From: Friedmanniella luteola
GTDB lineage: Bacteria; Actinomycetota; Actinomycetes; Propionibacteriales; Propionibacteriaceae
Length of the DNA stretch: 64,000 nucleotides
Reading direction: 5' to 3'
NCBI RefSeq assembly: GCF_900105065.1
Contig: NZ_LT629749.1
Span: forward strand, 3,906,001 to 3,970,000
The notes under the pieces were generated by a model, which searched no databases, was not told the DNA's origin, and saw only the letters and a program-made list of their open reading frames with translations. Of the stretch, positions 1 through 64,000 are shown piece after piece. The position numbers were made by a program, and so were the translations under genes. Numbering within the stretch: the first letter of the stretch is position 1; the number at the start of each line of letters is the position of its first letter.

Positions 1-1108
1 GGGCCACGGCGGCCGCGGCGACGGAGGCCTCGCTGGCCTCCTCGGCGGCGTCGGCCTCGCTCTCCGGCACCGCCCGCCGGCGGGGGGTGCTGCGCTGGGT
101 CCGGACGGCGTTGCCGCGCTTGAAGGCGGGGGTGTCGGCCGGGGCGGTCCAGTAGCCCTCGAGCTCGGCGTCGAGCCAGGTCACCGACAGCGAGCAGCCC
201 GCCATGTCCAGGCTGGTGACCAGCTCGCCGACCTCCGGGGCCACCAGCTCGACCCCCGCGTCGGCGAGCAGGGCGGCCACGTCGCCGAAGAGCACGAACA
301 GCTCCTCGTACTTGGTGGCGCCGAGACCGTTGAGCAGGACGGCGGCCCGGCCGCTCACGCCGTCGGGGCGCTCGGCCAGCACCTTCTCGACCAGCTGCGC
401 GGCCAGCTCGCTCGCCGGCATCCACGGCGCCGAGCTGATCCCCGGCTCACCGTGGATCCCGAGCCCGAAGTCCATCTGGCCGGGCTCGACGTGGAAGAGC
501 GGGGCGTCGGCACCCGGCATGGTGCAGCCGTCGAAGGCCACGCCGAACGACGAGGTGACGGCGTTGGCCGCCCGCATCACCCGCTCGACCCCGTCGAGGT
601 CGAGGCCGGCCTCGGCGGCGGCGCCGCCGATCTTGTAGACGGTGAAAGTGCCGGCGATGCCACGACGCTGGTCGCGCTGGTCGGCCGGGCCGGAGGCGAT
701 GTCGTCGGTGACGTAGACGATCCGGGTGTCGATGCCGTCGGCCCGCAGCCGGTCCGCGGCGACGGCGAAGTTCAGCCGGTCGCCCGCGTAGTTGCCGAAG
801 GACAGCACCACGCCGGCCCCGCCGTCGGCCGCACGCCCCACCCGGTAGACCTGCTCGGCCGACGGCGACGCGAAGAGGTCGCCCAGCACGGCGGCGTCGG
901 CGAAGCCGGTGCCCACCACGCCGTTGTAGGACGGGTAGTGCCCCGAGCCGCCGCCGACCAGCAGGCTGACCTTGCCCTCCCCCGGCCCGCCGGCCCGGAC
1001 GAAGCCGGACGCGCCCTCGACCCGTTCCACGTGCGCGGGGTACGCGGCCGCGAAGCCGCGGAGGATCTGGTCCTTGAAGTCGGCGGGGTCGTTGTGCACG
1101 TGGGTCAT
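1..1108 (-). CDS. lerK: DhaK-type ketose kinase, probable L-erythrulose kinase (3' end outside window)
   Basis: Only the first 369 codons are present; the gene runs off the left edge. The N-terminal DAK1 (DhaK) domain covers about residues 1-330. It shows the glycine-rich VGGGSGHYPSYNG segment, SFGNYAGD, VTDDIASGP and GLGIHGEPG, whose histidine should bind the keto sugar covalently in this family. An Ala/Glu-rich linker follows, so a DhaL (ATP-binding) domain is expected just outside, as in single-chain ATP-dependent dihydroxyacetone kinases. It starts 28 bp after the DeoR gene at an ATG (1106-1108) and is the last visible gene of a tetritol-type operon. Next to EltD-like and TPI-like genes, L-erythrulose kinase (LerK) fits better than glycerone kinase. 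That choice is contextual; the DAK fold is certain. Confidence 0.8.
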   Translation of the reverse strand, partial: MTHVHNDPADFKDQILRGFAAAYPAHVERVEGASGFVRAGGPGEGKVSLLVGGGSGHYPSYNGVVGTGFADAAVLGDLFASPSAEQVYRVGRAADGGAGVVLSFGNYAGDRLNFAVAADRLRADGIDTRIVYVTDDIASGPADQRDQRRGIAGTFTVYKIGGAAAEAGLDLDGVERVMRAANAVTSSFGVAFDGCTMPGADAPLFHVEPGQMDFGLGIHGEPGISSAPWMPASELAAQLVEKVLAERPDGVSGRAAVLLNGLGATKYEELFVLFGDVAALLADAGVELVAPEVGELVTSLDMAGCSLSVTWLDAELEGYWTAPADTPAFKRGNAVRTQRSTPRRRAVPESEADAAEEASEASVAAAAVA

Positions 1109-1136
1109 GGCGCCTCCCGGCAGTTCGGTCCGACGC

Positions 1137-1940
1137 TCACGAGGCGACGGCGTAGTCGATCCCGGCCGCGGCCCAGGCCGCGAGGACCTCCGGGTCCGCG
1201 CCGGCGTCGGTGATGATCAGGTCCAGCTCGGTCAGCGAGGCGATCTTGAGCAGCGCCAGGCGGCCCAGCTTGGTGTGGTCGACGAGCAGGTACTTCTTGC
1301 TGGCGGAGTTGAGCATCTCGCGCTTGAGGGCGACGATCTGCTCCTCCTGGTGGAACATGTCGGTGGCCGAGACCGCCGAGGTGGACATGAACACGGCGTC
1401 GACGTGCAGGCCGCGCACCTGCTCGTTGGTCTGCACCCCGACGAACGAGTCGTGGGCGACGTCGTAGCGCCCGCCGATGCCGATGACCGTGAGGTTGTGG
1501 TCGTGGGTCAGCTCGCTGAGCTGGCGCAGCCCGGCGACGAAGGTGGTGGCCACGTGCAGCGGCGCCCGGTCGGGCAGCCCGTCGACCATCTTGAGGGTGG
1601 TCGTGCTGTCGTCCAGCAGGATCGACATCCCGGGGTGGACGTGCTGCAGGGCCGTCTCCGCGATCGCCCGCTTCTCCGACGTCATGGTGGCCAGCCGGTA
1701 GGACATCTGCGACTCGAAGATGCCGGACGGCTGCGCGGTGACGCCGCCGTGGAACTTCCGGACCACGCCCCGGCGCTCCAGCTCGTCGAGGTCCCGGTGG
1801 ATGGTGACGATGCTGACCCCGAAGCGGGTGGCCAGGTCCTGCGCGGTGGCCGAGCCGGAGTCCAGCACCGCCTCGGTGATCAGCCGCTTGCGGGTCTCGG
1901 TCTTCCGCTCGCGCGGGGAGCCCGTCTCAGCTGCCGTCAT
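1137..1940 (-). CDS. DeoR-family transcriptional regulator of the tetritol operon
   Basis: 267 aa. An N-terminal DeoR winged helix-turn-helix (about residues 15-70) contains the family pattern ATRFGVSIVTIHRDLDELE followed by a GVVRKFHGG wing. The C-terminal DeoRC effector domain contains ILLDDSTTT, VIGIGG and a KYLLVDHTKLG segment typical of phosphosugar-sensing members. It lies between the binding-protein gene and the kinase gene, so it is probably the local regulator, responding to a phosphorylated intermediate such as an erythrulose phosphate. That ligand is inference. A GGAGGAAC ribosome-binding site lies about 8 bp upstream of the ATG. A perfect hairpin separates the gene from the upstream transporter genes, which suggests lower or separate expression. 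Confidence 0.88.
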   Translation of the reverse strand: MTAAETGSPRERKTETRKRLITEAVLDSGSATAQDLATRFGVSIVTIHRDLDELERRGVVRKFHGGVTAQPSGIFESQMSYRLATMTSEKRAIAETALQHVHPGMSILLDDSTTTLKMVDGLPDRAPLHVATTFVAGLRQLSELTHDHNLTVIGIGGRYDVAHDSFVGVQTNEQVRGLHVDAVFMSTSAVSATDMFHQEEQIVALKREMLNSASKKYLLVDHTKLGRLALLKIASLTELDLIITDAGADPEVLAAWAAAGIDYAVAS

Positions 1941-2030
1941 CGTCCACCGTTCCTCCTCGAAGGTGTCGCGGTCCTCGTCCGTGCGGGGCCGCCGGGCCCG
2001 GACCGGGAGGTACCCCGGGTCCGGTGCTGC

Positions 2031-2066
2031 GACGCGGGCGGCGGACCCAGGTCCGCCGCCCGCGTC
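2031..2066 (-). terminator. Perfect 17-bp stem between binding protein and deoR
   Basis: GACGCGGGCGGCGGACC (2031-2047) pairs perfectly with 2050-2066 around a 2-base centre, 9 bp after the stop of the binding-protein gene. No U-tract follows, so it may be a partial terminator or a 3' stabiliser that keeps binding-protein transcript above regulator transcript. Confidence 0.65.
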
Positions 2067-2074
2067 TCAGGAGA

Positions 2075-3079
2075 TCACTCGCTGAGGACGAAGTTGTCGA
2101 GCTTGTCGGCGTTGTCCTTGGTGATCAGGACGCAGTCGATGGCCTGCTTCTCGTCCGGCACGCCGGTCTGGCCGTTGGTGAGCACGCCGTTGAGCTGCTC
2201 GACGGCCTTCGTGGTGCCCTCGACGATGGGCTGCAGGACCGTGGCCACCATCTCGCCCTTGGCCACCGCGTCGGCGGCGTCCTGGTTGCCGTCGAAGCCG
2301 AGCACCTTCACCTGGTCGAGCTTCTTGGCCTCCTTGAGCGCGTTGATCGCGCCGAGGGCCATCTCGTCGTTGCCCGCGATGACGCCGTCGATGTCCGGGT
2401 TCTTGGACAGCAGCGACTCCATCTTCTCCTGGCCCTCCTGGCGGTCCCAGTTGGCGATCTCCTCGCCGACCTTCTTGAGGTCGGGGGACTGGGAGATGAC
2501 CGACTTGTAGCCGTCGGAGCGGACCTGGGCGTTGTTGTCGCTCGGCTTGCCGAGCAGCTCGACGTAGGTGCCCTTGTAGTCCATCGCCTCGGCCCACGCC
2601 TCGGCGCCGGCGACGGCACCCTGGGCGTTGTTGGAGACGATCTGCGCCTTGGCCAGGCCGGTCTTGCTGATCTCGGCGTTGACGAGCACGACCGGGATCT
2701 GCGCGTCGACGAGCTTCTGCACGGCCGCGACGCTCTCGTCGGCCCCGGCCGGGTCGAGGACGACGCCCTTGACCTTGTCGTTGATCGCGGTCTCGATCAG
2801 GCTGTTCTGGGTCTCCGGGTCGTTCTCGTGCGCGTTGGTGGTGGTCTGGTAGCCCAGCTTCTCGGCCTCGGCCACGGCCGTGTCGGTCTCGGCCTTCCAG
2901 TACGGGTTCGAGGGGTCGACGGTGATGATCGCGATGGTGCCGCCGGCGGCACCGGCCGCGGAGGAGGAGGCGCCGGAGGCGGCGGGCTCGGCGGCGTCAC
3001 CGCCACCGCCCCCGCAGGCGGCGAGGCTGAGCAGGACCGCGCTGGCGAGCGCGGTGCGGAGGACCAGGCGAGGTCGCAT
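2075..3079 (-). CDS. Ribose-type sugar/polyol ABC transporter substrate-binding lipoprotein
   Basis: 334 aa. A lipoprotein signal is clear: basic MRPR, a hydrophobic stretch and the lipobox LAAC near residue 21, then a Gly/Asp/Ala/Ser-rich linker. The mature part is a periplasmic-binding-protein-like (Peripla_BP_4) fold with TIAIITVDPSNPYWKAE at its start, GVVLDPAGADE, GVIAGNDEMALGAINAL and VLGFDGNQDA. It works with the RbsA- and RbsC-like proteins encoded just upstream and probably delivers a C4 polyol such as erythritol or threitol, compare the threitol-binding ThpA of Mycobacterium smegmatis. The ligand is inferred from neighbours. An AAAGGA site sits 6 bp before the ATG. Flanking hairpins (3133-3148 and 2031-2066) may raise its expression relative to the permease. 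Confidence 0.87.
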   Translation of the reverse strand: MRPRLVLRTALASAVLLSLAACGGGGGDAAEPAASGASSSAAGAAGGTIAIITVDPSNPYWKAETDTAVAEAEKLGYQTTTNAHENDPETQNSLIETAINDKVKGVVLDPAGADESVAAVQKLVDAQIPVVLVNAEISKTGLAKAQIVSNNAQGAVAGAEAWAEAMDYKGTYVELLGKPSDNNAQVRSDGYKSVISQSPDLKKVGEEIANWDRQEGQEKMESLLSKNPDIDGVIAGNDEMALGAINALKEAKKLDQVKVLGFDGNQDAADAVAKGEMVATVLQPIVEGTTKAVEQLNGVLTNGQTGVPDEKQAIDCVLITKDNADKLDNFVLSE

Positions 3080-3132
3080 GGGTGTTCCTTTCAGGGTGGG
3101 GCACGGCGGTGTGGACGGGCCCTGGGACCGGC

Positions 3133-3148
3133 CGGGGATCTCCCCGGA
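3133..3148 (-). promoter_or_regulatory. Short inverted repeat between permease and binding protein genes
   Basis: CCGGGGA and TCCCCGG form a perfect 7-bp inverted repeat with a 2-base centre in the 127-bp gap upstream of the lipoprotein gene. It could be an RNA processing or stability hairpin. Function is a guess. Confidence 0.35.
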
Positions 3149-3206
3149 CGGGTGGTGCGGACGGCGTGCGCCGGCGGGTCGGACGGGTGCTGGGCCGGTG
3201 ACCGGC

Positions 3207-4349
3207 TCAGGCGGGACTGGCCGCTGGGGGCGTGCTGCCCCGGTTGGCCGCCTTGGCGTTGACGACGGCGCGGCGGGCGCTCCGTCGTCGCTGGATGATC
3301 TGCTGGATCTGGTCGACGGCCACCGCCAGGATGATCACGGCGCCGGTGATGACCTGCTGCCAGAAGGGCGAGACGCCGACGATGACCAGGCCGTTGGCCA
3401 GGAAGCCGATGACGAAGGCCCCGATGATCGTGCCGCGCACTGTGCCGCGGCCGCCGGAGAGGGCCGCGCCGCCGATGACCACCGCGGCGATCGCGTTCAG
3501 CTCGTAGAACTGGCCGAGGTCGGCGGTGGAGGAGCTGATGTTGGCCATCTGCAGGATCCCCACCACGCCGGCGCAGAAGCCGGAGATGACGTAGATCCGC
3601 GTCTGCACCCGCTTGACCGGCACCCCGGAGAGCTGGGCGGCGCGCTCGTTGCTGCCGGTGGCGTAGAGCCAGCGGCCGAACGGGGTGCGGGTCAGCAGCA
3701 GCGAGAAGACGACGGCCAGGATGATCATCACCCAGGCCGAGATCGGCAGGCCCAGCGGCCGGCTGGCGAACACCTCGAAGAATCCGGTGTTGCCCAGGTA
3801 GGGCTGGCCGCTGAGCTCGTTGGTGATGTTCTGGCCGTTGAGCAGCACCTGGGTGAGGCCGCGGGCCACGTAGAGCATGCCGAGGGTCACGATGAACGGG
3901 GCCAGGTTGAGCTTGGCGATCAGCAACCCGTTCACCCAGCCCACGAGCATGCCGACCGCGACCGAGAGGACGACGATCACCCACACCTGCGGGAACATGA
4001 TCGCCTGGGTCAGCGGGAGGTCGAGCCCCCGGAACAGGTTGCCGGCCACGGCGGCGGTGAGCCCCACGGTGGAGCCGACCGACAGGTCGATGCCGCCGTT
4101 GAGGATCACCATCAGCATGCCCAGCGCGACGATGGCGTTGAACGCGACCTGCTTGGTGATCGTGGTCAGGTTGCCCGTGGTCAGGTAGTTGTCGCTCATG
4201 ATCGCGAAGATCGCCACGATGATCACCAGGGCGATCAGCGCGCGGCCCTCGATGAGGACGGCGTTGAGGTTGAAGGACCGGGCCGGCGCGCCGCCGCTCG
4301 TGGTGGGGCCGGCCCCCGAGGGCGCCGGGGCGGTGGTCGTGGTGCTCAT
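3207..4349 (-). CDS. RbsC-type sugar ABC transporter permease
   Basis: 380 aa integral membrane protein of the BPD_transp_2 (ribose/xylose permease) family. About ten hydrophobic segments start near residue 35 after a Gly/Pro/Thr-rich cytoplasmic tail. Family motifs are GGIDLSVGS near the third segment and AIAAVVIGGAALSGGRGTVRGT, the coupling loop that meets the ATPase. Its ATG overlaps the ATPase stop codon (TGATG, sharing base 4349), so the two are translationally coupled. The C-terminus is basic and Ala-rich. It forms the channel for the importer encoded by this operon. Confidence 0.92.
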   Translation of the reverse strand: MSTTTTAPAPSGAGPTTSGGAPARSFNLNAVLIEGRALIALVIIVAIFAIMSDNYLTTGNLTTITKQVAFNAIVALGMLMVILNGGIDLSVGSTVGLTAAVAGNLFRGLDLPLTQAIMFPQVWVIVVLSVAVGMLVGWVNGLLIAKLNLAPFIVTLGMLYVARGLTQVLLNGQNITNELSGQPYLGNTGFFEVFASRPLGLPISAWVMIILAVVFSLLLTRTPFGRWLYATGSNERAAQLSGVPVKRVQTRIYVISGFCAGVVGILQMANISSSTADLGQFYELNAIAAVVIGGAALSGGRGTVRGTIIGAFVIGFLANGLVIVGVSPFWQQVITGAVIILAVAVDQIQQIIQRRRSARRAVVNAKAANRGSTPPAASPA

Positions 4350-5935
4350 CAGTGGGCTCCGTTCGGCTGCTGCTGGGGGTCGGGCTCGTGCTCGCCGGAG
4401 GCGGCCATGATGTCGTCACGGGTGCAGGTGCGCGGGTCGAACTCGCGCACGATCCGGCCCTTGCTCATCACGAGGACCCGGTGGGAGGCGGTCAGGGCCT
4501 CCCCGACCTCCGAGGTGACGTAGAGGACGCCGAGGCCGCGGGCGGCCTCGCGGAAGAGGAGCGAGAAGATCTCGCCCTTGGCGCCGACGTCGATCCCGCG
4601 GGTGGGCTCGTCGAGCAGCAGCACCTTGGGGTCGGTGAGCAGCATCTTGCCGATCACCACCTTCTGCTGGTTGCCCCCGGACAACGAGGTGATCAGCGCC
4701 CCGGGACCGGCGGTCTTGACGCGGACGTCGGAGATCTCGCGCTCGACGGCGGCGCGCTCGGCCGTGCGGCTGAGGAACCAGCGCTTCACGGTGGACAGCA
4801 GGCTGGGCAGCGACAGGTTGGCGCCGACGCTCATCATCTGCACCAGGCCGTCGCGCTGCCGGTCCTCCGGCACCAGGCCCAGACCGAGCTCGATCCGCTC
4901 GGCGATCCCGCGCCCGGCGAGGTCGGTGCCGCCCAGCAGCACGCGGCCGCCGGAGAGCGGGTCGCGACCGGCCAGGGCCTCCATCAGCTCGGTCCGGCCG
5001 GCACCCATCAGGCCGTAGAGGCAGACGATCTCGCCCTGGCGCACGTCGAGGGAGAGGTTGTTGACCGCCACCCGGCCGGTGTCCAGCTCGGCGACGGTGA
5101 CGTTCTGGATGGACAGCGCGACCTCGCCGTACTCGCGCGGCTCGTCGCGGAAGTCGTAGTCCGCCTCCCGACCCACCATCTGGCGGACCACCCAGCTGAG
5201 GTCGATGTCCTCGGCCCTGGCGGTCGCGACGAGGTCGCCGTCGCGGAACACCACGGCGTGGTCGGCGATCTCGATCGCCTCCTCGAGGTGGTGGCTGATG
5301 TAGACGATGGCCACGCCGTTGGCGGTCAGGTCGCGGATGACCTTGAACAGCACGTCGACCTCGCTCGCGCTGAGCGCGGAGGTGGGCTCGTCCATGATCA
5401 GGATGCGGGTGTCGGCCGCCAGCGCCCGGGCGATCTCGATGATCTGCTGCTGCCCCACCCGGAGGTCCTGCACCAGGGTGGAGGCCTTGATCGGCTCCTC
5501 CAGCCGGCGCATCAGGTCCTCGGTGATCTCGCGCTCGCGGGCGTAGTCGATGCCGCCGGCGCGGGTCCGGAGCTCACGGCCGATGAAGATGTTGTCGCGG
5601 ACGCTCAGGTTCGCGCAGAGGTTCAGCTCCTGGTGGATGATCGAGATGCCGCGCTCGACGGCGTCGGTCGTCCCGGCCAGGGTCACCGGCTCGCCGTCCA
5701 GCAGCAGCTGGCCCGCCGAGGGCTGCTCGACGCCGGAGAGGATCTTCATCAGCGTCGACTTGCCGGCGCCGTTCTCCCCGAACAGGACGGTCACCTGGCC
5801 GCGGCGGACCTCGAAGTTGACGCCCTTGAGGGCCCGGGTCACCCCGTAGGTCTTGGCGATGTCGACGGCCCGGAGGACGACCTCGCCGGCCTCGTCCGCG
5901 GCCGGTGCCGGGACCTCGACGGTGCCGGCGGTCAC
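4349..5935 (-). CDS. RbsA-type sugar ABC transporter ATP-binding protein
   Basis: 528 aa with two fused ABC ATPase domains, the normal length for this family. Domain 1 (about 20-260) has Walker A GENGAGKST, a divergent signature LRVGQQQ and Walker B ILIMDEPTSA. Domain 2 (about 275-510) lacks a canonical Walker A (YGLMGAGRTE) but keeps the signature LSGGNQQ and Walker B VLLLDEPTRGID; this asymmetry is usual for RbsA/XylG/MglA proteins. The GTG start (5933-5935) overlaps the DUF2291 stop by 4 bp (GTGA) and the stop overlaps the permease ATG, giving a tightly coupled block. Confidence 0.94.
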   Translation of the reverse strand: MTAGTVEVPAPAADEAGEVVLRAVDIAKTYGVTRALKGVNFEVRRGQVTVLFGENGAGKSTLMKILSGVEQPSAGQLLLDGEPVTLAGTTDAVERGISIIHQELNLCANLSVRDNIFIGRELRTRAGGIDYAREREITEDLMRRLEEPIKASTLVQDLRVGQQQIIEIARALAADTRILIMDEPTSALSASEVDVLFKVIRDLTANGVAIVYISHHLEEAIEIADHAVVFRDGDLVATARAEDIDLSWVVRQMVGREADYDFRDEPREYGEVALSIQNVTVAELDTGRVAVNNLSLDVRQGEIVCLYGLMGAGRTELMEALAGRDPLSGGRVLLGGTDLAGRGIAERIELGLGLVPEDRQRDGLVQMMSVGANLSLPSLLSTVKRWFLSRTAERAAVEREISDVRVKTAGPGALITSLSGGNQQKVVIGKMLLTDPKVLLLDEPTRGIDVGAKGEIFSLLFREAARGLGVLYVTSEVGEALTASHRVLVMSKGRIVREFDPRTCTRDDIMAASGEHEPDPQQQPNGAH

Positions 5936-6591
5936 GAACCCACCTCGATGGTGACCGGCTGCACGTTGAGCGGCTTCGCCCGCGGGACGGTGCTGCCCGT
6001 GGCCTGGACGCCCAGCGCCCCCACCACGGTGACCTGCTTGCCCTCGAGGCTGGCCGGGTCGGGCACGCTGGACTCGATCGAGGCGAGCATCAGCTTCTTG
6101 ATCTCATCGCCCACGTACTGGTAGCCGGTCTGGCCGGGGGCGTCGGCGAACTTGAAGCCCATCAGGTCGCGGATGACGCTGCCGTTGACCGCGTTGCTCA
6201 GCGGCACGATGACCGGGGTCTGCGCGGGCACGCCGTCGACCTCCAGGCGCAGCGAGGCGTCGGTGGCCTCGGCCACGGTGCCCGTCAGCTCGACCGGGAA
6301 CACGTAGGACTTCTCGGCCGGTGAGGTGGCCTCGTACTTGTCAGCGGCGGCCGCGACGTCGGCCTGCAGGGCCGGCACGACCTCGCCCAGCGGCTGGGCC
6401 CGGTCCGGCAGCTCCTCGCCGGCCTTCGCGTACAGGTCCGCGGCGATCGCGGCCGGGTCGAAGGGCTTCGGGGCGATGGCCGCCACCTCGGCCGGGGTGA
6501 GGAACTTGGTGTTCAGCGCCATGGCGACCACCAGGACCACGAGGGCCACGGCCCCGATGATGCGGTTGCGGGTGCGATGCGTTCGTTGCAT
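5932..6591 (-). CDS. DUF2291 membrane-anchored protein of the sugar ABC operon
   Basis: 219 aa. An N-terminal membrane segment (about residues 10-27) is followed by an extracytoplasmic domain with FDPAAIAADLYA, SYVFPVELTG and VTVVGALGV patterns, as I recall for DUF2291 proteins found beside ribose-type importers. The molecular role of the family is not known to me; an accessory function for the transporter is likely from the constant neighbourhood. The ATG at 6591 is preceded by a strong AAGGAG six bases upstream, and the longer upstream open frame has no comparable site, so this start was chosen. It overlaps the ATPase start by 4 bp. Confidence 0.78.
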   Translation of the reverse strand: MQRTHRTRNRIIGAVALVVLVVAMALNTKFLTPAEVAAIAPKPFDPAAIAADLYAKAGEELPDRAQPLGEVVPALQADVAAAADKYEATSPAEKSYVFPVELTGTVAEATDASLRLEVDGVPAQTPVIVPLSNAVNGSVIRDLMGFKFADAPGQTGYQYVGDEIKKLMLASIESSVPDPASLEGKQVTVVGALGVQATGSTVPRAKPLNVQPVTIEVGS

Positions 6592-6662
6592 CAGGTGCTC
6601 CTTCAAGCTGGCGGACGAGCAGCGGCGCGGCGTCCGGTGGCCCGGCGTGGCCGGACGCCGAG

Positions 6663-6692
6663 AACCTACCGGAGTCGTCGGAAGTATTGCAA
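6663..6692 (-). promoter_or_regulatory. Candidate promoter upstream of the DUF2291/transporter genes
   Basis: On the minus strand TTGCAA (6692-6687) and TAGGTT (6668-6663) are spaced by 18 bp in an AT-rich patch of the 196-bp gap between the isomerase and DUF2291 genes. Just upstream lies GAAAA-G-TTTTC (6701-6711), a possible regulator half-site pair. This suggests the transporter genes have their own promoter. Confidence 0.4.
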
Positions 6693-6787
6693 TCGGTTCT
6701 GAAAAGTTTTCGGTTCCTGGTGCAGAAGCGTGACCTGCAGATGCGCAGATGAGCACCGGGGGCCGAGTCGGCCGTCGAGAGGGCGCG

Positions 6788-7633
6788 TCAGAAGCGCGGG
6801 CGGGCGAACGGGGCGCAGAGCTGGAGCAGCCGCAGGTAGCCCTGGACGTCCCAGCCGGCCCGGCCGACGAAGAGACCGTCGGTGCTGGGGTCGGTGAGGA
6901 GCTCCTCCGCGTTGTCGGGGTGCACGCCACCGCCGTACAGCAGCGCCAGCAGCGACCCGCCGCCCGCGCACGCGGCGACCACCTCGACGATCAGGGCCAT
7001 CACCGGGGCGATCTGGTCCTGGGTGGCGGGACGGCCGTGCTCGCCGATCGCCCAGATCGGCTCGTAGGCCACCAGCACGCGGCCCACGTCGTCCGGTCCC
7101 ACCTCCGCCAGGGCGGCACGCACCTGGCCGGCGACGAAGTCGGCCGCTCCCCCCGCCTCGCGCACCTCGAGCGGCTCCCCGACGCAGATCAGCGGCAGCA
7201 GCCCGTGCCGCAGGGCGGCGGCCGCCTTGAGAGCGACGGTGCGGTCGGTCTCGCCGAAGTCGGCCCGGCGCTCGGAGTGGCCCATCTCGACCAGCCGGGC
7301 GCCGGCGTCGGCCGCCATCCGCATCGAGATCTCCCCGGTGCCGGCCCCCTCGGGACCCCAGTGCGCGTTCTGCGCCCCCAGCAGCACCGGCGAGCCGGCG
7401 GGCAGCCGGTCCCGGACGTGGGCGAGCGCCGTGTGGGCCGGCAGCACGAAGGGCTGCACGCCAGGGGGCAGCTCCGCCGCGACCAGCGCGTCGACGAAGG
7501 CCGCCGCCTCGCCGAGGGTCTTGTTCATCTTCCAGCTGGTGCCCACCCAGAGCGTCCCGGCGGGCGGGACCGCGGGGTACGGCGAGCCGGAGGGCGCCGC
7601 TGCGGCGACGCCCCCGGCGACCGTGGAGGTCAC
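6788..7633 (-). CDS. lerI: Triosephosphate isomerase homologue, probable L-erythrulose-1-phosphate isomerase
   Basis: 281 aa, slightly longer than ordinary TPI because of a 25-residue Ala/Pro-rich N-terminus. The TIM-barrel catalytic set is present: GTSWKMNKT with the substrate lysine, MGHSERR with the electrophilic histidine, YEPIWAIG with the catalytic glutamate, and LYGGGVHPDN as the phosphate loop (YGGS in true TPIs, here YGGG). The GTG start (7631-7633) overlaps the dehydrogenase stop in GTGA. Encoded with an EltD-like dehydrogenase and a DhaK-type kinase, it matches the LerI role, L-erythrulose-1-phosphate to D-erythrulose-4-phosphate, better than housekeeping TPI. The family is certain; the substrate is inferred from synteny and the altered loop. 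Confidence 0.82.
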   Translation of the reverse strand: MTSTVAGGVAAAAPSGSPYPAVPPAGTLWVGTSWKMNKTLGEAAAFVDALVAAELPPGVQPFVLPAHTALAHVRDRLPAGSPVLLGAQNAHWGPEGAGTGEISMRMAADAGARLVEMGHSERRADFGETDRTVALKAAAALRHGLLPLICVGEPLEVREAGGAADFVAGQVRAALAEVGPDDVGRVLVAYEPIWAIGEHGRPATQDQIAPVMALIVEVVAACAGGGSLLALLYGGGVHPDNAEELLTDPSTDGLFVGRAGWDVQGYLRLLQLCAPFARPRF

Positions 7634-8763
7634 GGGATCAGCGAGACCTTGATCGACTCCTTGCCGCTGGCGACGAGGTCCAGGCCCTTCTGGAAGTCGG
7701 CGAGCGGCAGCTGGTGCGTGCAGATCTTGTCCATCGGCAGCCGGCCGGACTCGATCATCCGGATGGCGGCGGGCCAGCAGTGCGGACCGAGGTGCGCACC
7801 GCGGACGTCGAGCTCCTTGTCGTCGCTGATGATCGACCAGTCGACCGTGACGTCGCTGCCGAAGACGCTGTACTCGACGTAGGTGCCCAGCTTGCGCAGC
7901 AGGTTGAGGCCCTGGCCCACCGCCGAGGGGTGGCCGGTCCCCTCGATGTAGACGTCCGCGCCGTAGCCGTCGGTCAGCTCCTTGACCCGGGCGACGGCGT
8001 CCTCCTGACCGATGTTGATCACGAGGTCGGCCCCGCACTCGAGCGCGAGGTCCAGCTTCTCCTGCGCCATGTCCAGACCGATGACCAGCTTCGGGTTCTT
8101 CGACTTCGCGCCGGCGATCATGCCCAGCCCGATCGGCCCGCAGCCGGCGACCACGACGACGTCGTCGAAGTGGATGTCGGCCCGCTCGACGGCGTGCAGC
8201 GCGCAGGACAGCGGCTCGGCGAAGGCGGCGTGGGCGGGCGGCAGGTCGGCCGAGACCTGGTGCACCAGGGCGTCCTTGGAGAACAGCATGTACTCCGCCA
8301 TGGCCCCCGGCGTGCGCCGCTTGAAGCCGAACATGTCGTGCGGCTGGCACATCCAGTACTTGCCGTCGAGGCAGTACCGGCACTTCCAGCAGGGGACGAT
8401 CTGCTCGGCGACGACGCGGTCGCCCACGGCGACGCCCCAGCGCTGCGCGGCCTCGTCGTCGAGCTGGACGATGGTCCCGACGAACTCGTGGCCGGGGATG
8501 ACCTCGGTCTCGGCCCAGGCCGGACGGTTCGCGTCGCCCCAGAACTTCGGGGCGCCGTGGTAGCACTTCAGGTCGCTGGCGCAGATGCCGACGCCCTCGA
8601 CCTTGACCAGGGCCTCGCCGGGCCCCGGGCGCGGCACGGCGACCGTCTCCAGCTGGTAGTTCTCGGGGCCGTGCACGATGACGGCCTGCATCGTCTCGGG
8701 CAACCGGGGGCCGCTGACGGCCGACTCGGGGGTGGTGGTGTTCTCGGCCGGTGCTGCGGACAT
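7630..8763 (-). CDS. eltD: Erythritol/L-threitol dehydrogenase (zinc medium-chain dehydrogenase)
   Basis: 377 aa zinc-dependent MDR enzyme oxidising a C4 polyol to erythrulose with NAD. GICASDLKCYHG near residue 60 gives the catalytic zinc cysteine and GHEF the His-Glu pair. A CxxCxxCxxxxxxxC cluster (CWKCRYCLDGKYWMC) is the structural zinc lobe, and GCGPIG is the nucleotide fold. Long stretches (GDANRPAWAETEVIPGHEF, VDWSIISDDKELDV, LPMDKICTHQLPL) match what I recall of M. smegmatis EltD. It heads the operon; an AGGAGG-like site lies 7 bp before the ATG. About 24 residues precede the conserved MQAVIV, so a start at codon 25 cannot be excluded. It would connect erythritol to the L-erythrulose kinase and isomerase encoded downstream. 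Confidence 0.85.
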   Translation of the reverse strand: MSAAPAENTTTPESAVSGPRLPETMQAVIVHGPENYQLETVAVPRPGPGEALVKVEGVGICASDLKCYHGAPKFWGDANRPAWAETEVIPGHEFVGTIVQLDDEAAQRWGVAVGDRVVAEQIVPCWKCRYCLDGKYWMCQPHDMFGFKRRTPGAMAEYMLFSKDALVHQVSADLPPAHAAFAEPLSCALHAVERADIHFDDVVVVAGCGPIGLGMIAGAKSKNPKLVIGLDMAQEKLDLALECGADLVINIGQEDAVARVKELTDGYGADVYIEGTGHPSAVGQGLNLLRKLGTYVEYSVFGSDVTVDWSIISDDKELDVRGAHLGPHCWPAAIRMIESGRLPMDKICTHQLPLADFQKGLDLVASGKESIKVSLIP

Positions 8764-8874
8764 CGTTCAGCCTCCATGCTGTTCGGTCGTACGGGCCCTG
8801 GGCCGCCGGGTGCGGCGGCCGGAGCGGCGCGCGGCGCGGCCGCACGTCGGGAGAACGCTAGCCACTGGCCCCGG

Positions 8875-8886
8875 TTCTGTCCAGAA
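8875..8886. promoter_or_regulatory. Small palindrome in the eltD upstream region
   Basis: TTCTG-TC-CAGAA lies about 110 bp upstream of eltD, next to the only AT-rich stretch (about 8876-8930) of this divergent gap. It may be part of the operon promoter/operator. No good -35/-10 pair was identified. Confidence 0.25.
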
Positions 8887-9009
8887 TCAGTGCATTGTTG
8901 TCATCCACTCCTGAAATAGTCTCTGCGCGGAGCGACAAGATGGAGCGGGACGGCGGTCCGCCGGCGGGCGGCGCTGGACGGCGGTCGCCGCAGCGCGGAC
9001 CATGGCGGG

Positions 9010-9729
9010 ATGGCCGGCGAGCGGACCCACCCGGTGCTGACGGTGCCGGACCTCGACGCCGCCCTCGCCTTCTACGCCGCCCTCGGCTTCCGCCGGACCT
9101 ACCGGCAGCTGCGGCCGAACCCCTACGCCGTCGTGGAGCGGGGGGACATCGCCCTGCACCTGTCCGGCGTCGACGGGGTCGACCCGGCCACGTCGCTGGG
9201 CAGCGTCATCGTGGTGGTGCCCGACACCGAGCAGCTCTACGCCGCGTTCGCGGCGGGCCTGCGCACGGCCTACGGGCGGCTGCCCTCCGCCGGCATCCCG
9301 CGCATCCTCCGGCCCCGCCGCAAGCAGGGCACCGCGGCCGGGTTCTCGGTGGTGGACGTCGGCGGCAACTGGCTGCGCTTCTACCGGGCCGGTGACGTCG
9401 AGGAGGAGGCGGGCACGCGGTCCACCGGTCTCGCCCGGGTGCTGGAGGTCGCCGCGCGGCAGGGCGACGCCCGCGGCGACGACGCCCAGGCCCTCGACGT
9501 GCTGGACCGCGGGCTGGCCCGGCACGGCGGGGCCGGACCGGCGGAGAGGGTCCCCGCTCTGCTCTACCGGGTGGAGCTGCTGGTCCGGCTGGGCCGTCGG
9601 CCGGAGGCGGCGCGGGTCCTCACCGAGCTCCGGGCCGGCCTCGACGCCGCGGGCGCCGTCGCCTTCGCCGACGGGCTGGAGCACGCCCGGCAGGTGCTGG
9701 GTCCCGAGCCCACCGGCGGTCCGGGGTGA
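9010..9729 (+). CDS. VOC (glyoxalase/bleomycin-resistance) family protein with a helical C-terminal extension
   Basis: 239 aa. Residues 1-125 form a VOC domain with HPVLTVPDLDAALAFYAALGF at the first strand-helix unit and a VVDVGGNWLRFYR ending. It resembles bleomycin-resistance-type proteins (VVERGDIALHLSG). Residues 130-235 are Ala/Arg/Leu-rich helices with a repeat-like pattern (QALDVLDRGLARHG, PALLYRVELLVRLGRRPEAARVLTEL) resembling tetratricopeptide pairs, unusual for this family. It is divergent from eltD. The start is the second ATG, in frame, with only a weak ribosome-binding site. Substrate unknown. Confidence 0.75.
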   Translation: MAGERTHPVLTVPDLDAALAFYAALGFRRTYRQLRPNPYAVVERGDIALHLSGVDGVDPATSLGSVIVVVPDTEQLYAAFAAGLRTAYGRLPSAGIPRILRPRRKQGTAAGFSVVDVGGNWLRFYRAGDVEEEAGTRSTGLARVLEVAARQGDARGDDAQALDVLDRGLARHGGAGPAERVPALLYRVELLVRLGRRPEAARVLTELRAGLDAAGAVAFADGLEHARQVLGPEPTGGPG

Positions 9730-9890
9730 CCGGGTCCTCGTGGGGGCGGACGCCCCGGCAGAGCATCGAGGAGGAGTGCGCCCGGCGCGGGCGCCGCCAC
9801 GCGCGCCCTGGTCCGGCTCGCGCGCGCGGAGGCCTGACGGCGCCGAGCGCCCGCGCTGCGCGCCGGCGGGACACCGGCTACCGTCGTCCG

Positions 9891-10448
9891 GTGCCGCGCT
9901 TCGACGAGCTCGTGACTCCCCGGCTGCGGATGCGCCGGTGGCGGGAGGCCGACCGGGAGCCCTTCGCGGCGATGAACGCCGACCCGGCGGTGATGCTGCA
10001 CTTCCCGGCCCCGCTGGACCGCGCGGCGAGCGACGCCCTCGTCGACCGGATCGAGGAGCGGTTCACGACGCAGGGCTTCGGCCTCTGGGCCCTGGAGCGG
10101 CGGGACGACCAGGCCTTCCTCGGCTTCGCCGGCCTCAACCCGATGCCGGACGGGACGCCGGGCGCCGGGGGGATGGAGGTCGGCTGGCGGCTGGCTCGCG
10201 CCGCGTGGGGTCACGGCTACGCGACCGAGGCCGGCGCCGAGGCCCTGCGGGTGGCCTTCGGCCCGGTCGGGCTGACCACGGTCTGGTCCATCACCGCGGT
10301 GGGCAACGTCCGCTCGCAGGCGGTGATGCGGCGACTCGGTCTCGTCGAGCACTCCCGCTACCAGCACCCCACCCTGCCGGCCGCGCACCCGCTCGCCGAC
10401 CACGTGGCCTTCTGGTCCCCGCCGGGCTTCCGGCCACCTCCGGCCTGA
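9891..10448 (+). CDS. GNAT family N-acetyltransferase (RimJ/RimL type)
   Basis: 185 aa from a GTG at 9891, chosen because the family begins at the FDELVTPRLRMRRWREADREP strand and the upstream in-frame sequence is low-complexity Arg/Ala. Acetyltransferase_3 signatures are visible: LGFAGLNPMP, GGMEVGWRLARAAWGHGYATEA for the acetyl-CoA loop, and NVRSQAVMRRLGLVEHSRY near the C-terminus. Such enzymes acetylate amino termini or small molecules; the substrate is unknown. It follows the VOC gene by 161 bp. Confidence 0.85.
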   Translation: MPRFDELVTPRLRMRRWREADREPFAAMNADPAVMLHFPAPLDRAASDALVDRIEERFTTQGFGLWALERRDDQAFLGFAGLNPMPDGTPGAGGMEVGWRLARAAWGHGYATEAGAEALRVAFGPVGLTTVWSITAVGNVRSQAVMRRLGLVEHSRYQHPTLPAAHPLADHVAFWSPPGFRPPPA

Positions 10449-10521
10449 GGAGCCGGACGGAGAACTGTCAGGGCCCGGCCCCACCCTGAGGACATGGCGC
10501 GCGCGACGGGTCCGGACGGCA

Positions 10522-11817
10522 GTGGCTGACCCCCCTGCACCCGCGACGCCGGAGGCCCGGGTCGCGGGCGACCTCGCCGCGCTCGGCCGCCCGGAGCCGA
10601 CGGCGCCGGTGGTGCTGCTCTCCGGTGGCCGGTCCGGCGCCCGGGTGTCCCTGGTCGAGACCGGTGGCCGGCCGGCCGTGCTGAAGGTGACGGCGGACGC
10701 CGCCTGGCGGGAGCGTGCGCGGCGCGAGCTCGCCCTCTACCGGGTGGGTGGGGAGCGGGCGCGCTCCCACCCCGACCTGCTCGCCGCGCGGGACGACGGC
10801 ACGGTCGTCCGACTGCTGCTCGCCGCCCACGACCCCTACCCGCCCGCGCCGGCGCTGTCCGACGACGACTGGTCCGCCGTGGCCGCTGACCTGGGGCGCC
10901 TGCACCGGCTGCCCGTCCCGCCCGGGCGATGGCCCGGACCGCCCACCCCGGCCGGTCCGGCCGAGATCGCCGCCGCCCGCCGCGGGTGGGAGCGCCACGG
11001 CGGGGCCGCGGTCGCCGACCGTGCCGCGCGGCGGCTGACGTGGGCGACCCCCGGCGGGCCCGGCCCGGTGCTCGTCCACGGGGACTGCCACCGGGGCAAC
11101 CTCGTGCGCGGACCCGCGGACCGACCCCTCTGGGTGGACTGGCAGGAGACCGGGCTGGGCGACGGCCTGGGCGACCTGGTCTTCCTCTGGCAGCGGGCGG
11201 AGTTCGACGGCGCCCGTCCCCCGAGGGCGGTCATGACGGCCGCCTACGCCGACGCCCGCGGGCTCCGGCTCGACGACGGTCTGCGGGCGGCCCTCGACGC
11301 CGCGGAGCTCCGGCTGCTGCTCCTCGCCTGGCCCCCTTTCCTCGGCTACGGGAGCGACGCGGGCCGCCAGGTGATGGCCGCACGGCTGGCCGAGCTGGGG
11401 TCGGCGGGCGTCGCCGGGCGAGGGGCCGGCGGCACGCTAGGGTCGCCGCATGCCGCTCTCCCCCGCCCGGTCTTTGTCCACCGCACCCGTGGTCGCCCTC
11501 GGTCTGCTCGGCGGCTACCTGACGGCACGGGAGACGGGCCTCCGGCCGCTCGGTGGCGTCGTCCTGGGGGCGGCGGGCGTCTTCGCCGGCCGCACCTGGC
11601 TGGCCAAGCGGGGTCCGGCGGTCACCGCGGCGCTGGCCGCGGTGTACGTCCTCGGCTTCGGGGCCTCGCACCCCCTGGCGAAGAAGGTCGGCGCCTGGCC
11701 CTCCGTGCTCGCCGTCACCGCCGTCAGCGCCGGCGCCTCCTGGGCCCTGGTCGACCGCGACTGAACCCGCGGCCCGAGCCTGCCACCCGCGGCCCGAGCC
11801 TGCCACCCGCGGCCTGA
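10522..11817 (+). CDS. Aminoglycoside phosphotransferase-like kinase with an abnormal 3' extension
   Basis: The first ~300 residues are a normal APH/choline-kinase-like protein: ALLAAHDP hinge region, VLVHGDCHRGNL (Brenner catalytic loop) and WVDWQETGLGDGLGDLVFLW (metal-binding aspartate). The open frame then continues for about 125 codons of Arg/Gly/Pro-rich sequence that look like out-of-frame translation, overlapping the next gene (11450-11764) in another frame. A TAG at 11438-11440 in the +1 frame would end a normal-length protein 9 bp before the next ATG. A frameshift (real or assembly error) near 11395-11435 is the simplest explanation. Start is GTG at 10522. Substrate unknown. Confidence 0.7.
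   Translation: MADPPAPATPEARVAGDLAALGRPEPTAPVVLLSGGRSGARVSLVETGGRPAVLKVTADAAWRERARRELALYRVGGERARSHPDLLAARDDGTVVRLLLAAHDPYPPAPALSDDDWSAVAADLGRLHRLPVPPGRWPGPPTPAGPAEIAAARRGWERHGGAAVADRAARRLTWATPGGPGPVLVHGDCHRGNLVRGPADRPLWVDWQETGLGDGLGDLVFLWQRAEFDGARPPRAVMTAAYADARGLRLDDGLRAALDAAELRLLLLAWPPFLGYGSDAGRQVMAARLAELGSAGVAGRGAGGTLGSPHAALPRPVFVHRTRGRPRSARRLPDGTGDGPPAARWRRPGGGGRLRRPHLAGQAGSGGHRGAGRGVRPRLRGLAPPGEEGRRLALRARRHRRQRRRLLGPGRPRLNPRPEPATRGPSLPPAA
11450..11764 (+). CDS. Small conserved-type membrane protein
   Basis: 104 aa with three to four hydrophobic segments (APVVALGLLGGYLTA, GVVLGAAGVFAGRTWL, AVTAALAAVYVLGFG, VLAVTAVSAGASWALV) and GASHPLAKKVG between the last two. It resembles small actinobacterial integral membrane proteins of unknown function. 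An AGGG element sits about 7 bp before the ATG. It overlaps the extended frame of the upstream kinase gene but is the better coding frame here. Confidence 0.65.
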   Translation: MPLSPARSLSTAPVVALGLLGGYLTARETGLRPLGGVVLGAAGVFAGRTWLAKRGPAVTAALAAVYVLGFGASHPLAKKVGAWPSVLAVTAVSAGASWALVDRD

Positions 11818-11842
11818 GCCTGCCACCCGCGGCCTGAGCCGC
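11765..11842. repeat. 20-bp tandem repeat, about four copies
   Basis: Units of ACCCGCGGCCCGAGCCTGCC (third and fourth copies have CTGAG for CCGAG) run directly after the stop codon of the small membrane protein gene. They lead into the hairpin at 11852-11886, and the GAGCCTG core is shared with it, suggesting amplification of one arm of that element. Confidence 0.9.
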
Positions 11843-11851
11843 GCCCCGCGG

Positions 11852-11886
11852 CCTGAGCCTGTCGAAGGCCCTTCGACGAACTCAGG
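11852..11886. terminator. Hairpin of the CCTGAGCCTGTCGAAGG type between convergent genes
   Basis: CCTGAG-CCTG-TCGAAGG folds back on CCTTCGA-CGAA-CTCAGG. It lies between convergent genes, so it could terminate both strands. The same core occurs inside the coding region at 56604-56622, so it is a dispersed repeat as well as a hairpin. Confidence 0.7.
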
Positions 11887-11917
11887 GCGCCGCGGCAGGC
11901 TCAGGGCGCGGGGACGA

Positions 11918-13585
11918 TCAGCGGCGGTCGACGCGCTTCAGGGTGAACGGCGGGGCCTCGCGCTCGCCGAGGGTGTAGTAGGCCGAGCCGTCGGGCGCGT
12001 ACTCGACCGCCTCGCCCTGGCTCTCGCCGGAGGGGGCCGTCAGCGTGACGGGGGCGGCGTCGAAGGCCGACTCGAAGGAGCTGCCGGCCGGGGCGCGGTA
12101 CTCGTACACGCGGTAGGGCGTGCGGAGCAGGAAGCGGTCACCGCCCGGGTGGATGGACGCGGCCGTCACCTGCGCGAACCAGGTGGCCGCGTGGGTGTCG
12201 CCGGGGTCGCCGCCCCAGGTCGGGACGTCGAGCGTGGCCACCCTGCTCAGGGTGGTCACCGTGGTCGAGGACGGCGCGGGCAGCGTCGCCGGGAAGGCGT
12301 AGACCCCGCTGTGGCCGTCCTCCTCCTTGGTGATGACGTAGATGCGTCCGGTGACCGGGTGCACCATCATCGCCTCGGCGTTGTGCGGCGCGTCGGGGTA
12401 GCGGAACCGGAACCAGTCGCCCCGGAGCGTGCCGCGGGTCTCCCCGGCCGCCAGGTCCGGCTCGGCCACCCGGTACACGGCGAAGGTCGACGGCGGGTTG
12501 GGCTTGCCGTTGGCGCGGCCGATGTCCCCGGCGAAGATGCAGCTGCCGGCGGGGCAGGGCCCGGTGGCGATGTCCTCCCAGTCCCACTGGTCGGGGATGG
12601 CGACGTCGTACCGGCCAAGGACGCGGGCGGTCCTGGTGCTGACCGCCACCATGCCCGGCACGTCGGACTCGCTGTGCACGTACTGCACGTCCTCGTTGAC
12701 CCGGCTCGCCGCGAGACCGGAGGGCTCGTGCAGGGTGGCGTCGCTCAGCGCGGTGTCACGGTTGCCGAGCAGGTCGTAGCCCTCCCAGAGCTTGCCGACG
12801 TCGACGGAGCTGCCGGCGTACCGGCTGGCGGTCTGCACCTTCGCCGCGGGCCGGAGGGTGAGCACCTGGGTGACGTTGGTGCGCAGGAAGTCCGAGCTGC
12901 CGACCCAGCCGGAGCGGGTGGCGGCGGCACCCAGCTGGCGCTGCGCCCCGTCGATGGCCAGGCCACTGCCGCCGGGGGCCAGGCAGTCGTCGAGGACCTC
13001 GGTCAGGCCGGACGGCGGCGTGATCGCGTCGGCCACGCAGTCGGTGCCGGAGTAGAGCTGGGTGCCGAACCAGACCGCCATGGCGTTGCCCACGGTGCTG
13101 GTGACGCCCGGGGTGGTGAAGAGGTCGAGGTTGCCGTTGACCCGGCCCGCGAAGGAGTCGACCGGGTCGGCGTTGTCCACGTTGTCGTACGCCGTGACGC
13201 TGGCGGCGAGGTTGCTGGGCTCGCTGACGTCGAAGGTGTAGCTGGCCGGCTCGCCCGCGCGGGCCACCCGCACCAGCACGACCGACTTCAGCAGGGCCGC
13301 GCTCTGGGTGGAGCCGACCGTGCTCCAGCCGGCGGAGGTCATCGCGGCCGAGACGTCACCGCGGTTCGCGACGCGCGCGACCAGGACGTCGCCCGCCACG
13401 GTGCCCGCGGGCTTGGCGACCGTGACCGACTGGCCCGTGGTGCTGCTCGCGCTGCTGCTGCCGCGGAGGGTGATGGCGGGGCCGCTGGTGACGGCCGCCG
13501 TGGCCGGTACGGCGGTGGCGAGGACCACGGCGGCGGTCGCGGTGCCCACCAGCAGGGCGGTGGTGCGTGGGCGTGGGACGAGCAT
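11918..13585 (-). CDS. Secreted beta-propeller-like protein of unknown function
   Basis: 555 aa from the ATG at 13585, which has a GGAGGGAG site 5 bp upstream; a longer in-frame start adds only a basic tail. A Sec signal peptide (about residues 1-31, ending VPATAA) is followed by a Thr/Ser-rich domain (about 35-250, with GTVAGDVLVARVANRGD) often seen in actinobacterial exoproteins. The C-terminal part (about 270-555) has WDWEDIATGP, IYVITKEEDGHSGVYAFP, HPGGDRFLLRTPYRVYEY and EAVEYAPDGSAYYTLGE, reminiscent of phytase-like or esterase-like beta propellers. No catalytic set was proved by eye. A cell-surface or extracellular role is likely. Confidence 0.7.
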   Translation of the reverse strand: MLVPRPRTTALLVGTATAAVVLATAVPATAAVTSGPAITLRGSSSASSTTGQSVTVAKPAGTVAGDVLVARVANRGDVSAAMTSAGWSTVGSTQSAALLKSVVLVRVARAGEPASYTFDVSEPSNLAASVTAYDNVDNADPVDSFAGRVNGNLDLFTTPGVTSTVGNAMAVWFGTQLYSGTDCVADAITPPSGLTEVLDDCLAPGGSGLAIDGAQRQLGAAATRSGWVGSSDFLRTNVTQVLTLRPAAKVQTASRYAGSSVDVGKLWEGYDLLGNRDTALSDATLHEPSGLAASRVNEDVQYVHSESDVPGMVAVSTRTARVLGRYDVAIPDQWDWEDIATGPCPAGSCIFAGDIGRANGKPNPPSTFAVYRVAEPDLAAGETRGTLRGDWFRFRYPDAPHNAEAMMVHPVTGRIYVITKEEDGHSGVYAFPATLPAPSSTTVTTLSRVATLDVPTWGGDPGDTHAATWFAQVTAASIHPGGDRFLLRTPYRVYEYRAPAGSSFESAFDAAPVTLTAPSGESQGEAVEYAPDGSAYYTLGEREAPPFTLKRVDRR

Positions 13586-13717
13586 GGGAGCTCCCTCCGA
13601 TGGTTCGCGACGCCGTCGTCGAGAGCGCGCTGGTCCGGGGGTGCCAGCGACGAGCACCAGTCTCGCACCCCGGCCGCGGTCCGCCGAGCCCCGCGCGACG
13701 CGCCGGAGCGGGACCGC

Positions 13718-14674
13718 TCAGGCCTCGGCCAGCACGTGGGCGAGCGGGAGCAGCCCCGCCTCCCGGAGCGGGACCACGGGGTCGGCGGTCGCGTGCCGGC
13801 GGCGGTAGGTGCCCGGGGGGACCCGGTAGGCGGTGCGGAAGCGGCGGGACAGGTGGTAGGCGTTGGCGAAGCCGGTCGCGGCCGCGACCTCGGCCAGGGA
13901 AGCGTTGCTGCGCTGCAGCAGCACCGCCGCCCGGGACAGCCGGACCAGCTCGAGCACCCGCGCGGGGCCGCAGCCGTAGTGCTGCCGGAACACCCGGAAC
14001 AGGTGACCGGTGGAGACGCAGGCCGCCGCCGCCAGCTCCTCCACCCCGACCAGCCGGACGCCGTCGGCCGCCCAGGTCCGGCGCACGGCCTCGACGGCCG
14101 CGGCCACCGGCTCCGGCACCGCGGCGGACGGCTCCTCGAAGGGACCCCGGACGAACAGGTCGAGCAGCAGGCCGAGGAGCTGGTCGCTGCGGGCGCGGGC
14201 GGCCGCCGACTGCTGGGCGCCCAGGTCCTCCAGGTAGCGGCAGAGCCCCGCCAGCACCGGCGCGCCCGCCAGGTCGCGGACCACCGGCCAGCCGGCCGGG
14301 TCGGGCAGCGAGCCCGGGTCCTCGACGCGGAAGTGCGCCCAGGCGTGGCGGGAGACCACGTCGCGGTCCCAGCGGAACGAGTCGACGGCGCCGGCCGGGG
14401 CGAGCAGCAGCGTGCCCGGCCGCAGCGTGAGCGACCGGCCGGGCCGGGCGGCGACGGTGGTGCAGCCCTGGTGCACCGTCCAGGCCGCGGAGCCCTGCAG
14501 CAGCCAGAAGAACTCGAAGTCGGCCAGCTCGCGCGGCCCGTAGCTGGAGCCGGGCTGGTAGTCGACCACCTGCACGACGCCGGCCCCGTCGACCGACACC
14601 GTCGGCAGGGCGACCTCCCGTGCCGGGTCGGCCGGAGCCGGCCCGGGCCCGGCGGGCTCCGCCTCGCTGGTCAC
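13718..14674 (-). CDS. AraC-family transcriptional regulator with cupin-type sensor
   Basis: 318 aa. The N-terminal half (about 20-160) is an AraC_binding cupin (YQPGSSYGPRELADFEFFWLLQGSA, GTLLLAPAG). The C-terminal part (about 215-305) has two helix-turn-helices, LAAAACVSTGHLFRVFRQHYG and LAEVAAATGFANAYHLSRRFR, the second being the AraC signature. The GTG start is at 14674. It is divergent from the PhyH-family oxygenase gene with a 93-bp shared promoter region and probably controls it and the following binding protein. The N-terminal style is that of sugar-responsive members. Confidence 0.87.
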   Translation of the reverse strand: MTSEAEPAGPGPAPADPAREVALPTVSVDGAGVVQVVDYQPGSSYGPRELADFEFFWLLQGSAAWTVHQGCTTVAARPGRSLTLRPGTLLLAPAGAVDSFRWDRDVVSRHAWAHFRVEDPGSLPDPAGWPVVRDLAGAPVLAGLCRYLEDLGAQQSAAARARSDQLLGLLLDLFVRGPFEEPSAAVPEPVAAAVEAVRRTWAADGVRLVGVEELAAAACVSTGHLFRVFRQHYGCGPARVLELVRLSRAAVLLQRSNASLAEVAAATGFANAYHLSRRFRTAYRVPPGTYRRRHATADPVVPLREAGLLPLAHVLAEA

Positions 14675-14767
14675 GATCAGATAGTAATCGGCGCGTTCCG
14701 GGCATCGACTCCAGCCGGGGCCGCTGCGAGGGTGAGGTAGTACCCGTTCCCGACCCGAGAGCCTGCC

Positions 14768-15697
14768 ATGACCGACCTGCTGACCTCCCGCCCCGCGACC
14801 GACCGCCCGGCCCTGCCGCTCTTCGACGTCGTCGACGAGGCCTTCGTCGCCCACTATGCCGAGCACGGCTTCGCCCTGCTGGCGAACGCCCTCACCGCCG
14901 AGGAGGTCGCGGCCGTCAACGCCGACGCCCTGCGGCTGTGCCGCGGCGACTACGGCGACATCGGCTACGGCTGGAACGAGCAGCAGGGCGACGCGACCGT
15001 CACCGACCTCAACGACGAGGAGGTCCTCCGCAAGTACCTCTGCATCCACTACCCGCACAAGGTGTCGCCGCCCGCGCTGGCGGCGCTCAGCACGCCCCGG
15101 GTCGTCGACGCCCTCGTCGCGGTGGTCGGCCCCAACGTCAAGGCCATGCAGTCCATGCTCTTCGTGAAGTCCGAGGGCAAGCCGGGCCAGGCCTGGCACC
15201 AGGACGAGTACTTCATCCCCACCCGCGACCGCTCGCTGACCGCGGTCTGGATCGCCCTCGACGACGCCACCGTCGAGAACGGCTGCCTGTGGGTGCTGCC
15301 CGGCTCGCACCGCCGCGGCGTCATCTACCCCGAGCGCGAGCAGGACGACCCGCGCTTCGACTGCAGCAGCGAGGCCTACGACTTCCCCTACACCGACGAG
15401 CAGTCGGTGCCGGTGGAGATCCCGGCCGGCACGGCGCTGGTCTTCAACGGCTACCTGCTGCATCGCTCGCTGGAGAACTCGGGGCGGCACGGCTACCGCC
15501 GGGCGCTCGCCAACCACTACATGAGCGCGGAGTCGCTACTGCCCTGGCGCCCCCCGGGCGCCGGCGAGCACATGGCGATGGCGGACTACCGCGACATCGT
15601 GATGGTCGCCGGTGAGGACCCCTACGCCTGGAAGGGCACCGCCGACGTGGCCAAGCCCTACTCCCGCCCCGACAAGGACGGCGGCTGCGACCGCTGA
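14768..15697 (+). CDS. Phytanoyl-CoA dioxygenase (PhyH) family Fe(II)/2-oxoglutarate oxygenase
   Basis: 309 aa. The facial triad is visible: WHQDEYFIP supplies His and Asp, and the distal histidine is probably LLHRSLENS about 90 residues later, with NSGRHGYRRAL giving the 2-oxoglutarate-binding arginine. YCEHGFA-like N-terminal and SLTAVWIALDDATVENGCLWVLPGSH segments are typical of PhyH proteins. It opens a two-gene unit with a binding protein 38 bp downstream, opposite an AraC regulator. The substrate is unknown; PhyH relatives in bacteria hydroxylate many small molecules. Confidence 0.85.
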   Translation: MTDLLTSRPATDRPALPLFDVVDEAFVAHYAEHGFALLANALTAEEVAAVNADALRLCRGDYGDIGYGWNEQQGDATVTDLNDEEVLRKYLCIHYPHKVSPPALAALSTPRVVDALVAVVGPNVKAMQSMLFVKSEGKPGQAWHQDEYFIPTRDRSLTAVWIALDDATVENGCLWVLPGSHRRGVIYPEREQDDPRFDCSSEAYDFPYTDEQSVPVEIPAGTALVFNGYLLHRSLENSGRHGYRRALANHYMSAESLLPWRPPGAGEHMAMADYRDIVMVAGEDPYAWKGTADVAKPYSRPDKDGGCDR

Positions 15698-15735
15698 CCC
15701 TGCTCCCCCACCCCGCATCCGTTCAAGGAGGAACC

Positions 15736-17556
15736 ATGCCCCGTCCGTCCGCCCCGGTCCCGTTCTCCGCTCCCCCGGCCGGGCCACCCGGCTGGGCGCC
15801 CAGCCGACGCTCGTTCCTGTCCCTCGCCGGCCTGGCCGTGGGGGGCGCGGCCCTCGGGCTGGGGGCGGCGGGCTGCGGCACGGCCCAGACGGGCAGCAGC
15901 ACCGGGGACGGCGCGGCGCAGGGCCGGCCGGGGGCCGCCGGCGACACCCTCTTCGTCTCGGGCTTCCAGTGGGGCCCGCCGGGCAACTTCAACCCGTTCG
16001 GCGCGGCCCCGGCCTGGCCGGCCGGCGGCGGGCAGAGCCAGCTCGTCTACGAGACGCTGCTGCGCTTCAACCTCATCGACGGCTCCCTGCAGCCTGGACT
16101 CGGGCGCGAGCTGCAGGAGACCGACCGGCAGACCTTCACGGTCCCGCTGCAGGACGGCACCACCTGGTCCGACGGCAGCGAGCTGACCGCGGCCGACGTC
16201 GTCTTCACCTTCGAGCTGTCCCGCAAGATCAGCACCTCCAGCTCGAGCGTGTGGACCTACCTGGACGCCGTCACCGCCCCGGACCCGCGCACCGTGCAGT
16301 TCACCCTGAAGAGCTCGCCGTACAACCCGGGCTCCGTGCGGGACGCCATCGCCAAGGTGCTGATCGTGCCCGAGGCGGTGTGGAGCGCGATCAGCGAGGA
16401 CGAGATCAGCGCCGAGACCAACCTCGAACCGGTCGGCAGCGGGCCCTACCGGATCGGCAAGGCCGACCAGACCCAGGTCACGCTGGAGCGCCGCGACGAC
16501 TACTGGGGCACGACGGCCTTCGGCACGCCGGCCCCGCTGGCGATCGTGCACCCGATCTTCAAGACCGGCAACGACGGCGACATCAAGCTGCAGAGCGGCG
16601 AGATCGACGCCAGCCAGCAGTTCACGCCGCAGATCTGGAAGATGTGGGAGGAGAAGCAGCGGCCGGTCGCCACGTGGCTGAAGGAGAAGCCCTACTACCT
16701 GCCCGGGAACCTGCCGCTGCTGATCTTCAACCTGGACAGGAAAGGCCTCGACGACGTGCGCGTCCGGCGGGCGATCGCGCACGCCGTCGACTACCCGAAC
16801 ATCGCGGCGACGGCCATGTCGAGCTACTCCGACCCCGCCCGGGCCAGCCTGGTGGTGCCGAGCGGGTTCGAGGAGAAGTTCTTCGACGCGGCCGCCGTCG
16901 ACGCCGACGGCTGGTCGTACGACGCCGACGAGGCGGTGCGGATCCTCGAGGAGGAGGTGGGCGCCGAGAAGGGCTCCGACGGGATCTACGTCCTGCCGGA
17001 CGGCACGAGGCTGGGCGGCTGGGAGCTGATCACCCCGACGGGGTGGACCGACTGGAACACCGCCTGCGAGATCGTCGCCAAGTCCGCGAAGGCGGTGGGG
17101 ATCGGGATCGAGACGAAGTTCCCCCAGGCGCCGACGATGCAGAAGGCCATGCAGAACGGCGACTTCGACCTCTGCATGTACTCCTACTCGGGCGTCAGCC
17201 CGGCGAGCCCGTGGGTGCGGTTCCGCGACGCCCTCGACGACCGCGGGGTGGCCGACCGCGGCAAGACCGCCTTCTACAACTACAACCGGTTCTCCCACCC
17301 CGACGTGCCGGGCCTGCTCGACGCCGCGGCCGGCGCGACCAGCGAGGAGGAGGCGAAGACCGCCTACGCCGCGCTCGACACCATCTACCGCGAGCAGATC
17401 CCCGTCGTGCCGCTGATGTACCGCCCACTGGAGTTCTACGAGTTCCAGACCTCGAACTGGACGAACTTCCCCACCGCGGAGAACCCGTACGCCCCGCCGA
17501 TGTGGCAGGGCGCCGGCATCAGCTGGCTGTTCAAGATCACCAAGGTCGGCACCTAG
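15736..17556 (+). CDS. Family 5 ABC transporter solute-binding Tat lipoprotein (peptide/oligosaccharide type)
   Basis: 606 aa. The N-terminus has a twin-arginine motif (SRRSFLSLAG) and a lipobox ending in GLGAAGC near residue 47. The rest is an SBP_bac_5 fold: VYETLLRFNLIDGSLQPGL, LQDGTTWSDGSELTAADVVFTFE, RDDYWG, VRRAIAHAVDY and PVVPLMYRP. AGGAGG lies 5 bp before the ATG. No permease or ATPase genes follow, so its transport partners are elsewhere or it acts as a sensor. Its TAG overlaps the TAG of the convergent truncated LacI gene within CTAG. Confidence 0.88.
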   Translation: MPRPSAPVPFSAPPAGPPGWAPSRRSFLSLAGLAVGGAALGLGAAGCGTAQTGSSTGDGAAQGRPGAAGDTLFVSGFQWGPPGNFNPFGAAPAWPAGGGQSQLVYETLLRFNLIDGSLQPGLGRELQETDRQTFTVPLQDGTTWSDGSELTAADVVFTFELSRKISTSSSSVWTYLDAVTAPDPRTVQFTLKSSPYNPGSVRDAIAKVLIVPEAVWSAISEDEISAETNLEPVGSGPYRIGKADQTQVTLERRDDYWGTTAFGTPAPLAIVHPIFKTGNDGDIKLQSGEIDASQQFTPQIWKMWEEKQRPVATWLKEKPYYLPGNLPLLIFNLDRKGLDDVRVRRAIAHAVDYPNIAATAMSSYSDPARASLVVPSGFEEKFFDAAAVDADGWSYDADEAVRILEEEVGAEKGSDGIYVLPDGTRLGGWELITPTGWTDWNTACEIVAKSAKAVGIGIETKFPQAPTMQKAMQNGDFDLCMYSYSGVSPASPWVRFRDALDDRGVADRGKTAFYNYNRFSHPDVPGLLDAAAGATSEEEAKTAYAALDTIYREQIPVVPLMYRPLEFYEFQTSNWTNFPTAENPYAPPMWQGAGISWLFKITKVGT

Positions 17557-17897
17557 GCCCGGGAGGGCCCGGACGGGCGGACGACCAGGAGGCACGGCTG
17601 GTCGTCCGTCAGCTCGGCCGCGTCCAGGACCGTCCGGCAGCCGGCCGCGACGGCGGCCTCGACGAGCCGCTGCGCGAGCCCGTCGTAGCCGCGGTCGGGC
17701 ACGAGCAGGACCAGCGCGTCCGGGCTCCCCCGGCGCAGGGTCCGGGCGACCGGGTCCGGGCGGTAGCCGAGCTCCTCGACCGCCGCCAGCACCCGCCGCC
17801 GCGTCTCGGCGCGGACGTGCGGGTGACCCGCGAGGACGTTGACGACGGTCCGCGTCGACACCCCGGCCGCGCCGGCGACCTCGACCAGCGTGCTCAT
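17553..17897 (-). pseudogene. Truncated LacI-family regulator (DNA-binding domain only)
   Basis: 114 aa. Residues 1-60 are a complete LacI helix-turn-helix and hinge (LVEVAGAAGVSTRTVVNVLAG, VRAETRRRVLAAVEELGYRPDPVARTLRRG). Only about 50 residues of effector domain follow (DALVLLVPDRGYDGLAQRLVEAA) instead of about 270. The reading frame closes at TAG 17553-17555 against the upstream transporter gene. It is either a degraded gene or a mini-repressor that still binds DNA. The start ATG overlaps the stop of a 61-codon gene. Confidence 0.65.
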
Positions 17898-18079
17898 CCG
17901 CCGAGCACCCGGGCCCAGGCGCAGGCCTGGGCCAGCTCGACGAGCAGCCGTCCGGTGGCGGCCCCTCGACGGCGGCCCGGTCGGCTGGACCCGACGCGGC
18001 GCCGCGCGGCGGGCTGGGCGTCCTCCCGCGCTCGTCGGGCGGGACGCAGCGCGTCCCGCTCCCAGGTGGTGATGACCAT
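17894..18079 (-). CDS. Small basic protein upstream of and coupled to the truncated LacI gene
   Basis: 61 aa, Arg/Ala-rich, no recognised domain. Support for it being real is a good AGAGGAG site 6 bp before the ATG, and a 4-bp overlap (ATGA) with the LacI start. It lies just downstream of an inverted-repeat operator. It could also be only a leader open frame. Function unknown. Confidence 0.4.
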   Translation of the reverse strand: MVITTWERDALRPARRAREDAQPAARRRVGSSRPGRRRGAATGRLLVELAQACAWARVLGG

Positions 18080-18091
18080 CGTGCGCTCCTC

Positions 18092-18153
18092 TCACACCGG
18101 CCAACCAACTTGGCTGGTGTGACCAACGTGGCACGAGCTCTTACACCGGTCAA
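18092..18153. promoter_or_regulatory. Operator with three related half-sites in a divergent promoter region
   Basis: TCACACCGGCCAA (18092-18104) and TTGGCTGGTGTGA (18110-18122) form a 13-bp inverted repeat with one mismatch and a 5-bp spacer. A third, direct copy TTACACCGGTCAA is at 18141-18153, just before the CGNR gene. The arrangement suggests one regulator controlling both directions; the CGNR protein is the natural candidate. Confidence 0.7.
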
Positions 18154-18167
18154 GGGGTTACGCTGGA

Positions 18168-18755
18168 GTGACTTATCAGCGCGTGGGAGGGGACGAGGTG
18201 GACGAGGACGTGGTGCCGGCGGCCGTCCGCCTGGTGCGGGACTTCGTGAACACCCGCGAGCCGCAGGTGGACGCCGAGTCGCTGACCGGCCCGGGAGCGC
18301 TGCGCGACTGGCTGGCCGAGCACGGGCTGCTGCCGGCCGGCGCGCGGCTGGACGAGGCCGACCTGGTGAGCGCCGTCGCGGTCCGGGAGGGTCTCCGCGG
18401 CGTCCTGCTGCAGAACGCCGGGCACGAGGCGGAGCCCGGAGCGCTGGACGCGCTCAACGCGGTCCTGGCCCGGGTGCCCGTGCGGGTCAGGTTCGAGGGA
18501 GCCGGCTACCGCTTCGGCGCCGGCGGGGACGCGGCCTTCGGCGCCGCCCTGGGCGGCCTGCTCGACGCCGTCCGGCAGGCCCGGGAGGACGGCACGTGGC
18601 CGCGGCTCAAGGTGTGCGCCCGGGACTCCTGCCGCTGGGCCTACTACGACGCGTCCCGCAACCAGGTGCGGCGCTGGTGCTCGATGGCCGGCTGCGGGAA
18701 CCACGTCAAGATGCAGCGCGCCTACGCGACGCGCAAGAACCGGTCGACCGGCTGA
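18168..18755 (+). CDS. CGNR zinc finger (ABATE) transcriptional regulator
   Basis: 195 aa. The N-terminal ABATE domain (about 10-140) begins with the family-typical LVRDFVNTREP. The C-terminal zinc finger has CARDSCRWAYYDASRNQVRRWCSMAGCGNHVK: two cysteines, then WCSMAGCGN, the motif that names the family (final Arg replaced by His). Start GTG 18168 is given; GTG 18198, with GGAGGGGA just upstream, is equally possible and would trim ten residues. It is divergent from the small genes at 17.5-18.1 kb and likely autoregulates through the half-sites at 18092-18153. Confidence 0.87.
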   Translation: MTYQRVGGDEVDEDVVPAAVRLVRDFVNTREPQVDAESLTGPGALRDWLAEHGLLPAGARLDEADLVSAVAVREGLRGVLLQNAGHEAEPGALDALNAVLARVPVRVRFEGAGYRFGAGGDAAFGAALGGLLDAVRQAREDGTWPRLKVCARDSCRWAYYDASRNQVRRWCSMAGCGNHVKMQRAYATRKNRSTG

Positions 18756-18758
18756 GGG

Positions 18759-19466
18759 TCAGGCGAGGTTGGACAGCGCGGCGGCGACGGCGAAGCCCAG
18801 CACCGTGGCCAGCCCGGCCCGGTTCCCAGCCTTGTCCCGGGCCTCCGGCACCATCTGGTCGACCAGCATCACCAGCAGCGCGCCGGCGGCGAAGCCGTCG
18901 ATGCCCGCCTTGAGGTCACCGCTCACGACGCCGGCCAGCGCGTGACCGCCCACCGTCGCCAGCACGCAGACGACCGCGACCGCGCTCCACAGGGCGAGGA
19001 TCCGGCGCTTGGCGGTGCCCGCCTGCCGCATGTCGCTGGCCGAGCCGATCGCCTCCGGCAGGTTCGACACGAAGACGGCGACCAGCAGGGCGATGCTGAT
19101 GCCCTCGCCCGTGGCCAGCCCGATGCCCAGCACCGCCTGCTCGGGGATGCCGTCCAGCAGGGCGCCCAGCGCGAGCGGCAGGCCACCGGTGCCGGCGCCG
19201 TTCCGGCCCCCGATCCGTTCCACCGCCCGGTCGGCGAAGAAGAAGGCCAGCGCGCCCGCCGCCACCCCCACCGCGACGGCGACGGGGCCGCCGACCTCGA
19301 GCCCGGCTCCCGCCAGCTCGAAGGAGACCGAGGAGATGAGCGCCCCCGCCCCGAAGGCCAGCACGCCCCCCACCAGCCCCGGCGACCAGCGGCGGCCGAG
19401 GGCGAGGAGGGTTCCGAGGAGCAGGGAGGCGGCCGCGACCGCGCCCCAGCCGAGCGCTGCAAGCAT
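18759..19466 (-). CDS. ZIP-family divalent metal transporter
   Basis: 235 aa with about seven or eight membrane segments. GALLDGIPEQAVLGIG and FVSNLPEAIGSASDM correspond to the metal-binding helices IV and V of ZIP proteins, although the usual His of HxxPE is replaced by Asp/Asn (DGIPE, SNLPE). The substrate is probably zinc or another divalent metal, but the changed ligands make specificity uncertain. It is the last gene of an operon with the SDR and a small membrane protein, 9 bp after the latter, and converges on the CGNR gene with a 3-bp gap. Confidence 0.85.
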   Translation of the reverse strand: MLAALGWGAVAAASLLLGTLLALGRRWSPGLVGGVLAFGAGALISSVSFELAGAGLEVGGPVAVAVGVAAGALAFFFADRAVERIGGRNGAGTGGLPLALGALLDGIPEQAVLGIGLATGEGISIALLVAVFVSNLPEAIGSASDMRQAGTAKRRILALWSAVAVVCVLATVGGHALAGVVSGDLKAGIDGFAAGALLVMLVDQMVPEARDKAGNRAGLATVLGFAVAAALSNLA

Positions 19467-19475
19467 GCGGTGACG

Positions 19476-19877
19476 CTAGCCGCGGGGCCGACGAGCGCGG
19501 CGGGGGGTGGCCAGCGGGGCGGACGCGGTGACCGGGGGCCGCCCGGCGGCGAGCTCCCGCGTCGCGACGGCGACCGCGGCCAGCGACACCGCCCCGCTGA
19601 GCAGGGCCGGTCGGCGGCGGGCCGGGTCGGCCGCCGCGAGCGCGACCATCGACGCGGCGTGGGCGAGGTCGGTGGCGCGCCAGAGCCGCGGCAGCCGCGT
19701 CGGGGCCAGGGTCTGCAGCAGACCCTGACCGAGGTGCCGGACGGCGAGCACGGTGACGACGCCGCGCTCGCTCGCCGACGGGGCCCGTCCGGTGAGGGCC
19801 CGCCACAGCCCGTCGCCCCGCGCCAGGAGCAGGGCGCCCCAGCCCACGCCAGCCAGTCCGACCGCCCGGCTGCTCAC
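19476..19877 (-). CDS. Small membrane protein coupled to the SDR gene
   Basis: 133 aa with several hydrophobic stretches (VGLAGVGWGALLLARG, ASMVALAAAD, ALLSGAVSLAAVAVAT) and a conserved-looking AVRHLGQGLLQTL segment. The GTG start at 19877 overlaps the SDR stop in GTGA, so translation is coupled. It resembles uncharacterised actinobacterial membrane proteins found next to SDR genes; function unknown. Confidence 0.65.
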   Translation of the reverse strand: MSSRAVGLAGVGWGALLLARGDGLWRALTGRAPSASERGVVTVLAVRHLGQGLLQTLAPTRLPRLWRATDLAHAASMVALAAADPARRRPALLSGAVSLAAVAVATRELAAGRPPVTASAPLATPRRARRPRG

Positions 19878-20884
19878 CGGCGGCGGGCCGCGGCCAGGGC
19901 CGCGAGGCCGCCCGCCACCAGGACGCCCGCCCCCGCGGCCAGCGGACCAGCACGGTGCGACAGCCACTGCTGGACGCTGACGTCCTTCGCCCGGTCGTCG
20001 AAGGTGCCGTGCGCACCGAAGTCGCGGCCGCCGGCGCCGTCCAGCGGCGCGAACAGGTTGTCGGGGCGACCCTCCTCCTCCGGTTCGTCGACCTGCTGGT
20101 CGGCGAAGCCCGTCCGGGCGAGGTAGCGGTCGAGGAGGGCGGGGGCGACGGCGTTGCCCAGCAGCGTGCCGACGGTGCTGCCGCCCACCCACCACTCGCG
20201 GCGGCCCGGGTGGTCGATCGCGTGCACGATGCCCCGGGCGGCGACCTCCGGCTGGTAGATCGGCGGCACGGGCTGCGCCTTCTGCGGCAGTCGGGAGCGG
20301 ACCCAGCCGAACTGCGGGGTGTTCACCGCCGGCAGCTGGACCATCGTGACCTGGATGCCGCTGCCGTCGTGCAGCAGCTCGGTGCGCAGCGACTCGTGGA
20401 AGCCCTGGATGGCGTGCTTGGCCCCGCAGTACGCGGTCTGCAGCGGGACGCCGCGGTAGGCGAGCGCCGATCCGACGTGCACGATCGTGCCGCGGTCGCG
20501 CAGCTTCATCCGGCGCAGCGCCGCCATGGTGCCGTAGACGTAGCCCAGGTAGGTGACCTCGGTGACCCGCCGGTACTCCTCGGCCGTGATGTCGCCGAAG
20601 CGGGCGAACACCGACGTGAACGCCACGTTCACCCAGACGTCGATGGGACCGAGCCGGTTCTCCACCTGCTCGGCGGCGGCGTCCACCGCCTCGGCGTCGC
20701 TGACGTCGACCGGGATCACCAGCGCCTCGCCGCCGAGCTCCGCGATGTCGCGGGCGCCGGCCGCCAGGCCGGTCTCGCCGCGGGCCAGCAGGGCCAGCCG
20801 GTCACCGCGCCGGGCCAGCTCGCGCACCACCGCACGGCCGATCCCCCCGCTCGCCCCGGTCACGACGACGACACGTCCAGCCAT
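19874..20884 (-). CDS. Short-chain dehydrogenase/reductase with C-terminal membrane anchor
   Basis: 336 aa from the ATG at 20884 with GAGGAGGAG just upstream; the longer in-frame start is poorer. Residues 1-250 are a classical SDR: TGASGGIGRAVV nucleotide motif, NVAFTSVFARF in the NAG position, and YCGAKHA as the YxxxK catalytic pair. A ~90-residue C-terminal extension ends in a hydrophobic segment (LAAGAGVLVAGGLAALAA) and RRR tail, so it is probably anchored to the membrane. Substrate unknown. First gene of the SDR-small membrane protein-ZIP operon. Confidence 0.87.
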   Translation of the reverse strand: MAGRVVVVTGASGGIGRAVVRELARRGDRLALLARGETGLAAGARDIAELGGEALVIPVDVSDAEAVDAAAEQVENRLGPIDVWVNVAFTSVFARFGDITAEEYRRVTEVTYLGYVYGTMAALRRMKLRDRGTIVHVGSALAYRGVPLQTAYCGAKHAIQGFHESLRTELLHDGSGIQVTMVQLPAVNTPQFGWVRSRLPQKAQPVPPIYQPEVAARGIVHAIDHPGRREWWVGGSTVGTLLGNAVAPALLDRYLARTGFADQQVDEPEEEGRPDNLFAPLDGAGGRDFGAHGTFDDRAKDVSVQQWLSHRAGPLAAGAGVLVAGGLAALAAARRR

Positions 20885-20988
20885 CCAGCTCCTCCTCGGT
20901 GCTCCGGCCGGCGGTGCGCGCGACCTGGTCCCTTGTATAGCCACGGCGCCCGCACCTCACGCGCTGCCAGCGGGGCCCCTCCCGCCGA

Positions 20989-21033
20989 CTTCTGGCGGCT
21001 GGGCCACCGCTGAGGTGGTCCAGCCGCCAGAAG
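20989..21033 (-). terminator. Strong terminator hairpin of the giant surface-protein gene
   Basis: CTTCTGGCGGCTGGGCCACC (20989-21008) pairs with 21014-21033 over 20 bp with a single G-T type mismatch and a 5-base loop. It begins 8 bp after the stop codon of the giant gene on the minus strand and insulates it from the SDR operon. Confidence 0.85.
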
Positions 21034-21040
21034 AGGCGGA

Positions 21041-24000
21041 TCAGCCGCGGCGGCGACGGACGGCGAGGGCCGAGACGCCGCCGACGACGGCCAGCCAGCC
21101 GAGGACCAGCACCCAGAGCACCGGCCCACCCGTCCGCGGCAGCAGCGGGATGCCGGGACCCGGCGGGCCATCCTGGGCCGGCTGCCCCGGCTGCCCCGGC
21201 TGGCCCGGCTGGTCCGGGTCGCCCGGGTCAGCCGGGGGGTCCACGGTGAGCGTCGCGTCGGCGACCCCGTCGTCCGGCTCGGGGTCGACCGTGCCGTCGC
21301 CGCCGCTGACCGCGACCGCGTTGGTCACGACCCCGGTCCCGCTCACCCGGGCCGCCAGCCGCAGCTCCGCGGACGCCCCGGCGGCGAGCGTGCCGACCGC
21401 CCAGGTCATCGTCGCCGGGTCGAAGCGGCCGGTGCCCGGCTCGGCGCCGACGAGGGCCAGCCCGTCCGGCCAGCGCTCGTCGACCATGACGCCGGAGGCG
21501 TCGGACGGACCCCGGTTGGTGACGGTGACGACGTAGCCCACCTCGTCCCCGACGCTGGCCTCCGTCGCGTCCGCCACCTTGGCGACGCCGAGGTCCGCGA
21601 GGTGGCGGAGCGGTGCGGGCGGGGTGGTCGCGGTGTTGTCGGCCAGGTCGAGGTCGGGCGACGTGGCCGTCACCGTCGCGCTGTTGGACAGCGTCCCGGT
21701 GGCCCCGGACTCGACCGTCCCGACCAGCTCCACGCTGCCGGACGCCCCGACCTCGAGGTCGCCGAGCCCGCAGCTGACCGTCCGGTCCACGGCCGTGCAG
21801 CCCGTCGGGAGCTCGGCCACGACCGGGACCGCCGGCAGGGTGTCGGTGAGGACCACCCCGCGCGCCGTCGACGGACCCCGGTTGGTCGCCGTCAGCGTCC
21901 ACCGCGCCTCCTCGCCCGCGCCCGGCGACACCGTGTCCAGCACCTTGGTGAGCGCGACGTCGGCCTCCCCCGTCAGCGGCGTCGTCACCTGCGCCGCGTT
22001 GTCGTCGGTCTCCGGGTCCCGGCTGGCGGAACTCGCGATCGTGACGCTGTTGGTGAGGGCCGACAGCTCGCTGCCGGAGGCGACCGTGCCGCGGACCACG
22101 ACCGCGGCCAACTCCCCGTCCCGGAGGACGTCCAGCGTGCAGGTCAGGACCCGGTCGACGACCGCAGCGCAGGCCCCGGCCGGCCCCTCGACGGCCAGGT
22201 CGGTCAGGTCGTCGGGCAGGACGTCCCGGATCGTCACGTCGCGGGCCGCGGAGGGACCGGCGTTGCGGGCCGTCACCGTCCAGCTCACGCGCTCGCCCGG
22301 CGCCGCCGCCTCGCGGTCGGCGACCTTGGTGACCGCGAGGTCCGCCACCGCGACCCCGCCGCCGGCGACCACGGAGGTGTTGTCATCGAGCTGCGGGTCC
22401 GGATCGGACCCCTGCACCGTCGCCGTGTTGACGAGGGTGGCCGGGTCGACGTCGTCGGCCACGGCCACCGGGATCGTGACGACCACCGGCTCGTCCCCGG
22501 TGGGGCCCAGCTCGGCGATGCGGCAGGTGACCGTCTGCCCCTCGACCGCACAGGCGGCTCCGCTCACCTCGCCGATGCCCAGGCCCGCCGGCAGCACGTC
22601 GGTGACCACCACGCCGCGCGCGGTGGACGGCCCGGCGTTGCGCACCGTGAGGGTGAACACCGCGTCCTCACCCGCCACCACGTCGTCGACGGTCTTGACG
22701 ATCGACAGGTCCGCCGAGCGGGTCACGGTGGTCGACACCGGGTCGCTGGTGCCGTTCGCCGGCTCCGGGTCGGCCGTGTCGCTCCGGACGCTCGCGGCGT
22801 TGACCAGGGCCGCCCCGGTGTAGGCCGGGTCCACGACACCGCTCACCGTGACGGTGACCTCGTCGCCGTCCGCGACCGCGTCCAGGTCGCACCTGACCAC
22901 CCGGTCGACGACGGCGCAGTCCGCGCCGCTGGTCCGGAGCCGGCCGACGCCCGCGGGCACGGGATCGCTCAGCACCACCCCGCGGGCGGTCGACGGACCG
23001 TCGTTCGCCACCGTCAGCCGCCAGACGACGGGCCCGCCCGCCACCAGGGTCTCGGGCCCGGTCTTCGTCACCGACAGGTCGGCCGAGGCGGCCGTGTCGC
23101 CGCGGGCGGTGTCGCTGTTGTCCGCGGCGTCCGGGTCGGACGTCGACGACGTCACCTCCGCGGTGTTGGTCAGGGCGTCGGCCTCGAACCCGGACGCGAG
23201 CCGGCCGGTGAGCGTGAGCTCGACCGACTCGTCCGGGTCCAGGGTGGCCAGCGCACAGCTGACCGTGTCGGTGCCGGTGCAGCCGGCCCCGGCGACCTCG
23301 ACGTCGGAGACCCCGTCCGGCAGCGCGTCGGTCAGCCGGACGTCGCGGGCCACCGACGGTCCGGCGTTCTCGACGACGACGCTCCAGGCGACGTCGCCGC
23401 CGGGGGTGACCACGCGGTCGCCGGTCTTGCTGACCGCGAGGGCGGCCGAGCGGACGACCGGCACGGCGGCCGCATCCGTGTCGTCGCCGTTCTCCGGGTC
23501 GTCGGTCGCGGCGCTGACGGTGGCCCGGGTGGTGACGCTGTCCGCGGTCGAGCCCGCGGGCACCCGGGCGCTGACCGTGAGCACGACGGCCGCCTCGTCG
23601 CCCGGCAGCAGCGTGGCGAGCGTGCAGACATCGGTGCACGTGAGCCCGGCGGGACCCGAGACCCTGACGTCGGTCAACCCCGCGCCGGCCGGCAGCGCGA
23701 GCCGGACGCCGCGCGCGGTGGCCGGGCCGCGGTTCGCCACCGTGACGGTCCAGCTGGTGCGGGTGCCCGCGGTGACCGCGGCCGCGTCGGCCCGGACGTC
23801 CACGGCGACATCGGCGATGGCCCCGAGGTCGGTGCTCGCGGCGTCGCGGCGACCGCCACTGCCGCCGCCCGGCTCACCGGTGGCGGAGGTCACCGCGGCC
23901 CGGTTGGTGAGCACCCCGGTCACGGTCGAGGGGTCGACCGGCCCGGTGGTCACCAGGTCGACGGTGACCCGGCCGTCGTCGGCGAGCTGGCCCACGTCGC

Positions 24001-27000
24001 AGCGGACCTGGTCGTCCTGCTGCGCGCAGACCCCCTGGCTGGCGGTGACGGTGACGGGGCCGACACCGGCGGGGAGCGCGTCGGTCAGCACGACGCCCTG
24101 GGCGTCGGACGGGCCGTCGTTGGTCAGCACCAGCCGCCACGCGAGCGGGGTGCCGGCGCTGGCCGTCGCCGGCCCCGTCTTGCTCAGGGTCAGGTCCGCC
24201 TGCCCGGCGACGGGGGCCGCCCGGGTCGCGGTGTTGTCGCCGGCCACGACCATCGGCGTCAAGGAGCTCGCGACGGCGCTCAGGTCCAGCGTGTCCACGG
24301 AGACGCCAGGGGCCACCGCGAGCGGGACGGTGACGGCGACGTCGGCCCCCGGCGCGAGGGCCGGGACGGTGCAGCGGAGCGTGCGGCCGACCAGCGTGCA
24401 GGTGGCCCCGTCCCCGGTCGCGTCGGCGGCCAGGGTCAGGCCTTCGGGCAGCGTGGTGCTCAGCACCACCCGGTCCGCGGTCGACGGGCCGGCGTTGCGG
24501 ACGCCCACGACGAGGGTGGCGCCGGTGCCCGGCACCAGGGTGCCCGGGCGCAGGTCGAGCGTGGTGACCAGGTCCGAGGCCCGACCGACCGCGGTCGTCC
24601 AGGTCGCCGTGTCGTCCACGGAGCTGGGGTCGGCGGTCGGGCTGGTGACGGTGGCAGCCGTGTCCAGCTCCCCGCCGGCGAAGGCCGGGTCCAGGGTGCC
24701 GGTCACCACGACCGTCACCGTCGCGCCCGGGGCCAGGTCGCCCAGCAGGCAGCTGACGTCAGGGCGGCAGCGCGCGTCGTCGACGGCGACGTCGCGCACC
24801 CCCGCCGGCAGCAGCTGGGCGAGGTCGACGTCCCGGGCGGTCGACGGGCCGGCGTTGCGGACCACGAGGGTCCAGCGCAGCGGGCCGCCGGCGGTCGCCG
24901 TGGCCGGGCCGGTGAGGGCGACGGACACGGCCGCGGACTCGCCCACCGAGGCGTCGGCCGAGCCGGCGTCGTTCCCCGGGTCGGGGTCCGGCGTCGCGGA
25001 GGTGACGCGCGCGGTGTTGGTGAGCCGCTCGTCGAAGGTCTGGGTGACGACGCCGCCGACGGTGACGACCGCCTCGGCCCCGTCCGCGAGGGTGCCGAGG
25101 TCGCAGCGGACGCCCGGCCCCACCACGGTGCAGGTCCCGGCGTCCGAGCCGGCCGTCACCGCGCGCACCTGGCTGGGCACGACGTCGGTGAGGACGACCC
25201 CGGTCGCGTCGGAGGGGCCGTCGTTGGTGACGACGACCGTGAAGGTGATCGGCTCCCCCGCCACCGGGAGGCCTGAGGTCAGCGCCTTGCCCACCCGCAG
25301 GTCGGCGGAGGCGCCCACCTCGGCGTCGCTGGTCGCGCTGCTGCCGCCCGGCACCGGGTCGGGTGTGCTGGTGGTCGCGCTCGCGGTGTTGCGGAGCCCG
25401 GTGTCGGGGTAGGCCGGGTCCAGGGTGCCGGTCACGCGCACCTGGACCGTCCCGCCGGGCGCCAGCTGGTCGCGGGTGCAGCGGAGGGTGCCGTCGGCGA
25501 CGGCGCAGTCCGCGTCGCCCGAGGTGGCGGTGGCCGGGCGGACCCCGGCCGGGAGCGCGTCGGTCAGCACCACGTCCCGGGCGGTCGAAGGGCCGGGGTT
25601 GGTGAGCACGAGCGACCAGGTGACGGCCCGGCCCGCGACGACCGCGCCCTCGACGCGCTTGGTCAGGGCCAGGTCGGCGGCGCGGCCGACGGTGGTGCTG
25701 CCGGTCGCGGTCAGGTCGGCGGTGTCGGGGTCGGCCGTGGTGGCCGCGGCGGTCGCCGTGGCCGGCAGGGCCGTGGCGAGTGAGGCCGGGTCGAGCTGGC
25801 CGGTCACGACGAGCACGCGCTGCTCACCGGCGGGCAGCGCACCGAGGGCGCAGAGGGTCCCGTCGGCGGTCACCGGGCACCCGGTGCCGTCGACGACGGC
25901 GGTCAGGCCGAGCAGCCCCGGCGGCAGGGCCAGCCGGGTGGTCGCCCCGGCCGCGTCGCTCGGGCCGTCGTTGCGCACGGTCACCCGCCAGGTGAGCTGC
26001 TCCCCGGCCAGCACCCTGGTGGGCGCGTCGAGAGCCACGGAGAGGTCCGCGCTGCGGCCGAGCGGGGTGCTCAGCCGGCTGTCGTTGTCGTTCGGGGTCC
26101 GCTCCTGCGTGACCGCGGTGGCGACGGCCCGGTTGACGAGGTCGCCCCCGGCCGAGCCGGCCGTCGGCCGGCCGACCAGCGTGAGCACGGCACTGCTGCC
26201 CGTCGCCAGCGTGCCGACGTCGCAGGTCACGGAGCCGTCGAGCGTGCGGCAGTCGCCACTCCGGTCCAGGGTCGCCGAGGTGACGTCGACACCCACCGGC
26301 ACGGTGTCGGTGAGGACCACCCCGCGGGCCTGGGACGGGCCCGTGTTCCGGACGGTGACGGTCCAGGTCACCGGGGCGCCGGCGACGGCCGGCGTCGGGG
26401 TGGCCGACTGCTCGACGACGAGGTCGGCCGCCCCCTGCAGCGGGGTGCGGACCTGGTCGCTGTTGTCGGCCGCGTCGGGGTCGACCGAGCCGGTGGAGCC
26501 GACGGAGGCGGCGTTGGTCAGCGCCGCGTCGAGGGTGTCGGCGTCGACCCGGCCCGTGATGCTGGCGGCGACGGTCTGGTCGGCCCGCACGACGTCGAGG
26601 GTGCAGACCAGCGGCCGCACGTCGAGCGGCGCACAGCTGCCGCCCGGGACGGAGGCGGCGGTGACGGCGACCGAGGCCGGCAGCGTGTCGACCAGGCTCA
26701 CGGCACGGGCCGCGGAGGGCCCGTCGTTGGTGACGGCCAGCGTCCAGGTGACCAGCTCACCCGGCACGGCGACCGTGCGGTCCGCGGTCTTGGTCAGCCG
26801 CAGGTCGGCGCGGCTGGCGGCCTCGCCGGCGACCACGGCGCTGTTGTCCCCCGCGTCGGGGTCGGTGGTGTCGGACTGCACGGAGGCGGTGTTGGCGAAG
26901 CCGTCGGGGTCGACGTCGTCGGCCACGACGACCGGGATGGTCACGACGACCGGGGTGCCCCCCGTGGCCGCGAGGTCACCGAGGTCGCAGGCGACGGTCT

Positions 27001-30000
27001 GGCCGCGGACGGCGCAGGTGCCGCTCGTGCTGGTCACCGCGCCGGCCGTCAGGCCGGCCGGCAGCACGTCGGTGACGACGGCGGCGCGGGCCCGGGAGGG
27101 TCCGGCGTTGGCCACGGTGAGCACGAAGGTCGCCGGCGAGCCCGCCTCGAGCGGGTCGGGGCTGACCGTCTTGGTGACCGACAGGTCGGCCGAGCTCGTC
27201 ACCTCGGTGCGGGTCGCGTCCCGGTTGTCGGCCGGCTGGACGTCCGTCGCGGCCGAGCTGACGGTGGCGACGTTCTCCAGGGTGCCGGCCGGCTGGCCGG
27301 CGTCGACGACCCCGGTCACCTGCACGGTGACGGCGTCGTCCGGGTCCAACGCGCCCACGGCGCACCGGATCCCGGCGCCCTCGACGGTGCAGCTGACCCC
27401 GCCCTCCGGCGAGCCCGCGGCGATCCCGCCGACCCCGGCGGGGAGGGTGTCGAGGACGACGACGTCCCGGGCCTGCGACGGCCCGTCGTTGCTGACCTCC
27501 AGCTCCCAGGCCACGGCCTCACCGGCCGTGGCGGCGGCGGGGCCGGTCTTGACCAGCGCCAGGTCGGCCTCCGGGCGGACGAGGGACACCGCGGTCGCCG
27601 CGTTGTCGCCGCTGTCGGGGTCGGGGGTCGTCGCGGTGACCCGGGCCGTGGTGGCCAGCTCGGGGTCGGCCAGGTCGGCGGCCACCCGGCCGGTGACGAC
27701 GAGGGTGACCGCGTTCTGGTCGCCCACGTCGAGGCTGCCGAGGTCGCAGCTGAGGGTGGGGCCGTCGGTGCAGCGGACCCCGGCCGGGGCGCTCACCCGA
27801 GCGCCCGTGACGCCCGTCGGCAGGGCGTCGGTGACGACGACGCCGCGGGCCAGGGACGGCCCGAGGTTGGTGACGGTCACGGTCCACGAGACGTCCTCGC
27901 CCGGGACGACGGTGTCCGGCCCGTCGAGGACCAGGGCGACACCGCCGGCCTGCTGCACCGCCACCGGGGCGCTCGCGCGGTCGTCCCCCGGGTCCGGGTC
28001 GGGGGTGCTGGTGCTCACCCGGGCGGTGTCCACCACGGCGTCGCCCGCGAACGCGGCGGGCACGGTCCCCCGCACCGTGAACACCAGGGCCTGGTCGGTA
28101 CCCGGCCGGAGGTCGCCGATCGTGCACGTGGTCCCGGAGCAGGTCACCCCGTCCGCGGGCACCAGCGTGAACCCGCGGACGTCGTCCGGCAGCGGGTTGG
28201 TCAGCACCACGTCCCGCGCGGTCGAGGGGCCGGTGCTGCTGACGGTCACGGTCCAGCCGACGGGACCGCCGGCGACCGTGCTGGTGGGGGTGGCCACCGT
28301 GGTGACGGTGACGTCGGCCTCGGCGACGACCCGGGTCTCGGAGGAGGCGCTGCGCCCGTCCGGGGTGGGGTCGTCGGCGACGTCGCCGTCCGGGTCGGCG
28401 GTCGGCGAGCTGACCGTGGCGCGCGCGACGACGGGACCCGCCGGGTAGGAGGGGTCGAGGACACCGCTGGTGCCGACGGTGACGCGGACCGCCTGGCCGG
28501 CGGCCACGACGCCCAGGGTGCAGGTCACGGTGACGCCGGACTGGGTGCAGCTGCCCTGGGTGCTGGCGAGGCTGACCCGGCCGACGCCGGCCGGCAGCGT
28601 CTGGGTGATCACCGTCGCCTGGGCGTCGGAGGGCCCGTCGTTCGCCAGGTCCAGCGTCCAGCTGAGCGGGGTGCCGGCCCGCACCTCGTCGGGGGCGCTG
28701 CTCAGCAGGGTCAGGTCGGCCCGGCCACGGACCGGGAGGGTCACCGCGTCCGTGTTGTCCTGCGCGTCCGGGTCGGGTGTGGCGCTGGTCGCGCTGGCGC
28801 TGTCGGCCACCGTGGCGCCCGTGAACGAGGCGCCCACGGTCACCGGCAGCGTGAGGACGAGCGCACCGCCGGGCTCGAGCTGGTCGAGCTCGCAGGTCAC
28901 GGTGCGGCCGGTGGTGGTGCACGCTCCGGCGCTGGAGGTCGGGTCCCCGGCCAGCGCCAGGCCCTCGGGGAGCGTGTCGGTCGCCGAGACCTGGCGCGCG
29001 GTCGAGGGGCCGTCGTTGCGCACGGTGACGGTGAGCGTGGCACCGCGACCCGGGGTCAGCTGTGCGACGTCGCTGGCGGTGGTCACGACGAGGTCGGCCG
29101 TGCGCGTGACCTCGGTGACGACCCGGCTGGTGTTGTCGGTGGTGTCGAGGTCGGCGGTGTCGGAGGTCAGCACCGCCGTGCTGTTGAGGCTGGTCGCCGA
29201 GCTGTCGGCGGGGACCAGCCCGCTGACGACGATCGTGCGGCTGGCGTCGGCAGCGAGGTCGCCGATCGGGCACTGGCCGTCCGGGGTGCAGGGGTCGTAC
29301 GCCGACTCGACGCGGACGTCGGTCACGCCGGCCGGCAGCAGCCCGAGCAGCCGGACGCCGCGGGCGTCGGAGGGCCCGTCGTTGGTGACGGTGACGGTGA
29401 ACCTGACCCGCTCACCGGCGACGACGCGGTCCGGCCCGGTCAGCACGACCGACAGCTCCGCCTGCTCGTCGGCGGTGGTGGCGACCCGGGCGGTGTTGTC
29501 GGCGAGGTCGGGGTCGGGGGTCGAGCTCTCGACGGCGGCGACGCTGCTGAGCTCCCCGCTGAAGTCGGCCGCCAGCACGCCGCCGAGGTCGATCCGGGCC
29601 TCGGCGCCGGGGGCCAGCTCGGGGACGGTGCAGAGGAGGTCACGGCCGGTGAGGGTGCACGTGCCCGAGGTGCTGACGACCGTGGGGTCCTCGATGTCGA
29701 CGGGCAGGATCGAGCGGACCGCCACGGCGCGGGCCACGGACGGGCCCGCGTTGCGGACCAGCAGGCTGCTGCTGATCGGCTGGCCGGCCACCGGGCGACC
29801 GCTGCCGATGAGCTGGGCGATCGAGAGGTTGGCGCTCTGGCCCACCGGCGTGCTGGAGGACGCGGCGTTGCCGGTCAGGTCGGGGTCGGGGGTGCCCGCC
29901 CGGACGGTGGCGGAGTTGACCAGCGCGGCCTGGGTCGCGCCGGCGTCGAGGGTGCCGCGGACCTGGACCCGGATCGGGGTGCCCGGCGTCTGGGTCTCGA

Positions 30001-33000
30001 AGGAGCAGACGAGGACGCTCGTCCCCTCCAGCCGGCAGGTGCCGCCCCCGGCGTCCACCGTGGCCAGGGTCACGCCCTCGGGCAGGGTGTCGGTGAGGAC
30101 CACCTCGCGGGCCACGGAGGGCCCGCCGTCGCGGACCGTGAGCGTCCAGCTGACCGGGCCGCCGGCGGTGAAGGTCTCCGCGCCGGGCGTGCTGGTGACG
30201 GTGAGGTCGGACGAGCGCGCGATGGTCGTCACGAAGGTGGAGCTGAGGTCGGCCGTGTCCGGGTCGGGGGTGTCGGCGGCGACGGTCACCTCGTTGGTCA
30301 GCGTGGCGGCGGTCGTGGCCGGGTCGACCTGCCCGGTCACGGTGATCACCCGTGAACCACCGGCGGTCACGACGCCGAGCGGGCAGAGCAGCTGCTGCCC
30401 GGTGAGCGTGCAGGTGCCGCCGTCGGAGGTGCCGGTGAGGCCGAGCAGGTCGGCCGGCAGGTCGTCGACCACGACGAGACCGGTGCCGTCGGAGGGACCG
30501 TCGTTGGTCACCCGGACCGTCCAGGTGGCGGTCCCGCCGGCGGCGACGACGGCCGGCCCCGTCTGGCTCACGGAGAGGTCGGCGGAGCGGCCGACGCGGG
30601 TGGTGCTGCTGGTGGTGCCGTCCAGCGGGTCGGGGTCGGCGACGGCCGAGGCGACCCGGGCGCTCGCGAGCAGCGCCGTGCCGGCGTAGCCGGGGTTCAC
30701 CCGCGCGACGACGGTGAGGGTGCGGCTCGCCCCGGCGGCGAGGTCGTCGACGGTGCAGGTGGGCGAGGGCGTGCCGGAGCAGCTGCCCGGGCCGTCCAGG
30801 GTGCTGGAGAGGACGGTGACGCCGTCGGGCAGCGCGGTCGTCAGCCGCAGGTCTCGGGCGTCGGACGGGCCCTCGTCGGTGACCCGGAAGGTCCAGGTCA
30901 GCTGCTGCCCGGCCACGACCGACGCGGGGGCGGTGCTGGTCAGGGCCAGGTCGGCCGAGGCGGTCGCCGGCGTGGTGACGGAGGTGGTGTTGTCGTCGGG
31001 GTCCGGGTCGGTCGTGGTCGAGCTGACCGTCGCCTCGTTGGTGAGGTCGGTGACCGTCGAGCCGGCAGCCAGCAGGCCGCTGACCGTCACGGTGACGGTC
31101 GCGCCGACGGCGACGTCGCCGAGCACGCACTCCACGGCGTCGGCGGCCACCGGGCACGAGCCCTGGCCGGCCTCGGCGCCGGTGAAGGCGACCCCGGCCG
31201 GGGCGGCGTCCCGCACCCGCACGTCGCGCGCCACGGACGGCCCGTCGTTCTGCACGCTGACCTGCCAGCGCACCTCCTGACCGGGCGTGGGAGGGCCGGA
31301 CAGCAGGCTCTTGCGGACGGACAGGTCGGCCCGGCTGCCGACGGCGCTGCTCACCGTGGCGGTGGCGGGCGTCGGGTCGGTGGCCGACGCGCTCGCCGTG
31401 GCGGTGTTCACCACCGGCTGGCCGGTGGGCTGGTCGACCGGCACGCCGAGGGTCAGGGTGACGGTGACCGAGCCGCCGACGTCGAGGGTGCCCCAGCTGC
31501 AGGTGACCTGGTCGTCGTCGGCCGGGGTCTGGGTGAGCGGGTCGTAGACGCAGCTGCCGTCGCCGGACGCGTCGACCCGGCCGAAGGTCAGCCGGTCGGG
31601 CAGGACGTCGGTGAGGATCACGTCGCGGGCCTGCGAGGGCCCGTCGTTGCTGAGCACCATCCGGTAGGTGACCGGCTGGCCGGCGACCACCGGCCCGCTG
31701 GTCACCTGCTTGGTGAGCTGCAGGTCGTTCTGGCCGCTGACCGGCTGCTCCAGGCTGGCCGTGTCGTTGCGGGCGGTGGGGTCGGCCGTGTCGGAGGCGA
31801 CCCGCACGGTGTTGCGCACCGCGCGCCCGGCGGAAGTGGCGGCCAGCCGGGTCGTCAGCTGCACGACGACCACGGCCCCGGGCTCGACGGCGCCGAGGTC
31901 GCAGGTGACGTCGGAGCCGTCGGCGCTGCAGGTGCCGGCCGGGTTGACGGCGGAGACGAAGGTCAGCCCGTCGGGCAGGCTGTCGACCACCCGGACGGCC
32001 CGGGCGCGCGACGGGCCGGCGTTGCTGACGGTGACGACGTAGGTCTCCTGGCCGCCGGCGATGGGGGAGCTGCTGCGCGCGGTCTTGGTCACGGCGAGGT
32101 CGGCGCTGGTGACGACGGAGCTCGTCACGCGGGCGGCTCGGGTGTCGGGGTCCTGGTCGCCGGTGGGCGAGCTGAGGGTGCCGCGGGCGGTGAGGCTGCT
32201 GCCGTCGGCCAGACCGGGGTCGACCTGGGTGTCCACCGAGACCGAGGCGCCGGCGCCCGGCGCCAGGTCGCCCAGGGTGCAGCGCACCTGGTCGAGCGCG
32301 GCGGCGACGGTGCAGGTGACGCCGGGCGGGGCGGCGATGCCGCCGGCCAGCACCCGCACCCCGGCGGGCAGCACCTGGTCGAGGACGACGGCCGTGGCCA
32401 GGGACGGCCCGACGTTCACGGCCCCGAAGGTGTACCGCAGCGTGGAGCCCGCGGTCACGGGTTCCGGCGCCGCGGTCGCGGTGAGCCGGAGGTCGGCGGA
32501 CTGGACCACCGGGGTCGTCGTGGTGTCGCTGTTGTTCCCCGCAGCGGGGTCGGGCACGGCCGAGCCGACGGTGACGGTGCTGGAGCGACTGCCGGTGGCG
32601 TCGGCGGCGACCGCGACGGCCACCCGGACGGTCAGGGTGCCGCCCGGCGACAGCCGGTCGACGCCGCAGCGGACGATCTGCCCCTCGACGGTGCACGACC
32701 CGGTGCTCGGCGCGACCGAGACCACGGTCAGCCCGGCCGGCACGGTGTCGGTGAGGGTGACGCCGGTCGCGTCGGACGGCCCGGCGTTGGCGGCGGTGAG
32801 GGTGTAGGTGGCGGTGCCGCCCGCGACGAGGACGTCGGTCGAGAGGCTGCTGGTGGCCCGGACGTCGGCCGCGGTGACCACCTCGAGGGCGGCGACGGAG
32901 GCGTTGTCGGCCTGGTTGGGGTCCGGCGTCGTGGCGCCGATCGAGGCGGTGCCGGAGATGGTGCCCGCGGGGGTGCTGGGCAGCACGCGGGCGCGGAAGG

Positions 33001-36000
33001 TCAGGTTCGCCGTGCTGCCGACGGGGAGCGTGCCGATGGCGCAGGAGACGGTGCGCCCGGTGACCGTGCACACGCCCCCACTGGACCCCGGTACGGGCTC
33101 CAGGCCGTCGGGCACCTGGCCGGTGACGACCACGTTCCGCGCGGTCGAGGGGCCGGCGTTGTTCACGGTGACCCGGTAGCCGGCCTCCTCACCGGCACGG
33201 ACGGTCGGGGTGGTGGCCACCATGGTGACGCCGACGTCGGCGGAGCGGGCGATCTCCGTGGTCGAGGTCGCCGTGTTGTTGGAGGTCGTGGGGTCGGTCG
33301 GCGTGGTCGCGCGGACCGAGGCCGTGTTGGCGGTGCTGCGGTCGACCAGGTCGGCGTTCACCCGCCCCACCAGGGTGATGGTCGCGCTGGCACCGCCGGC
33401 CAGCGTGCCCACCGTGCAGGCGACGGCCTGGCCCGTGGCGGTGCAGCTGCCGCCGCCGGGGACGGTGGAGCTGGCGTAGGTCACGCCGGTGGGCAGGGTG
33501 TCGTCCACCACGACGCCCGTCGCCGCGGACGGCCCGGCGTTGCTGGCGGTCAGCGTGTAGGTGACGTCACGACCCGGCACGACGGGCGACGGGCTGGTGG
33601 TCTTGGTCAGCGCCAGGTCCGCGCTGGAGGCGGTCGAGCTGACGAAGGTGGCGGTGTTGTTGGTCTCCGCCGGGTCGGTGGTGGCGGCGGTGGCGACCGC
33701 GGTGTTGCTCAGGCCGCCGGCGGGCGCGGTCTGCGGGGTCGTCACGGTCACCGTCCGGCTGTCGCCGGCCCCGACGTCGAGGGTGCCCATAGGGCAGGTC
33801 ACCGTCCGGCCCGAGGCCGTGCAGCCGGTCGAGGCGCTGACGAAGGTGGTTCCCGTCGGCAGGGTGTCGGTGACCACGACGCCGCGGGCCTGCGACGGTC
33901 CGGCGTTGGCCGCGGTGAGGGTGTAGGTCAGGTTGCTGCCCAGCTGCACCGGGTTCGGGGCCGCGGACTTCGTGAGCGAGACGTCCGCGCGGGTGACGAC
34001 CGTGATGTCGGTGGACGCTGCGTCGTTCGTGGTGACGGCCTGGGCGGTGGTCGTGGTCGCCCGGGCGGTGTTGGTGACGGTGCCGGCGTCACGGCTCGCG
34101 TCGACGCGCACCGACAGGGTGAGCCGGACGGTGGACCCCGGTGTGATGGTGCCGAGGTCGCAGGCCAGCGGCGACCCGGCGGCGCAGGTGCCCTGGGTGG
34201 GCGTCACCTGGAGCAGGGTGAGCCCGGCGGGGACGGCGTCGGCCAGCGTGACGCCGCGCGCGTCGGTGGCGCCGGTGTTGGCCACGGTCACGGTGTAGGT
34301 GAGCGTGCCGCCGGCGGGGACCGTCGTCGGGTTGGCCGTCTGGGTGACCGCGAGGTCGGCGTTCTGGGTGACGGCCGTGGTCGCGGTCGCGCTGTTGTTG
34401 GCCGGCGTCGCGTCGGGCGTCGCCGAGGTGACGCTGGCGGAGTTGTCCAGGGAGGTGGCGGTCGACGAGGCGGCCACCGTCGCCCGGAGGGTCACGGTCG
34501 CGGTGGCCGCCGGGGCCAGCGTCCCGACGGTGCAGATGACCGTCTGGCCGCTGGCCGAGCAGGTGCCCTGGCTGGGGTCGGTGCTGACCAGCGTGGTGCC
34601 CAGCGGCAACGTGTCGGTGATCGTCGTCGACGTGGCCGACGAGGGGCCGGCGTTGAGCGCGGTGAGGGTGTAGACCACCTGGTTCCCGGCCGCCACGCTG
34701 GCCGGCCCGGTCTTGGTCAGCCGCAGGTCGGCGTCGCGCGTGACGGTGGTGCTGGCCGTCGCCGTGTTGTTGGTCGCGACGTCGTCGGTCGTCGACGCGG
34801 CCACGCTCGCGGTGTTGACCAGCGTGCCGGCGGCGGTCCCCGCGCCGACGTCCACGATCACCGGGATGCTGACCGCGGCGCCGTTGGCCAGGGTCGCGGT
34901 CGAGCAGGTGACCGTCTGGCCGCTGGAGGTGCAGGTCGTGCCGGAGGGCGGCGCCGAGGAGAGGTAGCTGACGCCCGTCGGCAGGGTGTCGGTCGTCACC
35001 ACCCCGGTCGCGGTGTTCGGCCCGTTGTTGGTGACGCCGAGGGCGTAGGTGACCCGTGAGCCGGCGGTCTGGCTGGTGGGCGTGGACGTCTTCGTCAGGG
35101 CCAGGTCGGCGATCTCCTGGACGGGGGTGCTGACCGTGTTGGTGGTGAAGGTGTAGCTGTTGCCGAGGGTGACGGCCCGGTAGTCGAGCAGGGCACCGTT
35201 GACGACGGTGGTGCCCGCGGCCGGCCGCTCGACGCGGGCGCGGAAGGTGACGGCGGTGCTGCCGTTCACCGCGACCGTGCCGCCGGCGGTGGCACTGGCC
35301 CCGGTGCCCAGCCGGACCCGCACCAGCCGGTCGGCCGCGACGTACTCCGCGACGTCGTCCCCGGTCGCGTCCGTCTTCGGGGTGGTGGAGGCGTTGGCCC
35401 CGCTGACCACGGTGGTGCTGCCCGGCACGTAGCTGACGCCGGCCGGCAGGGTGTCGCGGGCGACCACGTCGGCGGCGGTGTCCTGGCCGGAGTTGGTGAA
35501 GCTCAGCCGGTACTCCAAGGTGTCCCCGACCTGGGCCGGGGCGTTGCCGCTGAGGTTGGTGACGGTCTTGCTGACGCCCGCGAAGGACGGCGTGTAGAGG
35601 TCGATCTCCGTGGTCAGCAGGCCCAGGTAGATGTAGTCACCGGTGGTGCTGACGCTGACGGTGGCCGAGGTGGCCCCGTTGGGCAGCACGCCGTTGGCGC
35701 TGATCCGACCCATGTCGACGCCGAAGTTGTTGGTCGCGCTCGGGTTCCGGGCGCTGATGCTGGTGCCGTAGTTGGAGATGGCGGAGTCGAAGGAGTTGTT
35801 CGCGGGCCGCGCGGCGTCGGACAGGGTGGTGCCGCCGAACTTCAGCACGTCACCGGTCGTGCCCAGGTCGCCCTCCCAGGCGCCCAGGCCCACCGTCGCG
35901 TTGACCGTGCCGGCGGTCGGGGTGATGAAGCCGGAGACGGTGGTCGAGACGGTGGAGTTCGCGGCCGTCTCGGTGGTGATGTCGGCGAAGCCCTCGAACA

Positions 36001-36715
36001 CCGTGAGGTCGCGCAGCGGCAGGTTCGGGTTGGAGTAGGCGACGACCAGCGTCCAGCCGGCGTAGCGGTCGACCCCGGTCGCCGCGACCATGTCGGCGAA
36101 GAAGTAGGTGCCGTTGCCCCCGGTCCTCACGGTGGAGGTGACGTCCAGCGACGCCTGGTAGGGGGTGGTGTCGATGGTGGTCGTCGTGACGGTGGTGGCG
36201 TTGACGGTCGTGTAGCCGCTCTGCCCCGGGCCCCGGAACTTGGCGGTCCCGACGGCCCCGGTCCCGGCCGCGCCGCTGGTGCCCGCGGTCAGCCGGGCGC
36301 TCCACAGCAGGCGGGCGTACAGCACGGTGGAGTCGGCGGGCAGGGCGAGGTCGGCGCTGGTGGAGTTCGTGGTGGCCGCGACGTTGTCCACGTCGGAGAA
36401 GGCCATCGTGTAGTTGTTGTTGTTCGTGTTGGTGCCGGAGCCGCTCCGGGCGGCGGTGCAGCCGGTCGCCGCCGTCTGGCAGGTCAGCTGGGTGTTGCCC
36501 ACGATCGCGATGGCGCCGTTGTTCTGGGCGCTGAACACCTTGGCGAAGGGCTTCTGCACGGCCGCCTCGGCGGCCACGGGCGGCAGCACCGCGGTCCCCA
36601 GCACCAGCAGGGCCAGGACCAGGCTGAGCACCCAGGCCGTGGTCTGCCGCCAGGGCGCAGGAGCGCACCAGCGGGAGGGTCGGGACGACCTGCGCGACGG
36701 GTCGCGTGGGGGCAT
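21041..36715 (-). CDS. Giant sortase-anchored DUF11-repeat surface protein
   Basis: 5,224 aa in one uninterrupted frame. Order: an N-terminal secretion signal with a long basic n-region (hydrophobic AWVLSLVLALLVLGTAVLPPVAA, cleaved near residue 51), a head domain of about 330 residues (PFAKVFSAQNNGAIAIVGN, YAGWTLVVAYS), then 38 DUF11/TIGR01451-type repeats by my count (about residues 375-5150). A Pro/Gly/Gln wall-spanning segment follows, then LPRTG (residues 5192-5196), one membrane helix and RRRRG. The C-terminus is a canonical sortase signal, so the product is covalently attached to the wall. Most repeats carry a Cys pair about 8-10 residues apart and end in a [ST]xTxDPDxxDN-like acidic motif. 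Start is ATG 36715 with a modest GAGG site. Likely a fibrous adhesin or stalk; binding partner unknown. Confidence 0.9.
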   Translation of the reverse strand: MPPRDPSRRSSRPSRWCAPAPWRQTTAWVLSLVLALLVLGTAVLPPVAAEAAVQKPFAKVFSAQNNGAIAIVGNTQLTCQTAATGCTAARSGSGTNTNNNNYTMAFSDVDNVAATTNSTSADLALPADSTVLYARLLWSARLTAGTSGAAGTGAVGTAKFRGPGQSGYTTVNATTVTTTTIDTTPYQASLDVTSTVRTGGNGTYFFADMVAATGVDRYAGWTLVVAYSNPNLPLRDLTVFEGFADITTETAANSTVSTTVSGFITPTAGTVNATVGLGAWEGDLGTTGDVLKFGGTTLSDAARPANNSFDSAISNYGTSISARNPSATNNFGVDMGRISANGVLPNGATSATVSVSTTGDYIYLGLLTTEIDLYTPSFAGVSKTVTNLSGNAPAQVGDTLEYRLSFTNSGQDTAADVVARDTLPAGVSYVPGSTTVVSGANASTTPKTDATGDDVAEYVAADRLVRVRLGTGASATAGGTVAVNGSTAVTFRARVERPAAGTTVVNGALLDYRAVTLGNSYTFTTNTVSTPVQEIADLALTKTSTPTSQTAGSRVTYALGVTNNGPNTATGVVTTDTLPTGVSYLSSAPPSGTTCTSSGQTVTCSTATLANGAAVSIPVIVDVGAGTAAGTLVNTASVAASTTDDVATNNTATASTTVTRDADLRLTKTGPASVAAGNQVVYTLTALNAGPSSATSTTITDTLPLGTTLVSTDPSQGTCSASGQTVICTVGTLAPAATATVTLRATVAASSTATSLDNSASVTSATPDATPANNSATATTAVTQNADLAVTQTANPTTVPAGGTLTYTVTVANTGATDARGVTLADAVPAGLTLLQVTPTQGTCAAGSPLACDLGTITPGSTVRLTLSVRVDASRDAGTVTNTARATTTTAQAVTTNDAASTDITVVTRADVSLTKSAAPNPVQLGSNLTYTLTAANAGPSQARGVVVTDTLPTGTTFVSASTGCTASGRTVTCPMGTLDVGAGDSRTVTVTTPQTAPAGGLSNTAVATAATTDPAETNNTATFVSSTASSADLALTKTTSPSPVVPGRDVTYTLTASNAGPSAATGVVVDDTLPTGVTYASSTVPGGGSCTATGQAVACTVGTLAGGASATITLVGRVNADLVDRSTANTASVRATTPTDPTTSNNTATSTTEIARSADVGVTMVATTPTVRAGEEAGYRVTVNNAGPSTARNVVVTGQVPDGLEPVPGSSGGVCTVTGRTVSCAIGTLPVGSTANLTFRARVLPSTPAGTISGTASIGATTPDPNQADNASVAALEVVTAADVRATSSLSTDVLVAGGTATYTLTAANAGPSDATGVTLTDTVPAGLTVVSVAPSTGSCTVEGQIVRCGVDRLSPGGTLTVRVAVAVAADATGSRSSTVTVGSAVPDPAAGNNSDTTTTPVVQSADLRLTATAAPEPVTAGSTLRYTFGAVNVGPSLATAVVLDQVLPAGVRVLAGGIAAPPGVTCTVAAALDQVRCTLGDLAPGAGASVSVDTQVDPGLADGSSLTARGTLSSPTGDQDPDTRAARVTSSVVTSADLAVTKTARSSSPIAGGQETYVVTVSNAGPSRARAVRVVDSLPDGLTFVSAVNPAGTCSADGSDVTCDLGAVEPGAVVVVQLTTRLAATSAGRAVRNTVRVASDTADPTARNDTASLEQPVSGQNDLQLTKQVTSGPVVAGQPVTYRMVLSNDGPSQARDVILTDVLPDRLTFGRVDASGDGSCVYDPLTQTPADDDQVTCSWGTLDVGGSVTVTLTLGVPVDQPTGQPVVNTATASASATDPTPATATVSSAVGSRADLSVRKSLLSGPPTPGQEVRWQVSVQNDGPSVARDVRVRDAAPAGVAFTGAEAGQGSCPVAADAVECVLGDVAVGATVTVTVSGLLAAGSTVTDLTNEATVSSTTTDPDPDDNTTSVTTPATASADLALTSTAPASVVAGQQLTWTFRVTDEGPSDARDLRLTTALPDGVTVLSSTLDGPGSCSGTPSPTCTVDDLAAGASRTLTVVARVNPGYAGTALLASARVASAVADPDPLDGTTSSTTRVGRSADLSVSQTGPAVVAAGGTATWTVRVTNDGPSDGTGLVVVDDLPADLLGLTGTSDGGTCTLTGQQLLCPLGVVTAGGSRVITVTGQVDPATTAATLTNEVTVAADTPDPDTADLSSTFVTTIARSSDLTVTSTPGAETFTAGGPVSWTLTVRDGGPSVAREVVLTDTLPEGVTLATVDAGGGTCRLEGTSVLVCSFETQTPGTPIRVQVRGTLDAGATQAALVNSATVRAGTPDPDLTGNAASSSTPVGQSANLSIAQLIGSGRPVAGQPISSSLLVRNAGPSVARAVAVRSILPVDIEDPTVVSTSGTCTLTGRDLLCTVPELAPGAEARIDLGGVLAADFSGELSSVAAVESSTPDPDLADNTARVATTADEQAELSVVLTGPDRVVAGERVRFTVTVTNDGPSDARGVRLLGLLPAGVTDVRVESAYDPCTPDGQCPIGDLAADASRTIVVSGLVPADSSATSLNSTAVLTSDTADLDTTDNTSRVVTEVTRTADLVVTTASDVAQLTPGRGATLTVTVRNDGPSTARQVSATDTLPEGLALAGDPTSSAGACTTTGRTVTCELDQLEPGGALVLTLPVTVGASFTGATVADSASATSATPDPDAQDNTDAVTLPVRGRADLTLLSSAPDEVRAGTPLSWTLDLANDGPSDAQATVITQTLPAGVGRVSLASTQGSCTQSGVTVTCTLGVVAAGQAVRVTVGTSGVLDPSYPAGPVVARATVSSPTADPDGDVADDPTPDGRSASSETRVVAEADVTVTTVATPTSTVAGGPVGWTVTVSSTGPSTARDVVLTNPLPDDVRGFTLVPADGVTCSGTTCTIGDLRPGTDQALVFTVRGTVPAAFAGDAVVDTARVSTSTPDPDPGDDRASAPVAVQQAGGVALVLDGPDTVVPGEDVSWTVTVTNLGPSLARGVVVTDALPTGVTGARVSAPAGVRCTDGPTLSCDLGSLDVGDQNAVTLVVTGRVAADLADPELATTARVTATTPDPDSGDNAATAVSLVRPEADLALVKTGPAAATAGEAVAWELEVSNDGPSQARDVVVLDTLPAGVGGIAAGSPEGGVSCTVEGAGIRCAVGALDPDDAVTVQVTGVVDAGQPAGTLENVATVSSAATDVQPADNRDATRTEVTSSADLSVTKTVSPDPLEAGSPATFVLTVANAGPSRARAAVVTDVLPAGLTAGAVTSTSGTCAVRGQTVACDLGDLAATGGTPVVVTIPVVVADDVDPDGFANTASVQSDTTDPDAGDNSAVVAGEAASRADLRLTKTADRTVAVPGELVTWTLAVTNDGPSAARAVSLVDTLPASVAVTAASVPGGSCAPLDVRPLVCTLDVVRADQTVAASITGRVDADTLDAALTNAASVGSTGSVDPDAADNSDQVRTPLQGAADLVVEQSATPTPAVAGAPVTWTVTVRNTGPSQARGVVLTDTVPVGVDVTSATLDRSGDCRTLDGSVTCDVGTLATGSSAVLTLVGRPTAGSAGGDLVNRAVATAVTQERTPNDNDSRLSTPLGRSADLSVALDAPTRVLAGEQLTWRVTVRNDGPSDAAGATTRLALPPGLLGLTAVVDGTGCPVTADGTLCALGALPAGEQRVLVVTGQLDPASLATALPATATAAATTADPDTADLTATGSTTVGRAADLALTKRVEGAVVAGRAVTWSLVLTNPGPSTARDVVLTDALPAGVRPATATSGDADCAVADGTLRCTRDQLAPGGTVQVRVTGTLDPAYPDTGLRNTASATTSTPDPVPGGSSATSDAEVGASADLRVGKALTSGLPVAGEPITFTVVVTNDGPSDATGVVLTDVVPSQVRAVTAGSDAGTCTVVGPGVRCDLGTLADGAEAVVTVGGVVTQTFDERLTNTARVTSATPDPDPGNDAGSADASVGESAAVSVALTGPATATAGGPLRWTLVVRNAGPSTARDVDLAQLLPAGVRDVAVDDARCRPDVSCLLGDLAPGATVTVVVTGTLDPAFAGGELDTAATVTSPTADPSSVDDTATWTTAVGRASDLVTTLDLRPGTLVPGTGATLVVGVRNAGPSTADRVVLSTTLPEGLTLAADATGDGATCTLVGRTLRCTVPALAPGADVAVTVPLAVAPGVSVDTLDLSAVASSLTPMVVAGDNTATRAAPVAGQADLTLSKTGPATASAGTPLAWRLVLTNDGPSDAQGVVLTDALPAGVGPVTVTASQGVCAQQDDQVRCDVGQLADDGRVTVDLVTTGPVDPSTVTGVLTNRAAVTSATGEPGGGSGGRRDAASTDLGAIADVAVDVRADAAAVTAGTRTSWTVTVANRGPATARGVRLALPAGAGLTDVRVSGPAGLTCTDVCTLATLLPGDEAAVVLTVSARVPAGSTADSVTTRATVSAATDDPENGDDTDAAAVPVVRSAALAVSKTGDRVVTPGGDVAWSVVVENAGPSVARDVRLTDALPDGVSDVEVAGAGCTGTDTVSCALATLDPDESVELTLTGRLASGFEADALTNTAEVTSSTSDPDAADNSDTARGDTAASADLSVTKTGPETLVAGGPVVWRLTVANDGPSTARGVVLSDPVPAGVGRLRTSGADCAVVDRVVRCDLDAVADGDEVTVTVSGVVDPAYTGAALVNAASVRSDTADPEPANGTSDPVSTTVTRSADLSIVKTVDDVVAGEDAVFTLTVRNAGPSTARGVVVTDVLPAGLGIGEVSGAACAVEGQTVTCRIAELGPTGDEPVVVTIPVAVADDVDPATLVNTATVQGSDPDPQLDDNTSVVAGGGVAVADLAVTKVADREAAAPGERVSWTVTARNAGPSAARDVTIRDVLPDDLTDLAVEGPAGACAAVVDRVLTCTLDVLRDGELAAVVVRGTVASGSELSALTNSVTIASSASRDPETDDNAAQVTTPLTGEADVALTKVLDTVSPGAGEEARWTLTATNRGPSTARGVVLTDTLPAVPVVAELPTGCTAVDRTVSCGLGDLEVGASGSVELVGTVESGATGTLSNSATVTATSPDLDLADNTATTPPAPLRHLADLGVAKVADATEASVGDEVGYVVTVTNRGPSDASGVMVDERWPDGLALVGAEPGTGRFDPATMTWAVGTLAAGASAELRLAARVSGTGVVTNAVAVSGGDGTVDPEPDDGVADATLTVDPPADPGDPDQPGQPGQPGQPAQDGPPGPGIPLLPRTGGPVLWVLVLGWLAVVGGVSALAVRRRRG
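21240..35600 (-). repeat. Array of 38 diverged DUF11 coding repeats, about 375 bp each
   Basis: Each unit starts with a (S/A)ADL-type strand, then xxxxTVTVxNxGPSxARxVVxTDxLPxGV, a C...C pair, an LxxGxxxxVTV strand and a [ST]xTxDPDxxDN end. N-terminal units are Thr/Asn-rich, later ones Asp/Val-rich. Units are diverged at the DNA level, so this is an old array rather than a recent expansion. Confidence 0.9.
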
Positions 36716-36761
36716 ACGACGTGAACCTCGGGAGTCACGCCCTCCCCCGACCGGGCAGGCG

Positions 36762-36786
36762 GACGTCCGGCGAGCGGCCGGACGTC
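36762..36786 (-). promoter_or_regulatory. Inverted repeat upstream of the giant gene
   Basis: GACGTCCGG and CCGGACGTC form a perfect 9-bp inverted repeat with a 7-bp spacer, 47-71 bp upstream of the giant gene start. It could be an operator or a 5'-leader hairpin. Immediately upstream (about 36789-36794) the minus strand reads TACAGT, a possible -10. Confidence 0.45.
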
Positions 36787-36933
36787 TGCACTGTAGAGGT
36801 GCGGCGTAGATTGCGCCACCGCTCCGACGAGCCGATGCGGGTCCCGCAGAGGCGTGCTGGGCCGGACCACGCGGCCGGCCGGGGCGCCCCGGTCAGGGCC
36901 GGGCCGCGCCCGGCCCCGGCCGGAGGGGCGGCG

Positions 36934-37140
36934 TCAACGGGCCGCGTGGGGCCGCGGACCGCGCAGCGCGCTCCACCACGGGCGACGGCCCCCGGACCGC
37001 CGGACCGCCCGGGAGGCGGCGTAGCGTCGCAGCGCCGAGGGCGGGGCCACCTGCGCCGCCAGCCGGTCCATCGCGGCGATGTCCTGCAGCTCGGTGATCC
37101 TGGCCCGGTGCTCCCAGCCGAAGCTGTAGTCGTCGGTCAT
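36934..37140 (-). CDS. Small basic hypothetical protein
   Basis: 68 aa, start ATG at 37138-37140 with a strong AGGAGGAA site 6 bp upstream. The N-terminal half is an amphipathic acidic/basic mix (MTDDYSFGWEHRARITELQ), the C-terminal half is Arg/Pro-rich. No domain recognised. It is transcribed away from the LuxR-type regulator gene and toward the giant gene, 218 bp ahead of it. Confidence 0.5.
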   Translation of the reverse strand: MTDDYSFGWEHRARITELQDIAAMDRLAAQVAPPSALRRYAASRAVRRSGGRRPWWSALRGPRPHAAR

Positions 37141-37336
37141 CTCGGTTCCTCCTGCTCGGCGGGCCGGGTGGCCCGTGCTCAGGACCCAACCTCGTCCTGA
37201 GGTGGGGCTGCCGGCATCGGGCGGGCGCCGTATCCCGCGGCGGCGGCGGGCCCCGCGCTGGTCTGAGGTACCTAGGGCCCGACAGCCGCCGTCCGAGGTG
37301 CCCGCCGCTGTCAGCCCTCTCTGCCACGATGGCGGC

Positions 37337-40225
37337 ATGTCCGCCGCCGCCACCGCGCCCGCACCCCTGGTGGGCCGGGCCGACGAGCTGGCGAGGCTGG
37401 TCGCGGCCACCGGCCTCGGCCCGCCCGCCCGGTCGGGTCTGGTGCTGGTGAGCGGCGACGCGGGCATCGGCAAGTCACGGCTGCTCGACGCGCTCGGCGA
37501 GCAGGCGACGGCCCGCGGCTGGCGGGTGGCCGTCGGGCACTGCCTGGACCTGGGCGGCAGCCCGCTCCCCTACCTGCCGTTCTCCGAGATCGCCGGGCGA
37601 CTCCAGGCCACCCGGCCCGAGGTCATGCAGGCCCTGGTGCACCGGTGGCCGGCCGCGGCCCGGCTGCTGCCGGGCGCGGCCCTCGGTGCCGAGCCGGCGG
37701 GCGAGCCGCTCGACCGCGGCGCCTTCTTCGCCGCCCTGCACGCCGTGCTCTCCGAGCTCGGCCGCGCGGGTCCGCTGCTGGTGGTGATCGAGGACCTGCA
37801 CTGGGCCGACCGCTCCACCTCCGACCTGCTCAGCTACCTGTTCAGCCGCGGTTTCGCCGAGCCGGTCTCGGTCGTCGCCTCCTACCGCAGCGACGACCTG
37901 CACCGGCGGCACCCGCTGCGCACCGTCGCCGCCCAGTGGTCCCGGCTGCCCGGTGTCGCCCGGGTCGAGCTGGGGCCGCTCTCCGACGCCGCCGTCCGCG
38001 ACCTGGTGCAGCGGCTGCACCCGGACCCGCTCGCCGCGGCCGAGATCCGCACGGTCGTGGAGCGGGCCGAGGGCAACGCCTTCTTCACCGAGGAGCTGGT
38101 GGCGGCGGTCGGTTCGACGGTCGTCCCCCGCGACCTGGCGGGGCTGCTGCTGCTGCGGCTGGACTCCCTGGACGTCGAGTCCCAGCTGGTGGTGCGGGCG
38201 GCCGCGGCGGGCGGACGGCAGGTGCGCGACGACGTGCTGGCCGCGGTGGCCGGGCTGGGGCCGGAGGCGTTCGAGGCCGCCGTCCGCTCGGCGGTGGAGC
38301 TGAACGTGCTGGTGGCCGACGTCGACGGCTACCGGTTCCGGCACTCGCTGCTGGCCGAGGCGGTCTACGAGGACCTGCTCCCCGGCGAGCGGCGCCGGCT
38401 GCACGCCGCCTTCGTGCGGGCGCTGACCACCCTCGGCAACGGCGGGGCGGCCGACCTCGCGCGGCACGCCGTGGCCGCGGGGGAGCACGCGACGGCCGTC
38501 CGCGCCGGCGACCGGGCCGGCGACGAGGCGCTGGCCGCGGGCGGCCCCGACGAGGCGGCCCGGCACTTCGCGCAGGCCTTGGACCTGCACCCCGGCTGGG
38601 GAGCGCCCGACGTGCCGGACCTGGTCCGGCTGACCGAGAAGGCGGCGGCGGCGGCCGCCGCGGCCGGCCACGTGCTCCGGGCGGGATCGGTGGTCGCCGA
38701 GCAGCTCGCACGGCTGCCGGCCGACGCGCCGGCCGAGGACCGGGCCCGGCTGCTGGTCGCCCGGACGGAGGCCGGGCTGCTCTCGGAGTCCAGCACCGAC
38801 GTCGTCGCGCTCGCACGGGAGGCGGTGTCGCTGGTCCCCGCCGAGCCCCCGACCGCCCTGCGCAACCGGGCGGTGGCCGTGCTCGCGACCGCCCTGGCCT
38901 CCGTCCGGCAGGACGAGGAGGCGCTGCGCTGGGCCGAGGAGGGTCTCGCCACCCCGCCCGAGCTGCGGGTCGGGGAGGTGACGACGCTGCTGCAGACGGT
39001 GCTGGCCCGGGTCACCGAGCGCGGCGGCGACCCGGCGGCCTCCGAGCGGATGCTGCGGCGGGCGCTGGAGGAGGGCCCGGACGACCTCGCCCGGCTGCGG
39101 GTCCGCTACCAGCTGGGCTGGGTCGAGCTCGAGGGCGGCCAGCTCGAGCAGGCCTTGACGACCTTCCGGCAGGCGGCGCGACGCAGCGCCGAGCTGGGCC
39201 GGCCCTACGCCCCGACGGGCGCGGACTCGCGGGTGCTGGCGGGCCTGGTCGCCTACCAGCTGGGCCGCTGGGACCTGGCCGAGGAGCTGTCCGAGCCCGG
39301 CGCCGGGCAGCCACCCCCGCTGGCGGCGGCCGGGCTCGCCGCGGTCGCGCTCGCGGTGCGGGCGGGTCGCGGGCGGACCGCCGGCTGGCCGGAGCTGATG
39401 GCGCGGGTCCGTCCGCAGTGGACCACCGACGGCATGGTGGCGGTGCACAGCACCGCGGCGGCGATCGACCTGCACGGCGACGCCGGGCACGTCGACGCGG
39501 CGCTGGCCGTCTACGACGAGCTGGTCGCGTGCATCACGACGGTGTGGGGCACCCGGGACTTCCAGGGCCAGATCCGGCTGGCGGGGTTGCTGCTCGGGCA
39601 GCTGGCCGCGCACGCCACCGGCGCGGACCCGGAGCGTCGGCCGGCTCTGCTGGAGCGCGCTGACGCGCTGGTCGACGCCGCGCGGCGGGCCCGCGCGATG
39701 GGCCGCCGCCCCGAGCCCGGCCTGGAGAGCCAGGCCTGGCTGGCGCGGGTGCACGCAGAACGGCTGCGGCTGCAGCAGGCCGCGGGCGAGCCGGTCGACC
39801 CTGCGGAGGTGGAACGGGCCTGGGCGGCGGCGGTCACGGCGGTCGAGCGCTACGGTCAGCCGTTCGAGCTGGCGCGCAGCCGGACGCGCTGGGCGGCGGC
39901 GCTGAAGCGGCTGGGCCACGGGCGGGAGGCGGCCGACGTCGCGCGGCTGGCGCAGGAGACGGCGGAGGCGTTGGGTGCCGCTCCACTGCTCGCGGAGCTC
40001 CGGCCGCTGGTGGGCCGCCGCGGCGCGCCCGAGGTGCTCACCCCGCGGGAGGCGGAGGTGCTCGCGCTGGTCGCGGAAGGCCTGAGCAACCGCGAGGTGG
40101 GCGAGCGGCTGGTCGTCAGCACGAAGACGGTGAGCGTGCACGTGTCGAACATCCTGGCCAAGCTGGCCGTCCGCTCGCGCACCGAGGCCGTCGCCGTCGC
40201 CCGACGCCGCGGCCTGCTGGCCTGA
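37337..40225 (+). CDS. Large ATP-binding LuxR-family (LAL) transcriptional regulator
   Basis: 962 aa. An AAA ATPase domain opens the protein: LVGRADELARL, Walker A GDAGIGKSRLL (about residue 41) and Walker B LLVVIEDLHWAD (about residue 150). A long alpha-helical TPR-like region follows (about 330-890). The C-terminal LuxR helix-turn-helix (about 898-960) has LTPREAEVLALVAEGLSNREVGERL and TVSVHVSNILAKLAV. The ATG at 37337 was chosen because the domain begins directly after it. LAL regulators bind ATP and an inducer before activating; targets are unknown, but the divergent small gene and the surface-protein gene are nearby candidates. Confidence 0.88.
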   Translation: MSAAATAPAPLVGRADELARLVAATGLGPPARSGLVLVSGDAGIGKSRLLDALGEQATARGWRVAVGHCLDLGGSPLPYLPFSEIAGRLQATRPEVMQALVHRWPAAARLLPGAALGAEPAGEPLDRGAFFAALHAVLSELGRAGPLLVVIEDLHWADRSTSDLLSYLFSRGFAEPVSVVASYRSDDLHRRHPLRTVAAQWSRLPGVARVELGPLSDAAVRDLVQRLHPDPLAAAEIRTVVERAEGNAFFTEELVAAVGSTVVPRDLAGLLLLRLDSLDVESQLVVRAAAAGGRQVRDDVLAAVAGLGPEAFEAAVRSAVELNVLVADVDGYRFRHSLLAEAVYEDLLPGERRRLHAAFVRALTTLGNGGAADLARHAVAAGEHATAVRAGDRAGDEALAAGGPDEAARHFAQALDLHPGWGAPDVPDLVRLTEKAAAAAAAAGHVLRAGSVVAEQLARLPADAPAEDRARLLVARTEAGLLSESSTDVVALAREAVSLVPAEPPTALRNRAVAVLATALASVRQDEEALRWAEEGLATPPELRVGEVTTLLQTVLARVTERGGDPAASERMLRRALEEGPDDLARLRVRYQLGWVELEGGQLEQALTTFRQAARRSAELGRPYAPTGADSRVLAGLVAYQLGRWDLAEELSEPGAGQPPPLAAAGLAAVALAVRAGRGRTAGWPELMARVRPQWTTDGMVAVHSTAAAIDLHGDAGHVDAALAVYDELVACITTVWGTRDFQGQIRLAGLLLGQLAAHATGADPERRPALLERADALVDAARRARAMGRRPEPGLESQAWLARVHAERLRLQQAAGEPVDPAEVERAWAAAVTAVERYGQPFELARSRTRWAAALKRLGHGREAADVARLAQETAEALGAAPLLAELRPLVGRRGAPEVLTPREAEVLALVAEGLSNREVGERLVVSTKTVSVHVSNILAKLAVRSRTEAVAVARRRGLLA

Positions 40226-40248
40226 CCGTGCCGGAGACGGGCCCCACG

Positions 40249-40584
40249 TCAGCCGAGGACGGCGTCGAGCGCCCAGAAGGCCTGCTGCGCCGTCGGGCAG
40301 GGGTACTGCGCCGCGGGTTCCCGGTCCTCGTCCCGGCACCGGGTGCACCGCAGGTGCAGACCCTCGGGTCCGTCCACGACCGGGAGGCCGGCGTGCTCGG
40401 CCAGGATCAGGTGGAGCGCCGTCGTCAGCCGCTGGCCGCTGGCGCCGGCCCGGCGCAGCACGAGGGCGGCGGCGGTGGCGAAGGCCTGCTGGGCGTCGAG
40501 TGCCGGATGGGGCTCGCGGAGCAGGGTCAACGGACGGTGACCGGTGACGGGGCTGGTGGGTTCTGCCATGACCTCGACCGACAT
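40249..40584 (-). CDS. Small hypothetical protein with cysteine cluster
   Basis: 111 aa, ATG at 40584 with GGAGGAGA 7 bp upstream. The C-terminal half carries LRCTRCRDEDREP and QYPCPTAQQAF: a CxxC pair plus a further Cys about 13 residues on, compatible with a small metal-binding knuckle. The N-terminal half has TLLREPHPALDAQQAFATAA. No family recognised. It is divergent from the catalase gene across a 275-bp region and convergent with the LuxR-type gene. Confidence 0.55.
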   Translation of the reverse strand: MSVEVMAEPTSPVTGHRPLTLLREPHPALDAQQAFATAAALVLRRAGASGQRLTTALHLILAEHAGLPVVDGPEGLHLRCTRCRDEDREPAAQYPCPTAQQAFWALDAVLG

Positions 40585-40859
40585 GGTCGTCTCCTCCGGG
40601 GGTAGGTTGATGAGGTCACGCTCGCGCCGCCGCCTCTGCGCGGGCCTGCGACCGGCGCGGGGTCCGCTCAAGACGAGCCGAGGATCAACCCATCGGCAGC
40701 GGGGGGTGGTCCAGCACCGCGGGACCGGGATACTGGACCCAGAGGCTGCCGCCGGCCGGCGCGTGGCCCGACCAGTCGACGAGCCAAGACGAAACTGCGG
40801 GCGCCACGCCCGCCGATAACGCCGGACGCGCACCGCGACCGGCCAGGAACGGAGTGCAG

Positions 40860-42524
40860 ATGACCGACGTCGCCAGCCAGGGCCCCGCTGCGGGCCAGGA
40901 GGACCGCGCCGTCCTGACGAACCGTCAGGGCCACCCGGTCTACGACAACCAGAACCAGCGCACCGTCGGGGCCCGGGGTCCCGCCACGCTGGAGAACTAC
41001 CAGTTCCTCGAGAAGATCAGCCACTTCGACCGCGAGCGCATCCCCGAGCGGGTCGTGCACGCCCGTGGCTTCGTCGCCTACGGCGAGTTCGAGGCCACCG
41101 GCACCTGGGGCGACGAGCCGATCGCCGCCTACACCCGCGCGAAGCTGTTCAGCGAGGCCGGCAAGAAGACCGACCTGGCCATCCGCTTCTCCAGCGTGAT
41201 CGGTGGCCGGGACTCCTCCGAGGCGGCGCGCGACCCCCGCGGCTTCGCGGTGAAGTTCTACACCGAGGACGGCAACTGGGACCTCGTCGGCAACAACCTC
41301 GCCGTCTTCTTCATCCGGGACGCCATCAAGTTCCCCGACGTCATCCACGCGCTCAAGCCCGACCCCATCACGTTCCGGCAGGAGCCCGCGCGCATCTTCG
41401 ACTTCATGTCGCAGACGCCGGAGTCCATGCACATGCTGGTGAACCTGTTCAGCCCGCGCGGCATCCCGGCCAACTACCGGACCATGCAGGGCTTCGGCGT
41501 GAACACGTACAAGTGGGTCAACGCCGAGGGCGTCACGCACCTGGTGAAGTACCACTTCCAGCCCCACGCCGGCGTCAAGAGCCTCACCGAGGTCGACGCC
41601 GCGAACATCCAGGCGAACGACCTCGGGCACGCCTCGAAGGACCTCTACGAGGCGATCGAGAACGGCGACCACCCGAAGTGGGACCTGTACGTGCAGGTGA
41701 TGAGCGACGACGAGCACCCCGAGCTGGACTTCGACCCGCTGGACGACACGAAGGTGTGGCCCGAGAACGAGTTCGAGCCGAAGCTGGTCGGCACCATGAC
41801 GCTCAACCGCAACGTCACCGACCACCACAACGAGAGCGAGCAGATCGCCTTCGGCACCGGCGTGCTGGTCGACGGGCTCGACTTCTCCGACGACAAGATG
41901 CTGGTCGGACGGACCTTCAGCTACTCCGACACGCAGCGCTACCGGGTGGGCCCGAACTACCTGCAGCTGCCGGTGAACAGCGCGAAGAACGCCCGCGTCG
42001 CCACGAACCAGCGCGGCGGCCAGATGTCGTTCGGCACCGATCTCGGTGAGGGTCAGAACCCGCACGTCAACTACGAGCCCTCGATCACCGGTGGTCTGCG
42101 CGAGGCGCAGTACCCGACGCACGACGAGCAGGGGCCGGAGATCTCCGGGCGGCTGACGCGGAAGCGCCTCCCGCGGACCAACGACTACCTCCAGGCCGGG
42201 CAGCGCTACCAGCTGCAGGAGCAGTGGGAGAAGGACGACCTGGTCGCCAACTTCGTCCACCTCATCGGGCAGGCCGCCCGGCCGGTGCAGGAGCGGATGG
42301 TCTGGCACTTCCTGATGGTGGACGACGAACTGGGCCTGCGGGTCGGCGAGGGTCTCGGGATCACCCCGGACGACGTCAGGATGCTCGAGCCGCTGCAGAC
42401 CCAGACCCTGTCCGAGGACGAGCTGGACCGGCTGGCCAATCTGGGCAAGAACGGCGTGCGGGACGTCAGCGGTCTCCGCATGACGCACACCGTGCCCAAC
42501 GAGCACGTCGTCGTGGAGCGCTGA
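40860..42524 (+). CDS. katA: Monofunctional heme catalase
   Basis: 554 aa, a small-to-medium-subunit catalase that decomposes hydrogen peroxide in the cytoplasm. The active-site histidine lies in [12 protein letters not shown] (about residue 65), the distal asparagine in [16 protein letters not shown], and the proximal heme tyrosine in [17 protein letters not shown] (about residue 360). The ATG at 40860 has GGAG 5 bp upstream; a GTG six bases earlier is in frame but less likely. The C-terminal tail (about 480-554) is longer than in the smallest catalases but lacks a flavodoxin-like domain. It ends before a perfect terminator hairpin. Confidence 0.95.
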
Positions 42525-42557
42525 CCGAGGGTCTCCTGCCCCGCGTGATCTGACGGT

Positions 42558-42587
42558 GTCGACCCGGCTCATCCGAGCCGGGTCGAC
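42558..42587. terminator. Perfect 13-bp hairpin between catalase and MFS genes
   Basis: GTCGACCCGGCTC (42558-42570), loop ATCC, GAGCCGGGTCGAC (42575-42587). Positioned 33 bp after the catalase stop between convergent genes; probably acts in both directions. Confidence 0.85.
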
Positions 42588-42640
42588 GCGCGTCCGGGGT
42601 CAGGAGCGGAGGTGGCGCAGCCCTGTCGTGACGCCCGCGG

Positions 42641-43888
42641 TCAGCGCCGACCGCTGGCCACGGGTTCGGGGACGGCGAGCGGCTCCCTCACCCGCAGCCG
42701 ACGCTCGAGCACGACGAGCCCCACCAGGGCGATCGCCGACAGCACCGCCGGCACGTAGAAGACCTCGGGCAGACCGAGCCGGGCGACGCCGAAGCCGCCG
42801 ATGAGGCCGCCGGTGGCGGCGCCCAGCGTCATCGAGCTGAGGAAGACCCCCGAGGCCGTGCCGACCCCCTCGGGATACAGGTGCTGAGCGATCGAGACGC
42901 CCAGGGCGCCCAGGGCGGCCCACAGGCCCGCGGCGAGCAGCTGGCCGAGGAAGAGCCCGGCCACGCCGGTGCTGGTGGCGAAGGCGAGGTTCGCCCCGAC
43001 GCCCAGGGCCAGCCCGAACACCATCACCTTCAGCGGCCCGTACCGGTCGGCGAAGCGGGCGAGGAACGGCATGAGGGTGAGCTCGAGCAGCGGCTGGATG
43101 GCGATGACGGCGCCCCGCACGGTGTCGGGCACCCCGAGCTCGTCGGCCATGTAGAGGGGGAGGAAGCCGAACTTGATGGTGTCCCCGGTCATGGCGAGGA
43201 CGCACAGGCCGGTGAACGCCAGCAGGGGCACCATCCGGCGCCGGGACCCACGCGGGCTGCGGGTACCTGCGAGCTCGTGACCCGGATGCCGGAAGCGCAG
43301 CACCCGCTGCCCACCGAGGGGCAGCACCTGGCTCAGCGTGAGCACCGCGGTGGCCACGAGGAGGGGACGGAGCCCCACCACGCTGCCCAGCCAGCTACCC
43401 AGCACCGGGCCCAGCACCCAGCCCGCGGTGAAGGCCATCCGGACGGCCGAGAGGATCCGGTTGTCCGCCCCCGTGGGCTGCCGGCTGAGCTCGTCGCGGG
43501 TGGCGGCGAAGAGCTGGGCCATCGAGGCCCCGGAGATGCTGAGGGCCACGGCGCTGATGACGAAGGGCATCCAGACCTCGGTGCTGAGCGCCATGGCCAG
43601 CCAGCCCAGCGCTCCGACGACGGCGCAGACCCGGAACAGCCCCAGCCGGTCCTCGCGACGGTCGGACAGCCGCCCGAGGAGGAAGCCGGCGACGGGCGCC
43701 GCCAGGTTGGTCACGTAGTAGAGCCCGGCGACGGTGTAGGACGCACCGAGGTCGCGGACGAGGAACAGCGTCAGCTGCGGCAGCGTCGCCGAGACGGCCA
43801 GGCCGCTCAGCAGCAGGGCCGCGAAGGCGCTCCGGTAGAAGCGGGACGCGAGGATGATGCGCACGGTCGAGGTGCGAGGGCTGGTCAC
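42641..43888 (-). CDS. MFS transporter of the sugar efflux (SET) type
   Basis: 415 aa with about twelve membrane segments and a basic central loop (RSPRGSRRR). LPQLTLFLVRDLGAS in the first helix, GRLSDRREDRLGLF as the MFS loop 2-3 motif, AQLFAATRDE, and SAVRMAFTAGWVLGPVLGSWL resemble SetA/SetB sugar efflux proteins. The GTG start at 43888 is chosen because the membrane protein begins just after it; the longer frame upstream is not MFS-like. Probable role is export of sugars or sugar analogues; specificity unknown. Confidence 0.82.
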   Translation of the reverse strand: MTSPRTSTVRIILASRFYRSAFAALLLSGLAVSATLPQLTLFLVRDLGASYTVAGLYYVTNLAAPVAGFLLGRLSDRREDRLGLFRVCAVVGALGWLAMALSTEVWMPFVISAVALSISGASMAQLFAATRDELSRQPTGADNRILSAVRMAFTAGWVLGPVLGSWLGSVVGLRPLLVATAVLTLSQVLPLGGQRVLRFRHPGHELAGTRSPRGSRRRMVPLLAFTGLCVLAMTGDTIKFGFLPLYMADELGVPDTVRGAVIAIQPLLELTLMPFLARFADRYGPLKVMVFGLALGVGANLAFATSTGVAGLFLGQLLAAGLWAALGALGVSIAQHLYPEGVGTASGVFLSSMTLGAATGGLIGGFGVARLGLPEVFYVPAVLSAIALVGLVVLERRLRVREPLAVPEPVASGRR

Positions 43889-44047
43889 GGGTGCAGGACT
43901 TCCGGGACGGAGACGGAGACTCGACGACGGCGTCGGGCTGAATCGATACAGAGAGCCTAACAAGTGCACGCCGCCAGATCGAGGGGGGCTCGCCTCCACC
44001 GTGCGTCCGGGCCGGGGCCGACCGCGACCCTGCCGGACGTGGAAAGA

Positions 44048-44083
44048 CTTCAAGCCCGACCCCCGAAAGGGTCAGGCTTGAAG
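44048..44083 (-). terminator. rRNA operon terminator
   Basis: CTTCAAGCC/GGCTTGAAG plus GACCC/GGGTC form a long hairpin with a CCGAAA-type loop just after the 5S gene, followed on the minus strand by TCTTTCC. This is the end of the rrn operon. Confidence 0.85.
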
Positions 44084-44091
44084 TGTGTTGT

Positions 44092-44208
44092 CCGGCGACG
44101 TCCTAGTCTCCCACACGGTCCCCCGTGCAGTACCATCGGCGCTGAAAGGCTTAACTTCCGGGTTCGGAATGGGACCGGGTGTTTCCCTAACGCTGTGATC
44201 ACCGAAAC
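44092..44208 (-). rRNA. rrf: 5S ribosomal RNA
   Basis: About 117 nt. On the minus strand it contains the conserved loop C region CCCATTCCGAACCCGGAAGTTAAG and ends with the complementary GGACGTCGCCGG arm. Ends are estimated to within a few bases. It lies 136 bp after the 23S gene. Confidence 0.95.
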
Positions 44209-44306
44209 TCTATGAAGATACCTGCGCAAACCCCCGCACCCAACCCCCACCAACCCCCGCAAGAGGGGAGATGAGAGTGGTGCTCAGGGGTTCCCGACCG
44301 TATCTC

Positions 44307-44341
44307 GAGAACCTCACAGTGGACGCGTAGCATCTTTGTAG
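44307..44341 (-). repeat. 23S processing-stem arm, 3' side
   Basis: Nearly perfect inverted partner of 47465-47498: CACAGTGGACGCG and GCATCTTTGTAG are shared. The two arms would pair around the 23S precursor to form the RNase III-type processing stem. The GAGAACCTCACAG part also resembles boxA. Confidence 0.8.
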
Positions 44342-44344
44342 AAA

Positions 44345-49326
<4,982 letters not shown>

Positions 49327-49541
49327 AATATCGCAAAACCAACCAACCCCGAAAGGCCAGCCAGCAACAGCGTCAAAAACAACGAGTTCAACCACTGACA
49401 GAACCCAATAGCTGGGTCAATCAACAATCAATCTCAAAGGAATCCGACCCAACCCAACCCCGACCCACCCCGAAGGACAGACCAGAACCAAGCCAGGCAC
49501 GGGTTTCAATTAGTGCATATTTGGCATTGACTTTAAGCACG

Positions 49542-49556
49542 CTGTTAAGTTCTCAA
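49542..49556 (-). promoter_or_regulatory. boxA-like antitermination element of the rrn leader
   Basis: The minus strand reads TTGAGAACTTAACAG, matching the TTGAGAACTCAACAG leader element typical of actinobacterial rRNA operons, which recruits the Nus antitermination complex. Confidence 0.75.
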
Positions 49557-49613
49557 GACTCGCTCACACACCGCACCAGGCTTTTCAATTCCCGGCTTGG
49601 GGCAACTCGACTT

Positions 49614-49642
49614 ACTTTAGTCATCCGCTGGACCGGAGTCAA
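49614..49642 (-). promoter_or_regulatory. rrn promoter P2
   Basis: TTGACT (49642-49637) and TAAAGT (49619-49614) on the minus strand with a 17-bp spacer, reading into the 16S leader. Confidence 0.75.
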
Positions 49643-49788
49643 ATCCGGCTTCCTGGCTGACCCCACCGACCTTCGTCGGCTCCTGCCGCCTGTGGGCGGA
49701 CAGCAACCTTGTGACCAAGGTGGTGGTGGTGCCCGAGGCCGGCCACCAGGTCTTCCGACCGGCGTCCCGCACCCTCAGGGCTCGGACT

Positions 49789-49817
49789 ACGTTACCTGCG
49801 AGAGACCGACTGGTCAA
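49789..49817 (-). promoter_or_regulatory. rrn promoter P1
   Basis: TTGACC (49817-49812) and TAACGT (49794-49789) on the minus strand with a 17-bp spacer, 175 bp upstream of P2. Confidence 0.65.
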
Positions 49818-50097
49818 CTCCGGCTCGGTGGCCCGGTTCGTGCTCCCCTCGTGGCCGCCCAGGATGGCCCTGGACTGGTCGTCCAGGGACCCGTTGGTCG
49901 GAGGGGGCCTCCCGGTCGGCCACCGCGTCTGGTCAACCAGAGCGCTCGGTGTCCTGCATCCCGTGAAGGCTCCGCCACCGTACGCCCCTCCCCCGGGCGG
50001 ACTCAAGCCGGCTGGGGGGAGCGGTCACCGCGACGTCCTGGGTCGGCCCCCCAGCGGAGGCAGCCGGACGTGGTGGCGGTGTGCCAGGCTCCCGTCC

Positions 50098-51063
50098 ATG
50101 AGCACCGTGAGCCCCCGTGGACTCCACCACGTCACCGCCATCGCCAGCGACCCCCAGGCGAACGTCGACTTCTACACCGGGACGCTCGGCCTGCGTCTGG
50201 TGAAGCAGACGGTCAACTTCGACGCGCCCGACTCCTACCACCTCTACTACGGCGACGCGGCGGGGTCTCCCTCGACGCTGCTGACCTTCTTCCCGTGGCC
50301 GGGGGTGCCGCGCGGCCGCTCCGGCGCCGGGATGATGACCGCCACCGCGTTCAGCGTCCCCGGCGCCTCGCTGGGCTGGTGGCAGCAGCGCTTCCGCCGC
50401 CTGGGCGTCGACGCGGACGCCCCCGTCAGCCGCGACACCGAGGAGGTGCTCAGCTTCCGCGACCCCGACGGGATGGTGGTCGAGCTGGTCGCCGCGGACG
50501 GTGACCACCGCTCCGGCTGGGACGGCGTCGCCGACATCCCGTCCGGGCACGCGGTCCGCGGCCTGCACGCGGTGACCTTGTCGGAGCAGCAGCTGGACCC
50601 CTCGGCCGGGATGCTCACCGAGCTGCTGGGGCTGAGCGTGGAGGCGGAGGACGGGGACCGGGTGCGCTTCGGGATGCCGGACCGCGGCGCCGGCGGCCTC
50701 GTCGACGTCCTGGCGGGCGTCCGGGAGCGGGGTCGGCAGGCCGGCGGAACGGTCCACCACGTCGCCTTCCGCGCCCCCGACCTCGCGACCATGACGCAGT
50801 GGCAGGGCGAGCTGCTGGGCCGCGGGGTCCGCGTCACCCAGATCCTCGACCGCCAGTACTTCAAGTCCATCTACTTCCGCGAGCCGGGCGGGGTGCTCTT
50901 CGAGATCGCCACCGACGCGCCCGGCTTCGCCACCGACGAACCGCTGCTGGAGCTCGGCCGGCACCTCAAGCTGCCCCCGTGGCTCGAGCCGAGCCGTGAG
51001 CAGATCGCGGCGGCGCTCCCACCCCTGCGGCTGCCCCCGCAGCCCGCGGAGCCGGCGGCCTGA
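50098..51063 (+). CDS. Ring-cleaving dioxygenase-like VOC protein (MhqO type)
   Basis: 321 aa with two tandem VOC modules. Module 1 starts GLHHVTAIASDPQANVDFYTGTLGLRLVKQTVNFD and includes SYHLYYGDAAGSPSTLLTFFPWP. Module 2 (about 155-290) includes VRGLHAVTLSE, TVHHVAFRAPD and VLFEIATDAPGF with the metal-binding His/Glu positions. This is the MhqO/LinE-like hydroquinone dioxygenase group. ATG 50098 is chosen because the domain starts seven residues later, although a long frame extends upstream into the rrn promoter region. A hydrolase gene follows within a few bases, as in mhq operons. Confidence 0.87.
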   Translation: MSTVSPRGLHHVTAIASDPQANVDFYTGTLGLRLVKQTVNFDAPDSYHLYYGDAAGSPSTLLTFFPWPGVPRGRSGAGMMTATAFSVPGASLGWWQQRFRRLGVDADAPVSRDTEEVLSFRDPDGMVVELVAADGDHRSGWDGVADIPSGHAVRGLHAVTLSEQQLDPSAGMLTELLGLSVEAEDGDRVRFGMPDRGAGGLVDVLAGVRERGRQAGGTVHHVAFRAPDLATMTQWQGELLGRGVRVTQILDRQYFKSIYFREPGGVLFEIATDAPGFATDEPLLELGRHLKLPPWLEPSREQIAAALPPLRLPPQPAEPAA

Positions 51064-51067
51064 GGTG

Positions 51068-51700
51068 GTGACCGACCCGCTCGCCCGCCCCCACGTCGCC
51101 CTCCCCGCGGAACCCGGCAACGGCGGGCCGGCGCTGCTGCTGCTGCACGGCACCGGCGGCGACGAGCACGACCTCCTCGGGCTACGGGAGGTGCTCTCCC
51201 CCGGCGCTGCGGTCCTCTCGCCGCGGGGCACGGTCCTCGAGCAGGGGATGCCGCGCTTCTTCCGGCGGCTGCGGGAGGGCGTCTTCGACGAGGACGACCT
51301 CTCGGCACGGGCGGACGAGCTGGCCCGCTTCGTCGAGGCGGCCTCGGCGGCGCACGGCCTGGCCGACCGGGGCCTGGTCGCCGTGGGCTTCTCCAACGGC
51401 GCCAACATCGCCTCGGCCCTGCTGCTGCGCCACCCCGGCCTGCTGCGGGGCGCGGCGCTGTTCGCCGCGATGGTGCCCTACGGCGCGCCGCCCGCGGTGG
51501 AGCTCTCCGGCCTCCCGGTGCTGGTGTCCAACGGCGCCCGCGACCCGATGATCCCGCGGGCCCGCACCGAGCTCCTCGAGGACCAGCTCCGGGCACGGGG
51601 CGCCGTGGTGACCGACGTGCCCCACCCCGGAGGGCACCAGCTGGACCTCACCGCCCTCCGGCGGACGACGGACTGGCTGAGCGCCCTGCCGGAGCGCTGA
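51068..51700 (+). CDS. Alpha/beta-hydrolase, carboxylesterase/phospholipase family (MhqD type)
   Basis: 210 aa. LLLLHGTGGDEHDLLGL is the oxyanion region, VGFSNGANIASALL the nucleophile elbow (Ser in GFSNG), SNGARDPMIP the acid and HPGGHQLDL the catalytic histidine. GTG 51068 or 51065 could start translation; both follow the dioxygenase stop by a few bases, so the pair is an operon. The combination matches mhqO-mhqD, linked to quinone/hydroquinone or electrophile stress in other bacteria. Confidence 0.87.
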   Translation: MTDPLARPHVALPAEPGNGGPALLLLHGTGGDEHDLLGLREVLSPGAAVLSPRGTVLEQGMPRFFRRLREGVFDEDDLSARADELARFVEAASAAHGLADRGLVAVGFSNGANIASALLLRHPGLLRGAALFAAMVPYGAPPAVELSGLPVLVSNGARDPMIPRARTELLEDQLRARGAVVTDVPHPGGHQLDLTALRRTTDWLSALPER

Positions 51701-51706
51701 AGGGCC

Positions 51707-52057
51707 TCAGTGGACGTGGTCGCGCCAGTCGGCCGGCACCGCGCCGACGGGACCCGGCACCGGCTGGTCGACCGGGTGGTGCTCCGGGGGCGCGAGGTCT
51801 GGCCCGGAGGCGAAGAAGGCCTCGTCGCCGTAGCGGTAGAACCAGGTCTCGCCGGGCTCGAAGCTGCGGATGAGGTCGTGCCCCGTGGCGCTCGCGTGCG
51901 CGGTGGCGTGCTGCGCGGGCGAGGTGTCGCAGCAGCCGATGTGCCCGCACGAGGCGCAACGCCGCAGGTGCACCCACCAGCCCCCGGCGTCGAGGCACTC
52001 GACGCAGCCGGTGCCGCTCGGCGGGACCGTCAGGTCCAGGTCGTCGGGCTCGGTCAT
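51707..52057 (-). CDS. UBP-type zinc finger protein
   Basis: 116 aa. GCVECLDAGGWWVHLRRCASCGHIGCCDTSPAQHATAHASATGHDLIRS carries the Cys/His pattern of ZnF_UBP domains, and GETWFYRYGDEAFF follows as in bacterial stand-alone members. AGGAGGAG lies 4 bp upstream of the ATG. Role unknown; in actinobacteria these small proteins often sit beside oxidoreductase genes. The C-terminal tail (PPEHHPVDQPVPGPVGAVP) is Pro-rich. Confidence 0.9.
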   Translation of the reverse strand: MTEPDDLDLTVPPSGTGCVECLDAGGWWVHLRRCASCGHIGCCDTSPAQHATAHASATGHDLIRSFEPGETWFYRYGDEAFFASGPDLAPPEHHPVDQPVPGPVGAVPADWRDHVH

Positions 52058-52177
52058 GGGCTCCTCCTGCTGCTCGCCGGACGTGTGTGGCGCCGAGGCT
52101 ACGGCTCGTCGCGTCCGGCCGCACCGGCTGTTCCGAATGCGGTTGATCCGGTCGCGCCCCTCCGGCAGGGTGACCCC

Positions 52178-53089
52178 GTGCCGCGCCCCCTGCCCGACGC
52201 CGTGGGTCCGGACGGCCGCGGCGGCATCACCGTGGAGCTCGTCCAGCGTCTCCTCGCCCAGCAGTTCCCCCGGTGGGCCGGGCTCCCCGTGCGCCCGGTG
52301 CCAGCGGACGGCTGGGACAACCGGACCTACCGGCTCGGCGACGACCTGCTCGTCCGGCTGCCCAGCGCCGCGGGCTACGCGGCCGCCGTCGCGAAGGAGG
52401 ACCGGTGGCTGCGCCGCCTGGCGCCCGGGCTCCCGCTGCGGGTGCCGGAGCCGGTCGCCACCGGCCGCCCGGGGGCGGGCTACCCCTGGTCGTGGTCGGT
52501 GCGCCGGTGGATCCCCGGCCGTCCCGTGCTGGGCACGTCGCCGGCCGACCCCGTCACCTTCGCGCGCGACCTGGCCGCCTTCCTGAGGGCGCTGCGCGCG
52601 CTCGACCCGGCGGAGGGCCCGGCCCCCGGCGCGCACTGCTTCCACCGCGGTGGCCCTCCGGCCTTCTACGACGCCGAGGTGCGCGCGGCCCTGGACAGCC
52701 TGGGCGCCACCGTCGACGGCGACGCCTGCCGCGCGGTGTGGGCCAGCGCCCTGGCGTCGTCCTGGACGGGTCCGCCGGTCTGGTTCCACGGGGACGTCGC
52801 CGTCGGCAACCTGCTGCTGGACGACGAGGGCGTGCTGTCGGCCGTCCTCGACTTCGGGACGTGCGGCGTCGGCGACCCCGCCTGCGACCTGGTCGTCACC
52901 TGGACCCTGCTCCGCGACGAGGCCCGCGCCGCCTTCCGCGCGGGTGTCGGGCTGGACGACGCCACCTGGGCGCGGGCTCGGGGCTGGGCCCTGTGGAAGG
53001 CGCTGATCGTGCTGGCCGGCGACGCGACCGACGCGGCTGGCAACCGGGGCGTGGTCGCGGAGGTGCTCGCCGACCACGCCCGCAGCTGA
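52178..53089 (+). CDS. Aminoglycoside phosphotransferase-family kinase
   Basis: 303 aa. DGWDNRTYRLGDDLLVRLPS is the nucleotide-binding sheet with the lysine/arginine position, VWFHGDVAVGNLLLDD the catalytic loop and VLDFGTCGVGDPACDLVVTW the metal-binding segment. GTG 52178 was chosen because GCAGGG lies upstream and the protein is family-sized. The true substrate may be a small hydroxylated metabolite rather than an antibiotic. It ends 1 bp before the convergent SDR gene. Confidence 0.87.
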   Translation: MPRPLPDAVGPDGRGGITVELVQRLLAQQFPRWAGLPVRPVPADGWDNRTYRLGDDLLVRLPSAAGYAAAVAKEDRWLRRLAPGLPLRVPEPVATGRPGAGYPWSWSVRRWIPGRPVLGTSPADPVTFARDLAAFLRALRALDPAEGPAPGAHCFHRGGPPAFYDAEVRAALDSLGATVDGDACRAVWASALASSWTGPPVWFHGDVAVGNLLLDDEGVLSAVLDFGTCGVGDPACDLVVTWTLLRDEARAAFRAGVGLDDATWARARGWALWKALIVLAGDATDAAGNRGVVAEVLADHARS

Positions 53090-53090
53090 C

Positions 53091-53846
53091 CTAGAGCGTG
53101 GTCATCCCGCCGTCGACGCGGAAGATCGCCCCGGTCGCGTAGCCGGACTCGTCGCTGGCGAGGTAGACCATGATCCCCTCGACGTCGGCCGCGGTGCCCG
53201 GCCGGCCGAGCGGGATGCGGGAGATGATCGCCGCCCGGTCCTCCGCGTTCCCGCTGATCGCGGAGACGAGCGGCGTCTCCGTGTAGCCCGGCACCACGGT
53301 GTTCACCCGGATGCCGCGGCCGGCGTAGGCCTTGGCGACGGCGCGGGCCATCCCGTGCATGCCGGCCTTGGAGCTGGAGTAGGCCGTGAAGTCCTGGCCC
53401 TCACCGTTCAGGCCGGTGGGCGAGCCGGTGAGGACGATGGACCCACCCGAGCCGGCGAGCAGCGCCCGGACCGCGTGCTTGAGGGTCAAGAAGGTGCCGG
53501 TGAGGTTGACCGCGATGGTCTGCTGCCACACCTCGAGGTCGAGGTCGGCGACCTGGGCGTCCCGCCCGAACAGCTGGACGCCGGCGTTGGCCACCACGAC
53601 GTCCGGCGTGAACCCGGCCTCGGCGGCGGCGGCGAAGCCGGCCACCACGCTCGCCTCGTCGGCCACGTCGAGCGCCACGGCGAGCGCGCCCTCCCGGCCC
53701 TCGGTGACGCCCCGCGCTGCGACGACGTCCCGGTCCGTCACCACCACCCGGGCCCCCTCGGCGAGGAAGCGCTCCGCCACGCCCCGGCCGATGCCGGAGC
53801 CGGCCCCCGTGACCAGGGCCGTCTTGCCCTCGAGCCGTCCGCTCAT
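53091..53846 (-). CDS. SDR oxidoreductase of the apionate locus, candidate sugar 1-dehydrogenase
   Basis: 251 aa classical SDR: TGAGSGIGRGVAERF for NAD(P), ANAGVQLFG, the catalytic Ser in LTGSPTG, and YSSSKAGMHGMARAVA for Tyr-Lys. It is the third gene of the oiaC-apnO-SDR operon, 25 bp after apnO. SDRs in similar loci oxidise aldopentoses at C1 to lactones, so it may make D-apionolactone from D-apiose, replacing the Gfo/Idh-type ApsD known elsewhere. It could instead act on another intermediate. The family is certain; the reaction is a hypothesis. Confidence 0.8.
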   Translation of the reverse strand: MSGRLEGKTALVTGAGSGIGRGVAERFLAEGARVVVTDRDVVAARGVTEGREGALAVALDVADEASVVAGFAAAAEAGFTPDVVVANAGVQLFGRDAQVADLDLEVWQQTIAVNLTGTFLTLKHAVRALLAGSGGSIVLTGSPTGLNGEGQDFTAYSSSKAGMHGMARAVAKAYAGRGIRVNTVVPGYTETPLVSAISGNAEDRAAIISRIPLGRPGTAADVEGIMVYLASDESGYATGAIFRVDGGMTTL

Positions 53847-53871
53847 CGCCGCTCCCGCCCCGTCCCCGGCC

Positions 53872-54756
53872 TCAGCGCTCGATCGCGTCGAGGTGGAGCA
53901 TCTGCTTGAGCACGTGGTCCAGCTCGTCGTCGGCGAAGATCGACTTCCAGTCCTCCTTGACGATCTTGTCGCGGCCGTAGTCCATCGCGATCAGGCAGGC
54001 GTCGGAGAAGGGGTTGTCCCCCCGCAGGCCGTTGGCCAGCGCGACCTGCACGTGGCCCATCAACATCGCGCGGGCCGCGGGCTCGGGGACGCCCACGGTG
54101 TGGATCGTCTCCTGGAGGGCCTCGTTGAGCAGGGCGCCGACCATGCAGGCGACGACCTCGACCAGCGTCGGCTCGAGGTAGGCCAGCTGCTTGACGGTCA
54201 CCCAGTGCACCGAGAGCACCGGGGCGTACATGAGCGTGATGACCTCCTCGGCCACCGCCCGCTTGGCGAGGTCGTCGGACTCGAAGGCCGCGACCACCTC
54301 CTGCGGGGCGGCGATCCCGCCGAAGGTGTCCGCGAGCTCCGCCTCGGTCTTGCGCTGCAGGAAGACCGACGGGTGGCAGGGGTGCGCGACGGCGTACTCG
54401 ACGTCGGCCCGGCGGAACAGCAGGTTGGCGTAGGCGGCGGCCGGGTCCAGCGTCAGCACGACGGCCCCGGTCTTGAGCTGGGGCACCACCTCGGCGGAGA
54501 CGGGCGCCAGGGCGACGTCGGGCACCGCGAGGATGACCACGTCGGCGTCCGCGACGGCCACCGCGGTGTCGGTCACGGTGCGGCCGGCGTCGGTCGTCCG
54601 CTGCCGGCCGGCCGGCGAGTTCTCGCTGTAGTGGACGGTGTGCTCGCTGCGCTGCAGGTTGTTGGAGACCCGCATGCCCATCTTCCCGCCGGCTCCGACG
54701 ACCGCGATGGTCAAGGGGGCGGTGGTCCGGGGCTGGGTGGTGACGTCGGTGCTCAC
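53872..54756 (-). CDS. apnO: D-apionate oxidoisomerase-like dehydrogenase
   Basis: 294 aa. The N-terminal Rossmann domain has IAVVGAGGKMGMRVSNNLQ and DADVVILAVPD. The C-terminal helical domain (about 165-290, VLSVHWVTVKQLAYLEPTLVEVV, LMGHVQVALANGLRGDNPFSDACLIAMDYG) is of the phosphogluconate-dehydrogenase C-terminal type found in ApnO proteins. ApnO converts D-apionate to 3-oxo-isoapionate with NAD by oxidation and hydroxymethyl migration. The AVAHPCHPSVF stretch fits that family as I recall it. The GTG start overlaps the upstream isomerase-like gene by 4 bp (GTGA). Assignment is supported by the divergent ApnL-like gene. Confidence 0.75.
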   Translation of the reverse strand: MSTDVTTQPRTTAPLTIAVVGAGGKMGMRVSNNLQRSEHTVHYSENSPAGRQRTTDAGRTVTDTAVAVADADVVILAVPDVALAPVSAEVVPQLKTGAVVLTLDPAAAYANLLFRRADVEYAVAHPCHPSVFLQRKTEAELADTFGGIAAPQEVVAAFESDDLAKRAVAEEVITLMYAPVLSVHWVTVKQLAYLEPTLVEVVACMVGALLNEALQETIHTVGVPEPAARAMLMGHVQVALANGLRGDNPFSDACLIAMDYGRDKIVKEDWKSIFADDELDHVLKQMLHLDAIER

Positions 54757-55553
54757 GACTGCGTGCTCCTCAGGTAGGAAAGGTTGTGCTCGGTCCAGCG
54801 CTGCTCGAGCGCGATGGTGGTGGCGCTGTCGCCCTGCCAGGGCAGCCAGTGCTCGACGATGCGGCTGATGCCGCGGGCGTCGGGGTCGACGAGGGCGACC
54901 ATCTCGGCGTAGGGCAGGAGGCCCTCGCCGAGCGGGCAGCCCACGAGGCTGAACCCCACCCAGCCGTCCTGGCGGGTGAAGTGGAAGTCCTTGACGTGCA
55001 GGTTCTTGACGTGGGCCGCGGTCCGCCGCACGGTGTCCATCGGCAGCTCCAGGGCGGCGACGCAGTTGGCCGGGTCGAGGCAGATGCCCAGCGCCGGGGA
55101 GCCGACCACCTCCACGACGTCGACGAGGGTCGCGACCGGCACCTGCTCGTAGGTCTCCAGGGCCAGGGTCACGCCGCCGGCCGCGTAGGCGGGCACCGCC
55201 GCGGTGAGCAGCCGGACGGCCTCGTCGCGGGTGGGCCGGTGGTCACCGGCGTTGAGCATGCTGCGGACCAGGGAGACGCCGAGCCGCTCCGCGAGGTGGA
55301 GGTACCGGGTGAGGTGCAGCCCGCCGATCCCCCGGGTGCCGAGCTCGAGCGCGACACCTAGGCCCTCGGCCGTCACCCGCACGGCGTCCAGCCGGGCGGC
55401 GTCCCACCGCTCGAGCTCGGGGTAGTCGCAGATCTGGAAGCGGTCGACGCCCGCGTCCGCGGTCCGCTCCAGCATCGCCTCGAGGCTCAGGGGGCTCGCG
55501 GCGGACGGGTGCCACTGCCAGAAGTAGGCGTAGGTGCCGAGGCCGGTGCTCAC
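54753..55553 (-). CDS. oiaC: Sugar-phosphate-isomerase-fold enzyme, probable 3-oxo-isoapionate decarboxylase
   Basis: 266 aa AP-endonuclease-2/xylose-isomerase-like TIM barrel. Metal ligands are likely the Glu of LALETYEQVP, the Asp of GICLDPANCVAALELP, the His of NLHVKDFHFTRQDGWVGF and the Glu of IVEHWLPWQGD. The motifs TYAYFWQWHP and CPLGEGLLPY agree with what I recall of OiaC, which decarboxylates 3-oxo-isoapionate to L-erythrulose. It is the first gene of the minus-strand unit, directly after the divergent operator, and is translationally coupled to apnO. A generic isomerase/epimerase on a related sugar is the alternative. Confidence 0.68.
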   Translation of the reverse strand: MSTGLGTYAYFWQWHPSAASPLSLEAMLERTADAGVDRFQICDYPELERWDAARLDAVRVTAEGLGVALELGTRGIGGLHLTRYLHLAERLGVSLVRSMLNAGDHRPTRDEAVRLLTAAVPAYAAGGVTLALETYEQVPVATLVDVVEVVGSPALGICLDPANCVAALELPMDTVRRTAAHVKNLHVKDFHFTRQDGWVGFSLVGCPLGEGLLPYAEMVALVDPDARGISRIVEHWLPWQGDSATTIALEQRWTEHNLSYLRSTQS

Positions 55554-55585
55554 GGGTCCCGAGCCTGCCGCTCCGGCGTCGACCT

Positions 55586-55621
55586 GTCAACCGGTTGACC
55601 AATTTTGGTCAACCGGTTGCC
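55586..55621. promoter_or_regulatory. Double palindromic operator between oiaC and the FadR-type regulator
   Basis: GTCAACCGGTTGAC (55586-55599) is a perfect palindrome. A near-identical copy GTCAACCGGTTGCC is at 55608-55621. Together CAACCGGTTGACCAA (55588-55602) and TTGGTCAACCGGTTG (55605-55619) make a perfect 15-bp inverted repeat. This is the likely binding site for the adjacent FadR-type regulator, acting on both units. Confidence 0.85.
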
Positions 55622-55627
55622 CGGTCG

Positions 55628-55657
55628 TTGCTGGGAGCGCGGCGTGGACCCTAGGCT
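55628..55657 (+). promoter_or_regulatory. Candidate promoter of the regulator-apnL unit
   Basis: TTGCTG (55628-55633) and TAGGCT (55652-55657) with an 18-bp spacer. Transcription would begin near 55664, the GTG start itself, so the mRNA may be leaderless. It directly abuts the operator. Confidence 0.5.
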
Positions 55658-55663
55658 GCGCGT

Positions 55664-56404
55664 GTGCCCCTCCCCCCGCCCACCGACCCGGCCGCAGCGA
55701 GCCTCGGCGGGAGCATCGCCAGCACCTCGGTGGTGACGGAGGTGACGCGCCGGCTGCTCGACCACTTCACGTCCGGCACCGTGGCGCCGGGCTCGCGGCT
55801 CCCTCCGGAACGGCGGCTGGCCGAGACGTTCGCCGTGGGCCGGTCCGCGGTGCGCGAGGCGCTGGCCGCGCTCGAGGTGCTCGGCGTGGTCGAGGTGCGC
55901 CCCGGCTCCGGCACGTACCTGCGCAGCAGCACCTCGGAGCTGCTCCCGCAGACGCTGTCCTGGGGGATGTTGCTGGGCGAGCCGAAGACGCGCGAGCTGG
56001 TCCAGGTCCGGCACGGCCTCGAGGTCCAGGCAGCCCGGCTGGCCGCCACGGCGGCCGACGAGGCGGGCCTGACCGCCCTGGCGGGCCACCTCGCGGCCAT
56101 GCGCGCGGCCGCGTCCGACTTCGAGGCGTTCGCCGCCGCCGACCTGCGGTTCCACCAGGAGCTCGCCGAGCAGACGGGCAACGTGCTGCTGGACCAGATG
56201 CTGCAGAGCGTCCGGTCGCTGATCCGGGTGTGGGTCGAACGGGCGGTCAGCGATGCCGAGCACGTCGCGGTCACCTGCACCGAGCACGCCGACGTCCTCA
56301 CCGCGCTCGAGGGGCGCGACCCCGTGGCGGCCGCCGCGGCCATGAGCGCGCACATGGACAGCGCCGGGGCCCGCCTGCTGGCGACGGTGGAGGCGGGCGC
56401 GTGA
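55664..56404 (+). CDS. GntR-family (FadR/FCD) transcriptional regulator of the apionate locus
   Basis: 246 aa. The winged helix-turn-helix (about 35-90) reads LPPERRLAETFAVGRSAVREALAALEVLGVVEVRPGSGTYL. The C-terminal FCD domain (about 100-235) has the three-helix metal/ligand-binding pattern including FEAFAAADLRFHQELAEQTGN and a distal AAAAAMSAHMDSA. The GTG start lies at the predicted transcription start. Its stop overlaps the ApnL-like GTG by 4 bp (GTGA). Likely a repressor relieved by a sugar acid of the pathway; the ligand is inference. Confidence 0.88.
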   Translation: MPLPPPTDPAAASLGGSIASTSVVTEVTRRLLDHFTSGTVAPGSRLPPERRLAETFAVGRSAVREALAALEVLGVVEVRPGSGTYLRSSTSELLPQTLSWGMLLGEPKTRELVQVRHGLEVQAARLAATAADEAGLTALAGHLAAMRAAASDFEAFAAADLRFHQELAEQTGNVLLDQMLQSVRSLIRVWVERAVSDAEHVAVTCTEHADVLTALEGRDPVAAAAAMSAHMDSAGARLLATVEAGA

Positions 56405-58191
56405 GCACCGTCGACGTCGTCGCGGCGCGGAGCGGTGGACCGGTGGCCGACCTGCGGCACGGGCGCTGGACGCTGCAGGTCCGCGGCGACGAGGTCGCCG
56501 ACGTCCGGTTCGACGGGGTGCTCCTGCTGCGCGCGGTGCGGCCCGTGGTCCGTGACGCCGACTGGAACACGGTCCCGGTGCGGGTGCTGGCGTCGACCGT
56601 GAGCCCTTCGACAGGCTCAGGGGACGGGGGCGGCTCGGGGGACGGGGGCGGCCCAGGGGACGGGGGCCGGGGCGTGGCGCTGCGGCGGTCGCTCGGCTTC
56701 GAGGCCGAGGGCGTCGAGTACGCCGGAGAGCTGACGGTCACCCTGGAGGACGGCAGCCTGGTGGTCGGCTTCGTGGGCGAGGCCCGGTCGGCCTTCCGGC
56801 GGAACCGGGTGGGGCTCGTGGTGCTGCACCCGGCGGCGTGCGCCGGCTCCGCCGTGCAGGTCCGGCACGGCGACGGACGGGTCGAGGACGCGCGCTGGCC
56901 GGTGCCCATCCGCCCCCACCAGCCCTTCGTCGACGTGGCCGGCTTCGCCTGGACGGCCGGCGGCGTCACCGCCCGGCTGGGGTTCGCGGGCGACGTCTTC
57001 GAGACCGAGGACCAGCGCAACTGGACCGACGCGTCGTTCAAGACCTACTCCACGCCGCTGACGCGGCCGTTCCCCGTGGCGCTGGCGGTGGGTGACCGCG
57101 TCGAGCAGACGGTGCGGCTGGACGCCTCGGGCCACTCCTCCACCCCACCCGCCCGCGACACCGACGTCGTCCGGGTGGGCGGCACCGCGGTCGGCACCGT
57201 GCCGCCGCTGAGCCTCGGCGCGGCCCTGCACCCGGCGCCGGCCGCACCGCTGGTGGTCGAGGGCGTCGAGGCGGTGCTGGTCGAGCTGACCGGCCCCGAG
57301 GAGGGGTGGTCCGCCCTGCTGGCGGAGGCCGGCCGACAGGCCTCGGCCCTCGGCGCAGGTCTCGACGTGCGGGTCGTGACGGCCGACCCGGAGGCGGCGC
57401 GACGCGCCGTCCGCGGCCTCGCCGGGCACCCGGTGCTGAGGCTGGCGGCCTTCGACGTCGAGGGGCACGTGAGCACGCCCCCGCTGTGGGCCGCGCTGCA
57501 GGACGAGGCCCGCCGGCAGGCGCTGGCCGCCGTGCTCCTCGGCGGCACCCGTGCGCACTTCACCGAGCTGAACCGGCGGCAGGCCGACCTGCCCGCCGAC
57601 GCCTCGGCCCTCACCTTCAGCCTGACCCCGCAGATGCACGCCAGCGAGGTGCCGCACGTCGTCGACAGCCTGGCCACCCAGCGCACCGTCGTCGAGAACG
57701 CCGTGCGGATCGCGGGCGGGCGTCCGCTGCACGTCGGCCCCGTCACCCTGACCCGCCGGTTCAACGCGGTCGCCACCGGCCCCCGCCCCGACCCCGCCAC
57801 CGAGGCCGCCCGCGCCGTCGACCCGCTGCTGGACACCGGGTTGGCGGCCGCCTGGACGTTGGCCAGCGTCGCCGCCCTGGCCGTGCCCGGGGTCGCCGGA
57901 CTCACCTACCTCGAGACCGCTGGACCGCGCGGGCTGCTGGACGGGGGCGGCCGGCCGCGACCCGTCGCCGCCGTCCTGACCCGGGTGGCCGGGCTGCGCG
58001 GCCGGACCCTGCGGGCGACGTCGCTTCCGGACGGGCTGGCGGCCCTCGCCGTCGACGACGGGGGCGGCACCCTCGTCCTGCTGGCCAACCTCACGCCCGA
58101 GCGCCGGTCCGTGGCCCTCGCGGCGGCCGCCGGCGCCACCGCCGAGGCCGCGCTGGGCGCCTGGGGCACCGCCGAGGTCCGGCTGGGCTGA
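56401..58191 (+). CDS. apnL: D-apionate lactonase-like protein
   Basis: 596 aa, the size expected for ApnL. Segments I recall from that family are present: DADWNTVPVRVL near residue 55, EARSAFRRNRVGLVVLHP near 125, IRPHQPFVDV near 170, and FEGDVFETEDQRNWTDASFKTY-like sequence near 200 (here DVFETEDQRNWTDASFKTY). The C-terminal half (about 280-595) is a TIM-barrel-like glycosidase-type region with SLTPQMHASEVPHVVDSL. ApnL hydrolyses D-apionolactone to D-apionate. A Gly/Asp/Ser/Pro insertion at about residues 68-92 is encoded by a dispersed DNA repeat and is not part of the fold. It is translationally coupled to the regulator gene. Confidence 0.75.
   Translation: MSTVDVVAARSGGPVADLRHGRWTLQVRGDEVADVRFDGVLLLRAVRPVVRDADWNTVPVRVLASTVSPSTGSGDGGGSGDGGGPGDGGRGVALRRSLGFEAEGVEYAGELTVTLEDGSLVVGFVGEARSAFRRNRVGLVVLHPAACAGSAVQVRHGDGRVEDARWPVPIRPHQPFVDVAGFAWTAGGVTARLGFAGDVFETEDQRNWTDASFKTYSTPLTRPFPVALAVGDRVEQTVRLDASGHSSTPPARDTDVVRVGGTAVGTVPPLSLGAALHPAPAAPLVVEGVEAVLVELTGPEEGWSALLAEAGRQASALGAGLDVRVVTADPEAARRAVRGLAGHPVLRLAAFDVEGHVSTPPLWAALQDEARRQALAAVLLGGTRAHFTELNRRQADLPADASALTFSLTPQMHASEVPHVVDSLATQRTVVENAVRIAGGRPLHVGPVTLTRRFNAVATGPRPDPATEAARAVDPLLDTGLAAAWTLASVAALAVPGVAGLTYLETAGPRGLLDGGGRPRPVAAVLTRVAGLRGRTLRATSLPDGLAALAVDDGGGTLVLLANLTPERRSVALAAAAGATAEAALGAWGTAEVRLG
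56601..56676. repeat. Dispersed CCCTTCGACAGGCTCAGGG element plus GGGGACGGGGGCGG tandem copies inside apnL
   Basis: CCCTTCGACAGGCTCAGGG (56604-56622) matches the core of the hairpin at 11852-11886 on the other strand. Three imperfect GGGGACGGGGGCGG-type units follow. The frame stays open, encoding SPSTGSGDGGGSGDGGGPGDGG-like linker. Confidence 0.85.
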
Positions 58192-58200
58192 GCCGCGGGC

Positions 58201-60141
58201 TCAGGCGCTCGGCACCCAGACGCGCATGGCCCCCTCGGCACGGTTGCCCCAGGTGAAGTAGGGCACGGCGGTGAGGGCCGCGGGCTCCGCGGCCGGGGCC
58301 GCCACCGCCGCCGCGCTGCCGTAGGGCCACCAGGCCGCGGCGGGCCGGCCGCGCACGGCGCCGGTCGCCCGGACCACCACGACGGGTCCGAGCTCGCCGT
58401 CCTCGGCGGCGCTGACCAGGGGCTGGTCGGCGGCCAGGACGAGGTCGTCCAGGCGGTGCCCGTCGTGGTCGACGCCCTCGAGGCAGTAGACGAGCGGCCC
58501 CCGCTCGAGCGCGACGCACCCGCGGTCGACGTCGAGGCGTGGGTCGGCGGCGGTCAGCCGCGGCTCCAGCGGCAGGGTGAGCAGCACCTCGTCGCCGGCC
58601 GCCCAGGACCGCTCGACGCGCCACCAGCCGTCGAGGGCGCCGCCCCCGACCGCCGTGCCGTTGACCGTCAGGCCGGCGCCCTCCGCCCAGCCGGGCACCC
58701 GGAGGGCGAGGGTCCAGGGGGCGTCCGGCCCGTCCTCCACCCGGATCCGGACCGCGCCGTCCCAGGGGTAGTCCGTGGTGACGGCCAGCCGCGCCTCCCC
58801 GCCCGCGACCTCGGCGGAGTAGGTGCCGGTCATGAACTGGTGCAGGGCCAGGGAGCCCTCGTCGGACAGCAGCACGTAGTGCTCCAGCGAGGCGAGCAGC
58901 CGCATGACGTTCGGCGGGCAGCAGGCGCAGCGGAACCAGGGCACCCGGACGTAGTCGCCGTCGTCGCCGCTGGCGACGTGGCCGTCGCGGACCTGCAGCG
59001 GGTTGGCGTAGATGTAGCGCTTGCCGTCCAGCGACAGCCCGGCCAGGAAGCCGTTGTACAGCGTCCGCTCCAGCAGGTCGGCGTACTTGGCCTCGCCGGT
59101 GATCATCAGCATCCGCCAGCTCAGGTGGATCGAGGCGATGGCAGCGCAGGTCTCGCAGTAGCTGCGCTCGTTCGGCAGCTCGTACGGGTCGCCGAAGGCC
59201 TCGTCGCGGTGGTGGGACCCGATGCCGCCGGTCAGGTAGGTCTTGGTGGCGACCATCTCCGACCACACGCGCTCGACGGCGGCGAGCAGCGTGGCGTCCC
59301 CGGTCTCGACGTAGACGTCAGCCACCCCGGCCAGCAGGTAGAGCTGCCGCACCGAGTGCCCCTCGGCCGTCAGGGTGTCCCGCACCGGGGTGTGGTCCTG
59401 CCAGTAGTGCCGCCCGAACCGGCCGTCGCCCAGCAGGCCGTGCCCACGACGGTCGACGAAGTAGACGGCCAGGTCGAGGTAGGAGCGCTCGCCGGTCTCC
59501 CGGTACAGCTCGACCAGCGCCGTCTCGATCTCCGGGTGCCCGCAGACGCCGTCGACCTGGCCCGGACCGGTGCCGAAGGCGCGGACGGCGAGGTCAGCGA
59601 CGCGACGGCCGATGGCCAGCAGGCCGTCCTCGCCGGTGCTGCGGTGCAGGGCGACGGCGGCCTGGATGAGGTGGCCGGCGCAGTACAGCTCGTGCCCCCA
59701 GGGCAGCTGGACGAACCGCTCGCCGGGGAAGCGCACCTGGAAGTGGGAGTTGAGGTAGCCGTCCTCCTGCTGCACGGCGCCCAGCAGCTCGGTGCTCTCG
59801 GCGAGCCGGCGGAGCAGCTGGTCTGCCGGTCCCGACCCGAGGTCGGGGTCGTCGAGGGTCCAGGCCACCGCCTCCAGCCACTTGTAGAGGTCCGAGTCGA
59901 GGAAGGGGAGGTCGTTGACGTAGTCCCCGGTGACCCGGGCCGCGGCCAGCTCGAGGTTGTGGAAGTTGCCGGCCTCGTGCAGCCGGTCCCAGCCCTCCGG
60001 GACGCAGACGTCGCGGTTGACCGCGCGGCGGCCCGCCCAGAACCCCCCGGTGATCAGCGCCCCGGTGGCGGGGCGCAGGCGCACGGCGCTGGCGTCGGTC
60101 AGGCGGATCGGGCCCGCACTGCGGCGGCCGGTCTCGATCAT
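58201..60141 (-). CDS. GH127-family glycoside hydrolase (beta-L-arabinofuranosidase type)
   Basis: 646 aa, the family's usual length, no signal peptide, so intracellular. An (alpha/alpha)6 barrel N-terminal part (LYKWLEAVAWTLD, QQEDGYLNSHFQ) precedes the active site. NERSYCETCAAIASIHLSWRM contains the Glu and Cys zinc ligands, and RCACCPPNVMRLLAS holds the Cys pair, one of them the nucleophile. The C-terminal part is beta-sandwich (GPLVYCLEGVDHDG). GAGAGGA precedes the ATG at 60141. It is co-directional with the CUT1 importer genes 65 bp upstream, so it likely cleaves imported oligosaccharides. Known GH127 substrates are beta-L-arabinofuranosides; next to apionate genes, beta-apiofuranosides are a possible alternative. 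Confidence 0.87.
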   Translation of the reverse strand: MIETGRRSAGPIRLTDASAVRLRPATGALITGGFWAGRRAVNRDVCVPEGWDRLHEAGNFHNLELAAARVTGDYVNDLPFLDSDLYKWLEAVAWTLDDPDLGSGPADQLLRRLAESTELLGAVQQEDGYLNSHFQVRFPGERFVQLPWGHELYCAGHLIQAAVALHRSTGEDGLLAIGRRVADLAVRAFGTGPGQVDGVCGHPEIETALVELYRETGERSYLDLAVYFVDRRGHGLLGDGRFGRHYWQDHTPVRDTLTAEGHSVRQLYLLAGVADVYVETGDATLLAAVERVWSEMVATKTYLTGGIGSHHRDEAFGDPYELPNERSYCETCAAIASIHLSWRMLMITGEAKYADLLERTLYNGFLAGLSLDGKRYIYANPLQVRDGHVASGDDGDYVRVPWFRCACCPPNVMRLLASLEHYVLLSDEGSLALHQFMTGTYSAEVAGGEARLAVTTDYPWDGAVRIRVEDGPDAPWTLALRVPGWAEGAGLTVNGTAVGGGALDGWWRVERSWAAGDEVLLTLPLEPRLTAADPRLDVDRGCVALERGPLVYCLEGVDHDGHRLDDLVLAADQPLVSAAEDGELGPVVVVRATGAVRGRPAAAWWPYGSAAAVAAPAAEPAALTAVPYFTWGNRAEGAMRVWVPSA

Positions 60142-60206
60142 GGAGGTCCTCTCGGGAGTGCGGTGGGTGGTGCGGGTGGCACCGTCGGTGCCGGTCGGGC
60201 TGCTGG

Positions 60207-61064
60207 TCACTTGAGGGCGCCGCTGAGCATGCCGCTCACGTAGTAGCGCTGCAGGAGCACGTAGACCACGATGCACGGGATGATCGTCAGGGCGACACCG
60301 GCCTGCAGCGAGCCCCAGTTGACCGTGCCGAACTGGCCGCTGGAGACGAGCGTCAGGGTCACGGGCAGGGTGAACTTGTCCTGCTCGGTGATCAGGATCA
60401 GGGCGGCGAAGAACTCGTTCCAGCTGGCGAAGAAGGTCAGCAGCGCCGTGGTGATCACCCCCGGCATGACGACCGGCAGCAGCACGCTCCGGAGGGCGCC
60501 GAGGATCCCGCAGCCGTCGACCAGCGCCGCCTCCTCGAGGCTGGCGGGCAGGGCGGCGAACGAGTTGCGCATGATGAACAGCCCGAACGGCAGGTTGAAC
60601 GTGATGTAGACGATCGTCAGCCCCAGCAGGGAGTTGTTGAGGTGCAGCGTCTGCATCACCTTGAACAGCGGCGTGATCACCGCCTGGAACGGGATCATGA
60701 AGGTGGCCAGGGCGAGGAAGAACAGCACGCCGCTGCCGGGGAAGCGGGCGCGGGCGAAGGCGTACCCCGCGAGGGTGCTGAGCACGATGGTGCCGGCCGT
60801 CGCCCCGAGGGTCACGGCGACGCTGTTGAGCACGTTGCCGAACACGTTGAGCCCCTGCACGCTGCCGAGCCGCCGGAAGTTGGCCAGGCTCAGGTCGTGC
60901 GGGAACAGGGTCGGCGGGATCAGCCCGGCCTCGGTCGGGCCCTTGAAGGCCATCGAGAGCATCACGAACAGCGGGTACAGGAACATCACCGTCAGGGCCA
61001 GGCAGATCACCCACCAGACCAGCCGGGGCACCGTGGAACGGACGTCCCCGATCATCGTGCGCAT
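60207..61064 (-). CDS. CUT1 sugar ABC transporter permease (MalG type)
   Basis: 285 aa with six membrane segments, the first near residues 14-36. The coupling-helix motif EEAALVDGCGILGALRSVLLPVVMPG (EAA loop) lies at about residues 190-215. It pairs with the MalF-type permease encoded 28 bp upstream. No ATPase gene is in the cluster, so it probably shares a multitask MsiK-like ATPase encoded elsewhere, as is common in actinobacteria. Confidence 0.92.
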   Translation of the reverse strand: MRTMIGDVRSTVPRLVWWVICLALTVMFLYPLFVMLSMAFKGPTEAGLIPPTLFPHDLSLANFRRLGSVQGLNVFGNVLNSVAVTLGATAGTIVLSTLAGYAFARARFPGSGVLFFLALATFMIPFQAVITPLFKVMQTLHLNNSLLGLTIVYITFNLPFGLFIMRNSFAALPASLEEAALVDGCGILGALRSVLLPVVMPGVITTALLTFFASWNEFFAALILITEQDKFTLPVTLTLVSSGQFGTVNWGSLQAGVALTIIPCIVVYVLLQRYYVSGMLSGALK

Positions 61065-61092
61065 GGCGTCTCCTCGCGTCGTCGAGCGGTGC

Positions 61093-62046
61093 TCAGTTGT
61101 GGTCGGTGTTGCGCAGCAGGAGCATCTGCACCGCGCTGACCGCGGCGAGGATGACCATCAGCAGCACCGAGAGGGCGGCGCCGTAGCCCAGCCGGAAGCT
61201 GGTGAAGCTGATCCGGTAGATCTGGTAGACGGCGGTGATGGTGGAGTTCGACGGCCCGCCGCCGGTCATGATGAAGAACTGGTCGAAGGCCAGCAGGGAG
61301 CCGGCGACCGAGAACACCAGCACCAGGGCGAGCGTCGGCCGCAGCAGCGGCAGGGTGATCGAGCGGAACAGCTGCCAGCCGCCGGCGCCGTCGATCCGGG
61401 CGGCCTCGACCACGTCGTCCGGGATCGACTGCAGGCCCGAGAGCAGCAGGAGCATCTGCAGACCGACGACCTTCCAGGTGACCATCGCGATGACGAGGGC
61501 CAGCGCGGTCCCGCCCCCGGCGAAGAGGTTGTCCTCGCTGTCCACCACCCCGGCACGGCGCAGCAGGTCGAACAGCGGGCCGATCTGGGACTGGCCGAGG
61601 TAGAGCCAGAGGAACGAGCCCGAGGCCAGACCGATGCAGACCGGCATGAAGAAGACGGACTGGAAGAACCGCGCCCCGCGGACGGGCCGGCGGACCAGCA
61701 GGGCCAGGAACAGCCCCAGCACCAGCAGCAGCGGCGTGATCACCACGGTGTAGAGCAGCGTGAACCTCAGCGCACGCAGGAAGTTGTCGTCGCCGAGGGC
61801 GCGCGTGTAGTTGTCGAGCCCGACGAACCGGGCACGGCCCAGCAGCGGCCAGTTGTGCAGGGACATCCAGAAGGTCAGCACCAGCGGGACGAGGAAGAAC
61901 ACCGTCACCAGCACCAGCGCCGGGGCGGCCATGGCCAGGCCCAGCAGGGACCGGCGTCGAGCCGTGCTGCCGCGCCGGCGGCCCGAGCGGGGCGGCGTCG
62001 GCGCGTCGGCGGACCGCAGGGCACGGCCGGGAGCCAGGGAGGTCAT
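61093..62046 (-). CDS. CUT1 sugar ABC transporter permease (MalF type)
   Basis: 317 aa. A basic N-terminal tail (RSGRRRGSTARRRS) precedes six membrane segments beginning near residue 35. The EAA loop reads VVEAARIDGAGGWQLFRSITLPLLRP at about residues 200-225. Co-transcribed with the binding protein upstream (111 bp) and MalG-type permease downstream. Confidence 0.92.
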   Translation of the reverse strand: MTSLAPGRALRSADAPTPPRSGRRRGSTARRRSLLGLAMAAPALVLVTVFFLVPLVLTFWMSLHNWPLLGRARFVGLDNYTRALGDDNFLRALRFTLLYTVVITPLLLVLGLFLALLVRRPVRGARFFQSVFFMPVCIGLASGSFLWLYLGQSQIGPLFDLLRRAGVVDSEDNLFAGGGTALALVIAMVTWKVVGLQMLLLLSGLQSIPDDVVEAARIDGAGGWQLFRSITLPLLRPTLALVLVFSVAGSLLAFDQFFIMTGGGPSNSTITAVYQIYRISFTSFRLGYGAALSVLLMVILAAVSAVQMLLLRNTDHN

Positions 62047-62157
62047 CGCGTTCTCCAGTCGACGGGTCGGATCGGGGGCACCCCCCGTCCGACCGGCGGT
62101 GGCCGGCCGGACGGGGGCGGTGCGGACCAGGAGCGGGGGCTGACGAGGGGAGGTGCG

Positions 62158-63453
62158 TCAGCCCGCGTCGTCGATCAGCGCCTGCGCCGCCTGCTGGCCC
62201 GCGGCCTGGGCGCCGGCGATGTCGCCGCCGAACGTGGCGTCGTTGATCATCTTGATCCAGGGCCCGTTGTTGTCGTTGAAGATCGGGTTCTCGACGACGC
62301 TGTAGGGCGTCTTGCCGATGCCCATCAGGTCACCGAACACCTTGTAGGGCTCGCCCTGGGGCGCGTAGATGGTGCCGACGAGGTCGGTCCGGACGGGCAC
62401 GCTGCCGTTGTGGGCGAGGAAGTCCTGGGCCTCGGAGTCCGTCGCCCACCTCACGAAGTCCTGGGCACCCGCCTGGTTCTTGGTCCCGGTCATGACCGAG
62501 ATCACGTCGCCACCGGCGAAGGATCCCGTGCCGCCGTCCTGGCCGGGCAGCGGGGTGACCCCGAAGTTGATCTTGGCCTGCTCGATCGTCGGGATCGCGA
62601 AGGCGCCGAGCGGCGTCATGCCCAGCTTGCCGCTGGTGAACAGCGGGACCTGCTGGGTCCCGGCGTCGTTCTTGGCCGCGCTCGGGATCGAGCCGTCGGT
62701 CCACATGTCCCGGTAGAGCTGCAGGGCCGCCGTCATCTGCGGTGAGTCCAGCGAGGCCGTCTTCCCGTCGGCGGACAGGACGTCCCCGCCGCTGGCCCAG
62801 ACGTGCGGGGTGAGCTCGAAGACGTTGCAGCCGCCGCACGCGCCGGCGAACGTGAAGCCGTAGTAGTCCTTGCCGAGGGCGCGGATCTTCTGCGCCGCCT
62901 CGCGGATCTCCGCGTAGGTGGTCGGCGGCTTCTCCGGGTCGAGGCCGGCCTTCTCGAAGAGGTCCTTGTTGTAGTAGAGCGCCGACGCCTCCGCGGTGAA
63001 GGGCAGGGCGTAGGTGGCGCCCTCCCAGGTGGAGAGCGCACGGTGGGAGGGGCTCAGCGCGTCCTTGTAGGGCAGCGCGTCGGACAGCTCCGTGATGTCC
63101 TCCAGCGCGCCGGCCGAGGCGAAGTAGGGCGCGTAGACGAGGTCGATGGAGGCCACGTCCGGCCCGCTGCCCGAGGAGGCCGCCGTCCCCAGCTTCTGCA
63201 CGAAGCTGGCAGCCGGGATGACGGTGACCTTCGCCTGCACCGCGTGGTTCTTGTTGTACAGGTCGACCAGCTTGCTCATGAACACCTGCTGCGAGTCGCG
63301 GGCCCAGACGGTGATGGTGCCCGTCGGGGCCGCGTCGCTCCCGCCCTCACCACCGGTGTCGCCACCGCCACCTCCGCCGCTGCACGCGGCGGCCATCATC
63401 GCCACGGCGCTCAGCAGTGCACCGATCTTCCACCTGGGGTCTCGCATCGTCAT
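62158..63453 (-). CDS. CUT1 sugar ABC transporter substrate-binding lipoprotein
   Basis: 431 aa from the ATG at 63453, which has GAGGGAG 4 bp upstream; a start nine codons further out is less likely. The lipobox MAAAC lies near residue 25, then a Gly/Asp linker. The mature protein is SBP_bac_1: GTITVWARDSQQVFMSKLVDLYNK, PDVASIDLVYAPYFAS, YALPFTAEASALYYNKDLFEKAGLDPEKPPTTYAE and FAGGDVISVMTGTKNQAGAQDFVRW. It heads the importer-GH127 unit and should bind an oligosaccharide. Conserved Cys pair at GACGGCN. The ligand is unknown. Confidence 0.92.
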   Translation of the reverse strand: MTMRDPRWKIGALLSAVAMMAAACSGGGGGGDTGGEGGSDAAPTGTITVWARDSQQVFMSKLVDLYNKNHAVQAKVTVIPAASFVQKLGTAASSGSGPDVASIDLVYAPYFASAGALEDITELSDALPYKDALSPSHRALSTWEGATYALPFTAEASALYYNKDLFEKAGLDPEKPPTTYAEIREAAQKIRALGKDYYGFTFAGACGGCNVFELTPHVWASGGDVLSADGKTASLDSPQMTAALQLYRDMWTDGSIPSAAKNDAGTQQVPLFTSGKLGMTPLGAFAIPTIEQAKINFGVTPLPGQDGGTGSFAGGDVISVMTGTKNQAGAQDFVRWATDSEAQDFLAHNGSVPVRTDLVGTIYAPQGEPYKVFGDLMGIGKTPYSVVENPIFNDNNGPWIKMINDATFGGDIAGAQAAGQQAAQALIDDAG

Positions 63454-63495
63454 CCGGCTCCCTCGCCCTCGACGCGCCACGGGGCGCGGAACGTG

Positions 63496-63511
63496 CGGAA
63501 ATGGTTTTCCG
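63496..63511. promoter_or_regulatory. LacI-type operator between binding-protein and lacI genes
   Basis: CGGAAA-TGGT-TTTCCG is a near-symmetric 16-bp site in the 168-bp divergent region, the only AT-containing patch there. It is the likely target of the divergent LacI regulator. Confidence 0.6.
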
Positions 63512-63621
63512 TGCCGGATGCTAGTGTTCCGCTTCCGCTCGGGTCAAGAGCGGGAGCACGGTTTCTCCGCGGTGTCCCACCCGGGTCACCGCCGGGAGCC
63601 TCGACGCCCGGAGGTCCACCC

Positions 63622-64000
63622 ATGCGGTCGCGGTCAGCCCCGCCGACGGTGCGCGACGTCGCCGCTCGCGCGGGGGTCTCCCCCGGGACGGTGTCGAAGG
63701 CGCTGAACGGCACCGGGCAGCTGCGGGCGGCCACCCGGGACCGGGTGGCGGCGGCGGCCGAGGAGCTGGGGTTCCGGCCCAACCACCTCGCCAAGAGCCT
63801 GCTGGAGGGCCGGACCTACACGGTCGGCATCCTCACCAGCGACAGCTTCGGCCGCTTCACCACCCCCGTGATGGTCGGCATCGAGGACGCGCTGGGCGCC
63901 GGCCGGATGTCGACCCTGCTGTGCGACGGCCGGGGCGACCCGCTGCGCGAGCGGCACTACGTGCAGGAGCTGCTGAACCGCCGGGTGGACGGGCTGGTGG
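63622..64000 (+). CDS. LacI-family transcriptional regulator (3' end outside window)
   Basis: First 126 codons only. The DNA-binding domain reads TVRDVAARAGVSPGTVSKALNGTGQLRAATRDRVAAAAEELGFRPNHLAKSL, then the effector domain begins (YTVGILTSDSFGRFTTPVMVGIEDAL). GGAGG lies 7 bp upstream of the ATG. It is divergent from the importer-GH127 unit and should repress it in the absence of the sugar. Confidence 0.92.
   Translation, partial: MRSRSAPPTVRDVAARAGVSPGTVSKALNGTGQLRAATRDRVAAAAEELGFRPNHLAKSLLEGRTYTVGILTSDSFGRFTTPVMVGIEDALGAGRMSTLLCDGRGDPLRERHYVQELLNRRVDGLV

Follow-up and report, generated by a model that had tools for sequence, protein, structure and literature searches.

An SDR-first regulon predicted for D-apiose breakdown in Friedmanniella luteola

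Which sugar does a compact divergent locus of Friedmanniella luteola break down, and which enzyme would take the first step? The locus lies in a 64,000-nucleotide stretch of DNA (hereinafter the window), where the sequence-only reading had placed five genes around one palindromic operator, and both the coordinates and the operator prove real (Table 1). The OiaC-like and ApnO-like genes overlap by 4 bases, as do the regulator and ApnL-like genes, and the interior of the five-gene regulon contains no transporter. We consider it probable that the five genes form a single regulon that breaks down D-apiose, running from the SDR through ApnL and ApnO to OiaC under FadR-type control, and that the erythrulose genes could take over the product. 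Oxidation of D-apiose at C1 by the SDR, with NAD+, would give D-apionolactone, ApnL would open the lactone to D-apionate, ApnO would oxidize and rearrange D-apionate to 3-oxo-isoapionate, and OiaC would decarboxylate this intermediate to L-erythrulose. As predicted from sequence, a known pathway is present here in an actinobacterial variant that begins with an SDR: the oxidative D-apiose route of Carter et al. 2018 is said to run ApsD-ApnL-ApnO and then through OiaC, or through OiaK with OiaX/OiaT.

Table 1 Features of the apn locus and of the L-erythrulose genes (window positions unless a contig is named)
Feature	Position	Strand	Description
Dihydroxyacetone-kinase-family gene	1..1108	-	cut by window edge; predicted L-erythrulose kinase
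Ribose-type ABC importer	2075..5935	-	binding protein, permease, ATPase
ORF adjoining ABC importer	5932-6930		DUF2291, 1.9e-23
Triose-phosphate-isomerase-like gene	6788..7633	-	predicted L-erythrulose-1-phosphate isomerase
SDR (P0001)	53091..53846	-	251 aa; predicted NAD-dependent D-apiose 1-dehydrogenase
ApnO-like (P0002)	53872..54756	-	294 aa; putative D-apionate oxidoisomerase
OiaC-like TIM barrel (P0003)	54753..55553	-	266 aa; putative 3-oxo-isoapionate decarboxylase
Palindromic operator	55588..55619	.	CAACCGGTTGACCAATTTTGGTCAACCGGTTG; 32-bp near-perfect palindrome
FadR/NanR-type GntR regulator (P0004)	55664..56404	+	246 aa; Pfam FCD PF07729, 3.2e-26, and PF00392, 2.8e-18
ApnL-like (P0005)	56401..58191	+	596 aa; putative D-apionolactonase
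RpiB	G000:C1:3904875-3905348		just beyond window

The roles already proposed for three of the enzymes, acting in order as lactonase, oxidoisomerase and decarboxylase to yield L-erythrulose, are supported by homology and gene context. P0002 bears out the fused Rossmann and PGDH-C-type architecture ascribed to it, with Rossmann-type matches at residues 16-102 and a PGDH_C match (PF16896, 7.9e-58) at 134-287; it aligns over residues 16-284 with PDB 5t57 (1.7e-55), which we take to be an ApnO, and is 62% identical to an Erwinia gene adjoining OiaC. P0003 is a xylose-isomerase-like TIM barrel (Pfam PF01261, 1.7e-16) whose gene is associated with ApnO and with a route for L-erythrulose, and is 54% identical to the Erwinia OiaC-type protein. 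The four putative metal ligands claimed for it are kept, E133, D160, H186 and E234, presumably ligands as in xylose-isomerase-like barrels, being identical in 61 of 61 OiaC-like sequences, P0003 included. Among 198 family genomes, ApnO-like and OiaC-like genes are present in 17, the identical set for both; OiaC-type barrels without ApnO also exist, e.g. in Roseibium (37%).

Comparison with family models, proposed earlier as a check, gave a divided answer: P0005 matches the D-apionate lactonase model NF049900 in three stretches (E 8e-60), its 203 bits falling short of the curated cut-off of 750, and the NCBIfam profile search matched no ApnO or OiaC model. P0005 is thus filed as ApnL-like, and with a score so far below the cut-off the ApnL call is carried by context and not by the score; the Salipiger ApnL, from an oiaX/OiaK locus, is also below the cut-off (632.8 bits). 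Both segments singled out in the ApnL-like protein, VFETEDQRNWTDASFKTY and RNRVGLVVLHP, are present. By our own, unpublished alignment reading the EDQRNWTDASFKTY-type block and the NR block are invariant, and N135, R136, E201, E203, D204, R206, N207, W208, D210, S212, K214 and Y216 are identical in 39 of 39 ApnL-like rows of our choosing (P0005, 6 family relatives and 32 from the loci of the best 80 of 392 relatives). Three weak PDB sequence matches of P0005 (best E 0.018) were taken as chance.

While this enzyme core of the five-gene reading holds, that reading left the SDR without a role, although the SDR tracks ApnL. Among the loci of the best 80 of 392 ApnL relatives, 38 carry the SDR, 12 a Gfo-type dehydrogenase, none both and 30 neither, at thresholds that we set ourselves (at least 50% identity and at least 150 bits for the SDR; at least 100 bits for Gfo), and ApnL is flanked by the SDR, judged by spacing, in 37 of the 38 SDR-bearing loci. 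In SDR-led searches the gene turns up in 7 of 198 genomes of the family and in 5 of 394 of the class, 10 distinct genomes in all, and ApnL shares its neighbourhood in all 10 (in G344 at 2.4 kb, visible only in a wider stretch). The locus SDRs group as one clade (100/99) in a tree from 98 loci, made up of the 80 above and 18 neighbourhoods including the window; the same set underlies the OiaC and ApnO invariants, the operator half-site and the apiosidase homologue counts. The SDR of L141 (49%, 204 bits) is under threshold yet inside this clade. Other near-misses are the SDRs of L074 (56%, 63 bits), L126 and L131 (both 38%), and L118 holds SDR (46%, 69 bits) and Gfo (46%, 99 bits) fragments, both slightly under threshold. 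The SDR/Gfo split mostly tracks phylogeny, with Gfo in only three actinobacterial loci among the best 80 (L114, L115 and L122); actinobacterial loci with neither at these thresholds include L063 (short), L071, L074 (partial SDR match), L076, L084, L085, L093, L096, L130 and L134.

ApsD is, we assume, a D-apiose dehydrogenase of the Gfo/Idh/MocA family, and no protein of that family is linked to ApnL here, P0001 being an SDR (Pfam PF13561, 2.3e-56); the best relative of the Salipiger Gfo gene in the genome (31%, 79 bits) is located away from the locus. In an alignment of 45 rows, the S142-Y156-K160 triad of P0001 and an NAD-type Asp38 after β2 each reach a conservation of at least 95%. Since an Asp at the end of β2 in SDRs denotes NAD preference, i.e. 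oxidation, conserved Asp38 suggests that P0001 uses NAD and works in the oxidative direction. The SDR belongs to the pathway, most likely as a different, unrelated kind of D-apiose dehydrogenase. It might instead act after OiaC, reducing L-erythrulose to a tetritol, with the substrate entering as apionolactone or apionate: its own substrate is unreadable from sequence, its best NCBIfam and PDB relatives mix dehydrogenases and reductases, the window SDR sits in the same arm as ApnO and OiaC, apart from ApnL, and the SDR is missing from seven kinase-adjoined OiaC-ApnO genomes (G035, G040, G223, G182, G068, G009 and G004), among which G035 has ApnL, ApnO, OiaC and the kinase. We regard this placement as unlikely, because among the 17 genomes with OiaC and ApnO the SDR is found in 7 of the 8 with ApnL and in 0 of the 9 lacking it. 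Moreover, 9 of the 38 SDR loci from the best 80 of 392 relatives combine SDR and ApnL with neither ApnO nor OiaC within the stretch examined, the whole kinase route (with ApnO, OiaC, kinase, TIM and RpiB) adjoins the SDR in 23 of the 38, and the β2 Asp points to oxidation.

With the SDR as the first enzyme, we also favour, with less assurance than the regulon itself, a joint reading in which the clade of SDRs constitutes a second D-apiose 1-dehydrogenase, unrelated to the Gfo/Idh/MocA enzyme that it replaces across many Actinobacteria, in a complete apiose route to D-erythrose-4-phosphate that in some species starts from apiosides, is phosphorylated only after L-erythrulose and has a conserved FadR-type operator. 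The absence of kinase steps asserted earlier needs amending, as homologues of L-erythrulose kinase and isomerase do exist in the genome, partly within the window. The left-edge kinase scores 705 bits against NF011049, above the cut-off of 492, and is 53% identical to the kinase of the Erwinia OiaC-ApnO operon; the TIM-like protein is 34.6% identical to the Erwinia TIM over 257 aa. Together with RpiB, these two (window 1-7633) could convert L-erythrulose to D-erythrose-4-phosphate. The ABC importer is 49% and 44% identical to the importer adjoining the Salipiger ApnL, and that it takes up apiose is a guess. In Mycolicibacterium smegmatis, erythritol and threitol are reportedly catabolized via L-erythrulose kinase and D-erythrulose-4-phosphate isomerase, a system that the left-edge set resembles in its kinase, TIM-like isomerase, RpiB, ABC importer and Zn-dehydrogenase gene; the left-edge set has a DeoR-type neighbour of its own and lies some 44 kb away from the apn genes, and a search for the apn operator at this erythrulose operon found none.

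Apiose as the substrate is supported by apiosidase-family genes. Genes of family PF13204, which also includes enzymes with other activities, either adjoin ApnL or are one gene removed from it in G024 (two genes), G155 and Arthrobacter L064, and homologues of these four occur within 21 of the 98 loci (tblastn, stretch examined); G024 carries the SDR, and its ApnL is 56-59% identical to P0005. The same chemistry on another branched or C5 sugar acid, e.g. another 3-C-branched aldonate, would accord with the distance of ApnL from its cut-off and with the limited identity, 30-62%, between the pathway enzymes and their annotated relatives outside the group, and is nonetheless quite improbable given apiosidase-like genes beside close SDR-carrying ApnL relatives (G024, L064) and invariant residues of OiaC and ApnO that hold over 61 and 63 sequences. 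The further suggestion that Friedmanniella luteola itself uses plant polysaccharide is not borne out, since no PF13204 gene was found in its genome.

That the ApnL-like protein is a glycosidase with an architecture like GH36, GH97 or GH30, and not a lactonase, is very hard to credit: its predicted model (pLDDT 92.7) is glycosidase-like, all 50 fold-search matches listed are glycosidases, and E389, following a barrel strand, and E505, at a strand end, persist in 36 and 38 of the 39 rows, respectively, but structural similarity is low (TM-scores of about 0.25 for full-length matches and 0.4-0.6 for GH30 matches), E389 is N or Q in three rows and E505 is Q in one, and the curated equivalog NF049900 names the family D-apionate lactonase.

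In the proposed apiose regulon, the FadR-type regulator would bind the central palindrome and control both arms. No other copy of the palindrome core TTGACCAATTTTGGTCAA occurs in the window at up to 3 mismatches (0 expected), and in the 4.7-Mb genome AACCGGTTGACCAA is exact only at the two arms of the palindrome, with one other place at one mismatch. In 37 of 48 loci, window included, GGTTGACC or its complement lies close to where the regulator gene starts, and a regulator annotated NanR adjoins the Salipiger ApnL.

Most steps of the route have been described before in other bacteria, the enzyme type of the first step being what would differ here. The locus shares with the known oxidative pathway ApnL-, ApnO- and OiaC-type enzymes in order and a FadR/NanR-type regulator; it departs from it in the SDR that would replace the Gfo/Idh/MocA apiose dehydrogenase, in an ApnL far below the curated cut-off and in the absence of OiaK and OiaX from the five genes. 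The Salipiger profundus pTPRO1 locus (L022) likewise has ApnL, ApnO, a NanR-type regulator and an ABC importer with DUF2291, as at the left edge of the window, but has a Gfo/Idh/MocA dehydrogenase, OiaK and OiaX, and OiaC and SDR genes are unannotated in its 21-kb stretch. The operons of Erwinia sp. E602 and Pantoea At-9b (MFS-kinase-TIM-OiaC-ApnO, rpiB nearby) hold the closest plasmid OiaC (54%) and ApnO (62%), adjacent to each other, and the same kinase, isomerase and RpiB set as the Friedmanniella luteola genome; in contrast, ApnL and SDR are unannotated alongside, the regulator is of a sugar-binding type and the importer is MFS. These loci suggest a nested series, from apionate users (MFS, OiaC, ApnO, kinase) through apiose users, which add SDR and ApnL, to apioside users, which further add apiosidase-like glycosidases.

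Actinobacteria are common in soil and on plants, and an identity is here proposed for their first step of apiose catabolism. Genes entered in plasmid records as 'phosphogluconate dehydrogenase C-terminal domain-containing protein' and 'TIM barrel protein' also receive names. EC numbers for the lactonase, dehydrogenase, oxidoisomerase, kinase and phosphate decarboxylase of the apiose pathway appear in PMC11747546. No SDR-type apiose dehydrogenase is named in the titles and abstract openings of the papers listed from an open-access library, a scope without Carter et al. 2018.

The GH127 and MalFG-type ABC genes at 58201-63480 were considered as an apioside arm and set aside: the nearest relative, G018, retains them along with unrelated flanking genes, so plain synteny may account for their retention. 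Homologues of GH127 (36% and 34%) close to the apn loci in L074 and L090 are a lead.

The five genes that the sequence-only reading had placed around one palindromic operator are present in the window as two divergent arms, and the route that it had proposed from D-apionolactone to L-erythrulose is right in kind, judging from the ApnL model match, the ApnO and OiaC families and the operon context. Each arm looks to be transcribed as a unit, since four bases are shared between the OiaC and ApnO genes and again between those of the regulator and ApnL.

Features of the apn locus and of other parts of the window, in window coordinates
Feature	Coordinates	Strand	Remark
OiaC-like (P0003)	54753-55553	minus	
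ApnO-like (P0002)	53872-54756	minus	
SDR (P0001)	53091-53846	minus	
FadR-type regulator (P0004)	55664-56404	plus	
ApnL-like (P0005)	56401-58191	plus	
Palindrome	55588-55619		34 bases from OiaC start, 44 from regulator start; read in the sequence
Dispersed repeat	56603-56670		in frame within ApnL-like gene
Relative of Erwinia kinase	1-1108 and beyond		left edge
RpiB	outside window		next to kinase
TIM-like isomerase gene	6788-7633		
Zn-dehydrogenase	7630-8763		
5224-aa ORF	21041-36715	minus	
GH127-family glycosidase and MalFG-type ABC importer	58201-63480		convergent to ApnL

The expected family of P0005 was recovered at a low score: the one NCBIfam model matched is indeed D-apionate lactonase (E 8e-60), at a sub-cut-off 203 bits versus 750, and no Pfam family was matched. 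P0002 has a Rossmann-PGDH_C architecture, with which PDB entries 5t57 and 3c24 align over most of its length, and P0003 is a xylose-isomerase-like TIM barrel whose sole NCBIfam match is weak and sub-cut-off, to a ribulose-5-phosphate epimerase subfamily. The regulator P0004 is a GntR protein with FCD, and its top NCBIfam model, NanR (below cut-off), bears the same name as the regulator of the Salipiger locus. P0001 is a classical SDR with ‘glucose 1-dehydrogenase’ as top model, below its cut-off; the conserved S142, Y156, K160 and Asp38 would fit an NAD-using dehydrogenase, an aspartate being the rule behind NAD preference in SDRs.

In an AlphaFold model of the ApnL-like protein, built on 39 rows (mean pLDDT 92.7), we read the secondary structure as a beta-sandwich at the N-terminus, then a (beta/alpha)8-like barrel, then a C-terminal beta domain. 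Because all of the 50 PDB matches listed for the model are glycosidases (GH36, GH97, GH30 and kin; low TM-scores), the predicted lactonase looks to be built on a glycosidase-like frame. Its strictly invariant polar residues lie within the EDQRNWTDASFKTY block and at N135, R136, N391, R392 and H413. The gene also contains a dispersed repeat beginning GAGCCCTTCGACAGGCTCAGGG; out of 39 genome matches, 20 start exactly there and 7 more overlap it. The repeat encodes a Gly/Ser-rich loop (pLDDT < 50 at residues 77-87), which is longer in the relative from genome G018.

Across the genome, AACCGGTTGACCAA occurs exactly at the two arms of the apn palindrome only, with a one-mismatch copy once elsewhere. 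In 37 of 48 loci, window included, a stretch of ~310 bases spanning the start of the regulator gene contains GGTTGACC or its complement, and the other 11 have no exact half-site; its density there is 3.4 per kb versus 0.10 per kb over all loci. Permuted 8-mers, used as control, averaged 0.6 of 48, and the largest count, 37, presumably belongs to a word overlapping the same motif.

The pathway itself is known, here with an unusual predicted first enzyme and a broad actinobacterial distribution. An ApnL alignment scanned against 84,980 species genomes matched at least 592 stretches, 392 of which encode an ApnL relative. The best 80 of these 392 loci contain an SDR of ≥50% identity and ≥150 bits in 38, a Gfo-type dehydrogenase (at least 100 bits) in 12, both in none and neither in 30, a split (Fisher p 2e-4) with phylogeny as a confounder. 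Judged by spacing, the SDR directly flanks ApnL in all of the 38 but one, L097 (SDR start 2.3 kb from ApnL), hence in 37. These 38 loci hold ApnO (29), OiaC (29) and the kinase (26), with the whole set of ApnO, OiaC, kinase, TIM and RpiB in 23 and neither ApnO nor OiaC within the stretch fetched in nine; the 12 Gfo loci hold ApnO (10), an OiaC-type match (8), OiaK (3) and the kinase (0).

The SDRs of ApnL loci form one clade (46 rows, support 100/99; long branches flagged for L056 and L141), separate from 14 other SDRs of the same loci. Since the survey loci had been found through ApnL, a reverse search was started from the SDR; 5 of 394 class genomes and 7 of the family, 10 distinct genomes together, were recovered, and all 10 have ApnL in the neighbourhood, including G344, whose 3.75-kb locus lacked ApnL until a wider fetch put it 2.4 kb from the SDR. 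These results therefore group the SDR with ApnL, upstream of ApnO and OiaC. This placement would fit a sugar 1-dehydrogenase making the lactone, and by this reading the SDR and Gfo/Idh/MocA enzymes would be different families performing the same step. At L085:8834-9745 and L093:9063-9962, where the SDR is missing, an SMP-30/gluconolactonase-like gene adjoins ApnL (Pfam SGL 3.4e-45 for L085; L093 judged by eye only).

Among 198 genomes of the organism's family, OiaC and ApnO occur in the identical 17, ApnL in 9 and the SDR (E up to 1e-60) in 7, all with ApnL. Within the 17, the SDR accompanies ApnL in 7 of 8 and is found in 0 of 9 without it (Fisher p 4e-4, kinship uncorrected). OiaC and ApnO are adjacent except in G046, where they are far apart, and G155, where ~3 kb separates OiaC from an ApnO of another type (35%). 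Seven of 18 neighbourhoods (window, L024, L026, L028, L030, G024, L056) carry ApnL and SDR; seven others (L049-L055) have neither, but each holds the MFS importer and the TIM-like gene, and six of them also the kinase. L029 has ApnL and kinase without SDR, L027 has ApnL and regulator in a stretch that lacks both OiaC and ApnO, and in L057 and L058 little was found beyond OiaC (in pieces in L058) and ApnO.

The L-erythrulose route needs a gene set like that of Erwinia sp. E602 and Pantoea At-9b, whose operon comprises an MFS transporter, a dihydroxyacetone-kinase-family protein, a TIM-like isomerase, OiaC and ApnO, with rpiB near; the adjoining ApnO (62%) and OiaC (54%) are the closest plasmid relatives. 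In Salipiger the gene set is that of the kinase route: beside an ApnL relative stand a Gfo/Idh/MocA oxidoreductase, ApnO, an OiaK-type kinase and a gene that carries the annotation oiaX. OiaC-type barrels form a wider group, since a Roseibium relative (37%) is surrounded by transporters in a stretch without an annotated ApnO.

A search of the genome for the Erwinia kinase yielded a single relative (53%). It belongs to a left-edge operon (window 1-8763) in which a DeoR-type regulator, DUF2291 and a ribose-type ABC importer also occur; the binding protein of this importer is 49% identical to its Salipiger counterpart. Parts of this importer/kinase set adjoin apn genes in five loci (L062, L068, L098, L107, L129), and a search for the apn operator at the left-edge operon found no copy. 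This may be an erythrulose/tetritol-type operon shared for the downstream steps of L-erythrulose. Elsewhere in the window, a giant surface protein is the probable product of the 5224-aa ORF, which has many repeated domains and, close to the end, an LPxTG-like motif (LPRTG).

The sequence-only reading had also taken the locus to imply plant-polysaccharide use. Apiosidase-like PF13204 genes, a family that also includes members of other activity, lie in a row of two directly before ApnL in G024 (E 3e-65 and 5e-61). In G155 such a gene is separated from ApnL by ApnO, and in Arthrobacter L064 (E 2e-18) one immediately precedes ApnL-SDR. The L064 gene (L064:5829-7583), which carries DUF5060 and DUF5605 and has an ABC importer on its other side, is a candidate apioside-releasing glycosidase. 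With these four Pfam-confirmed proteins as queries, tblastn (E up to 1e-6) found homologues in 21 of 98 loci, an unnormalised count that includes weak or partial matches and some several kb from ApnL; by hand count, 14 have the SDR and 3 Gfo. A PF13204 search of the window's own genome gave no match. Some bacteria make UDP-apiose themselves (PMC5607165), which likewise speaks against taking apiose use for plant-polysaccharide use. L074 and L090 also have homologues of the window's GH127 glycosidase (36% and 34%) close to their apn loci.
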